NCBI GenBank assembly: GCA_027494055.1
Contig: JAOSJO010000012.1
Coordinates: 124,001-188,000, forward strand
Source of the DNA: Anaerolineae bacterium
GTDB lineage: Bacteria; Chloroflexota; Anaerolineae; Aggregatilineales; JAFGMM01
DNA length: 64,000 bases
Direction: 5' to 3'
A program made the position numbers and the translations under genes. Positions 1 to 64,000 of the stretch are shown here, one piece after another. The notes beneath the pieces are model-generated. The model worked only from the letters and a program-made list of their open reading frames with translations, was not told the DNA's origin and did no database searches. Numbering within the stretch: the stretch's first letter is position 1; each line of letters begins with the position of its first letter.

Positions 1-99
1 AAACGTGTGCGTGTCGCCCGGTCTCAGCCTGACAATCTCGTAGTGCGTCATCTCGCACCAACCGGGCATCACCCTTGACTCGTAGGTTATCAGGGGCAT
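1..99 (-). CDS. Cupin-like protein, N-terminal 33 residues only
   Basis: A gene reading out of the left edge on the minus strand. The start is an ATG with the ribosome site AAAAGGAGA seven bases upstream. The visible peptide begins MPLITYESRVMPGWCEMTHY and ends in a 'VRLRPGD' stretch, as seen at the start of small cupin or KduI/IolB-like sugar isomerase domains. It is too short for the ORF track and too short to name a reaction. It lies just downstream of the M24 peptidase gene on the same strand, so co-transcription is likely. The identification as cupin-like is a weak inference from one motif; the reading frame and start are directly visible. Confidence 0.5.
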   Translation of the reverse strand, partial: MPLITYESRVMPGWCEMTHYEIVRLRPGDTHTF

Positions 100-128
100 G
101 GCCGTCTCCTTTTCAATGCACGCCCGTG

Positions 129-1394
129 TCAGATAAGGCGGAACGTCATCTGGCGGCCATCGAGGAAGATCACGCCGTCCTCCGTGAAAGCGGCGTCCTG
201 TTCGAGCGGGAACACCACTTCCTGACCGCCCCACTCCGGCACCGTGGACCTCACGTTCAACTCAACCGTGTAGGCCGTGTTGTAGCTCATGGCGACATCA
301 CCCCGGCCAGGGCAGCTTTCCTGCTCCCAGGGAAGGCCCATCAACGGGCCAGGCTCGTGCAGGAGGTGACCCAGCGAGTGGGAGTAAATCTTGGGCTTGG
401 GCAGCCCTTCTTCGCGCGCGCGCGCCAGGGCGCGGGCCAGGATTTCGTTGCCCGTGAGGCCCTTCTCCCACGTGCCGGTGAAGATCTCCTGCAGGCGGTT
501 CGCCAGCGCCATGCCGTCGCGCAGTCCCTTGGGCGCGTCGGTCTCGCCGGGCCGGAGCACGTAGGCGAGTTCCTGGTGGTCTGTGAGCAGGCGCAGGTAC
601 TCGACACCCACGTCACAGTGGAGCATGTCGCCGGGGCGAATGACCCGGTCGCCCTCGCCCCACCGCGCCTTGTTCTCCTCGCTCCGGTAGATCCCGAAGA
701 ACGGCGAGAAGGAGACGGGCAGGCCCAGATCGGTTGCAAGCTGCCAGTAGTGCCAGCGAACATCGTCGCAGGTGGTCACGCCGGGCGTGATGACCTCCCG
801 CGAGAAACAGACTTTGATGAGGTGGTGGGCAATCGCGCAGGCGTGCTGAAACAGGACCAACTCGGCGGGAATGAGCGTCTCGAGCCACCGGATCGCCACC
901 TTCTCTGCGGATACGAGGCGCGACGACAGCTCAGGTCCGAGGGTATCGACCAGCTTTGCCTTGAGGGAGGCCGTCAGGCCATCCGCCGCCCAGATGACGT
1001 CCGACTCGTTGATGCCGATGCGCTTGGGGTTCCTTGCTTCGACGATCTTGCGCAGGGTCGTCCACTGGTCGTCGTCGCTGTTCAGGTTCCAGGTGTCGGT
1101 CATCAGGCCGGCCATGCCGGTCAGCGAGACGTTCAGCCGCTCGATGCCGCGATCCGCCCCCTGATCGTAAAAGACAACGATCTGGAGAATGGGCGCCCAG
1201 CAATCCCAGGGGATCATGGTCTTGAAGACCGGGTCGTAGTTGTCTTCGTTGCAGACGATGATCCACATGTCGAAGCCGGTCTCGCGCATGACAGCCGGCA
1301 ACAGCGTGTCAAGGCGCTCGCGCAGCACTTCGTTTACCACGGCGGAACGCTGGCGCACGCCGAGGACACTGGGACCGGTGTAGTGGGTGGACAT
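129..1394 (-). CDS. M24-family metallopeptidase (Xaa-Pro aminopeptidase/creatinase-like)
   Basis: Intact 421-residue cytosolic protein with the two-domain layout of the M24 family: a creatinase-type N-terminal domain to about residue 170, then a pita-bread catalytic domain. Candidate metal ligands are visible: Asp in 'LHCDVG' (about 261), Asp in 'LLTDHQE' (about 272), His in 'SLGHLLHE' (about 343), Glu in 'YTVELNV' (about 378) and a C-terminal Glu near 392-398. Members hydrolyse Xaa-Pro bonds or act on creatine and other amidino or amine compounds. It sits between a LacI regulator and a cupin-like gene, beside methylamine-type genes, so a role in degrading a small nitrogenous compound is possible. 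The substrate cannot be read from sequence. Confidence 0.85.
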   Translation of the reverse strand: MSTHYTGPSVLGVRQRSAVVNEVLRERLDTLLPAVMRETGFDMWIIVCNEDNYDPVFKTMIPWDCWAPILQIVVFYDQGADRGIERLNVSLTGMAGLMTDTWNLNSDDDQWTTLRKIVEARNPKRIGINESDVIWAADGLTASLKAKLVDTLGPELSSRLVSAEKVAIRWLETLIPAELVLFQHACAIAHHLIKVCFSREVITPGVTTCDDVRWHYWQLATDLGLPVSFSPFFGIYRSEENKARWGEGDRVIRPGDMLHCDVGVEYLRLLTDHQELAYVLRPGETDAPKGLRDGMALANRLQEIFTGTWEKGLTGNEILARALARAREEGLPKPKIYSHSLGHLLHEPGPLMGLPWEQESCPGRGDVAMSYNTAYTVELNVRSTVPEWGGQEVVFPLEQDAAFTEDGVIFLDGRQMTFRLI

Positions 1395-1505
1395 AGATCA
1401 ACTCCTTATTGGCATAGACTCAGGACGCAGTTCATGAGGGTCAAGTCGGGTGACTCTGGAACTGAATGCGCGGGTCAACCAGCGTGTAGACGGTGTTCGC
1501 ATCGG

Positions 1506-2549
1506 TCAGGGAGACGGGAGCGGGTTCTTCGCGCCGCACGAGGCGCGCACCATAAGCTGCGTGCCCACCACTTCAGTCCGTGGGGGGAGGTCCGGCTGCT
1601 CGATGCGCGCCATCAGCAGCCGGGCCGCGCGATATCCGATCTCTTCGACCGCCTGCGCGACGGTCGTCAGCGGTGGGTTGAGCGACCGTGCCCAGGGCAT
1701 GTCGTCGAACCCCACGATGGCGATGTCGTCAGGGATGGAAATGCCCTGGTCGTGAATCGCGTTGAGCGCGCCGAGGGTCATCAGGTTGTTGGCGACAAAG
1801 AGCGCGGTAGGCGGGGTATCGCTCTGGAGCAGTTCGGTCGCCGCATTGTAGCCGCTCTCGCGGCGATAGTCCCCAAAGTGCACCAGGTCAGGCGATGCCG
1901 GCCACGAAGACGCCTGCATGGCCTCACGGTAACCCTCATACCGCTCGCGCCCGCTGGTGAGGTGGAGCGGCCCGCCGATATGGCCGATGCGCTGGTGTCC
2001 AAGGCGAAGCAGGTGTTCAGTCGCCGCGCGCGCACCGGCGACGTTGTCTGACAGGACCACGTCAACCCTGCCCGCGGTCATGCGGCGGTCAACCACAGTG
2101 ATCGGCAGGCCCTTCTCAGATAGCTCGGCGACCCGATCGACGTTCTCGCTGGTGGGCGTGATGACAAGCCCGTCTATCGCCTCGCTCTCCATCATGCTCA
2201 GGTAATTGAGTTCCTTTTTCCTGTCCGCATTGGTGTTGCTCATCAACACCGTGAACCCGCGCGCGAAGAACACCTCCTCGACACACGCCATCACGGTGTT
2301 GAGAAACGGGTTCGTGATGTCGGTGGCGATGATGCCGATCAGGCGGCTCTGCCTGGCGCGGAGGCGCTGGGCGACCCGGTGCGGCTCGTAGCCCAACTGC
2401 CTGACAGCGTCAAGCACCTTCTGACGCACTTCGTCACTGACATGCGGGTGGTTGCTGAGCACGCGCGAGACGGTTGCAATCGACACGCCCGCGAGTTTGG
2501 CGACTTCGGTGATCGTAGATGCGGACGCGTGCTGCCGACGTGGGGACAC
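1506..2549 (-). CDS. LacI-family transcriptional regulator
   Basis: 347 residues, full length for the family. The N-terminal helix-turn-helix is clear ('TITEVAKLAGVSIATVSRVL'), followed by the hinge helix 'HRVAQRLRARQSRLIG' and a periplasmic-binding-like effector domain starting 'IGIIATDITNPFLNTV'. The start chosen is the GTG at 2549, which leaves about ten residues ahead of the helix-turn-helix; no good ribosome site is visible. The promoter and a palindromic operator lie immediately upstream, so autoregulation is likely. Very similar operators precede the MttB gene and the 7.4 kb ABC operon, making these the probable targets. The effector is unknown; sugars are usual for the family. Confidence 0.93.
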   Translation of the reverse strand: MSPRRQHASASTITEVAKLAGVSIATVSRVLSNHPHVSDEVRQKVLDAVRQLGYEPHRVAQRLRARQSRLIGIIATDITNPFLNTVMACVEEVFFARGFTVLMSNTNADRKKELNYLSMMESEAIDGLVITPTSENVDRVAELSEKGLPITVVDRRMTAGRVDVVLSDNVAGARAATEHLLRLGHQRIGHIGGPLHLTSGRERYEGYREAMQASSWPASPDLVHFGDYRRESGYNAATELLQSDTPPTALFVANNLMTLGALNAIHDQGISIPDDIAIVGFDDMPWARSLNPPLTTVAQAVEEIGYRAARLLMARIEQPDLPPRTEVVGTQLMVRASCGAKNPLPSP

Positions 2550-2573
2550 CGGAGGTCAATTCCCAACACACTG

Positions 2574-2618
2574 TGAAAACGTTTACAGCATCTTACAATG
2601 ACTCTGCCTGGATGTCAA
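2574..2618 (-). promoter_or_regulatory. Promoter and LacI-type operator of the lacI-family gene
   Basis: On the minus strand a consensus -35 box TTGACA (2618-2613) is followed by a 17-base spacer and a -10 box TAAGAT (2595-2590). The imperfect palindrome TGAAAACGTTTACA (plus-strand 2574-2587) lies directly downstream of the -10 box, where a bound repressor would block initiation. The core matches the LacI/CcpA half-site style with a central CG. Confidence 0.75.
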
Positions 2619-2713
2619 TGGTTTGTCCAGATTGGACGCATTTTGACGTGAGGCCGTCTCACGCGGCGGCGCGAGTCAAACGGGCGAGTTGTTCGGCCAT
2701 CGCGCGCATCAGG

Positions 2714-3938
2714 CTACAGGATCGGATACCGCCCGGCCTCCCGAACCGTGTCCAGCGCGGCGACGATGTTCTCCGGCGGCACGTGATACTGAATGTTGTG
2801 CACCGCGCTCCAGATGAACCCACCGCCTGGGCCAAAGATACGCACACGGTCCGCGACATGCCGCCGGACGTCCTCCGGCGTGCCGAAGGGCAAGACCCGC
2901 TGCGTGTCGGCGCCGCCACCCCAGAACGTCAGCCGATCCCCAAAGGTATCCTTAAGCCACTGAGGGTCCATGCCCTTTGCCGAAGTCTGCACCGGGTTGA
3001 GGATGTCGATCCCCGCCCGGATCATCGGCTCAATCAGCTTCGGGATGCTGCCGCAGCAGTGTTTGGCAACCTTCCACGGCGTGTGTTGGTGGATCCAGTC
3101 GCACTGCTTCTTGTAGCACGGCTCGTATAGCGCCTCGAACAGAGCGGGGGAGAACATCTCGGCATTTTGCGTGCCGTAGTCGAACCCATCCATAAATAGG
3201 ATGTCAATATCCTCGCCGATGGCCTCCCAGTAGAGCGCCAGGTTATCCAGCGCGACCTCAGCGGCGAGATCGAAAAGCTCGCGCGTGTACGCCGGCTCAG
3301 TGACCTGCACGACCATCCACTCGGCAAGCGATCCCATCCACGGCGGACCCAGCACCGCCCCGCCCCAGTTTGTCAGGACCAGCGCCTTGTTGGTTGCCTC
3401 ACGGAGCGTGCGCGCCTTCTCTTGCAGGTGGCGCAGCGTCTCGTCTGTCAGCCTGCGCCAACCGGAACGCTTCAGCGCCTCGATTGATGGTGGCACATAG
3501 TCCGGGTTCCAGCTTGTGTCCGCCAGCACGTCGAAGTAGTAGCCATCCTTCGGCATCCGCGCGATCACCGGCTTGGTGGGGTCGCCGCCCTGGTGCATCA
3601 GCCAGTGGCCTTCGGGCGAAATCGCGACGTTGAAGTTGCCCGGCATGAGCACTTCGGTGCCGTCGAAGAGAGTCCAGGGTTTGTGATCGCCGCGATACGG
3701 CCCTGGCTCCACCGGGGAGCAAATCGAGGTCGAACCGCGCCACCAGGTCGAATGCGACCTCTCCAAGCATCTGGAACACGTCGTAGACCTTGACCGGGCC
3801 ATTCAGGCCCAGGTGTTGGCGGAGCCGCGCCAGCGCGCCGGCCATGATACCGGTGCTGATTGACCCGCCCAAGTCAATGGGTACCCGGTCTGGCTCTTCA
3901 TGGTTGATCGCTCTTAGCACACGCTCGCGGCTGTCCAT
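2714..3938 (-). CDS. Uroporphyrinogen decarboxylase-family protein (MtaA-like), one frameshift
   Basis: Two overlapping reading frames together give one protein of about 407 residues. The N-terminal part (ATG at 3938, GGAG upstream) starts 'MDSRERVLRAINHEEPDRVP', the standard opening of UroD-like proteins. After about 3717 the sequence continues in another frame with 'KHCCGSIPKLIEPMI' near the C terminus. In this subfamily, members often act as methylcobamide:thiol methyltransferases or related corrinoid partners rather than in haem synthesis. The gene is divergent from an MttB methyltransferase gene, which supports a role in methyl transfer. The break lies in a run reading 'accggggagc' and is probably an indel error. 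The true substrate is not known. Confidence 0.82.
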
Positions 3939-4141
3939 GACAACTCCGTTTCCCTCATCCGTGCCAGAATCCGCGAAAGATTGCAGCGGCTATCGCCCAT
4001 GACCGTTAGTGGCTTTGCAGAGCGCGTTGGCATGCACCTGGACAACTCATCCGGGCGGCGAGAGCAACCGCCGCCCTGCCCCACGTACCCGACGCACCTG
4101 CGCGAATCTTACCGCGTCCACATGTGAATGCGCCAAAAGCC

Positions 4142-4192
4142 AGAAAACGATTTCACGGAGACTTGCGCTTTCCGCCCGCAGTAGTATACAAT
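4142..4192 (+). promoter_or_regulatory. Promoter of mttB with LacI-type operator
   Basis: AGAAAACGATTTCA at 4142-4155 matches 12 of 14 positions of the operator at 7356-7369. It lies just upstream of a -35-like TTGCGC (4163-4168) and a -10-like TACAAT (4187-4192, 18-base spacer; TATACA at 4185 is an alternative). The region is shared with the divergent UroD-like gene, so both could be controlled. Confidence 0.55.
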
Positions 4193-4266
4193 ATCGTCCA
4201 TCCCTCACCGTCCGCAGCGTGAGAGACAGCTATCCACCCCCAGCGCCACATCGAGAAAGGCAGGGG

Positions 4267-5767
4267 ATGCCCGTGTCTTCCACGAACGTCGCACCGGCCG
4301 GCCTTTCGACCCATGCCTATCGCCCCCTTACCGAGGATGACATCAGGCGCATTCACGACGCCTCACTGACCGTGCTGGCGCGCACCGGGGTCCAGGTTCA
4401 GCCCTCCGAAGCGCGTGACATCTTCGCGCGCGCCGGCGCGCGGGTTGACGAGGCGAACAACCGCGTCTACATCCCGCGGAGCATGGTGGAGGACGCCCTC
4501 TCTCAGGCGTCCCACCGCTTCACCCTCGCCGGGCGCGACCCGGCTCACGACATGGAGATGGGCGGCGAGCGCGTCTACATGGGCACAGGCGGCGCGGCGA
4601 TCAAGGTGATGGACCTGGACGGGTCGGTTCGGGAGAGCCGGCTGGCGGATATCGCCCGCATCGGGCGGCTCGTTGACGCGCTTGATAACATCCACTTCTA
4701 TCTTAGGCCCGTCGTACCGCACGATGTGCCGAAGGCGCTCCTCGACGTCAACAAGACCTACACCGCGCTCGCCAATACCACCAAGCACGTCATGACCTCG
4801 GCCTACACGGTGCCCTCCGCGCGCGACGTGCTCGAACTGGCGGCGATGGTCGCGGGCGGCAAGGCAGCCTACGCACAGCGGCCAATCGTCTCATTCACGG
4901 CGTGCTGGACGGTCAGCCCGCTGCGCTACGCCCCAGAGACGGTGGAGGTGCTCATCGAGCTGGTGCGCCAGAACGCCCCGGTCGTCATCTCAAGCGCGCC
5001 ACAGAGCGGGGCTACTTCCCCGGCGGCGCTGGCCGGGACGCTCGTGCAGATCAACGCCGAGGAACTGAGCGGGATCGTGCTCTGCAACCTGGTGCGGCCC
5101 GGCGCGCGCATGCTCATGGGCTATGTGCCCTCGGTGGCCGACATGCGCACCGGCAACTTCGTCGGCGGCGGGCCGGAGTTTGCGCTGATGAACGCCGCCG
5201 CGACCCAGCTCGCCCACTTCTACAACCTCCCCATCTATAACTCGTCAGGGCTATCCGACAGCAAGCTCCCCGACATTCAGGCCGGGTACGAAAAGGGGAT
5301 CACGAGCGCCGCCGCGGCGCTGGCCGGCACGAACTTCGTGCACCATTCCGCCGGCTTCCTCGAAAGCATGTTGTGCGTCGCCTACGAGCAGTACGTGATC
5401 GACGACGACATCAACGGCAGCGTGATGCGCATGGTGCGCGGCATCGAGGTCACGGACGAGACGCTCTCCGTCGATGTGATCGATGAGGTCTGCCGGGGGA
5501 GCGGCCATTACCTGACCACCCAGCAGAGCCTCGACCTGATGCGCCGCGAGTACTACTACCCGCACACCGCCGACCGCGCCCGCCGCGACGAATGGCAGGC
5601 CAAAGGCGGCCTGGACATGCGCGCCCGCGCGCAGAGAGCGCGCTCGCGAAATCCTGACGACGCACCGGCCCGCACCCATCGACCCCGCTGTCGACGCCGC
5701 GATTCGCCGCCGGTTCGATATCGTGTTGCCGCCCGACCTCGCGGGCCGGCCTGACGCCGAACTGTGA
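4267..5767 (+). CDS. Trimethylamine methyltransferase-family protein (MttB-like, no pyrrolysine)
   Basis: The real start is probably the ATG at 4267, not the long open frame from 4009, because family similarity starts near 'YRPLTEDDIRRIHDASLTVL'. The protein is about 500 residues, the usual MttB size. It contains the barrel motifs 'GTGGAAIKVMDLDG', 'GARMLMGYVPSVADMRTG' and 'SSGLSDSKLPDIQAGYEKG'. No in-frame amber codon occurs, so it belongs to the non-pyrrolysine branch. Characterised members of that branch demethylate glycine betaine, carnitine or proline betaine onto a corrinoid protein. The open frame drifts after about 5630; shifting one base gives a natural end, 'RPAPIDPAVDAAIRRRFDIV', with stop at 5767. 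No corrinoid protein gene is visible in the window. Confidence 0.87.
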
Positions 5768-5822
5768 GGCGCGTGCGCGCCGGTGCATCTGCGCTTTCCC
5801 AGCTTGAGGAGGGGCGATTCTC

Positions 5823-7270
5823 ATGACCGAACAACTGCCCATACCCACGTTGCAGCCGGCCTTCCGCGTGCTGTCCGACGCGCAGATCAAGGCGGTGCAC
5901 TTCGCGGCGCTGGAGATACTGGAGAAGACCGGGATGCAGGTGCCTGACCCACAAGGCCGCGCCCTGTTGCTCGACGCCGGCGCGTGGGAGTCAGGGGGAC
6001 GCGTCAGGATACCTGAGCGGTTGGTCGCCGACGCGCTGGCACGTGCGCCCTCGCGCATCCCGATGTACAACCGTCTCGGCGCGCAGGTCATGCCCCTTGA
6101 GCTGGGCAAGGTGTTCTTTGGCTCCGGCTCCGACACCACCTTCACGCTGGACGTGGACACCGGCGAGCGCCGCCGCACCACGGCCCAGGACACGGAAGAC
6201 ATCGCGCGCCTGAGCGACGCGCTCGCCAACATCGACTTCATCATGTCGATGAGTAACCCTCCGATGTCCCGCCTGATGACCTCTACGTCCACGAGTTCAT
6301 CGGCATGATTCGCGGCTCGGTAAAGCCCAACGTATTCACGGCGAAGAACCGGGAGGACATGGAGGACATCTACTGCATCGCGGCGGCGGTGGCGGGCGGC
6401 GAGGACGGAACTGCGCGAAGCCCTTCCTCATGCACTATGCGGAGCCAATCTCGCCGCTGCTCATCATCGAGGAATCGCTGCAGAAGCACATCTTCTGCGC
6501 CGAAAAGGGCATCCCCGGCGCGTACATCCCCTCGCCCAACACCGGCGGCGGCGGGCCGGTCACGCTGGCCGGCGCGGTGGCGCTGGGCGTCGCGGAGTGC
6601 TTCGTGGGGCTGATTATCACGCAGCTTGTACGCCCCGGCGCGCCGTTTCTCTTTGGGATGAACACAGCGGCGCTGGACATGCGGAGCACGATCGTGAGCT
6701 ACGGCGCGCCGGAATGGAGCATGGGCATGGCAGCCACCGCCGACATGGCGCGCTTCTACAGCCTGCCGGTGTGGGGCGGCGCGGGGCCGTCAGATAGCAA
6801 GATCGTGGATGCGCAGTTTGGCATCGAGGCCACCTTCTCGATCATGAGCGCCTTCCTGAGCCGGACGACGCTTTGGTGCACGATGTCGGCTACATCGAGT
6901 ACGGATCAACCTCGTCGATGGAGGCGCTGGTCATCAGCGATGAGGTCATCCGCATGACGCGCCATCTGGCGCTGGGTGTGGAGGTCAGCGACAGAACGCT
7001 GGCGCTGGATGCGGTGGCGCGGATCCGCCCCGGCGGGGGCTTCCTGGCCGACGACCACACCCTGGAGAACGGGGGTGGGCGCAGTGGAAGCCGGACGTCA
7101 TCGACCGCAGCCGGCAGCAGCGCTGGGAGGCGCAGGGGCGCAAGGACATGTTTGCCCGCGCCAATGCCAGGGCGCGCGCGCTGCTTGCGGCGCACGAGGT
7201 CCCGCCGCTGCCCGATGAAGCCGAGCGCGTGATCGCGGACATCCTCCGCCGGCGCGCGCAGGCGGCGTAG
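5823..7270 (+). CDS. Second MttB-family methyltransferase, several frameshifts
   Basis: Begins with ATG at 5823 after GAGGAGGGGCG. It continues through at least four reading frames to a stop at 7270, giving about 480 residues, full length for the family. Recognisable segments in order: 'LSDAQIKAVHFAALEILEKT' (N-terminal), 'EFIGMIRGSVKPNVFTAK', 'GAYIPSPNTGGGGPVTLAG', 'DALVHDVGYIEYGSTSSMEA' and a basic C-terminal helix ending 'ADILRRRAQAA'. None of the breaks is an amber codon, so pyrrolysine does not explain them. It follows the first MttB gene by 55 bases and is likely in the same operon. It is either a decayed copy or an intact paralogue with consensus errors. The second reading fits because every segment remains well conserved. 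Confidence 0.8.
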
Positions 7271-7344
7271 CGGCATCCGGCGGCTCTGGCGCGCCCGTGT
7301 TGCAGGTAGAGAGACCGTCACATCAATGCTTATATTACGCTATC

Positions 7345-7373
7345 TAGACAGATTGTGAAAACGATTACATAAT
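7345..7373 (+). promoter_or_regulatory. Promoter with embedded LacI-type operator before the ABC operon
   Basis: TAGACA (7345-7350) and CATAAT (7368-7373) are separated by 17 bases, each five of six to consensus. The palindrome TGAAAACGATTACA (7356-7369) occupies the spacer, differing by one base from the operator in front of the lacI-family gene. A 95-base leader follows before the ATG at 7468. Confidence 0.72.
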
Positions 7374-7467
7374 GAGGAAGGTTCGCCCCATAGACTCAGC
7401 CACGACGTGCTACGTTCTGGCATAGCGCGTAATTCGTCGGCTCATTTCCAACAGAGGAGGAAGTGCT

Positions 7468-9136
7468 ATGAAGCCCGATCCAAAGAGCGTCCGGGCACGA
7501 AACGAGCGGGTACGCGAAGCGCACTCTCAATTCACGCAGGGGCGGATCAGTCGGCGTGAATTCCTGCGCTTCTCATCGATGGTGGGCGGCGGCGCGCTGG
7601 CGCTGAGCCTGCTGTCACCGCTGGAGCGATACCAGCTTCGCCAGGCGAAGCGGCTGGCCGCGCAGGACATGACGCCCCAGCGTGGCGGCGTCCTCTCCAA
7701 CGCGCTCGGCATCGACACGAACCGCTTTGACGACCCCGCGCGCCTTAACCTCGTATTCCCGTCAAACTACGTCCGCCAGGTCTGCGACTACCTCGTCACG
7801 CTGGACACCGACCTGAACCTGCAACCAGGGCTGGCAACCGAGTGGTTGCCCTCAGAGGACGGCCTGACCTGGACGCTGAAGCTGCGCGAGGGCGTGACCT
7901 TCAACCATGGCAAGGTCTTCAATGCGGACGATGTCGTCTTCACGCTGAGCCGGCTGATCGACCCCTGAGACGTCCTCTGGCTTCCTGGGCGCTGCGCCGT
8001 TCATCGAGGGCATCGAGAAGGTCGATGACTACACTGTCAACATCGTCACCAACCGCGTCGCCGCCGACTTCATCTATACCCTGTTCCTGTACCAGGCCGC
8101 CGTGCTCCCCGCCGACTGGCCTGGAGACTTCTTCGCAAACCCCTGGGGGACCGGCCCCTTCACCATCTCGGAGTTCGTCCCCGGCGAGTTTATCCGCTTC
8201 CAGGCGCGCGACGATTACTGGGCCGTGGGTGCGGATGGGCAGCCACTGCCGTACCTGGATGGTGCCGAGTTCGTCAGCTTCCCCGACGAGCTTGCCCGCA
8301 TCAGCGCCCTCCAGGAAGGCGCGCTGCACCTTGCCCCCGCCAGCATCACGCTGATCGAGCAATATGAGGCGCTCGAAGGCTTCGACTTCGTCACGGTGCA
8401 GACCGGCAACCTGCACATCGTCGTGATGAAGTACAACGAGGAACCCTGGACGGATCCGAGGGTGCGCGAGGCGATGAAGCTGGTTGTGGACCGCCAGAAC
8501 TACATCGACACCCTCTACCTGGGTTACGCCATCGCCGCCGACGACCACCCGATTGCGCCGGGCATCTACCCCCTCGCGCCTGAGGACCAGACGCCGCGCC
8601 AGCAGGACTACGAGCAGGCGCGCGCCCTGCTCGCGGAGGCGGGCTATCCTGACGGCCTCGACCTGACCACCCTCTACATCGACCCCGGCAGCGACGGTGG
8701 GTTCGCCGAGAACTTCGCCGTCTTCATGGCGGCGCAGGCTGAACCGGCCGGCATCCGGCTCGACCTCCAACCCACGCCCGACTACTGGAGCATCTGGCTC
8801 GACGACTGGGGCCCGATGCACATCGGCATCTCGAACTGGGCGCAGAAGAACACGGCCAGCGAGATGCTGAACCTGGCCTATCGCACCGACGCGGTGTGGA
8901 ACGAGACGCACTGGAGCAACGAGACGTTCGACAACCTGCTCGCCGAGTTCGACCGCACGCTCGACCAGGAAGCGCGCCGCGGCCAGCTCAAGCAGTTGAC
9001 CGACATCCTGTCGGATGAGGGGCCAATCGTGATCCCAGGCTTCCGCCAGGACTTTGCGGTCAAAGACCAGTCGCTGCACTACAAGCTGCATCCTCAGGCC
9101 TATGTCTGGCTTGGCGACGCCTGGTTTGAGCAATAG
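7468..9136 (+). CDS. Peptide/nickel-type ABC substrate-binding protein (SBP_bac_5), one frameshift
   Basis: Start at ATG 7468 after AGAGGAGGAAG. The N terminus has a twin-arginine export signal, 'SRREFLRFSSMVGGGALALS', so the folded protein probably leaves by the Tat route. The mature part shows the family opening 'QPGLATEWLPSEDGLTWTLK' and a C-terminal 'FRQDFAVKDQSLHYKLHPQA'. The frame breaks near 7966 and resumes as 'ETSSGFLGAAPFIEGIEKVD' without loss of expected sequence. Total length is about 555 residues. It heads an operon of two permeases and a double ATPase and has its own repressor-overlapped promoter. Family members bind di- and oligopeptides, nickel, opines or glycosides; the nearby glycosidase and aminotransferase hint at an amino-sugar or opine-like ligand. 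Confidence 0.88.
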
Positions 9137-9180
9137 CCCGGTCCGGCTGCCCGATGGGCTGACGGCATGAGAGAGGAGAA

Positions 9181-9247
9181 GCGCGGCGGTTCCCACGGCG
9201 CTGCGTGAGAACCGCCGCGCGCCCTGTGGCCCGGACAAAGGGGCCAC
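9181..9247 (+). terminator. Tandem intercistronic hairpins after the binding-protein gene
   Basis: GCGCGGCGGTTC (9181-9192) pairs with GAACCGCCGCGC (9209-9220). A second stem, GTGGCCC/GGGCCAC, follows at 9226-9247. No T run follows, so this is more likely an mRNA-stabilising or attenuating structure between binding protein and permease than a full terminator. Confidence 0.6.
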
Positions 9248-9371
9248 CCAAGGTCGGTGGGCGCGGTCACGCGCCACGCTCCTTCCCCATCCCCCTTCCT
9301 TATGCTATGGTAGTGGGGGCCACAAGCAAGCGACTCAGCGGCGACGACGCTCCGACTCCTGAGGCGATGCC

Positions 9372-10320
9372 ATGATCCGATTTATCGCGCGCCGGGCTAC
9401 AACGCTGCTCATCACAATGCTGGTGCTTTCGATGGTGATCTTCGCCCTCTCCGAGGTGCTCCCCATCGAGCCGGCGCTCACCATCCTTGGGCGCGAATCC
9501 ACCCCCGGAAGCGCGCGCCGAGCTGAGCGAGCGCATGGGCCTCAACCGCCCGCTGCCCGAACGGTATGTGACCTGGCTGGTGCGCTTCGTGCAGGGCGAC
9601 TGGGGGCGCTCCTACCGGTTGGGCGCCGAGATTCAGCCGCTCGTCCTGCGCCGGCTGCTGAACTCGCTCGTCCTGGCAGGCCTGGCGCTCGTCATCATCA
9701 GCCCGATCTCGCTGGCGCTCGGCGTTCTGGCCGGCCTGTATCGCGCGCGGTGGCCTGACCGGGCGATCTCGGTGGGGAGCCTGCTCACGATCTCATTACC
9801 AGACTTCGTGGTCGGCTTGCTGTTGATAACGTTGTTCTCGTGGTGGCTGAAAGTGCTCCCCGCCGACAGCAGCCTGCGCGGCGCTGACCTCGACATCGCG
9901 CTGCACTGGCGCAAGCTCGTCCTCCCGGCGACGACGGCGGCGTTCGTGCTGGTGGGGTACATCACCCGCGTCACGCGCGTGAGCATGATCGAGGTCATGG
10001 ACTCGCCCTACATCCGCACGGCGATCTTGAAAGGGCTGCCCTACCGGACCGTGATCCTGCGCCACGCCCTGCGCAACGCGCTCATTGCGCCGATTGCGAT
10101 CATCACGACGCAGGTGGCGTGGCTGGTGGGCGGCTTGATCGTCATCGAACAGCTTTTCAACTACCCCGGCCTGGGCAGCCTGTTCGCCGACGCAGCGAAG
10201 GCCAACGACCTGCCCATGATCGAGGCGTCATCGATGATCGCGATCACGCTCATCGTGTTCTCACAGGTGGTCGCCGACGTACTCTATGCGGTGCTAAACC
10301 CGCGCATCCGGTTCAGCTAG
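9372..10320 (+). CDS. ABC transporter permease, DppB type, one frameshift
   Basis: Inner-membrane subunit of the peptide-type importer. The first helix 'TTLLITMLVLSMVIFALSEV' is read from ATG 9372. The frame shifts near 9500 into the long frame that carries 'MGLNRPLPERYVTWLVRFVQ' and the remaining helices. The cytoplasmic coupling loop ('RVTRVSMIEVMDSPYIRTAI') and the EAA-like region before 'VIEQLFNYPGLGSLF' are typical of DppB/OppB. The combined length of about 316 residues is normal. It is followed after 27 bases by the DppC-type partner. The break lies in a C/G-rich stretch and is probably an indel. Confidence 0.88.
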
Positions 10321-10347
10321 GCGTCACCGGCGGGAGAGACATTCAGC

Positions 10348-11234
10348 ATGGCCGAGGAACTCGATCAACCACAGCCAATTGCGGTGCAACTCCGGCCCGG
10401 GTCTCAGCCGCGGCTGACACGGCAACTGCGCGCCCTCCTGCGGAGTCCGACGGCGGTTGCAGGTCTCGTCATCCTCGGCTTCTGGATCGTCATGGCCGTC
10501 ATCGGGCCACAGATCGCCCCTATGGCGTCAACGAGATTGAGCAGGGCGCGGTCTGGAAGCCGCCTTCCGAAGAACACCTCTTCGGTACGGATAACCTGGG
10601 GCGCGACATCTTCTCGCGGCTCATCGTGGGCGCGCGCCTGATGATCGTCTTGCCCACAGCCTCGGTTGGGGCCGCCGTGCTCGTCGGCACCACGATAGGG
10701 TTGCTGTCTGGCTACCGGGGTGGGTGGGCAGACGAGATCATCATGCGCCTGATGGACGTGATGCTTGCCTTCCCGGTGCTGATGCTGTACCTGATGATTA
10801 TCGTCGCCTTCGGGGCGTCAGCCGTCAACGTGGTGCTGGCGATCACTATCGCAACCTCGCCGGCAGTCGCGCGCCTCGTCCGCGGGCTGGTGCTGGACAT
10901 CCGCAGCCGTGAATTCGTCGCTGCGGCCAAGATGCGCGGCGAACCGACGATGTACATCCTGTTCCGCGAAATCCTGCCGAATGCGTTCAACCCCATCCTC
11001 GTTGATGCCCTGGTCCGCATCGGCTATGCCGCGTTCGCGGTGGGGGCGTTGGGCTTCCTGGGGTTGGGCGTGCCGCCGCCCAACCCGGACTGGGGTCGCA
11101 TGGTCAGCGAGGCCCGAACCGCCCTGATCATCACGCCGACCGCGCCGCTGATCCCGGCGCTGGCGATTGCCTCGCTGGTGATCGCGTTCAACCTCCTGGC
11201 GGATGGGTTGTCGGAGGCGTCTCAAAGTGGATGA
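10348..11234 (+). CDS. ABC transporter permease, DppC type, one frameshift
   Basis: Start ATG 10348. The N-terminal cytoplasmic segment and first helix ('VAGLVILGFWIVMAVIGPQI') are in one frame. After about 10520 the protein continues in another frame with 'SEEHLFGTDNLGRDIFSRLI', the hallmark of DppC/OppC proteins. The coupling loop 'SREFVAAAKMRGEPTMYILF' and the closing '[14 protein letters not shown]' are intact. Total length is about 295 residues, as expected. It forms the transmembrane pair with the upstream DppB-type subunit, and its end overlaps the ATPase start. Confidence 0.88.
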
Positions 11235-13289
11235 ACAGCTCACCGTCCTTGAGGTTCGCGACCTCAACGTAAGCTACCGCAGCCGGCGCGGCGTCGCCCG
11301 CGCTGTGCGCGACCTGTCGTTCGCGATCCGCGACGGCGAGACGTATGGCCTGGTTGGCGAGTCGGGTTGCGGCAAGTCAACCGTCGCGCTGGCGATCATG
11401 CGCTACCTGCCGCCGAAGACCGAGACGAGCGGGGCCATCGTCTTCAAGGGCAGGGACCTGATGGACATGCCGGGGCATGAACTGCGACACCTGCGCGGCA
11501 ACCGGATTGCTATTGTCTACCAGGACCCCCAATCGTCGTTGAACCCTTCGCTGACCGTCGAGCGGCAGCTTGTCGAGGTCATCAGTGCCCACGAGCCAAC
11601 TACGCCCGATGCGGCGCGCGAGCGCATCCTCCAGATGCTCGAACTCGTGCGCATGCCCGACCCCCGCTACATCCTGGAGCGCTACCCGCACCAGTTGAGC
11701 GGGGGGGATGCAGCAGCGTGTGGTCATCGCGATGGCGCTGCTGCTGAATCCCGACCTGGTCATCATGGACGAGCCGACGACCGGCCTGGACGTGACCGTC
11801 GAGGCAGGCGTGCTGGACATCCTCGACGACCTGCGCCGCGAGTTCAAGATGGCGGTGCTTTATATCAGTCACAACCTCGGCGTGATCGCGCGCATCTGCG
11901 ACCGGGTCGGCGTGATGTACGCGGGTGAGATGATCGAACAGGCCTCCACGCACGACCTGTTTCACCGGCCCCACCATCCCTATACGCTCGGCTTGATGCA
12001 CTGCGTGCCGCGCAGAGGCGTTCGGTACGACACGGAGGCCCTGTACTCGATTCCGGGGCGCGTCCCGCCCCTGACCGCGCTCCCGCAGGGGTGTACGTTC
12101 GCCGCGCGCTGCGCCCTCGCCGAAGCGGCGTGCAGCGCCAGCAGACCCACGCTGACGCAGGTCGCCACCGACCACCTCGCGCGGTGTTTCCGCTGGCAGG
12201 CCGTGATCGAGCAGCCGGAGATGGTCACACAGACCGGCGCGCCGCCCGGCAAAGCAGCCGAAACGCGCACGGAGGCCCTGCTCAATGTGCGCCGGCTCAA
12301 GGTGTATTTCTCCCAGGCGCTTTCGGTGCTTGGGATCGGCAAGCAGCGGGACATCAAAGTCATCGACGATGTGAGCTTTGACCTCGCCTCCCAGCGCACC
12401 CTCGGCATTGTCGGCGAGAGCGGCTGCGGCAAGAGCACCATCGCGCGTGCGCTCGCCGGCCTTGTGCCGGTCACGGATGGCGAGATCGACTTCGGCGGCG
12501 AGGACTTCTCGGTCTCGATTGACGCGCGGAGCCGGGTCAAGCTCCAACTCCTGCAGATGGTCTTCCAGAACCCCGACTCGTCGTTGAACCCGCGCCACAC
12601 GGTCGAGGTCGCGCTGCGACGCCCGGTGCGCCGCTTCGAGGTGGTGCCGCGCGACCAGGAGGACGACTACATCCTCGCGCTGCTGTACTCGGTCAACCTG
12701 GATGAGACCTATATCGACCGCCTCCCCAAAGAGCTGAGCGGCGGGGGAGAAGCAGCGCGTCGCCATCGCCCGCGCCTTCGCGGGCGGGCCAAAGCTCGTG
12801 TTGTGCGACGAGCCGATCTCATCGCTTGACGTGTCGGTGCAGGCGGCGGTCATTAACCTGCTGCGCAAGCTTCAGCACGAGCGCGATGTCTCGCTGATCT
12901 TCATTGCCCACGACCTGAACGTCGTGCGCTATATCTCCGACGAGGTGGCGGTGATCTATCTGGGGCGCATCTGCGAAATTGGCCCCACCGAGGCGATCTT
13001 CAGCCCACCCTACCACCCCTATACCGAGGCGCTGATGTCCGCGATCCCCGTCATCGATCCCGACGTGGACATCACGCCCATCCGCCTGTCCGGGACCGTC
13101 CCCAGCCCGGCGAAGCCGCCCGCGGGATGTCGCTTCCACACCCGGTGCCCGCGCAAGGTCGGCCCGATCTGCGAGGCCGAAGACCCGCCCGCGCGGGAGA
13201 CAGGCGAGGGCCATACGATCTACTGCCACATCCCGCTGGATGAACTGCGCACCCTGCAAAGCGAACGCCTGGCCGAATCCGCCGATTAG
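11227..13289 (+). CDS. Fused double ABC ATPase of the peptide importer (DppD-DppF type), two frameshifts
   Basis: The GTG at 11227 has GGAGG upstream and overlaps the permease gene end. Two complete ATPase domains lie in tandem. Each has a Walker A 'GESGCGKST' and an oligopeptide-type C-terminal metal-site tail ('[20 protein letters not shown]' and '[20 protein letters not shown]'). Walker B '[11 protein letters not shown]' belongs to the first and '[11 protein letters not shown]' to the second. Both frame breaks fall exactly at the signature 'LSGG', where G runs of seven and five bases have one G too many. Removing one G in each restores 'LSGGMQQR' and 'LSGGEKQR'. The product of about 686 residues powers the upstream permeases, so no separate DppD and DppF genes are needed. 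Confidence 0.88.
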
Positions 13290-13309
13290 CCCACTGGAGA
13301 GCGAGGTCC

Positions 13310-14002
13310 ATGCTGGCATTTGTTGACATCGAGCACAGGAAGGTCATCGACAACCCCGAAAAGGGGCCGCACCACCTGAAGGACTACTTTCAACGGGTGG
13401 ACAACATCGCCGCCGCCGTGGGGCTGCCCTGCACGCCGGTCCACTACCTGGACTTCAGCCTGGACTGGCTGCGCGCCAACGAAATCAAGGCGTTCTTCAT
13501 CAGCGGCAACACGCCCGACTGGGTCGAGTACGACTGGGACGAGTTCAAGCCGCTCCAGCAGGCCGTGACCTCCGGCGCGTACCCGGTCATGGGGTTCTGC
13601 GGCGGGCACCAGTTGATCGGGATGACGTTTGGCGCGGCGTGCGACGCGCTCGGCCCGCTCGCGCCCGGCGAACCGGACCCGATGCCCGAATACCACCCAG
13701 GGATGCGCAAGGAGAAGGGCTACCTGCCCTTCCAGCTGCACGCGCCAGATCACCCCCTGTTCGAGGGGTTCCCGCCCGGCGGGCCAGTCATCATGGAAAG
13801 CCACTATTGGGAGGTCAAGGCGCTCCCGGCGGGCTTTGCGCTCCTGGCCTCGACCAATTGGTGCCGGATTCAGGTGATGCAACACCGGGAACTGCCGATC
13901 TACTCGACGCAGGGGCACCCCGAAGCGTATACCGAAACCTACCCGGACGGGAGGCGCTTCATCCGCAACTTCGCGCGCGCGACCGGCGTCATCCGTGGCT
14001 GA
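13310..14002 (+). CDS. Class I glutamine amidotransferase-like protein
   Basis: Intact, 230 residues. The catalytic triad of the class I amidotransferase fold is visible: Cys97 in 'GFCGGHQLIG', His203 and Glu205 in 'STQGHPEAY'. Related proteins hydrolyse gamma-glutamyl linkages or supply ammonia. The gene begins 20 bases after the ABC ATPase gene and overlaps the next one by eight bases, so it belongs to the same catabolic operon. A role in removing a glutamyl group from the imported compound would fit the context, but this is inference. No membrane segment or signal peptide is present. Confidence 0.8.
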   Translation: MLAFVDIEHRKVIDNPEKGPHHLKDYFQRVDNIAAAVGLPCTPVHYLDFSLDWLRANEIKAFFISGNTPDWVEYDWDEFKPLQQAVTSGAYPVMGFCGGHQLIGMTFGAACDALGPLAPGEPDPMPEYHPGMRKEKGYLPFQLHAPDHPLFEGFPPGGPVIMESHYWEVKALPAGFALLASTNWCRIQVMQHRELPIYSTQGHPEAYTETYPDGRRFIRNFARATGVIRG

Positions 14003-15423
14003 GACCCGGTCCGCCACGTCGCCGCCGCCAGGGGCGCGGCCCGCTGTGATCCACGAGCAGGTCATCCGTTTTGCCCACGAACTGCGCTTCGCCGACCTGC
14101 CCGAAGCGGTGGTCCGGCAGGCGCAGCGCTGCCTGCTGGACCTGGCCGGCACCGCCGCCGGCGGCTGCATCACCGACGCCTCGCGCATCATACGCGATTA
14201 CGTGGCGCGCCATCATGGGTTCGCCGCCGGGGCCGGGGCGCGCCTCCTGCTTGACGGCCCGGCGGGTCAGCCCTGTCGGCGCGGCGCTGGCCGGCGGCGT
14301 CACCATCGACAGCCTGGACTGCCACGACGGCCACGTGCTGACCAAAGGGCACGCCGGCGTCGCCGTCTTCCCGGCGCTGATGGCGCTCATGGATGCGGAG
14401 CGCGCCGTCGATGGGCGCGAATTCCTGGCGGCGCTGGTGGTTGGTTACGAGATCGCGACCCGCGCGGGGATCGCGCTGCACGCCATGGCCTGCGACTACC
14501 ACAGCTCCGGCGCGTGGACGGCGCTGGCGTGCGCCGCGCTGGGCGCGCGGTTTCTGCGCCTCGACAGCCGGGCCACCTGGCACGCCCTGGGCATCGCGGA
14601 GTATCACGGGCCGCGCAGCCAGATCATGCGCTGCGTGGACCACCCCACGATGGTCAAGGACGGCGCGGGCTGGGGCGCGATGGCGGGCCTGAGCGCGGCG
14701 TACCTGGCCGCCGACGGCTTCACGGGCGCGCCGGCGCTCACGCTTGAGGACGGCGCAGTCGCCGCGACGTGGGCGGACGTGGGGGCGCGCTGGCGCATTC
14801 TGGAGCAGTACTTCAAGCCCTACCCCGTCTGCCGGTGGGCGCAGCCGGCCATCGAGGCGGCGCTCACGCTCCAGCAGGCCCATGGCGTCGCGGCTGCGGA
14901 CATCGCGCGCGTCGAGGTGGTCACGTTTCACCATGCGGTCAGGCTCGGCACGCGCGCCCCTTCGACCACCGAAGAGGCGCAGTATAGCCTGCCGTTTTCG
15001 GTCGCCGTCGCGCTGGTTCGGGGGCGCGTGGGCGCGGCGGAGGTCGGCCACGACGCGCTGCACGATGCGGCGGTGTTGCGGCTCGCCAACGGCATGGCCC
15101 TGGTCGAAAACGCCGGCTATAACGCGCAGTTCCCCGCCGAGCGCTGGGCGCACGTCGTGTTCGACCTGTGGGACGGCCGGCGGCTGACATCGCCGCCGAG
15201 GCCCGCGCGCGGTGGCGCGGACAACCCCTTGAGCGACGCCGAGCTGCGCGAGAAGTACTGGCTGCTCGCGGAGCCGCTGCTTGGCGCGCCGCGTGCGCAG
15301 CAGATCGAGGCCTGCATCGACCGCATCCCGGACGCGCCGGGCGACCTGGACACACTACGCCGGCTGCTGCTGAGTCCCGCCTCCCCGAAACATCATGAGC
15401 TTCATCAAGAGGAAAAGGCATGA
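13995..15423 (+). CDS. MmgE/PrpD-family protein, one frameshift
   Basis: The GTG at 13995 overlaps the amidotransferase gene. The N-terminal helical part ('AVVRQAQRCLLDLAGTAAGG') is in one frame. After about 14265 the sequence continues with 'GAALAGGVTIDSLDCHDGHV', the conserved PrpD region, then 'GYEIATRAGIALHAMACDYH' and a domain ending at 15423. Length is about 475 residues, typical. The family includes 2-methylcitrate dehydratase, cis-aconitate decarboxylase and iminodisuccinate epimerase. The last would fit an operon acting on amino-acid-like or opine-like substrates, but the sequence alone does not decide. The stop overlaps the GH4 start in an ATGA. Confidence 0.84.
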
Positions 15424-16766
15424 CCACGAAGATCAGCATCATCGGCGCGGGCAGCGCGGTCTTCTCGCTGCGGGTGACGATAGACCTGTGCCTGACGCCC
15501 AACCTGGAGGGCAGCACGATCAGCTTCATGGACATCGACCAGGGCCGGCTGGACGCCATCCACGGGCTGTGCCAGCGCTACGCGGACGAGATCGGCATCA
15601 CGCTCAACCTGGAGAAGACGACGAACCGGCGCGAGGCGCTGGAAGGCGCGGACTTCGTCATCAACACCGCGCTCGCCGCCGGCCATGAGCGCCTGCGCGC
15701 GGGGTGGGACATCGCCACAGCGCACGGCTACCGCCTCGGCGGGAGCCTGCACATCTTCCATGACGAGGCCTTCTGGATCAACTTCTACCAGTTCCGGCTC
15801 TTCGACGCGATCATGAAGGACATCCTGGAGGTCTGCCCGGAGGCGTGGTACATCCAGGTGAGCAACCCGGTGCTGGCCGGCATCACGTACCTGGGCCGGA
15901 AATACCCGGAGGCGAAGATCACCGGGCTGTGCCACGGCTTCGGCGGCGTGTACCGCATCGCCGACGTGCTGGGCCTGGACCGCGCCGGCCTGACGTTTCA
16001 GATACCGGGCGTGAATCACTTCGTCTGGCTGACGCACCTCTACCACCAGGGGGAGGACGTCATGCCCCAGTTCGACCGGTGGATTGAGGAAGAAGCGCCG
16101 CGCTACTGGGAGACCTGCGCGCCGAGCGACTATCTTGGGCCGGTGGCGGTGGACCTGTACCGACGCTTCGGCGTGTTCCCCATCGGCGACACGTGCAACC
16201 CCGGCGGCGGGTCGTGGCCGTACTGGTACCATGCCGACGCGGCGACCGAGAAACGGTGGCACGAGGACCCGATGGGCTGGTACAAAGGGTACTTCGCCTA
16301 CCTGGACCAGACCATCAGCAAGATCCGCCAGGCAGAGCAGGACGCCACGACGCAGGTCACGGAGGCGTTCCCGCCGGCGCTGTCAGGGGAGATCATGGTG
16401 CCGCTCGTCGAAGCGATTGCGTGCGATATCCCGCGCGTGCTGATCGCCAACATCCCCAACCACGGCGATTTTGTGCCCGGCGTCCCCAGGGACTTCGCGG
16501 TGGAGATCCCGACGCTGGTCAGCCGGCGCGGCATTCAGGGCGTCAAGACCGACGGCCTCCCGCGCCCCCTCACGTCGTACATCCTCCGAGACAGGGTGGC
16601 GCCCATCGAGGTCGAGCTGGAAGCCTACGAGAACGGGAGCCGGGAGGCACTGCTGCAGCTCATCATGATGGACCCGTACACCCGCACAGAGCAGCAGGCG
16701 CGGAGTCTGCTCGACGGCATCCTGGGCCTGCCCTATCACGAGGAAATGCGCCGGCACTACCGATAG
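15420..16766 (+). CDS. Glycoside hydrolase family 4 (alpha-galactosidase/alpha-glucosidase type)
   Basis: Intact, 448 residues. GH4 enzymes cleave glycosides by an NAD- and Mn-dependent oxidation-elimination route. The NAD site is 'IIGAGSAVFS' at residues 6-15. 'VSNPVLAG' (Asn149) and the metal ligands Cys171 ('LCHGFGG') and His200 ('GVNHFVW') are all present, so the enzyme should be active. The Cys-His-Gly triplet groups it with the alpha-galactosidase/alpha-glucuronidase side of the family rather than phospho-glycosidases. The start overlaps the PrpD stop (ATGA). It suggests that the compound brought in by the upstream ABC system carries a sugar or uronic acid. Confidence 0.9.
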   Translation: MTTKISIIGAGSAVFSLRVTIDLCLTPNLEGSTISFMDIDQGRLDAIHGLCQRYADEIGITLNLEKTTNRREALEGADFVINTALAAGHERLRAGWDIATAHGYRLGGSLHIFHDEAFWINFYQFRLFDAIMKDILEVCPEAWYIQVSNPVLAGITYLGRKYPEAKITGLCHGFGGVYRIADVLGLDRAGLTFQIPGVNHFVWLTHLYHQGEDVMPQFDRWIEEEAPRYWETCAPSDYLGPVAVDLYRRFGVFPIGDTCNPGGGSWPYWYHADAATEKRWHEDPMGWYKGYFAYLDQTISKIRQAEQDATTQVTEAFPPALSGEIMVPLVEAIACDIPRVLIANIPNHGDFVPGVPRDFAVEIPTLVSRRGIQGVKTDGLPRPLTSYILRDRVAPIEVELEAYENGSREALLQLIMMDPYTRTEQQARSLLDGILGLPYHEEMRRHYR

Positions 16767-16807
16767 GCGCGCACGCCATCGCGCCGCACACATAGAGGAG
16801 TCTCACC

Positions 16808-18134
16808 GTGGAGCCGCTTGCCCGCATCATGGTCGATTTCAAGCAGATGAAGGAATTCGCCAAAGACCCCTTCATCATCGAGCGCGGCCAGGGTATCTAC
16901 CTGTACGACATCAACGGCAAGGAATACATCGACGGCATTGCCGGCGTGTTTGTCGCCAGCGTGGGGCACGCCAACCCCGCTGTGCTGGAATCGATCACCA
17001 GCCAACTGGAGCGGCTGACGTTTGCGCCGCCCCTGGCGAGCACGAACCCGCCGGCGCTCCGGCTCGCGGAGCGCCTGAGCGCGCTCACGCCGCCGCAGTT
17101 CAACCTGGTGAAGTTCGCCAGCGGCGGGTCGGAAGCGGTGGAAAACGCGATCAAGATGGCGCTCCAGTATCACAAGCAGGCAGGCGGCCCAGGCCGGTAC
17201 AAGTTCATCACGACCTACGGCGCGTATCACGGGGGGACGCTGGGGGCCTTGAGCGCGAGCGGCGTTTCGGCGCGGCAGACGACCTTCGAGCCGCTGATGG
17301 GCAACTTCATCCACGTCCACCCGCCGAACTTCGCGCGCTGCCCGCTGCACCTCGAACCGGCGCAGTGCGCCGAAACCTGCGTGCTCCAGTTCGAGAATGT
17401 GATCGAGCGCGAGGGACCGGAGACGGTCGCCGGCGTGATTGTCGAGCCAGTCATGAACGTCGAGGGCCTCGTGTGGCCGCCGCCCAGCTATTTCCAGAAG
17501 CTGCGCGCGATCTGCGACCGGTATGGGGTGCTCCTGATCTATGACGAGGTCATCACCGGGTTTGGGCGCACGGGCACGCTCTTCTACTCAGAGCAGGCCG
17601 GCGCGTGGCCTGACCTGCTCTGCTGCGGCAAGGGGATGAGCGGCGGCTACATCCCGCTCGGCGCGACCATCATCGCGGACAGGGTGGCGGCGGCGTTCTG
17701 GGGCGAGGCCGAGGCGAACGTGCAGTACAACGCCGGCCACACCTTCGCCGGCAACCCACTCGCCTGCGCCGCCGGGCTTGCCGTGCTGGACTACATCGAG
17801 GCGCACCGGCTGCTGGAACGGGTGGCGCAGACCGGGCCGTACCTGGCCGCAAAGCTGGAGGCCCTGCGCGCGGACTGCCCCGCGATTGTCTCCGTGCGCG
17901 GGCTGGGGCTTTGGTGGGGCGTGGAATTCAGCCAGGACAACCCCACCGGCCAGCAGAAGGACCTGATCGGGCGTCGCGTCGAGCGGGCCGCGCGCGCGCA
18001 CGGGCTTGTGGTGCGCGGCGCGCCGGCCATGATCTCGTTCGGGCCGCCGCTCACCATCACCGAAGCAGAGATCGACGAGATGGTTCGCCGGCTGGCGCTG
18101 GCGCTCCAGGACGCGATTCCATACCGGGGGTTAG
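16808..18134 (+). CDS. Class III aminotransferase (aspartate aminotransferase superfamily)
   Basis: The GTG start at 16808 follows AGAGGAGTC. About 442 residues of class III PLP enzyme are present: 'SGGSEAVENAIKMA' for the phosphate site, Asp246 in 'LIYDEVITGFGRTG' and the PLP lysine Lys275 in 'CCGKGMSGGYIPLG'. Members transfer amino groups between omega-amino acids, ornithine, GABA or amines and a keto acid. The open frame runs on without a stop into the following SDR gene, giving a 604-residue apparent fusion. Removing one G from the GGGGG run at 18126-18130 creates a TAG at 18132-18134, and the SDR gene then has its own start and ribosome site. I therefore end this gene there. Confidence 0.86.
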
Positions 18135-18151
18135 GACAAAGGGGGACGGAC

Positions 18152-18933
18152 ATGAGACTCAAGGACCGGGTCGCGCTGGTCACGGGCGGCGCATCGGGCA
18201 TCGGGCGCGCCGCCGCGATACGGCTGGCGCAGGAGGGCGCGAAGGTCGCCATCGCCGACATCAACGGCGAGATGGGCGCGGAGGCGCTTCAGCTCGTGAA
18301 GGACCAGGGCGGCGAGGCGATCTTCATAAAGGCGGACGTCTCGCAAGTCGCGGAGACGGAGCGGATCGTCGCGGAGACGGTCGCCCGGTTTGGCCGGCTC
18401 GACATCCTGGTCAACAACGCCGCGGTCATGCTGGAGAAGACCGCCGTGGACACCTCAGAGGCGGAGTGGAACCGCATCACCGACACCAACCTGAAGGGGA
18501 CGTTCTTCTGCGCCAAGTATGCGATCATGCAGTTTCGCAGGCAGGGCACCGGCGGGAATATCGTGAACATGGCGTCGGTCAACAGCTTCTTCGCCGAGGG
18601 GGCATCGCCGCGTACTGCATGACGAAAGGCGGCATCGCCCAGCTCACGCGCGCGCTGGCGATGGACCACAGCGGCGAGGGCATCCGGGTCAACGCGATCT
18701 GCCCCGGATGGATCGAGACGCCGATGAACGCGAACTTCTTCGCGCTCGGCCCGCACATCCGCGAGCAGGCCGGCAGGCTGCACGCCATCGGGCGGACCGG
18801 CCAGCCGGAGGAGGTCGCCGACGCGGTGGTCTTCCTGGCGTCTGACGAGGCCTCTTTCATCACCGGGTCGATGCTGACCGTCGATGGCGGCTTTTCGGCG
18901 GGGCTTGCGCCCGCGCTGGGGATTGTGGTGTAG
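18152..18933 (+). CDS. Short-chain dehydrogenase/reductase, one frameshift
   Basis: ATG at 18152 with AAAGGGGGA upstream. It is a classical SDR of about 260 residues: NAD(P)-binding 'TGGASGIGRA', 'NNAAVM', catalytic Ser in 'NMASVNS' and the Tyr-Lys pair in 'AAYCMTKGG'. The acidic residue after beta-2 ('VAIADINGEM') favours NAD. The frame breaks near 18600, where 'gaggggg' lacks one G; beyond it the protein reads to 'MLTVDGGFSAGLAPALGIVV'. It is the last gene of the catabolic operon and probably oxidises or reduces an alcohol or sugar intermediate. The substrate is not determinable from sequence. Confidence 0.86.
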
Positions 18934-20344
18934 GCCGGCGGTGTGCAGCGGGGTCTGACCTATCCAGAATCCTGCTCGGTGAGCATCTCGGCCAGCGCAT
19001 TGCTATGGTCGCATCCGCCACACCGCGCACGCTGCCCAGCGCATCCTGCACCGGGAGCACCCAATCGCCGTTCGGCTGCTGCTGAGCGTGCAACCCACGC
19101 GGACCGTGGATGAAGTGCGTGTTGTTGCCCTCGGTCGTGGCCTTCAATACGACGGCCAACCCTGGTTGAGTGTCAAGCAGATACTTGGTGACAACGCTGT
19201 TCACCGTCTGCTGCACACGATTGCCCAAGCCGTCGTAGGCGTAGCTCGCCCCGCCCATGCTCAAGAGCCGGTTAGCCCTATCCCAAACATAAGCGTTTGT
19301 GCCATCGTGAGTCAAGTTGCCGTTGGCATCATACGTATAGCCTTCGTTCCACGCGCCTCCGTTCACCCGCGAGCGCGTGATCTGGTTGGCGTCGTTGTAC
19401 TCGTACTCTGTCGTCGTCTCGTCCACAACCTCTTGTGTCCGGTTGCCGGCGAGGTCGTAGGTGTACCCGTACTGTCGGAACGGTGTCGCGTCCAGATTCG
19501 CGCCGGGGTAATAATCCGCGCTCAGCACGCGCGCGAGCGCGTCGTAGGCGTACTCGATGGTGTGCAGATCGTATCTGTGGTTCTTGGTCTTCAGGCTCTT
19601 GAAGCGCAGCTTGTAGCCCGTGGAGATCGCCCGCTTCTCCCCTCGGTTGCGAATCTCAATCCGGTAAGGACCCTCTCCTTTGACCGGAATGTAGATGTCG
19701 TTGTCGCCTTCCTGGGCAGCGTGATTGTCAACACTCTGCCAGAAGGTGTTGCCCACGTAGATGTCGCAGATGCCGTGATCCGGCCCCTGCCCCAGCGTCA
19801 GTTCCACGTCCGTGCCGACTTCACCCTCATCCCCGAAACACATCACCGCCAACCAGGCTGTGACCTGTGTGGTGACCATGTAGGGATCGGCATCTGTCCA
19901 CGCGCCTCGATAGCTAATCACGTCGTCGTTGTAGAGAAACACCGTATCCGGGTCCTGTGGATCGAAGGGATGCGGCACACACTCGAATGCCCGCGTGCGG
20001 TTGCCGCGCGCGTCCACGTCGAACGCGAAGTGCCCCAGCGTCTTGCGCCCGGCGCTGTGCCGCAGCAGGCGCAGCCGCCCCGCGCCGTCGTAAGCGTACC
20101 GGCTGCGCAGTCCGCTCGCCCGCGTCGCCGCGATCAGCCGCCCCGCCAAGTCGTGGGCGCAGCGCGTCGTCTGCCGGTCCCAGTCGGTCAGGCTCACCAG
20201 TTGCCCACGCACATCGTAGGTGTAGGTGACGGTCAACCCGTCCGGTAGCGTCAATCGCGTGCGCAGCCCGCCGGCGTCGTAAGCATACTGCACCGTCTGC
20301 TCGGTTTGCCCGTCGTCGAACGTGACCGCGACGGGCCGGCGCAT
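18860..20344 (-). CDS. RHS/YD-repeat protein fragment (internal core part)
   Basis: A 494-residue open frame with repeated YD motifs ('VQYAYDAGGLRTRLTLPDG', 'GYTYDANGNLTHDG', 'NRLLSMGGASYAYDGLGNRV'). These build the hollow shell of RHS polymorphic toxins. The true N terminus and signal are missing: the frame begins inside the repeats at 20344, next to an AT-rich stretch. The match ends abruptly around 19010, just after 'VQDALGSVRGVAD'; the last 45 or so codons are unrelated and overlap the SDR gene antisense. The missing C-terminal core lies upstream at 21490-21963, in permuted order. A beta-rich insert without YD motifs occupies roughly residues 150-270. It is probably not functional as it stands. 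Confidence 0.75.
   Translation of the reverse strand: MRRPVAVTFDDGQTEQTVQYAYDAGGLRTRLTLPDGLTVTYTYDVRGQLVSLTDWDRQTTRCAHDLAGRLIAATRASGLRSRYAYDGAGRLRLLRHSAGRKTLGHFAFDVDARGNRTRAFECVPHPFDPQDPDTVFLYNDDVISYRGAWTDADPYMVTTQVTAWLAVMCFGDEGEVGTDVELTLGQGPDHGICDIYVGNTFWQSVDNHAAQEGDNDIYIPVKGEGPYRIEIRNRGEKRAISTGYKLRFKSLKTKNHRYDLHTIEYAYDALARVLSADYYPGANLDATPFRQYGYTYDLAGNRTQEVVDETTTEYEYNDANQITRSRVNGGAWNEGYTYDANGNLTHDGTNAYVWDRANRLLSMGGASYAYDGLGNRVQQTVNSVVTKYLLDTQPGLAVVLKATTEGNNTHFIHGPRGLHAQQQPNGDWVLPVQDALGSVRGVADATIAMRWPRCSPSRILDRSDPAAHRRPTPQSPARAQAPPKSRHRRSASTR
19011..19116 (-). repeat. Direct repeat, copy 1 (RHS core segment)
   Basis: About 106 bases encoding 'HGPRGLHAQQQPNGDW..DALGSVRGV', the 3' end of the internal RHS fragment. 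It matches 21851-21956 in the same orientation at roughly 88-90% by eye. The two copies bracket the permuted RHS locus. Confidence 0.75.
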
Positions 20345-20391
20345 CGCGTCGTTTCTAGCTATATTATAATTAGGAATAAAGTGTTAATTCA

Positions 20392-20616
20392 TCAAGTAGT
20401 TTTCTGAGTCTCATTTGCATTATCAGAAATTGTGCTAAGGCCACTTCTGATGTCCTCCCGCCGTTCTGCAAAATCGTTTTTCTCCAGGAGCTTTTTCATT
20501 GTATCTGCAAAGGCGCGTATAGTTTCGATAGGAGTAAGCATCTCGCTCCGCAAGATTTGTAGCTTCTCTTCGGCGCTCACATCCTTGAACTGGTTTAAGT
20601 TATCAGGTCCAGACAA
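20392..20616 (-). CDS. Small helical protein, candidate partner/immunity gene
   Basis: The ORF track starts this at 20673, but the better start is TTG 20616. It stands just after GGGAGGAG, which begins directly behind the stop of the preceding variable-domain gene. The 74-residue product is acidic and predicted helical, with 'EEKLQILRSEMLTPIETIRA' resembling a histidine-kinase dimerisation helix but lacking the phospho-accepting His. There is no signal peptide or membrane segment, so it should be cytosolic. Its place directly after an RHS C-terminal domain is where immunity genes usually sit, and its lower GC matches that domain. Immunity function is inferred from position only. Confidence 0.55.
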   Translation of the reverse strand: MSGPDNLNQFKDVSAEEKLQILRSEMLTPIETIRAFADTMKKLLEKNDFAERREDIRSGLSTISDNANETQKTT

Positions 20617-20627
20617 AGTCTCCTCCC

Positions 20628-21515
20628 TTAGAGAACGATGTGTAATTTTGTAGCGATCGTTCCTGCTTCCCACGTGATACTGGGAGTACCAAAAGGTGCT
20701 CCCTCAATCTCGCTAAACATACTACCTGGCCTCTCAACTTGGAAACCACCAATGAACCATTGCAATGGTTGCCCATTCTTAACTCCCGTGGCAGCTACCG
20801 TCGTACCTGAGGATGTTTTTGCTATCCTGGCCGCTTCCCTCCCGAAACTGTACGCACCAGTGGGAGGTGGGAATACCGTGTAAACCAGATCAGCCATATG
20901 ATCAGGACGAACTTCCTCGTTTTCTATTGCTTCATCCACGCCGACTTGCACCCCCCATTTTTTCGCCTCCTTCCAGCCAAGGTACATTTTCACCACAAAG
21001 TATTGGTCTGGGGAAGCCCCAAGTTCAGCAAGCCACTTACTGTTTCTCCAATCCTCTTTAAGGTTGGTTGCGATTACTGTATCCATTGGATGAGTTTTCT
21101 TCATTGCAATTGCGTTTTCGTAATCACCAGCTCCCAACTCCACAATCACACGAACTTGTGGTGTTGGAGTATATGTCGCCGTACACAAATCTATTGGCTC
21201 ACGTGCTGGGTTGGCCTCCGGTTCAGGTTTGGTCTCTGGCTGAGGCTGTGTCTGTGGAGGCAATTGGGTTGCCGCCGGATTGGGCGTGGGTGGCACTGGG
21301 GGTCTCTCCGGCGGAATCTGGGGAACAGGCTGAGGAATGTAGAACGACAATACGATCATCCCCGCGAATATCAAGATTCCAGCGCCAGCCAGCCCCCCCA
21401 CCGCAATGCCCAATCCTGTTGCGGTTGCAGCAGTAGCTTCAGCCAGAGTAGCGCCGCTTGCTGCTCCTGCACCGGCTGCGAATAGAGGCTCAACAATAAG
21501 CTCTGGCTTGCTCAA
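20628..21515 (-). CDS. Variable C-terminal domain of an RHS protein (candidate polymorphic toxin)
   Basis: 295 residues read from TTG 21515, overlapping the RHS core frame by 26 bases. It is most likely the RHS C terminus displaced by one frameshift. Order of parts: a hydrophobic Ala/Gly-rich region with a strong membrane-like helix (about 20-60, 'GILIFAGMIVLSFY'), a Pro-rich linker (about 60-105), and a globular domain of about 190 residues. The globular domain contains 'VRVIVELGAGDYENAIAMKK' and 'MADLVYTVFPPPTGAYSFGR'. These resemble motif I and the acidic-to-PPP region of class I SAM-dependent methyltransferase folds. I do not recognise a named toxin family. The GC content is visibly lower than in flanking genes, as is common for exchanged tips. 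Confidence 0.6.
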   Translation of the reverse strand: MSKPELIVEPLFAAGAGAASGATLAEATAATATGLGIAVGGLAGAGILIFAGMIVLSFYIPQPVPQIPPERPPVPPTPNPAATQLPPQTQPQPETKPEPEANPAREPIDLCTATYTPTPQVRVIVELGAGDYENAIAMKKTHPMDTVIATNLKEDWRNSKWLAELGASPDQYFVVKMYLGWKEAKKWGVQVGVDEAIENEEVRPDHMADLVYTVFPPPTGAYSFGREAARIAKTSSGTTVAATGVKNGQPLQWFIGGFQVERPGSMFSEIEGAPFGTPSITWEAGTIATKLHIVL

Positions 21516-21963
21516 TTACTTCAGGGTGCTCTCTCAGGAACTCGAGGACTTCACACACCGGATCCCCATTTGGGCAGCTCTGTAACCCGCTGCGGTCGAT
21601 CAAGTTGACAACGTTTCCACGAACATAGCCGTATCTGTTCAACGATTGTGAAGTCCGCGAAAATCCCTCAAGAGGATCCAAACTGGCGAATACGCCCAAT
21701 CCTGGGTTTAGATACCTTGCCCTTAGGTATACCAACTCATTCGCATCCGTCGGCTCGCTCGTGAACCCATGCACCGTCTGCGGCGCACCCTGCACCCCAA
21801 ACGGCACGCCATACGGCGCGTACAGCCGGCTCTCCAGCATGTTCAAGCTTTCATCCACCACGCCGCGCACGCTGCCCAGCGCATCCTGCATCGGGAACAC
21901 CCAGTCGTCATTTGGCTGCTGCTGGCTGTGCAATCCACGCGGGCCGTGGATAAAGCCATTATA
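21490..21963 (-). pseudogene. RHS core C-terminal fragment (no start)
   Basis: Read in the 192-residue ORF whose first 38 codons look unrelated. RHS similarity begins near 21963 with 'FIHGPRGLHSQQQPNDDW'. It continues through 'LVYLRARYLNPGLGVFASLD' and 'NRYGYVRGNVVNLIDRSGLQ', the canonical RHS core end that precedes the variable tip. The frame stops at 21490 just as the tip begins in another frame. There is no credible start codon or ribosome site for a free protein, so it is a detached 3' portion of an RHS gene. Together with the fragment at 18860-20344 it would make a nearly complete core. Confidence 0.75.
21851..21956 (-). repeat. Direct repeat, copy 2 (RHS core segment)
   Basis: Second copy of the 106-base RHS segment at 19011-19116, encoding 'HGPRGLHSQQQPNDDW..DALGSVRGV'. 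Changes are mostly at third codon positions, so both copies evolved under protein constraint. Confidence 0.75.
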
Positions 21964-22120
21964 GCACTGTCTTTTCGCAAGGCCGGCGGCAGCTTGATGT
22001 ACGCGCCGTCCGGCGTGGGGCGGCGAGGAGCAAGCGGTCGAGGCGGTCACGGGGGAGAAGTGACACACGCCTTGCCCGGAGGCCAGGGTATGTAGACAGC
22101 TATGCCCCCCAAGGCGATGC

Positions 22121-22951
22121 TTACCCCTCCGGGGTCGCCTGGGTCGAGAAACCGTCCGTGCTGCGGAGGCGCGGCACGTCGGCGAGCAGCCGTTGTGTGT
22201 AGTCGTGCTGGGGCGCTTCCAGCACCTTCTCCACCGGCCCCTGCTCGACCAGTTCGCCCTGGTACATGACCAGGAGGCGGTCGCTCACGTAGTTGGCCTG
22301 GCCCAGGTCGTGCGTGATGAAGAGGATGCCCATGTTGTGGCGCTTGCGGAGGTCCGAGAGCAGGTTCAACACCGTCACCCGCAGCGAGGCGTCCAGCATA
22401 CTCGTCGGCTCGTCCGCGATGAGCAACTCCGGATTGACCACCAGCGCCCGCGCCATCATGACGCGCTGCACCTGCCCGCCTGAGAGCTGGTGCGGCCACT
22501 TGTTCAGCACATCGACCGGGTCCAGCCCGACCTCCTCCAGCGCCACCTCGACACGCTCCAGGCGCTCCTTGCGCGACGGGCGGTAATCCATCACGTTGAG
22601 CGCCTTCTCCAGGGAGCGGCGCACGGTGTAGAACTGGTTGAACGCCGCGAACGAATCCTGGAAGACCCCCTGCACCTTCTGCCAGTACGCCTTGAGCGCT
22701 TTGCCGTGCAGCCGCGTGACATCGCGCCCGTGGAGCAGGATCTGCCCGCTGATCGGGTCGAGCAGCCGCAGCAGGAGCCGCGCCAGGGTCGACTTGCCGC
22801 TCCCGCTCTCGCCAACGACCGCCAGGATTTCGCCCGGCTGTATGCTGAACGACACGCGCTCCACCGCGCGCACGATATGGTCGCCATGGCCGAAGGAGCG
22901 CGAGAGTTCGCGCGTTTCCAGAAGCGGGACCTGTGACGAGTTCGCGGTCAT
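22121..22951 (-). CDS. ABC transporter ATP-binding protein, DppF type
   Basis: ATG 22951 is preferred to the longer ORF start because it overlaps the upstream ATPase stop in an ATGA and has GGAAGG upstream. 276 residues: Walker A 'VVGESGSGKSTLARLLL', signature 'LSGGQVQRVMMARAL', Walker B 'LLIADEPTSMLD' and H-loop 'LFITHDLGQ'. It is one of the two cytoplasmic ATPases of the second peptide-type importer (minus strand, 22.1-27.8 kb). It lacks the long Cys-containing tail found on its partner. The gene is intact and is the last of the operon. Confidence 0.9.
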   Translation of the reverse strand: MTANSSQVPLLETRELSRSFGHGDHIVRAVERVSFSIQPGEILAVVGESGSGKSTLARLLLRLLDPISGQILLHGRDVTRLHGKALKAYWQKVQGVFQDSFAAFNQFYTVRRSLEKALNVMDYRPSRKERLERVEVALEEVGLDPVDVLNKWPHQLSGGQVQRVMMARALVVNPELLIADEPTSMLDASLRVTVLNLLSDLRKRHNMGILFITHDLGQANYVSDRLLVMYQGELVEQGPVEKVLEAPQHDYTQRLLADVPRLRSTDGFSTQATPEG

Positions 22952-23965
22952 AGCGTTGCACCTTCCACGCTGCTCACCTGCTGCGCCTTCTTCTCCTGGA
23001 CCCACCAGCAAGCCGCGAAGCGGGTTTCATCCCCCGACGATGGGCGGCTCCTCTTCGGTGCAGATGTCCATGACATACGGGCACCGAGGATGGAACCGGC
23101 AGCCGGGCGGCGGATAACACAGGTCGGGCGGCGCGCCCTTGATCCCCCTTTGATCTGACGCCCGCGCATCTCCGGGTCCAGGTCCAGCGTTGACCCAATC
23201 AACGCCTGGGTATAGGGGTGCTCGGCGCGGTCAACGATCTCCTGGGTCGTGCCGATCTCGGCGATCTTGCCCGCGTACATCACTGCGATGCGGTCCGCAA
23301 TGGTGCTCAGCATCGGCAGGTCGTGGGTGATGTAGACGATGCAGGCGATGAAGCCGCGTTCGAGAAGCTCCTCAAGCAGCAGCACAAGCTGCTTCTGCGA
23401 CGACACGTCGAGCGCCGAGGTCGGCTCGTCCGCGATCAACACCTTGGGGTTGAGCAACGTCGAGATCACCGCCACGACCCGCTGGCGCATCCCGCCGCTC
23501 AACTGGTGGGGGTAATTGTCGAGGACGCGGACGGGCAGGGAGAGCTGCTCCAGGCGCTCGCGCGCGCGCTGCACCGCCTCTTCCGGCGGCACGCCGAGGC
23601 TGTGGGCGCGCACCACGTCGATGACGATGTTGCGCACCCGCGCGGTCGGGTTCAGGGAGTTCAGCGCGCGCTGGGGGAGCAGGGCGACCTTCTTCCCGTG
23701 CCAGTCTTTTGGAATCTCGGCCTGCTTTTGCCAGGGGGAGCGTCTCCCCGTCCAGCGTAATTTCCCCGCTCTTGACCTTGAGCGTGCGCCCCGCGGTGAG
23801 TGACATCACGGACGCCAGGGTGGATTTGCCACAGCCCGACTCCCCCACAATGCCGAACACCTCACCGTCATGGATCGTAAACGACACCCCATCGACAGCC
23901 TTCACTTCGGGGCGGCGACCCGATGCGTAGTAGGCCCTGACGTCTTTGACGATTACCCTGGTCAT
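22948..23965 (-). CDS. ABC transporter ATP-binding protein, DppD type, frameshifted
   Basis: ATG 23965. The first part carries '[20 protein letters not shown]'. After about 23725 the frame changes, to resume as 'KKVALLPQRALNSLNPTARV', followed by signature 'LSGGMRQRVVAV' and Walker B 'VLIADEPTSALDVS'. A second break near 23140 hides the conserved tail 'GCRFHPRCPYVMDICTEEEP', visible in the other frame, and a third returns to the end. Length is about 335 residues when joined. It pairs with the following DppF-type ATPase. The breaks lie at 'ccagggggagc' and 'atccccctttg', homopolymer-rich places. Confidence 0.86.
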
Positions 23966-23987
23966 GCTCCCTGTTCTTCCAGTGCGC

Positions 23988-24893
23988 TCACGCGCTTCTC
24001 AGACGCGGATTGAATATCTCATCGATGCTCGACTGTAGCAGCAGCAGCGAGAATGCGATGAGCGTCAGCAACAGTGTCGGGGGCACGAACGCCCACCACG
24101 CCCCGGTGCGCACCGATTCCCAGAGGAGCGCCCACTGCAGCATGATGCCCAGCGAGATCCCCTTGTCGATGCCCAGGCCCAACATGCTCAGCGCCGCCTC
24201 CTGCAGGATGCCGGCGTTGAGCTGGAGCACAAACGCCATGACGATGTACGAAAGCATGTAGGGGATGATTTCCCACAGGATGATGGGCAGGGTTCCCGTG
24301 CCCGAAAGGCGCGCAATGTCCACATGCTCGCGCGTGCGCAGGCTACAGGTCTGCGCCCGCACCGCGCGGGCCGTCCACGGCCAGGTAGTCACGCCGATGA
24401 TGATGCCCATCGCGACCACGGTGCGCGTGCGGAAGGCGAGCGAGAGCAGGATCAGGATCACGATGGATGGGATGGTGATGACCACATTGGTCAGCGCCAT
24501 CAAGACCTCTTCCACGATGCCGCCCTTATAGCCGGCCACCGTGCCGATCAGGACGCCTATCAAAGTCGCGACGGTGCCGGAGACGATGCCGATGCTGAGC
24601 GAAGTGCGGGTACCGTGCATCAACTGCGTGAACACATCGCGACCGAAGTTATCCGTGCCCAGCCACGCCTCCGACGACGGCGGATCGTAGAGCAGGCCCA
24701 CGAACTTCAGGGGGTCATTTTTGTCCAGGATCACCGGACCGAGGATGCCAAAAGCCAGCAGGAACAGCAGCAAGAACAGTCCAAACAAAAAGCGCCGGTT
24801 GACGAATAAGACGCTTCGTATCATGCGTCTCAGCCCGTTCAGGCGAACCGGCGCGCGTGTGAGATCAGCCTGATCCTTTGGAATAGCCGTCAT
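23988..24893 (-). CDS. ABC transporter permease, DppC type
   Basis: Intact, 301 residues, six predicted membrane helices. It has the DppC hallmark 'EAWLGTDNFGRDVFTQLMHG' after the first helix and periplasmic loop, and the coupling loop 'TREHVDIARLSGTGTLPIIL'. The closing 'QSSIDEIFNPRLRSA' is typical of the family. It lies nine bases after the DppB-type gene and 22 bases before the DppD-type ATPase gene. It forms half of the membrane channel of the second peptide-type importer. Confidence 0.92.
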   Translation of the reverse strand: MTAIPKDQADLTRAPVRLNGLRRMIRSVLFVNRRFLFGLFLLLFLLAFGILGPVILDKNDPLKFVGLLYDPPSSEAWLGTDNFGRDVFTQLMHGTRTSLSIGIVSGTVATLIGVLIGTVAGYKGGIVEEVLMALTNVVITIPSIVILILLSLAFRTRTVVAMGIIIGVTTWPWTARAVRAQTCSLRTREHVDIARLSGTGTLPIILWEIIPYMLSYIVMAFVLQLNAGILQEAALSMLGLGIDKGISLGIMLQWALLWESVRTGAWWAFVPPTLLLTLIAFSLLLLQSSIDEIFNPRLRSA

Positions 24894-24902
24894 GAGACTA
24901 CC

Positions 24903-25919
24903 TCACCGTTCCCCGGCGGCAGTCGCCCGGATTCTGGGATCGATGAAACCGTAGGCGATGTCGACGAGGAAATTCGCTAGCAGGACCCCGATCATGATGA
25001 GGAGGGTGACGCCCTGAATGACCGGGTAATCACTCTGCCGGATCGATGTAAACAGAAGGCTGCCGATGCCGGGATAGCCGAAGACAATTTCGGTGATGAG
25101 CGCGCCACTGACCAGCGAGCCGATGGAGAGCGCCAACCCCGTGACCTGCGGCAGCATCGCGTTGCGGAAGATATAGCCGATAACACGGTTATCGGCAACG
25201 CCCAGGCTGCGCGAGAAGCGCACATAATCGGCGTCCAGTTCGTAGATCGACATGGCTCGCATACCGATGGCCTGGCCGCCGATGAAGACAACCACCAACG
25301 ACAGGAATGGCAGCCAGTAATGCTCCATCACGCTCCGTATGAACTCCCAGGTCAACGCCGGCGCCAGCGCATAACTATAGCCGCCACCAGCCGGGAAAAT
25401 GGGGATGTAGACGGCAAGAAAGTAGAGCAGGAGAATGGACAGGCAGTAGTACGGCATGCTTGAGGTGAACATGAAGGCCGGGAACAGGACCCGGTCCAGC
25501 CAGCCCCTTCTTATACGCAGCCAGAGCGCCCAGGGTATTGCCTACAATCCAGCCGACGAGAATGGCCGGCAACTGGAGCGCAATCGTCCAGGGCAACGCC
25601 TCGCCAATCATGTCTTGCACTCGCGATGGCGGAACGGGCAAAGGACGTGCCCAGGTCGCCCTGCGCCAGCTTGCCGAGGTAGGTCAGGAACTGAACCCCC
25701 TATCGGCTGGTCGAGGCCAAACTCTTCGATGTAGGTAGCGTAGATCCTCTGCATCGCCTCGCCGCTGACGCCCCCCCCCGCCGACATCTGCCCGACGATC
25801 ACATCGACCGGGTTGCCCGGAACCAGCCGGGGCAGGAAGAAATTGAGCACCAGCGCGATACAGAAAGCTAGAAGAAACCAGAGCACCTTGTTCAGGAGGT
25901 ATCGCTGGAATTTCGACAT
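24903..25919 (-). CDS. ABC transporter permease, DppB type, frameshifted
   Basis: The start is ATG 25919 ('MSKFQRYLLNKVLWFLLAFC') after AGGAACG, inside a slightly longer open frame. Three frame changes (near 25690, 25630 and 25500) separate four well-conserved parts. These include 'YIEEFGLDQPI', 'IGEALPWTIALQLPAILVGW' and a long C-terminal frame with 'GYPGIGSLLFTSIRQSDYPV'. Joined length is about 338 residues, normal for DppB. It is the first membrane gene after the binding protein, separated by a strong hairpin. The close spacing of the breaks suggests a locally poor consensus. Confidence 0.85.
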
Positions 25920-25936
25920 GGTACGTTCCTGTGGAC

Positions 25937-25968
25937 GGTGAGCAACCCCCGTGCGGGGGTTGCTCACC
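25937..25968 (-). terminator. Perfect intercistronic hairpin between binding protein and permease
   Basis: GGTGAGCAACCCCC pairs perfectly with GGGGGTTGCTCACC around a four-base GTGC loop. There is no U tract. The position after a binding-protein gene and before its permease suits partial termination or 3' protection of the abundant binding-protein message. Confidence 0.75.
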
Positions 25969-26055
25969 CTGTGCTGGAGATGCTTACACCAACTTTACCA
26001 CAACCAGGCGCAAGACTCTAAATCCACATTCGCCTGGTCTTGACGTTTGCCTACG

Positions 26056-27779
26056 TCACTCCTTGGGTTCAATGACGTAGAGCAACTCGACCCCGGCCTC
26101 CTCATGCATCGGCGGCGCGACCGGGTTGTCGGCGGTGGGGAAGCCCGTCCAGACCGACTCGTTGAACTGGTAGAACTCCAGCGGGCGGTACATGAGCGGG
26201 ATCACCGGGATGTTCTCCAGGAAGATCCGGTCAAGCGCGCTGAAGAGTTCCTGCTGGGTCTCCAGGTCGGTCGCCGCAGCGGCCTGGTCCAGCAGATCGG
26301 CGACGTCAGGATGGCTGAACCGGCCATAGTTCCAGAACGCAGGCTCGCCAAAGTCCGGCACGTCGCGGATGTCGAGCACATCCCGGAACCGCTGCCAGGG
26401 GCTCGCGGGCGTCGCGCCGGCGTAGGTGAAGATGAGCAAGTCGAAGTCGCCGTTGTTCCGGCGCGAGTAGAGCACCGGCTGCTCCGGAAACTCGGTCACA
26501 ACCTCGATGCCGGCTTCGGTCGCGTTCTGGGCAGCGATTTCGACAGCGGTCTGCCAGTCCGTCCAACCATACACGGCCATCGCGGTGTACGGGCCAAGGC
26601 GGGTGCCATCGGGCAGCACGTAGATGCCGTCATCGCCCTTGGTTGCGCCGAGGTCCTCTTCCAGGATCCGCTGCGCCTCTGCCGGATCGTACTCCCAGCC
26701 AAGCTCCGCCACCTGTTCGGCGTCGAAGAACTGCGCCTCGCCGCCTTCGGGGATGACCAGGCTGGCCTGCGCCGGGGCCGAGTAGCGCGACATGGCGACT
26801 TCGGCGATCTGCGCGTAGTTGATCGAGTAGGCCAACGCCCGGCGGACCAGGACATTGTCCAGGCCCGGCCTATGGGTGTTGATGTGCAGGAACGGGATGT
26901 TACCGGGGATGTGGTAGGGTGGCTCACTGTAGTAGGTGCCCACAGGGAGCTGGAGGTCTTCCCACATCTTCCAGATCTGCGGCGCGAACTGCTGCGATAG
27001 GTCCACCTGACCGGTCTGGAACGCCAGGTTGCCTTCGTCGTTGCTGGCGAAGATCGGGTGGACGATGTACGTCGGTGCCGGGCTGCCATAGATTGGGATG
27101 CCCCAGTAGTTGTCATCGCGCACCAGGGCGATGCGCTCGATCGAGTAGTCCAGGACCTTGTATGGGCCTGAGCCTACCGGGTTCTCCTCGACGAAAGTGT
27201 GCAGATCCTCCCAGCTTCCACGCGGGGTCCCCAGATGTGCTGCGGCAGAATGTGGACGTTGGACAGGAACCGCTTGAGCTGGCCGACGTTGATGCGGTCG
27301 GGGTTCATCTTGAATTCGATCGTGCGGTCCCCGGTAGCAGTCACCTCGTCGACGTAAGTCCAGAAGTTGGCGTAGTTACGAACGGCGAAGTCCCTGGCGA
27401 GGCCAAAGGTGAAGACCACGTCATCAACGGTCAGTGGCTCGCCGTCTTGCCAGTGGGTGCCATCCTGCAACGTGACCACAGCGGTCGTTGCGTCAGGGAA
27501 CGTCACCTCTTTCGCCAGCAGTGGGTCGATGTTGCCCGTCGCCACGTTGAAGGCGAACAAGGTTTCGTAGGTGTAGGTGTTTTCGCCAATGGCCGGGAAG
27601 GTCCCGGGGTCGGCGAGGGGATTGAACGTGATGAACGTACTCCACTGCATACCGGCGACGTAAAGCGTTTCGTTGCGCGGGAGGGCCTCCTGCGCGCCTG
27701 TCGGCGCTACTGTCAGCGCGATCAGGGCCACGCCAAACAACACAGAGACCCAAGAACGTCGTAGCAGTCGGGTAATCAT
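26056..27779 (-). CDS. Peptide-type ABC substrate-binding protein (SBP_bac_5), one frameshift
   Basis: ATG 27779; Sec signal peptide 'SVLFGVALIALTVAPTGAQE' with cleavage after the Ala-Gln region. The mature protein has the family features 'VTLQDGTHWQDGEPLTVDDV' and, after a break near 27225, 'VGSGPYKVLDYSIERIALVR'. The C-terminal lobe includes 'RRALAYSINYAQIAEVAMSR'. Joined length is about 573 residues. The shift lies at 'cacgcggggtcc'. It provides ligand capture for the permeases and ATPases that follow. It differs from the Tat-exported binding protein at 7.5 kb in using a Sec signal. The ligand is probably a peptide or oligosaccharide. Confidence 0.88.
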
Positions 27780-28168
27780 GCTCTCAGACTCCTTTCGATA
27801 TGAAAACCCATTTCGCCTGCAGGCGATTCCCCACTGCGCCGCAAGCGGAGCGGACGTCTCCTCTTGTTTGTATGGGGCGGCAATAGGGAACCCAATCCTT
27901 AGAGACCGGAGACTCGTCTGGCTATATCGTTCACCTCCTTACGCCTTAACGTTTGCTTGCGCCCGCACTCCTGGCGCGTCCCTAATGGCAATCGCCGAAA
28001 GCGGCTCATGATCTGTGGAAGGCGAACGCCGACCACTCAGCCAACGAGAGTGGTACTACTGAGACGATGCGGAAAGGCCCGGTTCCCCCACTTACGTCCT
28101 AAACCCAGCCTGCACCCAAAATGTGATCTGCGCGGTTCTAAATGAGGATGATCGAGTTACACTGGTTC

Positions 28169-28223
28169 TGGGAGCGCTCTCAATTCCATATATCAGTGTA
28201 AAACACTCTCTGCGCTTTGTCAA
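28169..28223 (-). promoter_or_regulatory. Strong minus-strand promoter with LacI-type operator
   Basis: On the minus strand, TTGACA (28223-28218), a 17-base spacer and TACACT (28200-28195) form a near-consensus promoter. The near-perfect palindrome TGGGAGCGCTCTCA (28169-28182) lies just past the expected start point. It has the GAGCGCTC core seen for many LacI-family sugar regulators. The promoter reads toward the binding-protein gene at 27779, leaving a leader of about 400 bases with no gene in it. No cognate regulator for this core is in the window. Confidence 0.65.
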
Positions 28224-28331
28224 GACCTTCTCGCCACCTCGCGTGCGCCCGTCTCATGGCAAGAACCCTGTCGCGCCCGTGCCGTGCTTGTGTTGCTGCG
28301 CCTCGCCCTTTCACTGTCGCCGCTGGTTCTG

Positions 28332-28360
28332 TTACCATTCGAGCCGATATCTGGTAAAAT
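28332..28360 (+). promoter_or_regulatory. Plus-strand promoter for the sugar ABC operon
   Basis: TTACCA (28332-28337), 17 bases, then TAAAAT (28355-28360), about 170 bases before the ATG at 28531. With the minus-strand promoter at 28195-28223 it makes the 27780-28530 gap a divergent control region. I see no gene in the gap. Confidence 0.55.
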
Positions 28361-28530
28361 CCTGGCAACAGGCCACTGATCTGTAACGCAACGCCAATGA
28401 ACGCTTCTTGGTGTACCGTGTGAAGCAGAGCGCCGCACCCAATATCCGGGCACATCCGTAGTCGCCTGTCTGGTTCTGAGCTGGTCCCGCCAGGGACAGA
28501 TAACGTTCTATGTATCAGAGGAGAGGATCA

Positions 28531-29846
28531 ATGAACCGCAGACTGTTTTCCGTTTTGCTGACGCTGGCGCTGTTGGCGCTGCCCGCGTCCCAACTCGCCG
28601 CCCAGGAGGGCGCTACCACAATCAACTTCTGGCACGCCATGAGTGGCAGCCGGGGCGACGTGGTACAGGCCATCGTTGACGCCTTCAACGAGGCCAACCC
28701 GGACGTTCAGGTCGTCCCTGAGTTCAAGGGCAGCTATGCCGAAACGCTGACGGCAGCCATCGCCGCCTACCGCGCCGGTGAGGCGCCCCACATCGTCCAG
28801 GTCTACGAGGTGGGCACGCGCACCATGCTGGACTCCGGCGCCATCGTCCCCGTGGCGGAGATTGGCGGCGACGAATTTGATCAGGAACAGTTCGTCGAGC
28901 CAATCGTCAACTACTACGCTGTCGGCGGCGAACTCCGCTGCATGCCGTTCAACAGCTCGACCGCGATGATCTACTACAACAAGGACATCTTCGAGGCCGC
29001 CGGTCTCGATCCTGACGCGCCGCCGGCCACGTTTAGCGAGTTGCTTGAGGCGGGCCAGCAAATCGTCGCGGCTGACCTCGGCATCGACGGCGTCATCGCC
29101 TTCGGCTGGCCGGGCATGGATCTTCGAGCAGATGTACGCGATCCACGACCAGTTCATGGCCGACAACAACAACGGGCGTGACGCGCTTGCGACCGAGGTC
29201 TACTTCAACAGCGACTTCGGCGTTGACGTGATGACCGAATGGAAGAATTGGGCCGATGAAGGCGTCCTGATCTACGGCGGGCGCGAGTACCAGGCCAACG
29301 ACGCCTTTGTCGCCGGCGAGGTCGCCATGCTGATCCAGAGCACATCCAGCCTCGGCGGCATCCAGAACAACGTCGCCTTCAACCTGGGGACCGCCTTCCT
29401 GCCCACCCTCGACGGCTGGTGAGCGCGCCGGCAACAACGTCGTTGGCGGCGGCTGCCTGTGGGTGATGGACGGCTTCGACGAGGCGGCCTATGACGGTGT
29501 GTGGCGCTTCTTCCAACACCTGTCTTCAGACGAGCAGGCGATTGTGTGGCACAAGGGGACGGGCTACTTCCCGGCCACCGACGCCGCGGTCGACGCGCTG
29601 GAGGCTGAGGGGTGGTTTGAGGAAAACCCCAACTTCCTGACCGCGTTCGAGCAAATCCTCTCCGGCACGAACACCCCGGCTGCCGCCGGCGTGCTGCTGG
29701 GCGACTTCGTCACCATCCGTGACATCGAGGATACCGCCTTTGAAGAGGTCATCGTCAACAACGTCGATCCCAAGGCGGCGCTGGACGCGGCGACCGCGCA
29801 GGCGAACCAGATTCTTGAGGACTACGCGAGCCTGATCGAGGAGTAG
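28531..29846 (+). CDS. Sugar/glycerol-phosphate ABC substrate-binding protein (UgpB-like), two frameshifts
   Basis: ATG 28531 after AGAGGAGAGG. Sec signal peptide ('LLTLALLALPASQLAAQE') then a SBP_bac_1 protein: 'TTINFWHAMSGSRGDVVQAI' and 'MPFNSSTAMIYYNKDIFEAA' are characteristic of UgpB. Breaks near 29115 and 29420 divide it into three frames, with 'NNVVGGGCLWVMDGFDEAAY' in the last. Joined length is about 438 residues. UgpB proteins bind glycerol-3-phosphate or its diesters. The following UgpA- and UgpE-type permeases and a HAD phosphatase support that reading. No UgpC ATPase gene is present here, so a shared ATPase elsewhere must drive the importer. Confidence 0.87.
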
Positions 29847-29891
29847 CCAGCCGCGCCTGGGTTGCCAGGCCTGGCATAAGGTGAGCGACGT

Positions 29892-29933
29892 GGGGCACAG
29901 CGAGCAGCGCGAAACCGCGTGACGCTGTGCCCC
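29892..29933 (+). terminator. Intercistronic hairpin after the UgpB-like gene
   Basis: GGGGCACAGCG (29892-29902) pairs with CGCTGTGCCCC (29923-29933). It lies between binding-protein and permease genes, as at three other ABC loci in this window. Confidence 0.65.
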
Positions 29934-30005
29934 CTCGCCGGTCTGTCGCCCGATGGGCGCCGTTATTGTGTTATCTGATTATCTAAATCCGGTGAGACAA
30001 ACCGT

Positions 30006-30890
30006 ATGACGACCCATGTCTTCCAAAATCGCTGGATGCCATATCTCCTGTTGCTGCCCAGCATCATTCTGGTGATTGTTTTCTTCATCGTCCCTGCCGT
30101 GCAGAGCATCGAACTCAGCCTCTATCGCGTCCACGCTTTCAGCGGGCGGCGCATCTTCGTGGGGCTGGAGAACTTCGAGCGGCTCTTTCAGTCGGAGGAG
30201 TATCTCGGCTCGGTGGGCGTCACGGCGATGTTCGTCGCCTTCGTGGTCGTAGTCGGGCTGAGCCTCAGCCTGCTCCTGGCTGTCGGCGCAAACCAGCCCA
30301 TCAAGGGCTTTGGCGTCTACCGCACCCTGCTGATCTGGACGTATGCGCTTTCGCCCGCGGTCGCCGGGGCGATCTGGCTCCTGCTGACGGACCCGACGAT
30401 TGGGCCGCTGCCCCACTACCTGGAGACCTTCGGCATCGCGTTCAACCGGAATACCAACAGCACGCACGCCCTGCTTTTCGTCAGCCTGGCGGCGACGTGG
30501 AAGATGCTCGGCTACAACGTCGTGTTCTTCCTGGCCGGCCTTCGCAACATTCCAGTTGACGTCAAAGAGGCGTCGGCTCTGGATGGCGCGAACGCCTGGA
30601 CGCGCTTCTGGCGTATCACGTTCCCGCTCCTTACGCCGACCACCCTCTTCCTCCTCATCATGAACACGCTCTACGCCGCCTTCCAGACTTTCGGCCTCAT
30701 CGACCTGACGACATGGGGCGGCCCCGGACGCGCGACGAACATCTTGATCTATCAGCTTTACAAGGATGGCTTTGTGAACGCCAACCGCATCGGCTCCGCC
30801 TCTGCGCAGTCGATCTTGCTGCTTGTGCTGGTCGCGGTGCTGACGATTATCCAGTTCCGCGTCGTCGGTCGGAGGGCGTTTTACCAATGA
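30006..30890 (+). CDS. Sugar ABC transporter permease, UgpA/MalF type
   Basis: Intact, 294 residues with six helices, beginning 'RWMPYLLLLPSIILVIVFFI'. The EAA coupling loop appears as 'EASALDGANAWTRFWRITFP', the standard site for the ATPase. 'GGPGRATNILIYQLY' near the C terminus is typical of UgpA. The stop overlaps the start of the next permease in an ATGA, which implies translational coupling. It forms the inner-membrane heterodimer with the UgpE-type partner. Confidence 0.92.
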   Translation: MTTHVFQNRWMPYLLLLPSIILVIVFFIVPAVQSIELSLYRVHAFSGRRIFVGLENFERLFQSEEYLGSVGVTAMFVAFVVVVGLSLSLLLAVGANQPIKGFGVYRTLLIWTYALSPAVAGAIWLLLTDPTIGPLPHYLETFGIAFNRNTNSTHALLFVSLAATWKMLGYNVVFFLAGLRNIPVDVKEASALDGANAWTRFWRITFPLLTPTTLFLLIMNTLYAAFQTFGLIDLTTWGGPGRATNILIYQLYKDGFVNANRIGSASAQSILLLVLVAVLTIIQFRVVGRRAFYQ

Positions 30891-31771
30891 ACATCACGAC
30901 CTCCAAGCGCACCGTCGCGACTGCAACGGAACGCGCCGCCAGCTTCCAGGCCTTCCGCAGCCAGGTGCTCTACCCGCTGGGGATGCACGCGCTGATGCTG
31001 CTTGGCGTGTTCATTATCGTGTTTCCCTTGTTGTACGCGATCATCCTCAGCACCCAGAGTTCCGAAGAGTACTACCAGGTGGGCAACCTCGTGCCCGGAG
31101 CCTCCGCCGCGCACAATTACCAGACCGCGTGGCAAAACGCCGACATGGGGCGCTTGATAAGCAACACCCTGGTCGTCTCGCTTGGCGTTGCTTTTGGCAA
31201 GATCATCCTGAGCATCACCGCCGCCTTCGCGCTCATCTTCTTCCGCGTGCGCGGCGGGATGCTGATCCTGGGGTTGATCATGCTCACCCACCTGCTGCCG
31301 CTCCCGGTCCGCATCGTCCCGACCTACGACCTGCTGACAAACCTGGGCTGGATCAACACCTTCTGGGGGTTGACGATCCCCTTCTTTGCCAGCGCGACCG
31401 GCGTGCTGCTGTTCCAGCAGTTCTTCCGCACCGTGCCCACCGACCTCGCCGACGCCGCCCGTGTCGATGGCGCGGGGCCGCTGCGCTATCTCTTCGGCAT
31501 CCTCATCCCCATCTCGCGCACCAACATCGGCGCGCTGTTTCTGATCGAGTTCGTCTACATGTGGAACCAGTATCTCTGGCCGTTGCTCGTCGCCAACACG
31601 CCCGACACGCGCCAGATTCAGATCGGCATCAAGCAGCTTGTCCCCACCGACGCGGTCGTGCCCTGGGGCATTCTGATGGCCGCCGCCATCACCGCCATTA
31701 TTCCGCCGCTGGTGGTGCTGCTCCTGCTGCAGAAGAGCCTGATGGCCGGCCTGACCGCTGACCAGGACTGA
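30887..31771 (+). CDS. Sugar ABC transporter permease, UgpE/MalG type
   Basis: The ORF track begins at 30713, but the ATG at 30887 overlaps the UgpA stop and gives the normal 294-residue length. It carries the family pattern: first helix 'HALMLLGVFIIVFPLLYAII', periplasmic loop, and EAA loop 'DAARVDGAGPLRYLFGILIP'. The ending 'LLLLQKSLMAGLTAD' matches MalG-type proteins, whose C-terminal tail contacts the ATPase. Intact and probably functional. Confidence 0.92.
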   Translation: MNITTSKRTVATATERAASFQAFRSQVLYPLGMHALMLLGVFIIVFPLLYAIILSTQSSEEYYQVGNLVPGASAAHNYQTAWQNADMGRLISNTLVVSLGVAFGKIILSITAAFALIFFRVRGGMLILGLIMLTHLLPLPVRIVPTYDLLTNLGWINTFWGLTIPFFASATGVLLFQQFFRTVPTDLADAARVDGAGPLRYLFGILIPISRTNIGALFLIEFVYMWNQYLWPLLVANTPDTRQIQIGIKQLVPTDAVVPWGILMAAAITAIIPPLVVLLLLQKSLMAGLTADQD

Positions 31772-31775
31772 GCGC

Positions 31776-32642
31776 ATGGACCGCCTCGCAACCGTGCGCG
31801 GCTTTCTGCTCGACATGGACGGCACCGTGTACCTGAGCGACCGCCTGCTGCCAGGCACGGCGGCGTTCCTAGACTACACGCGCCGCGCGGGCATCCGTGT
31901 GCTGTTCCTGACCAACAACTCGTCGCGGCACGCCGCCCACTACGCCGAGAAGATCGCCGCGATGGGCCTGGAGGTCACGCCGGAACAGATCCTCACCTCC
32001 GGGGAGGCGACCGCGCGCTACCTCCAGCGCCGCGCGCCTGGGAGCCGGGTGGCGGTGTTCGGCACGCCCTCGCTTGAGGAGGAGTTCAGGCAGCACGGCT
32101 TCACGCTTGACATGAAAGACCCGGCCTACGTCGTCCTGGGCTTCGACCAGACCATCGACTACGCCAAGCTCACCCTGCTCTGCGACCTGGTGCGCGCCGG
32201 CCTGCCCTATATCGCCACGCACCCGGACTTCAACTGTCCGACTGCAACCGGCTTCATCCCCGACATTGGCGCCATCATCGCCTTTGTGGAGGCGTCAACC
32301 GGGCGTCGCCCGGATGCGGTGATCGGCAAGCCCAACCGCCCGATCATCGAGATGGCTGCGGACCGGTTGCAGTTGCCGGTCGAGTTGCTGTGCATGGTCG
32401 GAGACCGCCTGTATACCGACGTTGCGATGGGGCAGGCGGCGCCCATCAAGACGGTGCTCGTCCTCAGCGGCGAGACGAAACCACCCGACCTCGCTGAAAG
32501 CCCCTTCCAGCCGGATTACGTCTGCGCCGACCTGGCGCACCTGACCGCCCGGCTGACCGCAGCGCCAGCCCGCCCCGATCCAGACGGGGGCGCGGCGACT
32601 GCGGACCGTCCGACACAGCGCGACCGGAGCGCGGATCGCTGA
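31776..32642 (+). CDS. HAD-IIA family phosphatase (NagD-like)
   Basis: Starts four bases after the permease gene. 288 residues with motif I 'LLDMDGTVYLSDRLLPG', motif II 'LFLTNNSS', a type C2 cap, the motif III lysine in 'IGKPNRPI' and motif IV 'MVGDRLYTDVAMG'. The catalytic Asp pair is intact. NagD-like enzymes remove phosphate from glycerol-3-phosphate, phosphoglycolate, nucleoside monophosphates or sugar phosphates. The place at the end of a Ugp-like operon favours release of phosphate from the imported compound. The C-terminal 30 residues are Asp/Arg/Ala-rich and look unstructured. Confidence 0.88.
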   Translation: MDRLATVRGFLLDMDGTVYLSDRLLPGTAAFLDYTRRAGIRVLFLTNNSSRHAAHYAEKIAAMGLEVTPEQILTSGEATARYLQRRAPGSRVAVFGTPSLEEEFRQHGFTLDMKDPAYVVLGFDQTIDYAKLTLLCDLVRAGLPYIATHPDFNCPTATGFIPDIGAIIAFVEASTGRRPDAVIGKPNRPIIEMAADRLQLPVELLCMVGDRLYTDVAMGQAAPIKTVLVLSGETKPPDLAESPFQPDYVCADLAHLTARLTAAPARPDPDGGAATADRPTQRDRSADR

Positions 32643-32702
32643 CGGTGGAAGCGGGAGCTGGAGGCGAGGGCAAACAGAGAGGGCGAACACAACAAACACA
32701 AA

Positions 32703-32731
32703 GGAGGGGCGAACCGGCGGCTCGCCCCTCC
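32703..32731. terminator. Hairpin between convergent operons
   Basis: GGAGGGGCGA pairs with TCGCCCCTCC around a nine-base loop (ACCGGCGGC). It lies between the ends of the HAD gene (plus) and the peroxiredoxin gene (minus), suiting a bidirectional terminator. The stem and loop resemble the central hairpin of the repeats at 55220 and 62913. Confidence 0.7.
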
Positions 32732-32800
32732 CTGACTTCTCTCTAAACCTGCACAGCTACAACTGCGGCAGGGTGTCCCTTCCGGTCGATATTAGATAAA

Positions 32801-33407
32801 TCACCCCGTCCTTGGATTCCAGACTTCCCACACCTTGCCCACCAGGTCGGGGCCAGGCTTGAGGGTAGGCTTGCCAGGCTCCCAGTCGGCAGGGGTGGCT
32901 TCCTTGCCGCCCGTGGCGCGCACGTGCTGGAACGCCTGAACCTGGCGGGCCGATTCGGCAAGGCGTCTGCCCACCGGCGGGGTCAGCACTTCCATGGCCT
33001 GGATCACGCCATCGGGGTCGATGATGAAGCGCCCGCGCATTTCGATGCCCTGCGTTTCATCCCAAACGCCGTAGGCGCGCCCCCACGTTGCCCGCCTGAT
33101 CGGAGGCCATGTGGAAAGGAATACCGCCTTCGACCATGTTGACCAGCTCGTGGTCGTTCCACATCTTGTGCACGAAATGGCTGTCCACACTCACCGAGAT
33201 CACTTCGACGCCAAGTTCCTGCAACATCGGGTATTTGTCGGCGACCGCCGACACTTCTGTCGCTCAGACGAAGGTGAAATCGCCGGGGTAGAAGCACAAC
33301 AGCACCCATTTTCCGGCGAAATCGGAGAGTTTGACGGGAGTGAACCCGCCCCGGTAGTAAGCGGGCGCGGCGAAATCAGGCGCTTTCTGCCCAACACGAG
33401 CAGTCAT
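32801..33407 (-). CDS. Peroxiredoxin (AhpC/TSA), candidate selenoprotein with in-frame UGA
   Basis: ATG 33407 after AAAGGAG. The N-terminal '[20 protein letters not shown]' and '[14 protein letters not shown]' lead to a TGA (33266-33264) exactly where the peroxidatic Cys of 'FTFVCPTE' belongs. The same frame then continues '[14 protein letters not shown]'. A perfect seven-base hairpin with GGUC loop starts ten bases after the UGA, so selenocysteine insertion is the best reading. A separate one-base shift near 33075 (an extra G in GGGGG) hides '[20 protein letters not shown]'. In the C-terminal '[16 protein letters not shown]' the usual resolving Cys before Pro-Ala is Thr, so the enzyme would be of one-Cys/one-Sec type. 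About 202 residues; reduces hydroperoxides in the cytoplasm. The alternatives are a sequencing error or a nonsense mutation. Confidence 0.8.
33236..33266 (-). promoter_or_regulatory. UGA codon with bacterial SECIS-like hairpin
   Basis: Minus-strand RNA reads UGA GCGACAGAAG UGUCGGC GGUC GCCGACA. The stem is seven perfect pairs. The four-base loop starts with GG, and its first base is the 18th after the UGA (17 bases between). This fits the known bacterial SECIS rule of a loop G placed about 16-37 bases after the UGA. Confidence 0.65.
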
Positions 33408-33740
33408 AGCAGGCTCCTTTCGTTCAGAGGATACCGGAGGCTGGGTTTCCGGGTGCCGACGACTTCTCACCCGCTACGGCGCCCGTCACGCGGGCGCATC
33501 CAACAGTTTCTTCTGTCATGTTCTTTCCCTTTCTGCTTGTCGCTTCCCATCCTGGCACAATGCCATTTGGTACGTGCAGAGAAAGATCTCACAGGCTGGC
33601 AGCACCTCTTTTCGAGCAGGGCGCGGAACCCGCCAGCGATACCGGGCCATGCGCCACACCATCGCGCGGTTCAGTCAGAGCTACCATAGTATACCTCTGG
33701 CAGCCACCGAGAACCCATCTAGCCGTTGTCAAATCCCCAA

Positions 33741-34331
33741 TCACGCTTCCAGGTGGCGCTGCCGGGCGAGATGGCTGCTCTCTGCGGCCTGAAACACCAC
33801 CAGGATTGTCGCCGGGGTCTGGGTGGGGTTGCAGAAGTAGTGCGGGCGTGCGGCCTCAAGCAGCAGGCTGTCGCCAGCTTCGAGCCGGTAACGCTCGCCC
33901 GCCACGTGGTATTCCACCTCCCCCTCAAGACAGTAGACAAACTCCTGTCCGGGGTGCGTGACCGGCTCATCGTTCCCCGCGTCCGGCTCCACCGTGATGA
34001 GGAACGGCTCAAGCTGCTGGTTGCGCAGCCCAAACCCCAGGCTCTCCATCGCTACGCCGTGACGCTGGTACGTCAGCCGCCGGTCGTGGCGGACAAGCAC
34101 CGTATTCAACTCGTGGTCGTCCTGGAAGAAGTCGGTGATCGACACGCCCAGCGCGGTCGCCAGCAGGTGAAGCGATGACACGGTCGGCGAGTTCTCGCCC
34201 CGCTCGATGAGGCTGATCGCGTTGACCGACAGGTTGCAGCGCTCGGCGAGCGCGCGCAGCGAGAGCCGGCGCTGCTCACGGAGCGCGCGGATGCGCAGCC
34301 CGACGTTGGGCACGGTCTGTTGTTCCGTCAT
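33741..34331 (-). CDS. XRE-family regulator with C-terminal cupin
   Basis: ATG 34331 is preferred to GTG 34340. About 196 residues: a Xre/Cro helix-turn-helix ('LRALAERCNLSVNAISLIER', about residues 22-45) and a small cupin ('HPGQEFVYCLEGEVEYHVAG'). This architecture is common in regulators that sense a small ligand such as a polyamine or amino acid. It is divergent from the Mrp/NifX cluster, whose promoter lies about 50 bases upstream, so it may regulate that cluster as well as itself. Intact. Confidence 0.88.
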   Translation of the reverse strand: MTEQQTVPNVGLRIRALREQRRLSLRALAERCNLSVNAISLIERGENSPTVSSLHLLATALGVSITDFFQDDHELNTVLVRHDRRLTYQRHGVAMESLGFGLRNQQLEPFLITVEPDAGNDEPVTHPGQEFVYCLEGEVEYHVAGERYRLEAGDSLLLEAARPHYFCNPTQTPATILVVFQAAESSHLARQRHLEA

Positions 34332-34382
34332 GAGCCTCACCCCCTGGTGTCACAACCGTCGCCGGTAGTATACCATAATAAT

Positions 34383-34411
34383 TGACAGCCGTAAATCAAA
34401 GTGGTACGATA
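34383..34411 (+). promoter_or_regulatory. Near-consensus promoter for the Mrp/NifX cluster
   Basis: TTGACA (34383-34388), 17 bases, TACGAT (34406-34411), about 90 bases before GTG 34501. The intergenic region is shared with the divergent XRE-cupin gene. Confidence 0.75.
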
Positions 34412-34500
34412 GCGGTGATGCAGCGCCCGGCAGCGAGCCAGGCACAATTGCCCTAGAGATAGCACTTGATTGGGGCGGGGGCAAGTAGAGGAGCAAATAC

Positions 34501-35579
34501 GTGCCGACGAATCCATTGGAATCACAACTCCTTGAGGCGCTCAGGCAGCTCAAGCACCCGGAGATCGAGAGCCGCACCCTCGGGGCGCTAGGCATGATCC
34601 AGGCGGTCCGCATTGAGGGCAACCAGGCCAGCGTGACCGTGGCATTGCCGCTGATGCAGGCGACAGTAAGAGGGACCCTGGTTGATCTGGTGCGGCAGGC
34701 AGCGCGTGAGGTGGACCCGGCGCTCGACGTGGCGGTTGAATTCGCCAAGATGACGCCGGAGGCGCGCGCCGCCTTCATGGCGGTCGCCAGGGCGAAGCGC
34801 CCACCCCGGCGGCCTTCCGGCGCGTCGGGCGCGTCGTGGCCGTCATGAGCGGCAAGGGCGGCGTGGGCAAGTCGTCGGTCGCGGGCCTGCTGGCCGCGTC
34901 GCTGCGACGGCGCGGGTTGCAGGTCGGCGTGCTCGACGCCGACATCACCGGGCCAAGCATTCCCAAGATGTTCGGCGTCCACCAGCCGCCGGCCTCCGGG
35001 CCTGACGGCATCACGCCGGTCGACACGCGCACCGGCGTGCGCATCATGTCGATGAACCTGCTGCTGGCGCAGGAAGACCAGCCCGTGATCTGGCGCGGCC
35101 CGCTCATCAGCCGGGCGATTGAGCAGTTCTGGAAAGACATCGCCTGGGGCGAGCTGGATTTCCTGGTCGTGGACCTGCCGCCGGGCACCTCCGACGCGGC
35201 TCTGACCGTGACCCAGTCGCTCCCGCTGGACGGCGTGCTGCTGGTCACTTCGCCGCAAGACCTTGCGGGGATGGTGGTGCGCAAGGCGGCGAACCTGGTC
35301 CAGCACATGGAGATGCCGCTGATCGGGATCGTGGAGAACATGAGCCACGTCGTCTGCCCGCATTGCGGCGCGTCGATTGACGTGTTTGGGCCCAGCCGCG
35401 CCGAGGAAACGGCGCGCATGGTCGGAACGGCGCTGCTGGGCCGCCTGCCGCTCGACCCCGAACTGGCCGTCCTGTGTGATGCGGGCGCAATCGAGGACTA
35501 CGCCAGCGAGGCGTTCGAGGCCGTTGTCGCGGAGGTGCTTCAGCGCTTTGCAGAAGCGGCCGGCGCACCGGCCTCGTGA
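34501..35579 (+). CDS. mrp: Mrp/NBP35-type Fe-S cluster carrier ATPase, one frameshift
   Basis: GTG 34501. The N-terminal MIP18/DUF59 domain ('LRQLKHPEIESRTLGALGMI') occupies about the first 85 residues. After a shift near 34805 the P-loop part follows: deviant Walker A 'MSGKGGVGKSSVAGLLAASL', 'LDADITGPSIPKMFG', Walker B-like 'LDFLVVDLPPGTSDAALT' and the cluster-binding pair in 'HVVCPHCGAS'. Length is about 358 residues, typical of ApbC/Mrp. It binds and passes 4Fe-4S clusters to apo-proteins. As first gene of a cluster with NifX-like and MinD-ferredoxin proteins, it probably takes part in a metallocluster pathway. Confidence 0.9.
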
Positions 35580-35615
35580 TCGCTGTCAGCATTTACCAGA
35601 CCGAAGGAGATCGCA

Positions 35616-36269
35616 ATGAGGACATTTCAATGCTACGACTGTAAACACACCTGGGAAGTGCCGCACGGCGCAGGCGGCATGGGCGTCGATATGGCCTGCC
35701 CCAAATGCGGGAGCACGAACGTCCACCGCGCGGCGGACGAGCGCGGGCGCGGCGGGTGGAGGCGCGGCGGATGGGGGCAGGGCCGCGGTCGCCGGGGAGG
35801 CGGCGGGCGCCCCAGGGCGGCAACACCATCGAAAATACATGAGTTCTTTTCTCGCCATGGAGGTCCAGACGTGAAGATTGCAGCCATTACCGACGATGGG
35901 AAGACGATCAGTGCGCACTTCGGGCGCGCGTCCTATTACCTGGTGAGCACGGTGGAGGACACCAAGGTTGTCCACACCGAGCTGCGCGACAAGGTCGGCC
36001 ACCGGCAGTTCGCCAGCCAGCCACACGACGAAGAGACGGACCCGCGCGGCCACGGCTTCGGCGCGGGGTCAGAGGCGCGCCACGCCAGCATGATTGCCGC
36101 CATCGCCGATTGCGAGGCGCTGCTTGTGCGTGGGATGGGCCGAGGCGCGCACATCGCGCTTCAAGAGGCCAACATCCGGCCCGTCGTGACCGACATCGAA
36201 TCCATCGAAGCGGCGGTGCAGGCGTTCCTCCGGGGTGATATCGTCGATCACATCGAGTGGCTGCACTGA
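35616..36269 (+). CDS. Zinc-ribbon plus NifX/NifB-like Fe-Mo cluster-binding domain protein
   Basis: ATG 35616 with GAAGGAGA upstream. Residues 1-42 hold a four-Cys zinc ribbon ('FQCYDCKHTW' and 'ACPKCGSTNV'). A basic Gly/Arg-rich linker follows, then a dinitrogenase iron-molybdenum cofactor-binding (NifX-like) domain starting 'VKIAAITDDGKTISAHFGRA'. Homologues usually begin with this last sequence. A GTG at 35872 with ATGGAGG upstream could start a separate protein, so the fusion may be real or caused by a lost stop in the G-rich linker. Such proteins bind or store Fe-S or mixed-metal clusters. The His-rich segment ('PHDEETDPRGHGFGAG') may bind metal. Confidence 0.8.
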   Translation: MRTFQCYDCKHTWEVPHGAGGMGVDMACPKCGSTNVHRAADERGRGGWRRGGWGQGRGRRGGGGRPRAATPSKIHEFFSRHGGPDVKIAAITDDGKTISAHFGRASYYLVSTVEDTKVVHTELRDKVGHRQFASQPHDEETDPRGHGFGAGSEARHASMIAAIADCEALLVRGMGRGAHIALQEANIRPVVTDIESIEAAVQAFLRGDIVDHIEWLH

Positions 36270-36292
36270 GCGTGCGCCGAAAGGATTGCACC

Positions 36293-36718
36293 ATGTTTAC
36301 GGTCAACAAGACCGAATGCCAGGGATGTGGCGTGTGCATGGAGCACTGCCTGCGCGGGGCGATTGACGTGATCGACGGCACCGCGCATATCGACCACGAC
36401 CTGTGTAACGACTGCGGGACATGCATGGAGGTCTGTCCGTGCGACGCGATCACGCGCGCCGCACCGGTCGTCGCACCGCCGCGCGAGATCGTCCTTCCCC
36501 GCCCTGCGCAGCCGGTTCAGACCGGCCGGCTCGCGGCAGCCGGCGCGACGCTGGTTGCGGTCGGGGCGCAGGCGCTGCCGCATGTCCTTGACCTGCTGAA
36601 CGCCTACCTCGCACGCCGCGTCGCCGTGCGACAGCCGCAAGGGCTGCCCATCAGCGGTGGGGCGGGCATTCACCGGCGACGGCGAATGCGCCAGGGCCGT
36701 CGAAACCGGCGCATGTAG
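36293..36718 (+). CDS. 2x[4Fe-4S] ferredoxin with C-terminal extension
   Basis: The ATG at 36293 is chosen over the ORF-track start because the family opening 'MFTVNKTECQGCGVCMEHC' starts there. Two complete four-cysteine motifs are visible, CxxCxxCxxxC, the second within 'LCNDCGTCMEVCPCDAI'. The ferredoxin domain ends near residue 58. The remaining 85 residues are Ala/Val-rich, with one possible membrane-associating helix and a very basic tail ('IHRRRRMRQGRRNRRM'). Its place between two NifX-like genes suggests that it supplies electrons or holds clusters for this pathway. Confidence 0.85.
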   Translation: MFTVNKTECQGCGVCMEHCLRGAIDVIDGTAHIDHDLCNDCGTCMEVCPCDAITRAAPVVAPPREIVLPRPAQPVQTGRLAAAGATLVAVGAQALPHVLDLLNAYLARRVAVRQPQGLPISGGAGIHRRRRMRQGRRNRRM

Positions 36719-36762
36719 GCGTCACCCACGAAACCACCCTACCTGACAAGGAGAAGAACGGG

Positions 36763-37092
36763 ATGAAAGTTGCCATCAGTGTCACCGCTCCCAAAGTTAA
36801 CGCCGCATTCGAGTCGCGCTTCGGGCGGGCGGCAGCGTTCGTGATTGTGGACACGGAAACAAACGACCAGGAAGCGTTTCGCAACCCCGCCGCGAACGCT
36901 CCCGGCGGCGCGGGAGTGCAGGCGGCGGAGTTCCTCGCCGGGCAGGGCGTGGACGCGGTCATCAGCGGCGCGTTCGGGCCGAAAGCGCACAACGTCCTCG
37001 CCGCCGCTGGCGTGCGCATGTACCAGGCCGGCGGCGGAAAGGTGGCGGAACTGGTCGAGCGGCTCCAGCAGGGCGCGCTCGATCCGGCCTGA
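36763..37092 (+). CDS. NifX/NifB-like dinitrogenase cofactor-binding domain protein
   Basis: Intact, 109 residues, preceded by AAGGAGAAG. The whole protein is one NifX-like domain with the pattern 'FESRFGRAAAFVIVDTETND' and 'GVDAVISGAFGPKAHNVLAA'. There is no signal or membrane segment. It is a second, stand-alone version of the domain found at 35.9-36.3 kb. Related proteins bind Fe-S or Fe-Mo type clusters. No nitrogenase structural gene is present, so the role is more likely general cluster handling than nitrogen fixation. Confidence 0.88.
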   Translation: MKVAISVTAPKVNAAFESRFGRAAAFVIVDTETNDQEAFRNPAANAPGGAGVQAAEFLAGQGVDAVISGAFGPKAHNVLAAAGVRMYQAGGGKVAELVERLQQGALDPA

Positions 37093-37146
37093 GCGGGGTC
37101 CGCGACTGTCCCCGTGGAAGCGCCGTTGCAGCATGAAGGGCCGCGC

Positions 37147-38007
37147 ATGATCGTCGCAGTCGCCAGCGGCAAGGGCGGCACAGGCAAGACCACCGTGGCG
37201 ACCAGCCTGGCGCTGGCGCTCGTCAACGAGACGCCGCTGTTGTTCCTCGACTGCGACGTAGAGGCGCCGAACGCCCATCTGTTTCTCAAGCCAGTGTATG
37301 AACAACGCGCGGAAGCTGCCGTGCCCGTCCCCCATGTGGACGCGCGCCTGTGCCAGCTTCACGGCGTGTGCAGCCAGGTCTGCCAGTACCACGCGATTGC
37401 CCTGGTGGGAGGGCAGGTGCGCGTGTTCCCTGAGCTGTGCCACGGCTGCGGCAGTTGCACGCTGAACTGCCCGGAGCGCGCTATCAGAGAGGTTCCGCAC
37501 GTGGTGGGGACGGTCGAGAGCGGGCGCACCGCCGAGGGCATCCGCTTCGCGCGCGGCGTGCTCCGCATCGGGCAGCCGATGGCCGTGCCCGTGATCCGGC
37601 AACTCCGGCGCGCGCACCCGGTCCGCCCTGGCGAAACGGCGATCCTCGACGCGCCGCCGGGGACATCGTGCCCGGTCGTCGCCACAATCCTGGGCGCGGA
37701 CTACGTGCTGCTGGTCACGGAGCCGACGCCGTTTGGGCTGCACGATCTGAAGCTCGCCTATGAACTGACGCGCGATCTCGGCCTGCCGGCGGGCGTCGTG
37801 GTCAACCGGGATGGCATCGGCGACGCCAGCGTGGACGCCTTCTGCGCCGAGGTTGGCCTGCCCGTGCTGCTGCGCATCCCGATGAACCGCGCGATTGCGG
37901 CGGGCGTCGCCCAGGGGACGCCGTTGATCCGGCTGCGCCGTGACTACGCGCCCCGCTTCCGGCAACTGTTTGCGGCCATGGCCGGCCAGGTGGAGGCGCG
38001 CGCATGA
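37147..38007 (+). CDS. MinD-family ATPase with inserted ferredoxin domain (1)
   Basis: The ATG at 37147 gives the normal start 'MIVAVASGKGGTGKTTVATS' with a deviant Walker A. A ferredoxin-like insert lies at about residues 60-115. Its second motif ('LCHGCGSCTLNCPERAI') is complete; the first ('RLCQLHGVCSQVCQYHAI') has one Cys replaced, so it may hold one full cluster or an altered one. The switch region 'LDAPPGTSCPVVATILGADY' follows. 286 residues, intact. Such paired ATPases occur with NifX-like proteins in many anaerobes and are thought to use ATP in cluster assembly or transfer; the exact role is unproven. Confidence 0.9.
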   Translation: MIVAVASGKGGTGKTTVATSLALALVNETPLLFLDCDVEAPNAHLFLKPVYEQRAEAAVPVPHVDARLCQLHGVCSQVCQYHAIALVGGQVRVFPELCHGCGSCTLNCPERAIREVPHVVGTVESGRTAEGIRFARGVLRIGQPMAVPVIRQLRRAHPVRPGETAILDAPPGTSCPVVATILGADYVLLVTEPTPFGLHDLKLAYELTRDLGLPAGVVVNRDGIGDASVDAFCAEVGLPVLLRIPMNRAIAAGVAQGTPLIRLRRDYAPRFRQLFAAMAGQVEARA

Positions 38008-38925
38008 AACAGGTCGTGATCCTGAGCGGCAAGGGCGGCGCAGGGAAGACGACGGTGGCGGCGGCGTTTGCGCACCTGGCCGCGCAAGACCCGGCCACGC
38101 GCGCGGTGCTGGTTGACGCCGACGTGGACGCCTCGAACCTGGAGCTTGTCCTGGCCCCCAGGGTGATGGCGACGCACGACTTCGTGGGCGGGCAGGTCGC
38201 GGTCATCGACGCGGCGCTGTGCGCGGGATGCGGATCGTGCGCCGAGGTGTGCCGCTTCGACGCGATCCTGGAGGTTGGCAGTCGCTACCACGTCGATGAG
38301 GTTGCCTGCGAGGGCTGCGCTGCGTGCGCGACGCAGTGCCCTAACGACGCAATCCACATGGAGCCGCAGGTCGCCGGGCGCTGGTTCCAGTCGGAGAGCC
38401 GATACGGGCCGCTGTTCCACCGCCGCGCTGCGCCCCGGCCAGGAGAACTCCGGCAAGCTGGTGACGCTGGTCCGGCAGCAGGCGCATTCCTGGGCGGCAG
38501 GCGAAGGCCGCCCCCTGCTGCTCATCGATGGACCTCCGGGCATCGGCTGCCCGGTGATCGCTGCCATCACCGGTGTGGACCTGGCCGTCATCGTGGCCGA
38601 GCCAAGCGCCGCCGGCATCCACGACCTGGCGCGCGCCCTCCAGACCACGCGGCATTTCGGCATTCCCGCCCTCGTGTGCCTCAACAAAGCCGGCCTGTAC
38701 CCGGAAGGCGAGGCCGAGATCGCGGACTTCTGCGACGGCAACGACGTGCGCCTGATCGCGCACGTGCCGTTTGACGCCGCCGTGATCGAGGCGATGGTGC
38801 AGGGCAAGCCGGTGACCGCATCCGACCCTGAGGGACCGGTGAGCCGGGCGCTCCGCCCGGCATGGGGGGCGGTCCGCGACGCGCTGGATCGACGTGACAG
38901 AAGACGCCTTGTCGTGATAGGATGA
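38004..38925 (+). CDS. MinD-family ATPase with inserted ferredoxin domain (2), one frameshift
   Basis: Overlaps the previous gene by four bases (ATGA). Walker A 'LSGKGGAGKTTVAAAFAHLA'. Both ferredoxin motifs are complete ('LCAGCGSCAEVCRFDAI', 'ACEGCAACATQCPNDAI'), unlike the first copy. The frame breaks near 38425 and resumes as 'GQENSGKLVTLVRQQAHSWA', with 'LLIDGPPGIGCPVIAAITGV' further on. About 306 residues when joined. The two paralogues probably act as a heterodimer, as their adjacent coupled genes imply. Confidence 0.87.
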
Positions 38926-39033
38926 AAGCGTGGGCTGCGCCGGGGTCGCGAGGGCCCGCGGCCTTGCTGCGCGCCCTGGGTGCGCCCTGTCACGATGTAT
39001 TCTGAGACGATACTGCTGATGTAAGGAACGGGC

Positions 39034-40401
39034 ATGATCCAAAAGTGCGCTTTGAGTCTGGCGCTTCTGACCATCCTGTTTGCCGCCGTCCTGACCGCCA
39101 GCGCCCAGGCGCAGCCGGTGGTCTTTGCGGTGCTGTTCTACTCGCCAAGCTGTGGGCACTGCCACCATGTCATCGCGGAGACCCTGCCCGCGCTGCAGGC
39201 GGAGTTCGGCGCTGCGTTCAAGGTGATGCTTGTGGACGTGTCGGCTCCAGGCGGCGGCGATATGCTCTTCGGGGCGTGTGCGGCGTTCAACGTGCCGGAT
39301 AATCGCTGCGGCTACGTCCCAACACTGGTGATTGGCTCGACGGTGTTGATCGGGAGCGGCGACATCCCCGCGCAGTTGCCGACCTTGGTCCGCGAGGGAC
39401 TGGAGGCGGGCGGCCTCGGTCTGCCGGCGATTCCCGGCCTGCGCGAGGCCTATGAGGCCGCAGAGGCCGTGAGGATGGCGACGCAGAGCGCATTCGAGAC
39501 GGAAACCGCTCCCGCCGAGGCCTTCGGCGAACCTGCGGAGCCGTTGCCCACGATTGAGGAGCCGGTTGTCGCGCCCGTTGTCGAAGCGCCTTCCTGGCAG
39601 GAGCGCTTCGCGCGGGATCCGCTCGCCAACGGGATCGCGGTTGTCGTTCTGGGGATTCTCACCGCCAGCATCGTGGCGCAGCTTGTCAACGGCGTGCGCC
39701 AGCTCGCCCGGGACAGCCACCCCGGTGGGCGGGCTGGGCGCGCAGAGTGGGCCGCGACGCTAGGCGTCGCCGCCCTGGGCACGCTCATCGCCGCCTCGCT
39801 CGTGCTTGAGCAACAGGGTCTCACCCTCCCGACCGTGCTGGCGGCAATTGTAGCCCTCATCCTGGCGACGGCTGCCGCGGTCATCTGGCTCGCCGGCGGC
39901 AGACCTGGCGCGGGTGGGGTAGTTTACCCGGCATGGCTGCTGCCGCTCGTGGTGGTTTCGGGGCTGCTCGTGGCGGGCTACATGGCCTACGTGGAGGTGA
40001 CGCAGACCGACGCCGTTTGCGGCGCGGTGGGCGACTGCAACACGGTGCAGCAAAGCGCCTATGCGAAGCTGGTGGGCATCCTGCCCATTGGCGTCTTCGG
40101 CGTCATCGGCTACCTGATGATCCTGGGTGCATGGCGCATCAGCCAGAGTCCGAACCCACAGGCGGCGCGCCTGGGGCGGGCCGGCCTTCTGGCGCTGGCA
40201 TTGTTCGGCGTGGCTTTCTCCACGTACCTGACATTCCTGGAACCGTTCGTGATCGGCGCGACCTGCGCCTGGTGCCTGACCTCGGCCATGCAGATGGCGC
40301 TTATCCTCTGGCTGCAAGCGGCCCCCGGCTGGGCAGCCGTCAGCCGCCTGCTCGAAAAGCCGGCGCGCTGGCAATTTCGACCCAACCAGCCGGACTGGTA
40401 G
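39034..40401 (+). CDS. Thioredoxin-like domain fused to vitamin K epoxide reductase (VKOR)
   Basis: Intact, 455 residues. Parts in order: signal peptide (1-27), a thioredoxin-like domain with 'YSPSCGHCHHVI' (Cys40/Cys43), a Pro/Glu-rich linker, membrane helices from about residue 200, then a VKOR domain. The VKOR domain has 'DAVCGAVGDCNTVQQSAYAK' and the quinone-site pair in 'GATCAWCLTSAMQ'. It should make disulfides in exported proteins and pass electrons to quinone. The common bacterial fusion has VKOR first and thioredoxin last; here the order is reversed and the thioredoxin domain is kept outside by the signal peptide. A promoter is not obvious. Confidence 0.88.
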   Translation: MIQKCALSLALLTILFAAVLTASAQAQPVVFAVLFYSPSCGHCHHVIAETLPALQAEFGAAFKVMLVDVSAPGGGDMLFGACAAFNVPDNRCGYVPTLVIGSTVLIGSGDIPAQLPTLVREGLEAGGLGLPAIPGLREAYEAAEAVRMATQSAFETETAPAEAFGEPAEPLPTIEEPVVAPVVEAPSWQERFARDPLANGIAVVVLGILTASIVAQLVNGVRQLARDSHPGGRAGRAEWAATLGVAALGTLIAASLVLEQQGLTLPTVLAAIVALILATAAAVIWLAGGRPGAGGVVYPAWLLPLVVVSGLLVAGYMAYVEVTQTDAVCGAVGDCNTVQQSAYAKLVGILPIGVFGVIGYLMILGAWRISQSPNPQAARLGRAGLLALALFGVAFSTYLTFLEPFVIGATCAWCLTSAMQMALILWLQAAPGWAAVSRLLEKPARWQFRPNQPDW

Positions 40402-40420
40402 GGCAATCCGCCTTTACCGG

Positions 40421-40467
40421 TTGTCCTCCGCCCGCCAACGCGCTATACTTATTGCAAATATTTGCAA
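40421..40467 (+). promoter_or_regulatory. cooT promoter with perfect palindromic operator
   Basis: TTGTCC (40421-40426), 17 bases, TATACT (40444-40449). The perfect 16-base palindrome TTGCAAATATTTGCAA (40452-40467) covers the expected start of transcription, so a repressor there would shut off cooT-cooC. The sequence suits a metal- or redox-sensing dimer; no such regulator is adjacent. Confidence 0.72.
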
Positions 40468-40488
40468 CAGCGAGAAAGGGCACAACAC

Positions 40489-40755
40489 ATGTGCCAGGTG
40501 AATGTCTATCTCCTCAAAGCCGACCAGAGCCGCGAAATGGTCGCGCGCCAGGTCGCCAGCCTGTACCAGGATGGCGGTGACGTTATCCTTACCGACACGC
40601 GCGGGCAGCAGACCCGGATGCCGGGGATGATCCTCGGCGCGGACCTGCTGCGCGCGGTGGTGTTTATCGGTCCCTCGGCGCTGGTCAACTCCACCGTCGC
40701 CGACGCGCCGGAGACCGGCCAGGCAGAAACAGAGCGCCCGGAGGGTCAACGATGA
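40489..40755 (+). CDS. cooT: CooT-like nickel-binding protein
   Basis: The ATG at 40489 is chosen because CooT proteins begin with Met-Cys; the product starts 'MCQVNVYLLKADQSREMVAR'. The N-terminal Cys2 is the nickel ligand in the family, where the protein is a small homodimer helping nickel delivery to carbon monoxide dehydrogenase. The 88 residues include an Ala/Glu-rich tail beyond the usual 60-70 residue domain. The stop overlaps the CooC start (ATGA). A palindromic operator covers its promoter. Confidence 0.82.
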   Translation: MCQVNVYLLKADQSREMVARQVASLYQDGGDVILTDTRGQQTRMPGMILGADLLRAVVFIGPSALVNSTVADAPETGQAETERPEGQR

Positions 40756-41535
40756 AACTTGCCGTCACCGGAAAGGGCGGCGTGGGCAAGACCACGCTCG
40801 CCGCCACGCTCGCCCGCCTCTACGCCGCCGAGGGGAGCGCCGTCTACGCCATCGACGCCGACCCCTCCTCAAACCTGGCGCTGGCGCTGGGCTTCCCGCC
40901 TGCGCTCGCCGCACGCATCACACCCATCTCGCAACTCAAACCGCTGCTCGAAGAACGCGCTGCCGATGCGCCGGTGCGCTTCGTGGACGGCGCGCTCCAA
41001 ATCATGCCGGAGGTGGGCGACCTGTCGGACGAATACGCCGTGGCGCACAACGGCGTCCGCCTGCTGAAGATGGGCACGATCCCGGCAGGCGGCAGCGGGT
41101 GCGCGTGCGCGATCAACAGCGCCACGCGCGCGCTGCTCCACCACCTGCTGCTTGAGGAAGGCGACGTGCTGCTCATGGACATGGTGGCCGGCGTGGAGCA
41201 CCTGGGCCGCGCCACCGCCGACGCGGTGGACGCGCTCCTCGTCGTGGTGGAGCCGGGGCGCGCCAGCCTGGAGGTGGCGCGCGACATCCGCCAGCTTGCC
41301 GCCGACATCAACCTGACGCGCGTCTACGCGGTGGCGAACCGCGTCCGGGACGACGCCGAGCGCGACGCCGTCCGCGGCGCGGCTGGAGGGCATCCCTCTG
41401 CTGGGCGTGCTGCGCTACGACCCGGCGGTGATCGCGGCGGACCTGGACGGGGTCACGCCATACGACGCCGGCCTCCCCCTGGTCGACGAAGTGCGCGCGG
41501 TGCGCGCGCAGTTGGCGGCGCGCCTGCCCCTGTAG
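40752..41535 (+). CDS. cooC: CooC-like nickel-insertion ATPase, one frameshift
   Basis: Starts in the ATGA overlap with cooT. Walker A 'VTGKGGVGKTTLAATLARLY', 'YAIDADPSSNLALALG' and the nucleotide-binding region 'VLLMDMVAGVEHLGRATADA' match CooC. The family Cys-x-Cys nickel site is present in 'GGSGCACAINS'. A break near 41378 hides the true end ('LLGVLRYDPAVIAADLDGVT'), which stops at 41535; the ORF-track end at 41570 is out of frame. About 261 residues. It matures Ni-Fe CO dehydrogenase or acetyl-CoA synthase, neither of which is in this window. Confidence 0.85.
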
Positions 41536-41613
41536 GCCGGAACGAACATATACCGTGTATTCCTCTCTAACCCCGCGACTGAGGGTAGCCACACGATAAC
41601 CTGGTCGAGATTG

Positions 41614-41646
41614 CCTGTAGGGCAAGGCGTGCCTTGCCCCTACAGG
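41614..41646. repeat. Hairpin in the cooC-hydroxylase gap
   Basis: CCTGTAGGGCAAGGC pairs with GCCTTGCCCCTACAGG with one bulged C. A second inverted pair, ATATGGCGG/CCGCCAGAT, follows at about 41673-41693. Both stems recall the hairpins of the repeats at 55220 and 62913, and the first may also end cooC transcription. The rest of the 306-base gap holds no gene. Confidence 0.6.
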
Positions 41647-41841
41647 TGGGTTTCCATTTCAGGGAGGCCCGACATATGGCGGTCTCCGCCAGATCGTCTT
41701 GACCACGCTGTTTTGTTGTCGTTCAATCCTTCGCCAGACAGCCCGGCATCGCTGTGCCCGGCGGTACTGGACAAACGCGACTGGTATTCTCTAAAAAACT
41801 TGCTACAATCAGCAGCATATCACTTTTGATCGGAGGGATGT

Positions 41842-42489
41842 ATGCGCACCCTACCCATAGATACCAGCCGCGAACCCGAGTCGGTCCGCCTGTTCGAGTC
41901 TGACTTTCTCGAAGCGTTCACCCACATCACCCCGGCGACGATTGTCGTGGTGTGGGCGCCGGTAGCGGTGATCCTGCTGGCGCACGCAGTGCTGAACGTA
42001 TCCGGTCCGGGCTTCCCGTTTTACATCCCGTTGGGTGTGGCCCTCGGCGTGTTCCTGTGGACGTTCACCGAATACCTCCTGCATCGCTACTTATTCCACT
42101 ACGAGCCGCGCACGCCGCGCCAGGAGAAAATCTTCTTCCTGTTCCATGGCGTACACCACATGCAGCCGCAAGACAAGACGCGCCTCGTGATGCCGCTGCC
42201 GGTGAGCATCCCGCTGGCGTTGCTCTTCTACGGGATGTTTCACCTGGTTCTGGCTGTGCTGCTAGGCGCCCCGCAGTGGGTGAACCCAACCATGGTCGGG
42301 TTCGTGATCGGCTACCTGATCTACGACCTGACCCACTACGCGACCCACCACCTCCCGATGCGATCCAGGTACGGCAAGTTCCTGAAGCGCCACCACATGA
42401 TTCACCACTACAAGAACCCGGATGCTTACTTCGGGGTCAGTTCAGCGTTCTGGGATCGGGTCTTCGGCACGCTGGGCAGAGAAAAGTAG
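41842..42489 (+). CDS. Fatty acid hydroxylase-superfamily membrane protein
   Basis: Intact, 215 residues, ATG preceded by GGAGGGAT. Four predicted membrane helices and the diiron histidine clusters of the sterol desaturase/fatty acid hydroxylase family: 'HRYLFHYE', 'FHGVHHMQPQDKTRLV', 'THYATHHLP' and 'HHMIHHYKNPDAYFGVSSAF'. The pattern most resembles 2-hydroxylases of fatty acids or sphingolipids (FA2H/Scs7 type). It uses oxygen, which suggests that the organism meets some oxygen. No lipid gene is adjacent. Function at the membrane is well supported; the substrate is inferred. Confidence 0.88.
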   Translation: MRTLPIDTSREPESVRLFESDFLEAFTHITPATIVVVWAPVAVILLAHAVLNVSGPGFPFYIPLGVALGVFLWTFTEYLLHRYLFHYEPRTPRQEKIFFLFHGVHHMQPQDKTRLVMPLPVSIPLALLFYGMFHLVLAVLLGAPQWVNPTMVGFVIGYLIYDLTHYATHHLPMRSRYGKFLKRHHMIHHYKNPDAYFGVSSAFWDRVFGTLGREK

Positions 42490-42566
42490 CGTCAGACGCG
42501 CCGAAAGGCGCTTCGAAAGCCGCAACGACGCCGGCCGGAATGCCATTCCCTGACCACAACAGGGGA

Positions 42567-42752
42567 TCACGTCCGGTACAGATCCACCCGCGTGAGCGGT
42601 AGCTCAGCGGCGTCGTTGCGGCTCTTTGACAACAACACCTGAAACACGTCCGTCCCCCAATCTCGAAACCGAGCGCCAAAAGAGGCGTGCATCGCCCTCA
42701 CCGCACGATCCTGAACGCTGGCATCGGGCTGCTGCGCGTGCGCCGCATTCAT
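42567..42752 (-). CDS. Hypothetical 61-residue protein
   Basis: Short open frame with a good ribosome site (GGAGGTGGAGCG before ATG). The peptide 'FGARFRDWGTDVFQVLLSKS' reads like real protein rather than a shadow, because no gene lies on the other strand here. I do not recognise it. It could also be a remnant of a larger gene. The rest of 42490-43024 shows only a weak promoter. Confidence 0.3.
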   Translation of the reverse strand: MNAAHAQQPDASVQDRAVRAMHASFGARFRDWGTDVFQVLLSKSRNDAAELPLTRVDLYRT

Positions 42753-42895
42753 CGCTCCACCTCCGCAAACAGAACACGGGGTTGTGCACGGCAGTGTCAG
42801 TCTATGACAGAGCGCGCCGGTTGGCTGGCCTCTGGCAAGCGCAGAGTCAAGGGCGCGTTAAGGCGCGCCGCGCATCGATAGAATTGGCGTGGCAT

Positions 42896-42923
42896 TTGCA
42901 ATCGCAGCGAATTGATGTACACT
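42896..42923 (+). promoter_or_regulatory. Possible promoter for the V4R gene
   Basis: TTGCAA (42896-42901), 16 bases, TACACT (42918-42923), about 100 bases before the ATG at 43025. Confidence 0.45.
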
Positions 42924-43024
42924 GTGCAAGTGGGTTGGGAAAAACTGGAGACTTTTCATCAACGACCAACGACTGACCTAGCAGGCGTGACGCCCCCAGA
43001 CCGACCACTACAGGAGAAAGCAGC

Positions 43025-43677
43025 ATGCCAGAAGTCGTCATGTCAGGCTTGTACTACCCGAACAAGTTTGCCCTTATTACGTTCAAAGCTATGGAAGAAG
43101 TAATGGGCAAAAACGGCCTGAACGCGGTCCTGAACCTGGCCGGCCTCGCCAAATACATCAACGCTTACCCGCCCGACAACCTCGACAAAGAGTTCGACCT
43201 TGCCTACTATACGGCGCTGCAAGTGTCGCTCGAAGACATGTACGGGCGTCGTGGCGGGCGCGGCCTCTCGCTGCGCGCTGGCCGCACCCTCTTCGCGGAC
43301 GCGCTCAAGAGCTTCGGCGCGATGGCCGGCGTGGGCGACCTGGCGTTCAAAGTGCTGCCTCTTCAAGCCAAGCTCAAGGTCGGGTTGCCGGCGGTCGCCG
43401 GCATCTTCCGGCAGTTCAGCGACCAGGTCAGCTTCGTGCATGACGAAGGCGACCGCTACGTGTACACCTATGAGATCGTCGATGGCGTGCGCACCTGCCC
43501 GATGTGCGCGCCCAACCGCGTCGCAGAGCGCCCGGTGTGTCACATCGGCCAGGGCTTGTTGCAGGAAAGCCTGCGTTGGGTCAGCGGGGGCACGAGTTCA
43601 AAGTTGACCTTGCGACGTGTATCGCGTGCGGCGACGACAAAGGGCGCACGGTGATCTACAAGGACCCGATCACCTGA
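43025..43677 (+). CDS. V4R (4-vinyl reductase) domain, hydrocarbon-binding type protein, one frameshift
   Basis: ATG 43025 after GGAGAAAG. The N-terminal helices ('KAMEEVMGKNGLNAVLNLAG') and later 'DRYVYTYEIVDGVRTCPMCA' match V4R-domain proteins, which bind small hydrophobic ligands. The Cys-rich end includes 'CPMCAPNR' and 'VCHIGQG'. After a break near 43590 it continues 'FKVDLATCIACGDDKGRTVI', with stop at 43677. The clustered cysteines could hold zinc or iron. About 217 residues. No partner gene is adjacent, so it may be a sensor of unknown ligand. Confidence 0.75.
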
Positions 43678-43783
43678 GGCGCTTCAGGTGCGAGCACAGC
43701 TTGCCCCCTCGCCACGGCTCCGGCAATGTGTGGCTTTCCCTGAACACTCAAACGCACAGGCCATCTCTATCACAGGTGGCTTT

Positions 43784-43849
43784 GTGTCATATGACACGCG
43801 CACTTTGTGACTTGTGCCGTTGAGCACGGTAATTTCTCAATGGTAGACT
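43784..43849 (+). promoter_or_regulatory. Palindrome and promoter before the BMP operon
   Basis: Perfect 14-base palindrome GTGTCATATGACAC (43784-43797), then TTGAGC (43820-43825), 18 bases and TAGACT (43844-43849). A small stem GACGCC/GGCGTC lies in the leader at 43921-43936. The palindrome sits where an activator would bind. Confidence 0.5.
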
Positions 43850-43984
43850 GGTTAGTGTTGGGCACACGGTCCAGGCAAGGAGGAGCGTATCGATAGAAAG
43901 CAGTCAGTTTCACGCTGCGTGACGCCTGGGGGCGTCCCTTTCGCCCGCTCGACAGAGAATTCGCTTCATCAGGAGGAGGCCTAG

Positions 43985-45205
43985 ATGAAAACCTGGCGAC
44001 GCTTAACGGTGCTGTGCGTGCTGGCCGCGATGCTAATCGGCACGGGCGTGGCCGCCGCACAACAAGATGAATTCGTGTTCGGTCTGGTGCTGGTCGGGCC
44101 GAAAGACGACCACGGCTGGAGCGAGGCGCACTATGCCGCCGGCGAGTACGTCATGGAGAATATCCCCGGCACGCGCATGGTGGTCTTTGAAAGTCTGAAC
44201 CCCGCCGATGCGCCCGAAACCACGCTGGAGCAGGTCGTCGATTCGATGGTCGCCGAGGGCGCGAAGCTGATCTTCACCACCTCGGATGCCTTTGAGCTGG
44301 ATACGCCGCCGGTGGCCGAGAAGTACCCCGACGTGGTGTTCATCAACATCTCCGGCAGCAACGTCCTTGAGGGCGAAGCGCCCGACAACCTGGGCAACAT
44401 CATGGGCGAGATGGAATGGGGCAAGGAGATCGCCGGGTGCGCGGCGGCGCTCGCCACCCAGACCGGCAAGATCGGCTATCTCGGCCCGCTGATCAACTTC
44501 GAGACCCGCCGCCTGGCCGCGTCGGCCTATCTGGGCGCGAAGTACTGTTATGAGACCTACGCCGGCAAAGACCCCGCCGAACTGGAATTCACCGTCACCT
44601 GGATCGGCTTCTGGTTCAACATCCCCGGCGTCACCCTCAACCCGACCGACGAGGTGAACCGTTTCTTTGACGCCGGCGTGGACGTGGTGATCTCCGGCAT
44701 CGACACCACCGAGGCCATCGTCGAGGCGGGTCGCCGCGCCGAAGAGGGCGAGGTGGTCTGGGCCATCCCCTACGACTACGTAGGTTCCTGCGCCGAAGCG
44801 CCCGAAATCTGCCTGGGCGTGCCCTTCTTCAACTGGGGGCCGGCCTACATCCAGACCGTCCAGGCGGTGATGGACGGCACGTGGGAGCAAAGCTGGGACT
44901 GGAACCCGCCGGACTGGGAAGACCTGAACAACCCAGACACGACCGCAGCGGGTTATGTCTACGGTGACGGCCTGACCGACGAGCAGATGGCGACGTTGGA
45001 TGAGTTCATCGCTATGCTCGCCGAGGTGGCGGCTGAGGGCAACTTCGCGCTCTGGCAAGGCCCGCTGGCTCTGCAAGATGGCACCATCATCGCGGAAGAG
45101 GGCGAGTGGGTGGATCCCATCGGCACGAAGGAAGGCGACCCGGTCGGCATCTGGTACCTGCCGCAACTGCTCGAAGGGATGCAGGGCGCCAGCACGAGCG
45201 AGTAA
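43985..45205 (+). CDS. BMP-family ABC substrate-binding protein (PnrA/Med type)
   Basis: Intact, 406 residues, strong ribosome site AGGAGGAGG. Sec signal 'LTVLCVLAAMLIGTGVAAAQ' without a lipobox Cys. The mature protein shows the BMP pattern: 'FGLVLVGPKDDHGWSEAHYA', 'VFINISGSNVLEGEAPDNLG' and 'RFFDAGVDVVISGIDTTEAI'. Proteins of this family bind nucleosides such as guanosine, inosine and cytidine. The downstream ATPase and two permeases are of the matching nucleoside-importer type. A strong hairpin separates it from them. Confidence 0.92.
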   Translation: MKTWRRLTVLCVLAAMLIGTGVAAAQQDEFVFGLVLVGPKDDHGWSEAHYAAGEYVMENIPGTRMVVFESLNPADAPETTLEQVVDSMVAEGAKLIFTTSDAFELDTPPVAEKYPDVVFINISGSNVLEGEAPDNLGNIMGEMEWGKEIAGCAAALATQTGKIGYLGPLINFETRRLAASAYLGAKYCYETYAGKDPAELEFTVTWIGFWFNIPGVTLNPTDEVNRFFDAGVDVVISGIDTTEAIVEAGRRAEEGEVVWAIPYDYVGSCAEAPEICLGVPFFNWGPAYIQTVQAVMDGTWEQSWDWNPPDWEDLNNPDTTAAGYVYGDGLTDEQMATLDEFIAMLAEVAAEGNFALWQGPLALQDGTIIAEEGEWVDPIGTKEGDPVGIWYLPQLLEGMQGASTSE

Positions 45206-45225
45206 CGTTGATCTAACGTACCATA

Positions 45226-45260
45226 GGGGCAAGGGCGAACTTACTTCGCGCCCTTGCCCC
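45226..45260 (+). terminator. Intercistronic hairpin after the BMP binding-protein gene
   Basis: GGGGCAAGGGCG (45226-45237) pairs perfectly with CGCCCTTGCCCC (45249-45260) around an 11-base loop. It is the fourth example in this window of a strong stem between a binding-protein gene and its transporter genes. Confidence 0.72.
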
Positions 45261-45330
45261 GCCTGTTGCCCGGTCACCGTTCTTGATACAATTACCCCTA
45301 TCAATCCAGGCCGCAAAAAGGCCCGCACCC

Positions 45331-46837
45331 ATGCGCGTGGACCTGCACCACATCCACAAACGGTTTGGCCCCGTACACGCCAACAATGATGTCACCCTCA
45401 GCTTCGAGGGCGGGCGCATCCACGCGCTGCTCGGCGAGAACGGCGCAGGCAAGAGCACGCTGATGAAGATTCTGTCCGGCTTCTACACCGCCGATAGCGG
45501 CCAGATCGTGCTCGACGGCGCACCGGCGCACTATGACACGCCCGCTGGCGCGATTGCGCACGGCGTCGGCATGTTGCATCAGGACCCGCTCGACTTCGCG
45601 CCGTTCTCGGCGCTGGAGAACTTCATCTACGGGCAGGCGGGCGGCGTCGCCCAGAGCCGGCGCGCGGCGCGCGCCGCGTTCGACGCGCTTGCCGCCCGCC
45701 TCGGCTTCGATCTTGACCCGGACGCCTACATCGACGCGATGACCATCGGCCAGCGCCAGCAGTTGGAAATCCTGCGCCTGATGAGCCTGGGCGTGCGCGT
45801 CCTCATCCTCGACGAGCCAACGACCGGCATCTCCGCCGAGCAGAAGGCCGTGCTATTCGACACGCTGCGCCGTCTCGCCGGCGAGGAGGGGATGAACATC
45901 ATTTTCGTCTCGCACAAGCTCGAAGAGGTCGAGGAACTGTGCAACGACGTCGCGGTGCTGCGCCAGGGCCGGCTGGTGGGCGTGCGCGAGATGCCGTGTG
46001 CGACAGTGGAGATGGTCGCGATGATGTTCGGCCAGGCGCTGGCCCGCACTCCCCGCCCCCCCGCGATCCTCGGCGACCCGGTCTTGCAGACACAGGGCCT
46101 GACCGTGCGGGCCACGCGCCTCGCGCTGGAGGGGCTGAACCTCACCGTGCGGGAGGGCGAGGTCGTCGGGCTGGCGGGCCTCGATGGGAGCGGCCAGGCG
46201 CTCCTGATGGGCGCGTGCGCCGGCCTGCGCAAGCCCGACGCCGGGCGCGTCCTGATTGACGGAAAGGACCTCACCCGCCGGGGCTACCACGCCTTTGCAG
46301 CCAGCGGCGTGGCCTATGCCTCGGCCGGCCGGCTGGAGGAGGGGTTGGTCGGCGGGCTGACGCTCGCCGAGCACTTTGCGCTGGCAGACGCCGAGCCGCG
46401 CCGGTGGCTCGATTGGGAAGCGGATCGACGCCACGACGCAGGAACGGATCGCGCAGTTCAACATCAAGGGGCGCGCGGCGGACGACGCGCGGAGCCTCTC
46501 CGGCGGCAACCAGCAGCGCCTGCTGCTTGCGCTCATGCCGCCGAACCTGCGCCTGCTCCTGCTTGAGCACCCCACGCGCGGCCTCGATGTCGAAAGCGCC
46601 GCGTGGGTGTGGAGCCGGCTGCTCGCGCGGCGCGCGGACGGCACGGCGATCATGTTCATCTCCGCCGACCTGGACGAGATCGTTGAATACAGCGACCGCA
46701 TCCTCGTCTTCTTCGCCGGCAGGGTGACGGAGATCACCGACCCCGCTGCCACGTCCGTCGAAGCGCTTGGCTATCTGATCGGCGGCAAGGAGGTCGCAGC
46801 GCAGGGTGCGCCACACGAAGGGCAGGCGGCGGGATGA
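45331..46837 (+). CDS. Double ABC ATPase of the BMP/nucleoside importer, one frameshift
   Basis: The ATG at 45331 is preferred over the ORF start. Two ATPase halves of the RbsA/YufO kind. The first has 'LLGENGAGKSTLMKILSGFY', 'TIGQRQQLEILRLMSLG' and 'VLILDEPTTGIS'. The second has a degenerate P-loop ('GLDGSGQALLMGACAGL') lacking the GKS/T, as is usual for this subfamily, then 'LSGGNQQRLLLALM'. The frame breaks near 46430 ('gggaagcgga'), inside the second half. Joined length is about 502 residues. It couples to the two permeases that follow, with an ATGA overlap. Confidence 0.9.
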
Positions 46838-48258
46838 AACGGTCCCATGCGGTCAGCAACGTGGTCACTATCGCCGGGGCCATCATCCTGGGCCTGGGCC
46901 TGACCACGCTGATTCTCCTCGCGGTGGGCGCGCCGCCGCTCGATGCGTTCGCCAACCTCCTGCGCGGCGCGTTCGGCCAGCTCATCGGGCCGGACGGCGG
47001 CCTGAACCTGCTCAATTCACGCACCGGCGCAACGCTCACGTTTTGGATTCCGCTGCTGCTCTGCTCGACCGGGCTGTTGCTAACGTTCACCGGCGGCCTG
47101 TGGAACATCGGCGTCGAGGGGCAGATGACGCTGGGCGCAATCGCGGCAAGCTTCATCGCGTTGCAGGTGGGCACCATTGTGTTCCCGACCGACCTGGGCG
47201 TGATCGTCACACTCAGGCAGGCACGCGCCATCACCTCGGTGGAAGCATCTCCGCAACCTGCGCGTCGGCGTGGCGGACGAGTCGCTCCTGTACGAGGTCA
47301 ACCTGCCCGGCAACGTGGAGGTTGTCGTCTTCGACGCGCTGGATGCGGCGACGGCGGCAGCGCGTGAGCGCGAAATCGATGTTGTGATCGCCCCGCGCGC
47401 CGACGTGGAGGCGGCAACCGGCGCGGGGACCGGGTTGGCGCTCAGCAACATCGAACTGACGCGCCACCTCCCCGGACCGCTGCTGCTCGCACTTGCGCTG
47501 GCCCTGGCGATGGTCGGCGGGGCGGCGTGGGGATATTGTGCGGCGTCTTGAAGACGCGCGGCAAGGTCCACGAGATTTTCGGCGGCGTGGCACTGAACAA
47601 CATCGCAGCGATCTTCGCCATCTACCTGATTTCCGGCCCCTGGCAGCCGCCCGAAGGCGGCAGCGCGCAGTCAACGCCGCCTTTCCCCGCACACACGCTG
47701 CTCCCGCGCCTGCCCGACGTGCCCCTCAGCCCGCTTGCGCTCGTGCTGGCGCTCGTCTTTCTCGTACTGGTGTTCCTTGCGCTGCGCGGCAGCTTCTGGG
47801 GCCTGCGCCTCAAAGCAATGGGCAAGAACGCGCGCTCGGCCTTCTTGCTCGGCGTCCCCGTCCAGAAGCACACGCTGCTCGCGTTCGCGCTGTGCGGCGC
47901 GCTGGCCGGCCTGGGCGGCTCGACGCGGGCGCTCGGCGTTTACTACAGCCTGCGGCCCAACATCGCCGGCGGGATCGGCTTCCTGGCGCTGCTGGTGGTG
48001 TTGCTGGCGCGCGTGCGCGCGCCGTGGGTGCCGTTCATCTCCTTCTTCTTTGCGGCGATCCTGAGCGGCAGCACCGAACTCAGGATACAGATGCAGCTCG
48101 ACGCCTCGCTCGCCGGGGTGCTTCAGGGCTTCCTCGTGCTCTCGATGCTGATCGCGCTGGGGGTGCGCGGCTGGCTTGCGCGCCGGCGGCACGCCAGCGA
48201 AACCGACGCCGGGGCGCTCGTTGAACCGGCGCGCGTATCAGAGGCGGCGGAGGGCTAG
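46834..48258 (+). CDS. BMP/nucleoside ABC permease 1 (YufP-like), frameshifted, with an extra soluble insert
   Basis: Starts in the ATGA overlap with the ATPase. N-terminal helices include 'TGLLLTFTGGLWNIGVEGQM', the family hallmark. The C-terminal part has 'EIFGGVALNNIAAIFAIYLI' and 'RLKAMGKNARSAFLLGVPVQ'. Between them (about 47250-47470) lies a soluble-looking alpha/beta stretch ('VADESLLYEVNLPGNVEVVV', 'DVVIAPRADVEAATGAGTG') not usual in this permease. Breaks near 47240 and 47530 place it in a third frame. Joined length is about 473 residues against about 360 normally. The insert could be a true extracytoplasmic domain or an assembly error. Confidence 0.82.
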
Positions 48259-48261
48259 GCG

Positions 48262-49233
48262 ATGGGCGACGAGCTGATCGCCAACCTGGCGTCCATCGTG
48301 CGCTTCGCCACCCCCTTGATTCTGGCGAGCATCGGGAGACCATCACCGAGCGCGCCGGCGTGGTCAACCTCTCGCTCGACGGCTCGATTGTGCTCTCGGC
48401 GCTGGCGGGCTTCGTGGGCGCATACGTCAGCGGGAACGTGCTGGTCGGGCTGGCGTTGGCCGCGCTCGTCGGCATGACGATGGCGCTGATCGTGGCGTTC
48501 ACCAGCCTCACGCTCAAGCAGGACCAGGTAGCGGTCGGCTTCGTGCTTACGCTCCTGGGCGCAGACCTGGCGATCTTCCTCGGCAGGGACTATCGCGGGC
48601 AGCGCGGCGTGTACCTGAACCAGACGCCGCTCCCGGTGCTGAGCGACATCCCGGTCATCGGACCGATCTTCTTCAACCACAGCGTGATCGTGTACCTCGG
48701 CTTCGTCGCGATTCTGGCGGCGTGGTGGTTCATGTACCGCGCGCGGCCCGGCCTGGCGCTGCGCGGCGTCGGCGAGCGGCCCGAGGCGGCGTTTGCGCGC
48801 GGCGCGCGGGTGCGGATGCTGCGCTTCGTCTACGCGGCGGCGGGCGGGGGCGCTGGTGGGGCTGGCCGGCGCGGAGTACTCGCTCGACGTGCGGCGCGGC
48901 TGGGCGGCCACGCCCAACATGCTCGGCGAAGGGTGGATCGCGCTCGCGATTGTGATCTTCGGCGGGTGGCACCCGTTCAAGGTCGCGTTCGGCGCGTACC
49001 TGTACGGCGCGCTCAAGACGCTTGCCTCCGTGCTCCAGCAGCAGACCAACCTGCCCTTCGTGCTCATCAACATGCTGCCGTGGATTCTGATGATCCTGAC
49101 GCTGCTTTCGGTGAGCAGCGGGCTGGTCGAACGGCTGGAGCGCGCCGCGCCGAAGCGCTATAAGCCACTGGTGCGCGTGATCCTGCGCTCCGAAGCGCCC
49201 AGGGCGCTCGGCGGGGACTTCGAACGCGAGTAA
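48262..49233 (+). CDS. BMP/nucleoside ABC permease 2 (YufQ-like), frameshifted
   Basis: Starts three bases after permease 1. First residues 'ELIANLASIVRFATPLILAS', then a shift near 48335 and 'ETITERAGVVNLSLDGSIVL', the standard opening of this subunit. 'ALRGVGERPEAAFARGARVR' matches the coupling loop. A second shift near 48850 in 'gcgggggcg' leads to 'EGWIALAIVIFGGWHPFKVA'. Joined length is about 323 residues. It completes the heterodimeric channel. The end abuts the antisense helicase gene. Confidence 0.86.
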
Positions 49234-51267
49234 TTAACGTAGTAAGCGGTATTCGTGCACAATAGAGGCTATCTCTTGTGGCGACAATCCATCACTCTGT
49301 CGTGATATGAATCTCCCGCCCAGATGATCGGTGTACCGCGATCGTGTATGGTCGACAAACTTTCCATAGACGACACGATTACGTGCACAGCTTATAATAC
49401 ATGCGACGCGCGCTCTGGAAATCGATACGTAAAGGAGCCGCGCAGCCTCAAGCACGAGGCCAGGATATGGTTGTCTCTTCGGACCTGGAAGGATTTCCTC
49501 CTCAAGCCCCGGGACAAAGACAATTGCAGCGTCGAGACCTTTGGCACCGTGCATTGTCATCATCCGGACTTTCGGTGGAAGAACCCCACCAGAGGGCAAA
49601 GGCTGGCCCAGTCGCTCGTACACTTCCTTCAGGATTGCCTCTTTTTGTTCATCAGTATCGGCCCACAGGAAATCTCTTGTTTCTCTAAGCGTGATTTCTG
49701 GGGGCAGGTTAGAAGTGTTATTCACCCACTCCTGCCCCGCGCCACTTCCCAACATACCATCTAGGAGATTCTCGATATCGCCGCCACGGAGCATCAGAGT
49801 ATCAGATGACTGCCATTCCCTGACCTTGGCAATCTCTGCTGCTGCACGGTTTGATGGCAGACAAAGCTCGTCCACTAAACACGCCATCAGGCAGACGCTG
49901 ATAAGAAGATATCTTTGAACCTCAGATTGTTCTGTAATACCGCATTGGCAATCGAATCACAGGTTCCAACGCCTACACCTCTCAGAAGACCAAGCAGGGT
50001 CCTATGAGCTATGTAGTCATCAGGATCGCAGATTATTCTCAATAGAGCCAGCGCTAAACGCCCACCATCCGTATCAACATAATCGTCAGCCCGTGGCTTT
50101 TTCATATGGGATTTCAAGAGAGTCAAAGGCATCAGTCAGAGTGCTCTCGAGTACTCTCCGATTGCTTATTAGAATGAGGATTTCGCGCGGTGGGATCTTA
50201 GCCTGGATGAGATCACGACATGACTCAGCAATTGCGCGAGCTTCAGTAACGCCACTTGCGAAAATCCAGCGATGAACACAGCCTTCTAGCGGCGGGTCAG
50301 CGGCTGAGTAAGAGGGACTTCAGTGTCTTGGGAATTCGGTTAGGAAGCTGGTATGCAGTTATGAGTGACGACGCGGCCTGAACAACCTCAGGAGTACACC
50401 TGAAGCAATCACTGAGGCTATGCCTGCCAGCAGCCATGTGCTCATGTGTGAAGTTCTGAATACCTTGAGGAAATGCAAAACGAAATGAATAGATACTCTG
50501 ATCGTCGTCTCCAGCAACAAACGTGATTACGCCGCCGCGTATCAGGTGATCCACAAACTCCAAATCACAGGGATTCAGATCCTGAAACTCGTCCACTATC
50601 AAGTGCTCGATATTTAGTTGGTCAATTGCATCCAGCCGACCAGAGGAGATACTCTGTACACATAGTCGAATAATCTCCCCAGGCAGAACAGAAGCATAAG
50701 TCTGTGTTCTTGGTCCATGAAACCTGCCAAAGCAATCTCGTTCAGTTGAGTCTATGGGTGGGACAGGAGGAACATAATTCGGAGGTTTTGCTGCAAGGTG
50801 CTCCAATACGCCTCGTAATCTCGCCTGATTTCCTCACACCTCTTTGGACGAATACGCGAAGTCTGCGAGAACTCAGCGTCATAGATGTTCTTAATTTCCC
50901 AGTCATCCATTACCATTGGGTCAACTGGGTACGTGAGCAGGCCAGCATACCTGAGTGTTCGCAGTGCGAGTGAATGCATCGTAGAAACACTCACCTGAGA
51001 ACCTTGAAGAAGACCACGTTCAGAGCAATACTTGTGGATACGGGACCTAAGTTCAAGTGAAGAGGCGCGAGTGAAGGAAATAACGAATATTCTGTCTGGA
51101 TCGACACCGTTGTCCAATAGCCACCGCACTCGTTCCTCAATTGATCGGGACTTACCAGTCCCAGGCCCTGCAACGAGACGTACTTGTTGGTTTGGATCAT
51201 GGGCAGCGGCGAATTGGACTGATTGAGCTGCCTGCACCTGCTCCAGGAGTGATAGGCATTTCCTCAC
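49234..51267 (-). CDS. UvrD/Rep-like superfamily 1 helicase, multiple frameshifts, low GC
   Basis: Five or more frame segments together carry SF1 motifs in order: Walker A 'RLVAGPGTGKSRSIEERVRW', motif Ia 'FVISFTRASSLELRSRI', Walker B 'HLIVDEFQDLNPCDLEF', motif III 'AGDDDQSIYSFRFA', motif V 'MTMHGAKGLDAAIVFVPGLE' and motif VI 'RLLYVSISRARVACI'. The start is ATG 51267 and the total is about 670 residues, full length. DNA unwinding in repair or phage/plasmid defence is the family role. Codon and base composition are far more AT-rich than the neighbours, suggesting recent transfer. Frame breaks (near 50790, 50290, 50100 and 49900) may be errors or real decay. No partner nuclease is adjacent. Confidence 0.8.
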
Positions 51268-51270
51268 CTC

Positions 51271-52239
51271 CTACAATACTAGATTTCGAGCGCCTGCTTC
51301 CAGTTGCGCCACCGACGTGTTCCCGCCGGAGCACACGACGCCGACCCTCTTGCCGCGCAACTGGTCGCGCATCGTGTAGGCCGCCGCCAGCGGCGTCGCG
51401 CCCGCCGCTTCGGCGAGTGTGTGCGCGCGCTCGACCATCCACACCATCGCCTGCATGATCGCCGCGTCGGGCACGAGCACGAAGTCGTCAAGCTGCTCCC
51501 ACAGGATCGCCTGCGGCAGCGCGAAGGCCGTCCCGGTCGCCAGCCCCTCGGCGAGCGTCTGGTTCGGCGCTTCCACCAGGCGCTTCGCCTGCCATGAGCG
51601 ATACGCCGCTGGCGACGCCTCCGACTGCGCGCCGATGACCCGGATCGCCGGCCTGACCGCGTGCGCGGCGATACAGGTTCCTGCTGCGCCGCTGCCGCCG
51701 CTCACCGGCACCAGGATCACGTCCAGTTCCGGCTGGTCCTCAAGCATCTCCACGGCATACGTGCCCACGCCGGCGATCAGGTGCGGCTCGTTGCCGGGGT
51801 GCACATAGCGGATGCCGTGCGCCTCCGCCAGCGCCTCGCAGTGGAGCCGCGCGCCGTCGAAGCGCGCGCCGTGGAAGATGACCTCCGCGCCCATCCCGCG
51901 CATCGCGGCGACTTTGCCGGGGTTGGCATTTTCGGGCACGACGATCTGCACCCTGAGGCCGAACAGCCATCCCGCATACGCCACCGACTGCCCGTGATTG
52001 CCGGTCGAGCAGGTAATCAGCCCGCGCGCGCGCGTCTCTCCATCGAGCTGCGCGGCAAGGTTCACGCCGCCACGCACTTTGAACACGCCGATGGGCTGGT
52101 AGTTCTCGTGCTTGATGTAGACTTCGGTCCCGATCAGGTCGTTGATCGCCGGGTAGGTGTGCAGCGGCGTGCGCGCGAGGTATGGGCGGATGCGGTTCCG
52201 CGCGGCGATCACGTCAGCGAAAGCAGGCTGTTGCTCCAT
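51271..52239 (-). CDS. Threonine/serine dehydratase-like PLP enzyme
   Basis: The ORF track starts at 52479, but ATG 52239 with AAAAGGAG upstream gives the normal family start ('MEQQPAFADVIAARNRIRPY'). 322 residues; PLP lysine about Lys54 in 'PIGVFKVRGGVN', Asn in 'TCSTGNHGQSVAYAG', and the glycine loop 'VPVSGGSGAAGTCIA'. It has no C-terminal ACT domain, so it is the catabolic, non-isoleucine-inhibited type or a serine racemase relative. It deaminates threonine or serine to a keto acid. Last of a four-gene minus-strand run. Confidence 0.88.
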   Translation of the reverse strand: MEQQPAFADVIAARNRIRPYLARTPLHTYPAINDLIGTEVYIKHENYQPIGVFKVRGGVNLAAQLDGETRARGLITCSTGNHGQSVAYAGWLFGLRVQIVVPENANPGKVAAMRGMGAEVIFHGARFDGARLHCEALAEAHGIRYVHPGNEPHLIAGVGTYAVEMLEDQPELDVILVPVSGGSGAAGTCIAAHAVRPAIRVIGAQSEASPAAYRSWQAKRLVEAPNQTLAEGLATGTAFALPQAILWEQLDDFVLVPDAAIMQAMVWMVERAHTLAEAAGATPLAAAYTMRDQLRGKRVGVVCSGGNTSVAQLEAGARNLVL

Positions 52240-52282
52240 GAAGCGATAGCTCCTTTTGTCTCGAAGGCGGAACGAATATAGA

Positions 52283-53554
52283 TTACCCCAGGCTGACAGG
52301 ACGCACCGCCCGCGCCAGGCGGACCTCACGCCACGCCAGCCACGATACCCAGGGCAGCACAACCGCCAGCAGCGCCGCCGCCAGCAGGCACACGCCGCGC
52401 AGATCGACGAAGGGCAGGAGCGCGAACGCCAGAAGCGGCCCGGCGGCGCTCCCCAGGTCGCCGACGGCGTTGAGCACACCCAGCACTCGCCCCTGCCGGT
52501 TGTCGCCGCTGTGGTCGCCGGCGAGGGTGATCGCCTGCGTCTGGAGCACGCCGGTCGCGACCGCGCTCAGCAGCAGGCCGGCGATGACGACCGCCCCGAC
52601 GCCCTCCGCCGCCATGACCAGCGACGCGACGCCCAGCACGAGCGCAAGTATCACCAGCCCCCATCGGTTGCCGCGCCGGTCCGACAGCCAGCCGGCGACC
52701 GGGGATGCGACCAGGCTCAACACCTGGTTCGCCGCCGCCACTGCGCCGGTCAGCGTCGTCAGCGGAATCGCCACGCCGGCAAGCGCAACCGCGTCACCGA
52801 TGCGCTGCTGCAGGAGCAGCGGCAACACCGCGCCCAGCGCGCCCAGGAAGACCAGCCAGTTCAGGCCGAGCACAAGCATCGCCGTGACGAGCGCCGCCCG
52901 CGCGCGCGGCGTGGGTGGCGCGGGCAGCGCTGCCGGCGCGGAGTTGCGCGCCGCCCGGCGCTGGCGCGTCTCCGGCAGGAAGGCCCACCACATGAGCGCG
53001 GCAAGCGAGGTCACAAGCGCGAAGACGACAAACGCGCTCCGGTAGCCAAGCCAGTCCACGCACACGCCGCCGAGCAACGCACCCGCGCCCAGCCCGACAA
53101 ACGACCACATCTGGTAGCGCCCGACGAGGCGGCCCCGGTTGGCGTGCGCGGCGAGGTCAAGCACGGCGGTGCTCCCGCCGAGCCAGATGCCGGCCCACGC
53201 CCACCCCCACAGCAAGCGACCGACCAGCAAGGGCCAGAAGCCGGGCACAGCATAGAGCAGGTTGACCAACGCGCCGAGGCACAGCGACGGCACCAACACG
53301 CGGCGGCGCGGGAGGCGCTCGATCAACACGCCGTAAGGGCTGTTCAGGAAGATGCGCACCGCGCGGTTCGCGGAGAGCATCAGCCCCACGTCGGCCAGGA
53401 GGATGCCCGCCTGCGCCGTCCGGGTGGGCAGCGCCACGTAGAGCGTCGTGTCGCCGAGGAGCGACAGCGCCGTGCCGAGACCGAGCAGCCACAGCGTGCG
53501 CTCCGCCGCAAACGATTCGCGCCGTGCGCGCAGCCCCAGATCAATCGAGGGCAT
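52283..53554 (-). CDS. Major facilitator superfamily transporter
   Basis: ATG 53554 ('MPSIDLGLRARRESFAAERT') is preferred; the gene then overlaps the preceding phosphodiesterase gene by 14 bases. 423 residues with 11-12 predicted helices. The MFS loop motif appears as 'SPYGVLIERLPRRRVLVPSL' between helices 2 and 3 and again as 'PVAGWLSDRRGNRWGLVILA' in the second half. It is probably a drug or metabolite exporter; the substrate is unknown. Intact. Confidence 0.88.
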   Translation of the reverse strand: MPSIDLGLRARRESFAAERTLWLLGLGTALSLLGDTTLYVALPTRTAQAGILLADVGLMLSANRAVRIFLNSPYGVLIERLPRRRVLVPSLCLGALVNLLYAVPGFWPLLVGRLLWGWAWAGIWLGGSTAVLDLAAHANRGRLVGRYQMWSFVGLGAGALLGGVCVDWLGYRSAFVVFALVTSLAALMWWAFLPETRQRRAARNSAPAALPAPPTPRARAALVTAMLVLGLNWLVFLGALGAVLPLLLQQRIGDAVALAGVAIPLTTLTGAVAAANQVLSLVASPVAGWLSDRRGNRWGLVILALVLGVASLVMAAEGVGAVVIAGLLLSAVATGVLQTQAITLAGDHSGDNRQGRVLGVLNAVGDLGSAAGPLLAFALLPFVDLRGVCLLAAALLAVVLPWVSWLAWREVRLARAVRPVSLG

Positions 53555-54346
53555 CGTAGACCGGCTGCCCATCCCACACAGCCGGGCGCGGCAGGTCGAG
53601 CAGGTGGGCAATGGTCGCAGCCGTGTCATAGATCATAACCGGCGTCTGGATGCGGTGGTTGCGCTTCACGCCGGGGCCGCTCAACACCCAGGGGATGGTC
53701 AGGTCCTCCGGCGCGCCGGCGGAGTGGTCGCGCTCATGGCCGCCGTGATCGGCCTGGACCAGCAGCGCGTAGCGCGCCCGCAGGCCCGCGCCGTCCAGCG
53801 CGGCGAGCACCCGCCCGATGGCCCGGTCGCCCTGTGCAATCGCCTCGCGGTACGGCGCGGACATCCACCCGTCCCTGTGCCCGATCTCGTCGATGTTGCC
53901 CATGTAGATCACGCACAGGTCAGGCTGCTCGGCGGCCAGGTATGCGGCGGCCATGTCCGCCACGACCGCGCCGGTTTCCTCGCCCGCCCCGTGACGGTAC
54001 GCGCGGAAATAGCTCAGGTTCAGGCTGCCGGGGGGTTCAGGTCGCGCAGCTCCTCCCAGTCGTAGAACATCGCCGTGTGCATCCCCGCCTGGCGCGCCAC
54101 CTCGACCACGCTGGGGTATAGCGCCGCCGTTGGGGCATAGACGTTCTCGGTGATGCCGTGCCTCTCCGGCGGGACGCCGCGAAACATGGACATGTGCGTC
54201 GGCAGGCTGATCGACGGCATGACTGACTGCGCGGCCCAGGTGTACGCGCCCACCTGCCGCAGCGCATCGATGTGCGGCGTGTCGGCCTGGGCAATGCCGT
54301 CCGGGCGACAGCCGTCAAGGATGATGAGAATGACCTTGCGGTTCAT
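53541..54346 (-). CDS. Alkaline phosphatase-superfamily phosphodiesterase, one frameshift
   Basis: ATG 54346 overlaps the methyltransferase stop (ATGA). Type I phosphodiesterase/nucleotide pyrophosphatase features: 'VILIILDGCRPDGIAQ' with the first metal Asp, nucleophile Ser or Thr in 'MPSISLPTHMSMFRGVPPER', and metal ligands in 'YMGNIDEIGHRDG' and 'LVQADHGGHERDHSAG'. A break near 54030, in a GGGGGG run, separates the halves. About 268 residues when joined. No signal peptide, so probably cytosolic. It may hydrolyse nucleotide diesters or phosphonates. Confidence 0.85.
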
Positions 54347-55110
54347 GGCTCCCTCTTTGCGGCAATGGTGACATACCAGTGATTGAGGTAAAGCGTGCCT
54401 TCGTGCTCGACCAGGTTGAACGCCTCGCGCTGCGCCGCGTCCAGCCCGTCGAGGAGGGCGCGTATCTGCGCCGCGTTCTCCGGCGACACGCCGTCCGTCA
54501 GCGAGGCGAGCGAGCGGTGCTTTGTGTACGGCTCGACCACCTCGACGGCAAAGCCGGCGGCCTCCAGCATCGCGCACCACACGCTGGGCCGGTACTGGCA
54601 CACGTGCGACTCATCGTGGTACCAGTCGAGCCTGTTCATGGTCGCGTCAACGAAGTCGTCCTCCGGCACCGCTCCGGTCGTCGATCACGAGCCGGCCGCC
54701 CGGCGCGAGCACGCGCCGCATCTCGCGCAGCGCCCGCTCGATGTCGGCGAAGTGGTGCGGCGCACGCCGGGAGGTGACGACGCCAAAGAACGGTCCGCGA
54801 ACGGCAGGTGGTGCGCGTCGGCGCGGCACAGGCGCACGTTCCCGACGCCCCGCGCGCGCGCCAACGCCCGCGCCTCGCCCAGCATCTCCGGCGTGATGTC
54901 CGTGGCGACGACGGCGCGCACGTGCGGCGCGAGCGCAAGCGCGGTGTGCCCCGTCCCGGTCGCAATGTCGAGCGCGGCCCAGCTCGGCTGCGGGCCAGCC
55001 AGCGCCACCACGCGGGCGAGCACCTCCGGGTCGGCGTGGCACGCACTCGTGGTGTAGAACGCGGCGCGCGCGCCAAAGACTGCGCGCGCCTTCTTCCCCT
55101 CTTCCCTCAC
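54343..55110 (-). CDS. Class I SAM-dependent methyltransferase (UbiE/COQ5-like), frameshifted
   Basis: The GTG at 55110 has GGAGG seven bases upstream and fits better than the ORF-track ATG. Motif I is 'WAALDIATGTGHTALALAPH', followed by 'VVATDITPEMLGEARALARA' and 'CRADAHHLPFADRS'. Two shifts (near 54780 and 54670) hide the middle ('REMRRVLAPGGRLVIDDRSG') before 'VDATMNRLDWYHDESHVCQY' at the end. About 256 residues. The substrate is unknown. It is first in a coupled run with the phosphodiesterase, MFS and dehydratase genes. Confidence 0.84.
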
Positions 55111-55219
55111 GCTGCCTCCATGTAAGCTTTCGCGCGGTGGCACAGGGATGCCGCCGCGACAGGATGCGCCGTATTATACCCCGGCGCGTGCGCGCGGGGC
55201 GGCCCACAGTGGTCAACAG

Positions 55220-55360
55220 GAGCACAGCGCGCTGTGTTCCTGCCAACCGCCATATCTGGCGGTAGGGGCGACCGGCGGGTCGCCCCTACGACCCTGGCAG
55301 CCAAGGTATTGGTCCATGCCGTGACTTTGCGAAGAGATTGCCAAGATGATTTGGCAAGAT
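55220..55360. repeat. Three-hairpin dispersed repeat, copy 1
   Basis: Contains in order ACAGCGCGCTGT, ACCGCCATATCTGGCGGT and GTAGGGGCGACCGGCGGGTCGCCCCTAC, each self-complementary, then a tail beginning 'catgccgtgactttgcgaag'. The first 70 bases match 62913-62983 with only three or four differences. It fills the gap between the histidine kinase end and the methyltransferase start. Confidence 0.8.
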
Positions 55361-55391
55361 CCATCAGCCGCGGGGCTAGAAAGGGGGGGTA

Positions 55392-56566
55392 TCACTCAGG
55401 GCTTGCCGGCGCCATGCAGGCTTCCGGGTCTACGGGGACAGTGAAGACAATCGCCGCGCCGCCCTCCGGGCCTTCCATTGCCCAGATGTCGCCGCCCTGC
55501 TCCTGGACCACGAGGCGGCAGAACGCCAGCCCCAGGCCGGCGGTTCCCCGCCCCCGCAGCGAGGGCCAGTGCGCCTGGACGTATTTCTCGAAGACGCGCG
55601 CGCGCATCTCAGGGGGGATGCCAGGGCCGGCATCCGTCACCGACACCTCGACCTGCTCCCCCTTCAGGCACGCCGCCAGCCGAATGCGGCCCCCTTCTGG
55701 CGTATAGCGTATGGCGTTGTCCAGCAGGTTGACCAGCACACGCTGGAGCGCCGTCGCATCCGCGAGGACGAGCGGGATATCCCAGTCTATTGCGGTCTCA
55801 AGCGTCAGGTTGGCCTCGCGCGCCAGCACTTCCATGATCTCGCACGCCTTGGCCGCAACATCGTGCAGCGACACCGCGCTGAGGTTGAGCGCCATCCGGC
55901 CATGTTTCAGCTTCTTCACGTCCAGCATCGACTCGATCAACTGCATCATCGTCGCGGCAGCACCCTTCGCCTCTTGCAGCACAGCTTGTAGCTCGTGCGC
56001 GCTGGTGCCATCTTCAAGCATGGCCTGCATCAGGTACAGGCTGCCCAGGATCGAGTTCAGCGGGCTGCGGAGGTCGTGCACGATCATGTCGAGGATTTCG
56101 GAACGCATCGCATCGCGCGCGACGCCTTCCGTCACGTCGCGCAGCATCACGAACCACCCCGCGCGCGCGCCGCGCGCCCCTGGAGCGGGAAGACTGACAT
56201 CTGGTAGTGCCGCCGCTGGCCGGCCACCACCGGGTCGAAATGCCGGTGCACGGCCTCCAGCGGATCGCGCTTCAGGTCATCAAGCAGGGTCCGAATCGCG
56301 GCAGGGCGCAGCCCAATCCGCTCCAGCGCGCCCAGCCGCATCAGGTCGATGAGCAGGCGGCGGAATGACCGCCCCAGGTAGGGCGCCAACCTGACGCCAA
56401 GCAGGTCGTCGGCAGTCGCGTTGGATACGGCCAGGTTGCCCGCCCGGTCGAACGCGCATACCCCAACCGGCGACGCATCGACGACCGCCTTCCGTTGTTC
56501 GCGCTCGGCGCGGAACATCTCGACGAGACGGCGCTCTCCAGTCCTGTCGCGCGCGGCCAAGCCCAT
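55392..56566 (-). CDS. PAS-domain sensor histidine kinase, one frameshift
   Basis: Start ATG 56566. A PAS-like domain ('VDASPVGVCAFDRAGNLAVS') covers about residues 28-130. After a shift near 56165 (GCGCGC-rich) the kinase core follows. It has a HisKA helix with the phospho-accepting His in 'MIVHDLRSPLNSI', an N box 'LVNLLDNAIRYTPEGG', and G boxes 'VTDAGPGIPPEMRARVFE' and 'GRGTAGLGLAFCRLVV'. No membrane segment, so it is a soluble sensor. About 391 residues. No response regulator is adjacent; the nearest are at 63.1-64 kb on the same strand. Confidence 0.9.
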
Positions 56567-56721
56567 TCTCTTTCTCTCCGTCGCCGGCCGTGTACCTTCG
56601 CAGAGGGCACGGGTACAATGGCCGTATGTGCAGGAGATTGCAGAAAGCCTCCTTCACAATTTAACACATTGGTCCTTCTAAGACAATGGAACCTTAAGGC
56701 TATTCGCTGGGTGCGCCGGGG

Positions 56722-57573
56722 TTATTGGAGATGGGGCGACAGCGCGCGCGTCAACGCGGCCCACTCGTCAAGGCTCAGCGTCTCCGCGCGCCGCCGAGGG
56801 TCGATGCTGGCCTCCGCCAGTGCGTTGACCGTCGTCGCCGCGTCCAGCGCCAACCCGTGAGCGAGCGCGTTCTTGAGCTGCTTGCGGCGCTGGCTGAAGC
56901 CGGCCCGCACCACCTGGAAGAACCGCGCCTCATCAGCGACCGGCACGGGCGGCGTGTCGTGCATGTCGATACACACCACTGCTGAATCGACGCCCGGCGC
57001 AGGCCAGAACGCGCCCGCCTTGATGCGGTGGCAGATGCGCGGCGCGCCGTAGAATTGCACGCTGACGGCAAGCAGGCTCATGTCGCCCGGCGTCGCGACA
57101 AGCCGCTCGGCCACCTCGCGCTGCACCGTGACCGTCATGTGCGTCGGGCGCGGCGGCGCTTCCAACAGGTGACGCAACACCGCGCTGGTGATGTAGTACG
57201 GCAGGTTGGCGACAACCTTGAACGGCGCGCCCTGGAGGAGGCGCGCCAGGTCCACGTCGAGGATGTCGGCCAGAATCAGCTCGACGTTGGGGTAATCCGC
57301 CAGCTCGTGGCGCAGGATCGGGATGAGGCGCGCGTCAACTTCCACCGCGATGACCCGACGCGCCGCCTCCGCCAGGTAGCGGGTGAGCGTCCCCGTGCCC
57401 GGCCCAATCTCCAAGACCACGTCGTCCGGGCCAAGCGCCGCCAACCCGGCGATGTGCGCGAGCAGGCCGGGGTCGGAGATGAAATTCTGCCCCAGGTCGC
57501 GCCTGGGGCTGATCTCGAAGCGTTCGAGCAGTTGCCGGGGGTTCATGTTCTGTGTCACGTGGGACAGCGCCAA
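56722..57573 (-). CDS. rsmA: 16S rRNA dimethyladenosine transferase
   Basis: Intact, 283 residues (TTG 57573; ATG 57546 is an alternative start). It methylates the two adjacent adenines near the 3' end of 16S rRNA during small-subunit assembly. Diagnostic motifs: 'DLGQNFISDPGLLAHIA', SAM motif I 'VLEIGPGTGTLTRYLAE', 'VIAVEVDARLIPILR' and catalytic 'VVANLPYYITSAVLRHLLE'. The C-terminal 'FSQRRKQLKNALA' matches RsmA/KsgA. A housekeeping gene supporting chromosomal location. Confidence 0.95.
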   Translation of the reverse strand: MALSHVTQNMNPRQLLERFEISPRRDLGQNFISDPGLLAHIAGLAALGPDDVVLEIGPGTGTLTRYLAEAARRVIAVEVDARLIPILRHELADYPNVELILADILDVDLARLLQGAPFKVVANLPYYITSAVLRHLLEAPPRPTHMTVTVQREVAERLVATPGDMSLLAVSVQFYGAPRICHRIKAGAFWPAPGVDSAVVCIDMHDTPPVPVADEARFFQVVRAGFSQRRKQLKNALAHGLALDAATTVNALAEASIDPRRRAETLSLDEWAALTRALSPHLQ

Positions 57574-57660
57574 CGGTTGGCGCAGAAAAGAAAAAGCGGT
57601 CGTGCACCTCCCGTCGAACCACGGACAGCCGACTTAACGCGACCAGCTTGCTCCGGTCAG

Positions 57661-57748
57661 GCGACCCTGCGGCACCCGGAATGGCCCCCTTATGGCTGCT
57701 TCCTTCCGGACCTGACCAGGTTCGAGGGTTCCCGCCGCGCAGGACCCA
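57661..57748 (-). ncRNA. ffs: Signal recognition particle RNA (small bacterial type)
   Basis: The minus strand contains ACCUGGUCAGGUCCGGAAGG followed by AAGCAGCC, the invariant domain IV hairpin that binds Ffh. Flanking GGGUCCUGCGCGGC and GCCGCAGGGUC pair to close a rod of about 90 bases. This is the 4.5S-like form without an Alu domain. The ends are estimated from the pairing. The rest of the 57574-57878 gap shows no gene. Confidence 0.92.
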
Positions 57749-57878
57749 ACCATCATCGCCGCTCAGCCGCGCCAGGAGCAGCGTCCTATGGCCCTCGGGG
57801 AGGAGTTCAACCCCTTTATAGCGGATTGCGGGTTCAGGGCACCGCTAGCTCCCCGTCTAGCACGACCGCCCAACAATG

Positions 57879-59501
57879 TTAACGCCCGGTTGAGACATTG
57901 TCAAAGCGTGCGCCCGCCGGCGCGTTCGCGACGCAGCCCGGCGTGGTGGGCGGCTGCGCCAGCACCCAGCCGCGCACGTTCGTGCTCAGGCGCCGCCCCT
58001 CGAAATAGGCGAAGACGTTCACCGCAACGAGGTGCAACCCTGGCTCAAGGTCCCCGGTCCACACAAAGACCTCGACCTGATCGCCGTTTGTGACCACGTT
58101 CTTCGAGACCGCCGCCGTCGGCAGCCCCGGACCCTGCGCCGGCTGCACCACCGCCTCGAACGCGACCGGGTAGCCCTCGTTGACCACCTTGAAAGTGCCG
58201 ATGGACACCTCAACCGGGCAGTAGGCCTCAACCGACTCGGTCATGTCGGTCGTGCGCGCGCCGAGCACGGGGCGGTACTCGCTGTAGCGCCGCGCGGCGG
58301 CGGCGAACCGCTCGTAGATCACCGTCGGCCGGCCGTCGGGGTACAGGATGCCAAACCAGCGCATCTGGCTGCAACGCGGCTCGTAGCTTTCCTCGTAGAG
58401 CTGCCAGTCCAGGTTCCAGAGGAACATCGGCCCCACCCAGGGCCAGTGCTCATCTGCATACTGGAGCGCACGCACCGTGTAATCGGCTACGACGCTGCCG
58501 GGGAACTGCAACCACTCGAACCCCTGGAAGCCCGGCTCCCCATCGCAATCGATGCCATCCTCTTTGGGCGTGCGCAGCCATCCAAACTCGGTGATCCAGA
58601 TCTGCCGGTCGTCCAGCCCGTAGGCCTCGAGCAACTCTCGCACGCGCTCGGTGCGCCGGAACACCAGCTCGTGCGCGTTCGGGTCAACCTCAGGCGGCTG
58701 GTTGTAGCCATAGGGGTGGTAGCCAAAGGCGTCGAAATAGGCGCCCGCGCCGGCGGAAAGCATCTCATTGGCGAAGATGAGGTCATTCATCGCGCCGCCG
58801 TCCGCCGTGTTGAGCGTCGGCGCGAGGCCGCCTGAGACCACGATCATGCCGGGCGCAACCGCCTTGATCGCCTCGTAGGCGATGCGCAGCATCTGCGCGA
58901 ACTGCTGCGGATTCGGCCCTGACGGCCACTCGCTGATCAGGTTCGGCTCGTTGCCCACCTCAATGGCGTCGCCACCCATCCGCGCGACCTCGCGCGCCCG
59001 GTCCATAACCTCGCGCCGGAAGGTATCCAGGTCGGTGCGCGGGCGGATGTCCATCCGGTAGAGCGTGCGCATACCGGGGTAGTCATCCAACTGGGGCACG
59101 TCATAGAGCTTGACCCAGTCCACCCGCAGGCGGCTGACCACGTCGTAGGTCACGCGCGAGTGTGGCCCGATATTGACGCCGTAGCCCAGGTGCGCCGGCG
59201 GCAGGTCCGGCTCGCCGGGCGTGGGCGACACCGACGGCGAAGGGATCACGAACGGCGTCGGCGATGCCGGCCGGCCGAACAGCGGCGTGGGTGTCGCCGT
59301 GAGCACGAATGGACCGCCAGAGGGCGGGGCACCAGTGGGCGTGGCCGGCGGGGGCGTCGGCGGAGAGGGTCGCGGCTCCTGCGCTCGCGCCGCCGGCGTC
59401 CGCGCCGACATCGCGCCCAGCAGCACGAACGCGCCAAGCGCCGCGAACAGCAACAGGGAAGACGATATGCCTGCGGCCCGCCCCAGGGTTCCGAACGCCA
59501 C
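57879..59501 (-). CDS. Secreted clan GH-A-like glycoside hydrolase
   Basis: Intact, 540 residues from GTG 59501. N-terminal signal/anchor 'SSLLLFAALGAFVLLGAMSA', then a Pro/Thr-rich linker (about 40-95), a TIM-barrel-like domain (about 105-420) and a beta-sandwich-like C-terminal domain. Candidate acid/base Glu is in 'AIEVGNEPNLISEWP' and nucleophile Glu in 'IWITEFGWLRTPKEDG', the usual two strands of clan GH-A (for example GH5, GH39 or GH53). The exact family is not clear. It probably cleaves a polysaccharide at the cell surface. It follows moeA on the same strand but is unrelated in function. Confidence 0.82.
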   Translation of the reverse strand: MAFGTLGRAAGISSSLLLFAALGAFVLLGAMSARTPAARAQEPRPSPPTPPPATPTGAPPSGGPFVLTATPTPLFGRPASPTPFVIPSPSVSPTPGEPDLPPAHLGYGVNIGPHSRVTYDVVSRLRVDWVKLYDVPQLDDYPGMRTLYRMDIRPRTDLDTFRREVMDRAREVARMGGDAIEVGNEPNLISEWPSGPNPQQFAQMLRIAYEAIKAVAPGMIVVSGGLAPTLNTADGGAMNDLIFANEMLSAGAGAYFDAFGYHPYGYNQPPEVDPNAHELVFRRTERVRELLEAYGLDDRQIWITEFGWLRTPKEDGIDCDGEPGFQGFEWLQFPGSVVADYTVRALQYADEHWPWVGPMFLWNLDWQLYEESYEPRCSQMRWFGILYPDGRPTVIYERFAAAARRYSEYRPVLGARTTDMTESVEAYCPVEVSIGTFKVVNEGYPVAFEAVVQPAQGPGLPTAAVSKNVVTNGDQVEVFVWTGDLEPGLHLVAVNVFAYFEGRRLSTNVRGWVLAQPPTTPGCVANAPAGARFDNVSTGR

Positions 59502-59518
59502 ACCGCATTCGCTGCGTC

Positions 59519-61502
59519 CTACTCGGCCTTGAGTTCCGCCGCCACCCGGCCCATCTCGGTCACGTCATAGCCGGGCAGCGCCGCCACCGCCGCGCGAAAT
59601 TCCGGGTCCTCCAGCAGCGCCAGCAAGGGCTTGAGCAGGTCGCTCGCGTAGTGCTCCGCCGGGATGACCAGGTCGTAGCGCTCGTGCGCCACCGACACGA
59701 AGTCCAGCTCCAGCGCGCGCGCCGCCGCCAGGACGCCCAGCCCGCAGTCCGCCGCGCCGCTGGCGACTGCCGCCGCGACCGCCAGGTGCGTATACTCCTC
59801 GCGCGCGTAGCCCTGCACTTGCTCCGGGGCGATGCCGCGCTGCGCAAGCGCGTGGTCGAGCAGCAGGCGGGTGCCCGCGCCGCGCTGCCGGTTGACGAAG
59901 CGCACGTCGCTGCGCGCCAGGTCCGCAATGTCGCTGATCCCCTTCGGGTTGCCGCGCGGCACCATCAAGCCCTGCTCGCGCCCGACCAGCGTCACCAGGA
60001 CGACAGGCCGGCCCGGCAGGTACTCGCGCACATACGGGACGTTGTACGCGCCGCTCTCCGGGTGGAGGAGGTGCGCGCCGGCGAGGTGCGCCTGCCCGCG
60101 CCGGAGGGCGATCAGCCCGCCGAGGCTGCCCACGTTGGCCGATGCAAGCCGCATACCCGGCGCGCGCGCCGCGAGGAACTGCGACAGCAGGTCAAGCGTC
60201 AGGTCGTGGCTGCCGATGGCGACGATGGTGCGCGCGATGTCGTCCGGGTGGCGGTAGAGTTCGACCGTCACCGTATCGCCCGCGTCGTGCCCTTCGGACA
60301 GGCGCGGGATGCGCACAATGCCATCCGCGCGCACCAGCGACGTGATAACGCCGGCCCCGCGCGCGAGCGGCGTCGCGATGGTCTGCCCGCTCACCTGGCC
60401 GACGGTCACGCGCATGAACTCGTCATCGCCGGTCGGCGAGAGCACCTTGCGGCTCAGCGTCGCCGTCATGGTCGGGCGGCGCTCCACCGGGCGGCCCAGC
60501 CACCGCACCAGGAGCGGCGCGACGAAGATTTCACCGGTCAGCGCCGCCGACACCGGGATAGCCCGGCACGCCGATCACGGGCGTCTTGCGCCCCTCGACA
60601 TCGAGCATCCCCATCACCACCGGGGTGGCCGGGGCGCACCGCCACGCCATGCACCAGCAATTCACCCAGGCCGCCCACCACCTGCGCGGTGTAATCCTCC
60701 GTCCCCGCCGACGAGCCGGCGTTGATGAGCACCAGGTCGTGCGCGCGGGCGGCCTCGGCGGTCGCGGCGCGGATCTGCGCCAGCGCGTCGGGAACGATGG
60801 GCCACCGCGTCGCCTCCCCGCCCCATGCCTCGATCTGCGCCGCCAGCACCAGGCTGTTCGACTCGACGATCTTCCCCGGTGGGGGCGGCGCGCCGGCCGG
60901 GACCAGCTCGCTCCCTGTCGGGATGATCGCGACGCGCGGCCGGCGGCGCACGCTGACCTCATGGTGGCCGCTGCTGGCGAGCGCGCCGAGGTCAACCGGG
61001 CGCAGCACGTGGTTCGCCGGCAGAACCAGCTCCGGTCGCGACCATATCCTCGCCCATCGGCCGGACGTGCTGCCACGGCGTGACGGGGCGCGCGGATCGC
61101 CAGCGCGCCGCCCTCAACCGGCTGCACCTGCTCGATCATGATCACCGCGTCGGCCCACGGCGGGAGCGGGTGGCCGGTGTTCACCGCAAGCGCGGGTCGC
61201 TCCACCGCGTCCGGCGCATCGTCGCGCCCAATCGCGTTGAGCGTTACCGGCTGCGTCTCGGTCGCGCCGAGCGTGTCGGCGGCGCGAACTGCGTAGCCGT
61301 CCATGGCGGCGGCGTGGTAGTGCGGCGCGCTGACCGCTGCCCATACCGGCTCGGCGGTCACGCGGCCCCGCGCCTCGTGGAGCGGCACAACCTCGCCGGG
61401 GAGAGGTTGCCACAAGCCGGCGGCCTCCAGCGCCCCGGTAAAGCGCGCCCATGCCTGCTCAAGTGGGATGTCTTTGAGGTAGATCTGCCTGTCGTCGCCC
61501 AT
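59519..61502 (-). CDS. MoeA domain fused to a periplasmic-binding-like domain, frameshifted
   Basis: The ATG at 61502 starts 'MGDDRQIYLKDIPLEQAWAR'. The MoeA part includes 'SAPHYHAAAMDGYAVRAADT', 'LAVNTGHPLPPWADAVIMIE' and, after shifts near 61080, 60610 and 60545, 'SSAGTEDYTAQVVGGLGELL' and 'TPVIGVPGYPVSAALTGEIF'. The last 200 residues form a LysR-type/PBP-like binding domain ('GSHDLTLDLLSQFLAARAPG', 'RFVNRQRGAGTRLLLDHALA'). This fused family occurs in many anaerobes and may sense molybdate, tungstate or a cofactor intermediate. About 660 residues. The first gene ahead of it appears fused only through an extra G. Confidence 0.87.
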
Positions 61503-61522
61503 CGCCCGCCCATTCACTGCGC

Positions 61523-62756
61523 TCAAAACAGCAACACCCTCCACCTGCGCGCCCGCGCGCAAGCCGGTCGCGTCCATCGGCACGCGGATCAACCCATCGG
61601 CGCGCACGAGCAGGTAGATCAGGTTGCTCTTGCCGAAGATCGGCTCCGCCCAGAGTGCGCCCTCCGCGTCGTAACGCAGGCGCGCCGGCACATAGTCCTC
61701 ACGCCCGGCGACGCTCGGCACGTTCGTCGCCAGCTTCGCCGGGAGCGGCGGCTTCTCGCGCCACGCCGCCCCCTGCAACCGCAGCACCATCGGCGCGCCA
61801 AACAGGCTGAAGACCACCATCGCGCTGACCGGGTTGCCCGGCAGCCCCATCACCGGCTTGCCATCTACCACGCCCAGGAGCGTGGGCTTGCCCGGCTTCA
61901 GCGCCACCCCGTGCACCAGCACGCCGGGCGCGCCCAGGTCGTTGAACGCGTCTGCGGTGATGTCCCGCACCGAGACCGAACTCCCTGCCGAGAGCACCAC
62001 CATGTCGGCCTGGTCGAGCGCCTCGGCGGCGCGCGCCCGCAACGTATCGAAGTCGTCCGCGATGACGCCAAACAGGCGGGGGACGCCGCCCACCGCGCGC
62101 ACCTGCGCCGCGACGGTGTACGAGTTGATGTCGCGGACCTGCCCCGGCTTGAGCGCAGCGTCAGGCGGGATCACCTCGTCGCCGGTCGAGAGGATTGCCA
62201 CGACGGGCCGCCGCGCCACCCTGACCTGAGTGATACCGAGCGCCAGCAGCCCGCCGACGTCCTGCGCGCGCAGCACGTGGCCGGCCGGCAACACCTCGTC
62301 GCCCGGCTTGATGTCCTCACCGACCTGGATCACGTTCTCGCCGGCCGCCACCGCGCGGACGACCTCGATCTCGCCGTCTCCGGCCGGCTGCGTGTTTTCG
62401 ACCATCACCGCCGCGTCCGCGCCCGGCGGGATTGCGCCCCCGGTGTGCACAATGGCCGCCTGCCCACGTCCGACCTGCACCGCCGGCATCTGCCCCATCG
62501 GCACTTCACCGACCACGCGCAGGTAGGCCGGCAGCGCCGAGGTTGCGCCATGCGTGTCCGCGCCGCGCACCGCGTAGCCGTCGACGGTGCTGCGCGCGAA
62601 GGCCGGCAGCGCCTCCGGGCTGCGCAGCCGCTCGGCGGTCACGCGCCCCAGTGCATCAGCAGTCTCGACTGTCTCCACATCAACGGCCGGCGTCAGCGCC
62701 TCGAACCAGCGCGCGCGCGCCTCCGCAATGGCTGTCAGGGTAAAGAATTCCGGCAT
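61523..62756 (-). CDS. moeA: Molybdopterin molybdenumtransferase
   Basis: ATG 62756. MoeA inserts molybdenum into adenylated molybdopterin. Motifs: 'FARSTVDGYAVRGADTHGAT', 'AAIVHTGGAIPPGADAAVMV', 'GSSVSVRDITADAFNDLGAP' and 'KPVMGLPGNPVSAMVVFSLF', with the C-terminal domain IV. The ORF runs on into the next MoeA gene. Removing one G from 'gtggagggtg' yields the standard ending 'VEVLLF' and a TGA at 61525-61523. Length is then about 411 residues, normal. It is co-transcribed with the MoeA-PBP gene 20 bases downstream. Confidence 0.92.
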
Positions 62757-62912
62757 CGCATACCTTGCTCAAACTCAACATATCTGCGTTCTAACATAGT
62801 TATACTGGATTGTGGCGCAAATGGCGTAATCCACGCCCCTTGCCTGGCCCCAGTCCTGTCCCTGGCCCCCGCAAACCGGGTAGCATCCCGAATGGTTGGA
62901 ACTATCCTGCAA

Positions 62913-63057
62913 GAGCACAGCGTGCTGTGTTCCTACCAACCGCCATATCTGGCGGTAGGGGCGACCCGGCGGGTCGCCCCTACGCCCTGTACATCTCAAG
63001 GTTAATGACGGGCGCATACCCATGCCGTGATTCTGTGAAGACATTACCAGGGCAAGA
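62913..63057. repeat. Three-hairpin dispersed repeat, copy 2
   Basis: Same unit as 55220-55360: ACAGCGTGCTGT, ACCGCCATATCTGGCGGT, GTAGGGGCGACCCGGCGGGTCGCCCCTAC, then 'catgccgtgattctgtgaag'. It occupies the gap between the response regulator end and the moeA start. Nothing else is seen in 62757-63086. Confidence 0.8.
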
Positions 63058-63086
63058 TGTCAAAATGCTTTCGTCGTCGGGGGAAG

Positions 63087-63790
63087 TCAGCCCTGCGCCA
63101 GCTGGTAGCCGACGCCCGGTTCGCTGATGATGTAGGTCGGTGCGCCAGGGTTAGGTTCCAGCTTGCGGCGCAGCCGCCAGACCACCGCGCGCAGGATGGG
63201 CACATCCTCGCAGTATTCCTTCCCCCATACCTGGTCCAGCAGGTGTGCGTGGCTGAGGACGCGGTTGGGGTGCCGTGCGAACTCAACCAGCAGCCGGTAT
63301 TCCGTCGGCGTGAGGTGAACGCCTTTGCTGCCCATGAAGACTTCCCGGCGCGCGAAGTCGATGCGCAGATCGCGGTTGCGGTATACGGCGCTGCCGGGGG
63401 CGCTGTCCTTCTCCGGGACCGGGCGGGCGCGCCGCAGCACGGCCTCAATCCGCGCCTGAAGCTCGCGGCTGCCAAACGGCTTCGTCAGGTAGTCGTCCGC
63501 GCCCATGCGTAGACCGCGTACCTTGTCGTCCTCGTTGTCGTTGGCAGTCAGGATGATGACCGGAACGTCGGAGAAGGTGCGCACCTCTTCCAGCACCGCG
63601 TACCCGTCCTTGCCCGGTATCCCCAGGTCAAGCAGGATCAGGTCAGGGCAATGGTGGGCGACCTGTTCCAGCGCCTGCAGGCCATCCTCGGCGGTGACCA
63701 CCGCATAGCCCCCAGTTGCAGGTTGGCGCTGAGGAAGCGAAGCAGCCGCACTTCATCGTCCACCGCCAGGATCACAGGGTTTTCGCGCAT
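63087..63790 (-). CDS. OmpR/PhoB-family response regulator, one frameshift
   Basis: ATG 63790. Receiver domain begins 'NPVILAVDDEVRLLRFLSAN'. After a shift near 63705 (GGGGG) it continues 'VTAEDGLQALEQVAHHCPDL' with the phosphorylated Asp in 'LILLDLGIPGKDGY' and Lys in 'DDYLTKPFGSREL'. The winged-helix DNA-binding domain ends 'WRLRRKLEPNPGAPTYIISE'. About 234 residues when joined. It overlaps the stop of the partial receiver gene upstream, so the two are one operon. The kinase partner may be the PAS kinase at 55.4 kb or lie outside the window. Confidence 0.9.
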
Positions 63791-64000
63791 GGCTCCTCGA
63801 TCATCTCTTTTACCACCTGGACCAGCTCGCCGGCGCTGATCGGCTTCACCAGCACGCGCGCGACGCCCAGGGCGCGCGCCTGTTCCTTGATCTCCGGGTC
63901 CGCCGACGCCGTAATAATCGCAACGACGAAGTCGCGGCGCGCGATCTGGTCCTTCAGGCATTCCAGCACGTCCCAACCGCTGAAGCGGGGCATCGCGAGG
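63772..64000 (-). CDS. Response regulator receiver protein, C-terminal part (cut by window edge)
   Basis: The frame is open to the right edge; the visible 76 residues start 'LAMPRFSGWDVLECLKDQIA', directly after the phosphorylation site region. 'AIITASADPEIKEQARALGV' and Lys in 'ARVLVKPISAGELVQVV' complete a CheY-like receiver. It ends about nine residues after the last helix, so it is a stand-alone receiver or the end of a larger kinase-receiver protein. It overlaps the next response regulator gene by 19 bases. Confidence 0.8.
   Translation of the reverse strand, partial: LAMPRFSGWDVLECLKDQIARRDFVVAIITASADPEIKEQARALGVARVLVKPISAGELVQVVKEMIEEPCAKTL

Follow-up and report, generated by a model that had tools for sequence, protein, structure and literature searches.

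The question raised by this locus is whether three similar palindromes, lying before a lacI-family gene, a divergent uroD/mttB1 pair, and an ABC-importer/catabolic operon, are operators of a single regulator and, if so, which genes answer to it. The original prediction placed all three in one LacI regulon with one inducer. The window is the whole 64-kb stretch of DNA analyzed here (C12:124001-188000) from a genome of 5.71 Mb in 28 contigs. The relevant features, in window coordinates, are listed below.

129–1394, minus strand: gene for an M24-family metallopeptidase-like hydrolase (PF00557), following the co-oriented lacI gene after 111 bp.
1506–2549, minus strand: lacI-family regulator gene, 347 aa (PF00356, 72 bits; PF13377, Peripla_BP_3, 139 bits; both over cut-off).
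2574–2587, no strand: predicted operator 1, TGAAAACGTTTACA (reads TGTAAACGTTTTCA in the lacI orientation), at the lacI start site.
2590–2618, minus strand: lacI promoter-like sequence TTGACA-17-TAAGAT, ending 2 bp before operator 1.
2714–3938, minus strand: uroD-like gene (PF01208, URO-D family), weakly like MtaA/CmuA, frameshift-broken into two overlapping frames.
4142–4155, no strand: predicted operator 2, AGAAAACGATTTCA, in the divergent uroD/mttB1 intergenic region.
4267–5767, plus strand: mttB1, a non-pyrrolysine MttB-superfamily methyltransferase gene (PF06253, E = 1.8e-119), with a C-terminal frameshift near 5640.
5823–7270, plus strand: mttB2, a second MttB-superfamily gene (PF06253 fragments), split by several frameshifts.
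7345–7373, plus strand: ABC-operon promoter-like sequence TAGACA-17-CATAAT, with operator 3 between its boxes.
7356–7369, no strand: predicted operator 3, TGAAAACGATTACA, upstream of the ABC-importer/catabolic operon.
7468–13289, plus strand: family-5 (peptide/opine-type) ABC importer, comprising SBP, two permeases, and ATPase gene(s) (PF00496; homologues in L080/L174).
13310–18933, plus strand: catabolic genes for class-I GATase-like, MmgE/PrpD, GH4, class-III aminotransferase, and SDR proteins (Pfam over cut-off).

The three 14-mers were found exactly where, and exactly as, the original prediction had them. Compared with the palindromic form TGWAAWCGWTTWCA, the sites at 2574 and 7356 have no mismatch, and the single mismatch of the site at 4142 falls at an outer conserved position. 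When up to one mismatch was allowed, these were the sole matches in the window, and 100 dinucleotide shuffles yielded none. They also took the top three ranks in the window (25.5, 25.1, and 22.3 bits, with 7356 scoring best and 4142 third) under a weight matrix built from sites that precede LacI genes of other loci; the fourth-ranked site (13.7 bits) was 8.6 bits below the third. A genome-wide scan returned 15 sites for the TGWAAWCGWTTWCA pattern (≤1 mismatch) in 5.71 Mb, compared to none for the reversed control. Thus, by shuffles, reversed control, and matrix, the CG-centered even palindrome occurs in promoter regions above chance. Five of the 15 differ by no more than one base from TGAAAWCGTTTTCA, the form carried by the regulator's homologues. 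Three of these are the window operators; the others lie in the promoter of a paralogous lacI gene on C27 and at C23:500289, ca. 500 bp upstream of an apparent sugar-type ABC binding-protein gene (as read). With three of the five sites no more than 4.8 kb away from the regulator gene, the local signal is strong. The 14-mer of the prediction itself, at up to two mismatches, gave 21 matches in the genome vs. 4 for its reversed control, and this loose form is less exclusive than the palindromic pattern.

All three operators are intergenic, with centers ca. 31 bp before the lacI start codon, ca. 118 bp before that of mttB1, and ca. 105 bp before that of SBP. Of the sigma-70-like promoters in the first 8 kb, the two with the highest, equal scores coincide with the operators at 2574 and 7356. 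The site at 4142 is found between two weaker divergent promoter-like sequences directed toward mttB1 and uroD (8 of 12 matches on either strand). Such placement would suit a repressor that blocks polymerase. Seven orthologues of the regulator (58–66% identity, in seven genomes of the same order) were recovered in an order-wide search; a sampled class-wide LacI search had missed them. A TTGACA-16/17-TANNNT-operator layout is repeated in 11 other lacI promoters, i.e. those of the seven orthologues and of four more distant genes (that on C27 of this genome and those of G034, G051, and G001), and each orthologous locus carries one strong operator in the stretches read. Because the layout recurs in orthologous and further lacI promoters, the site at 2574 is a firm prediction as an autoregulatory operator, its footprint being clear in relatives. 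Two other LacI proteins were rejected as orthologues: that of Anaerolineales SJ819 (L080), when compared with this genome's own LacI set, belongs to another subfamily, and that of G017 is closer to the C27 paralogue (63.6% vs. 53.5%).

The reading that best accommodates these observations, with a probability of roughly 0.72, is a local LacI-type repressor regulon that includes lacI, the ABC/catabolic operon, and, less surely, the uroD and mttB genes. Support differs by target: it is firm at lacI, good at the ABC operon, and weaker at uroD/mttB. The regulator, when free of ligand, would bind the three CG-centered palindromes. Binding at its own start site would control lacI and the downstream M24 hydrolase gene; a second bound site would fall within the promoter that drives the ABC-importer/GATase/MmgE/GH4/aminotransferase/SDR operon, and a third, less surely, in the divergent uroD/mttB1-mttB2 region. 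The bound regulator would block RNA polymerase, and a small molecule derived from the imported substrate would release it. We infer that all three predicted operators are read by this LacI and not by a paralogue, that it acts by repression rather than activation, and what the nature of the ligand may be. As a kind, this would be a well-supported but ordinary local LacI regulon with an unusual target set.

Since it follows lacI by 111 bp on the same strand, the M24 gene is probably co-transcribed with lacI and under the lacI operator. M24 copies (68–69% identical) stand behind four of the seven orthologous lacI genes, and a family-5 type ABC importer stands behind six of the seven; the loci were read over flanks of ca. 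10 kb, one contig being 5.8 kb long. On that contig, the seventh locus, GH2 and GH127 genes diverge from lacI across the operator, and a GH116 gene occurs near lacI in G086. Homologues of mttB, GH4, and GATase genes were not seen in these stretches. From this gene content, the conserved partners of the regulator appear to be the M24 hydrolase and the family-5 (peptide-type) importer. Of the targets named in the original prediction, the importer type recurs with orthologous lacI, and no GH4 copy was seen in the stretches read; the prediction had omitted the M24 gene. Among the closest arrangements are four loci of the same order that read lacI, family-5 ABC importer, esterase, M24 (L192, L195, L196, and L197) and share with the window the LacI (64–66%), the promoter-operator, the M24 protein (68–69%), and the importer type. 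They differ in having one operator and one operon headed by lacI, in importers that are only ca. 25–33% identical to the reference importers, and in lacking mttB, GH4, and GATase genes over the stretch read. For the M24 protein, no match among solved structures was obtained, and a class-wide search with the SBP at the chosen cut-off returned the window itself only.

The genes beside operator 2 are the least secure part of the regulon. The uroD-like protein scores far below the cut-offs of the MtaA and CmuA models. The MTTB domain of mttB1 (PF06253, 399 bits) is an open frame with neither an in-frame amber codon nor a stop, and its score against TIGR02369 (trimethylamine methyltransferase MttB proper; 443 bits) is below the equivalog cut-off of 525. 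It aligns over 440 residues with glycine betaine methyltransferase and other non-pyrrolysine MttB-superfamily enzymes (2qne, 9yce; PMC8604678) and, like those enzymes, has no in-frame stop in the domain. Compared with systems of that type, the cluster is devoid of a corrinoid protein gene; the genome has only two PF02607 matches, both on other contigs. The best corrinoid-protein candidate, at C26:81569, looks MttC-like and is the sole such protein seen in the genome. There, the MttC-like frame runs into a DUF1638 frame (L176 5558-6934), and the fusion may be a frameshift artefact. An intact mttB2 homologue adjoins MttB1 in L064. In this assembly, frameshifts were noted in the window at 2714–3938, 5640–7270, 7965, and 9520–9551, affecting uroD, mttB1, mttB2, SBP, and one permease gene. 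Elsewhere in the genome, a gene that reads as galT-like (L006 1544-2630, another contig) is likewise split by a frameshift. Those in uroD, mttB1, mttB2, and SBP could mean gene decay; uncorrected sequencing indels are the likelier cause.

MttB1 homologues also adjoin a family-5 ABC importer, often with MmgE/PrpD, at L089, L090, L091, L092, L099, L101, L104, and L108. These loci belong to Desulfobacterota and other phyla and present a recurring importer-methyltransferase unit; by its recurrence in several Desulfobacterota loci, the link between MttB and importer is supported beyond this genome.

The alternative that survives best, doubtful as it is, confines the regulon to lacI-M24 and the ABC/catabolic operon and treats 4142 as a weak or chance match, with uroD and the mttB genes outside. 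The outer-position mismatch of this site and its weak promoter-like neighbors fit that alternative, as does the survey of 22 related mttB1 loci: none had a good operator in the available upstream bases, the nearest operator-like sequence being one 2-mismatch match without the central CG, and in three relatives a PucR-type regulator gene is found near mttB1 instead. Against it, 4142 is the third-best site of the window by a wide margin (22.3 vs. 13.7 bits) and occupies a divergent promoter region, 118 bp before mttB1. The single LacI regulon as first proposed is partly supported: clustering, promoter positions, and the lacI footprint fit a local regulon, and the mttB1 operator is not conserved at the 22 loci. 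Because neither the orthologous lacI loci nor the related mttB1 loci have such an operator/gene pairing, inclusion of the MttB genes and this catabolic operon in the regulon would, on present evidence, be lineage-specific.

A second alternative, ranked below the first and unlikely, is that the C27 paralogue (52% identical to the regulator) or another LacI also reads the sites, which would then be part of a broader sugar-responsive network instead of answering to one inducer. The same operator type stands just upstream of most LacI genes inspected in the class, often paired; the motif is a generic LacI-family operator, and a match alone does not name the regulator. Cross-talk is possible, because the motif is generic and 25 LacI-family regulators of this genome pass the Pfam cut-off. 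The C27 gene's own operator, TGAAATCGTTTTCA, is equally good, lies within 1–2 bases of all three window sites, and recurs at C23:500289; moreover, on C28, where none of the LacI matches falls, sites precede sugar-type ABC genes. What opposes this alternative is that, in other genomes, both subfamilies keep their own autoregulatory operator beside their own transporter genes, which fits separate local roles. The C28 sites are three LacI-type operators at C28:7127, 15462, and 15642 (L067, L175) that precede two sugar-type ABC operons; they would be targets of a regulator encoded elsewhere.

A chance resemblance of A/T-rich promoter DNA to a LacI palindrome is very improbable: promoters do have a higher A+T content than other parts of this G+C-rich genome, but the shuffles and the reversed pattern in 5.71 Mb gave no match, the lacI operator is conserved, and the 11-promoter footprint already refutes chance for 2574. 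The confidence placed in the local repressor regulon is tempered by the number of LacI genes, the shared motif, the equal C27 operator, the lack of mttB1 conservation, the one good operator and missing mttB, GH4, and GATase genes in the stretches read at orthologous lacI loci, and the frameshifts.

In a comparative study of LacI regulons (PMC4052901), operators had a central CG, autoregulation was frequent, and sites were mostly 30–140 bp before the start codon; 96% of the studied groups with an assigned pathway control carbohydrate metabolism. The predicted regulon resembles those in its even CG-centered palindrome, autoregulation, 30–140-bp spacing, and ABC-importer and catabolic targets, and differs from them in having MttB-type methyltransferases, a peptide-type importer, and an M24 hydrolase among its targets. 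A similar cluster exists in SJ819 (L080/L174), where MttB1 (63%), MmgE, GATase, and a family-5 importer (41–57%) are found beside a lacI gene with a double operator of the same type. This LacI is 55% identical to a C23 paralogue and 40% to the window regulator; because it is nearer another subfamily, LacI control in SJ819 appears to be parallel rather than inherited. The SJ819 cluster has GH116, a Zn-dehydrogenase, a DegT aminotransferase, and sarcosine oxidase, whereas the window has GH4, a class-III aminotransferase, and M24. The stretch read (L174 1-20000, which is G513 C109:74000-93999) holds MttB1, MmgE, LacI with the double operator, ADH, DegT aminotransferase, GATase, the importer, GH116, and two sarcosine-oxidase-like subunits.

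The nearest solved relatives of the LacI effector domain are RbsR, PurR, and CcpA; they sense different ligands, and the comparison points to no inducer. The glycosylated or methylated amine originally suggested is a guess that fits the glycosidase and methyltransferase genes; it is possible because glycosidases occur near orthologous lacI genes and sarcosine oxidase genes occur in one similar cluster. A more elaborate scenario, which we consider speculative, is that a probably sugar-sensing LacI repressor took over corrinoid methyltransferases. A single inducer would then switch the import of one glycosylated methylated amine together with its deglycosylation and demethylation, and in the SJ819 relative another LacI subfamily would have acquired this role on its own.

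Genes of the MttB superfamily are widespread in bacterial genomes, and for most of them the substrate is not known. Examples are given in PMC8604678. If regulator and operator tie two such genes to an importer, a glycosidase, and an M24 hydrolase, fewer substrates would have to be considered, and binding assays with the regulator offer a simple route to the inducer. No open-access paper uniting LacI, MttB, and methyltransferase was found, subscription journals being outside the scope of that search.

Other genes near the regulon were also noted. In the translation, a gene for a YD-repeat (RHS-like) protein (18860-20344, minus strand) stands tail to tail with the SDR gene that ends the catabolic operon. 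A second peptide-type ABC importer gene set (22047-27123, minus strand) is without a LacI-type site. Outside the window, some 6 kb ahead of its first position, lies a further LacI gene (C12:117905) with an operator of a different type (CGCAATCGTTTACG); it precedes a sugar-type ABC operon whose end is close to the start of the window.
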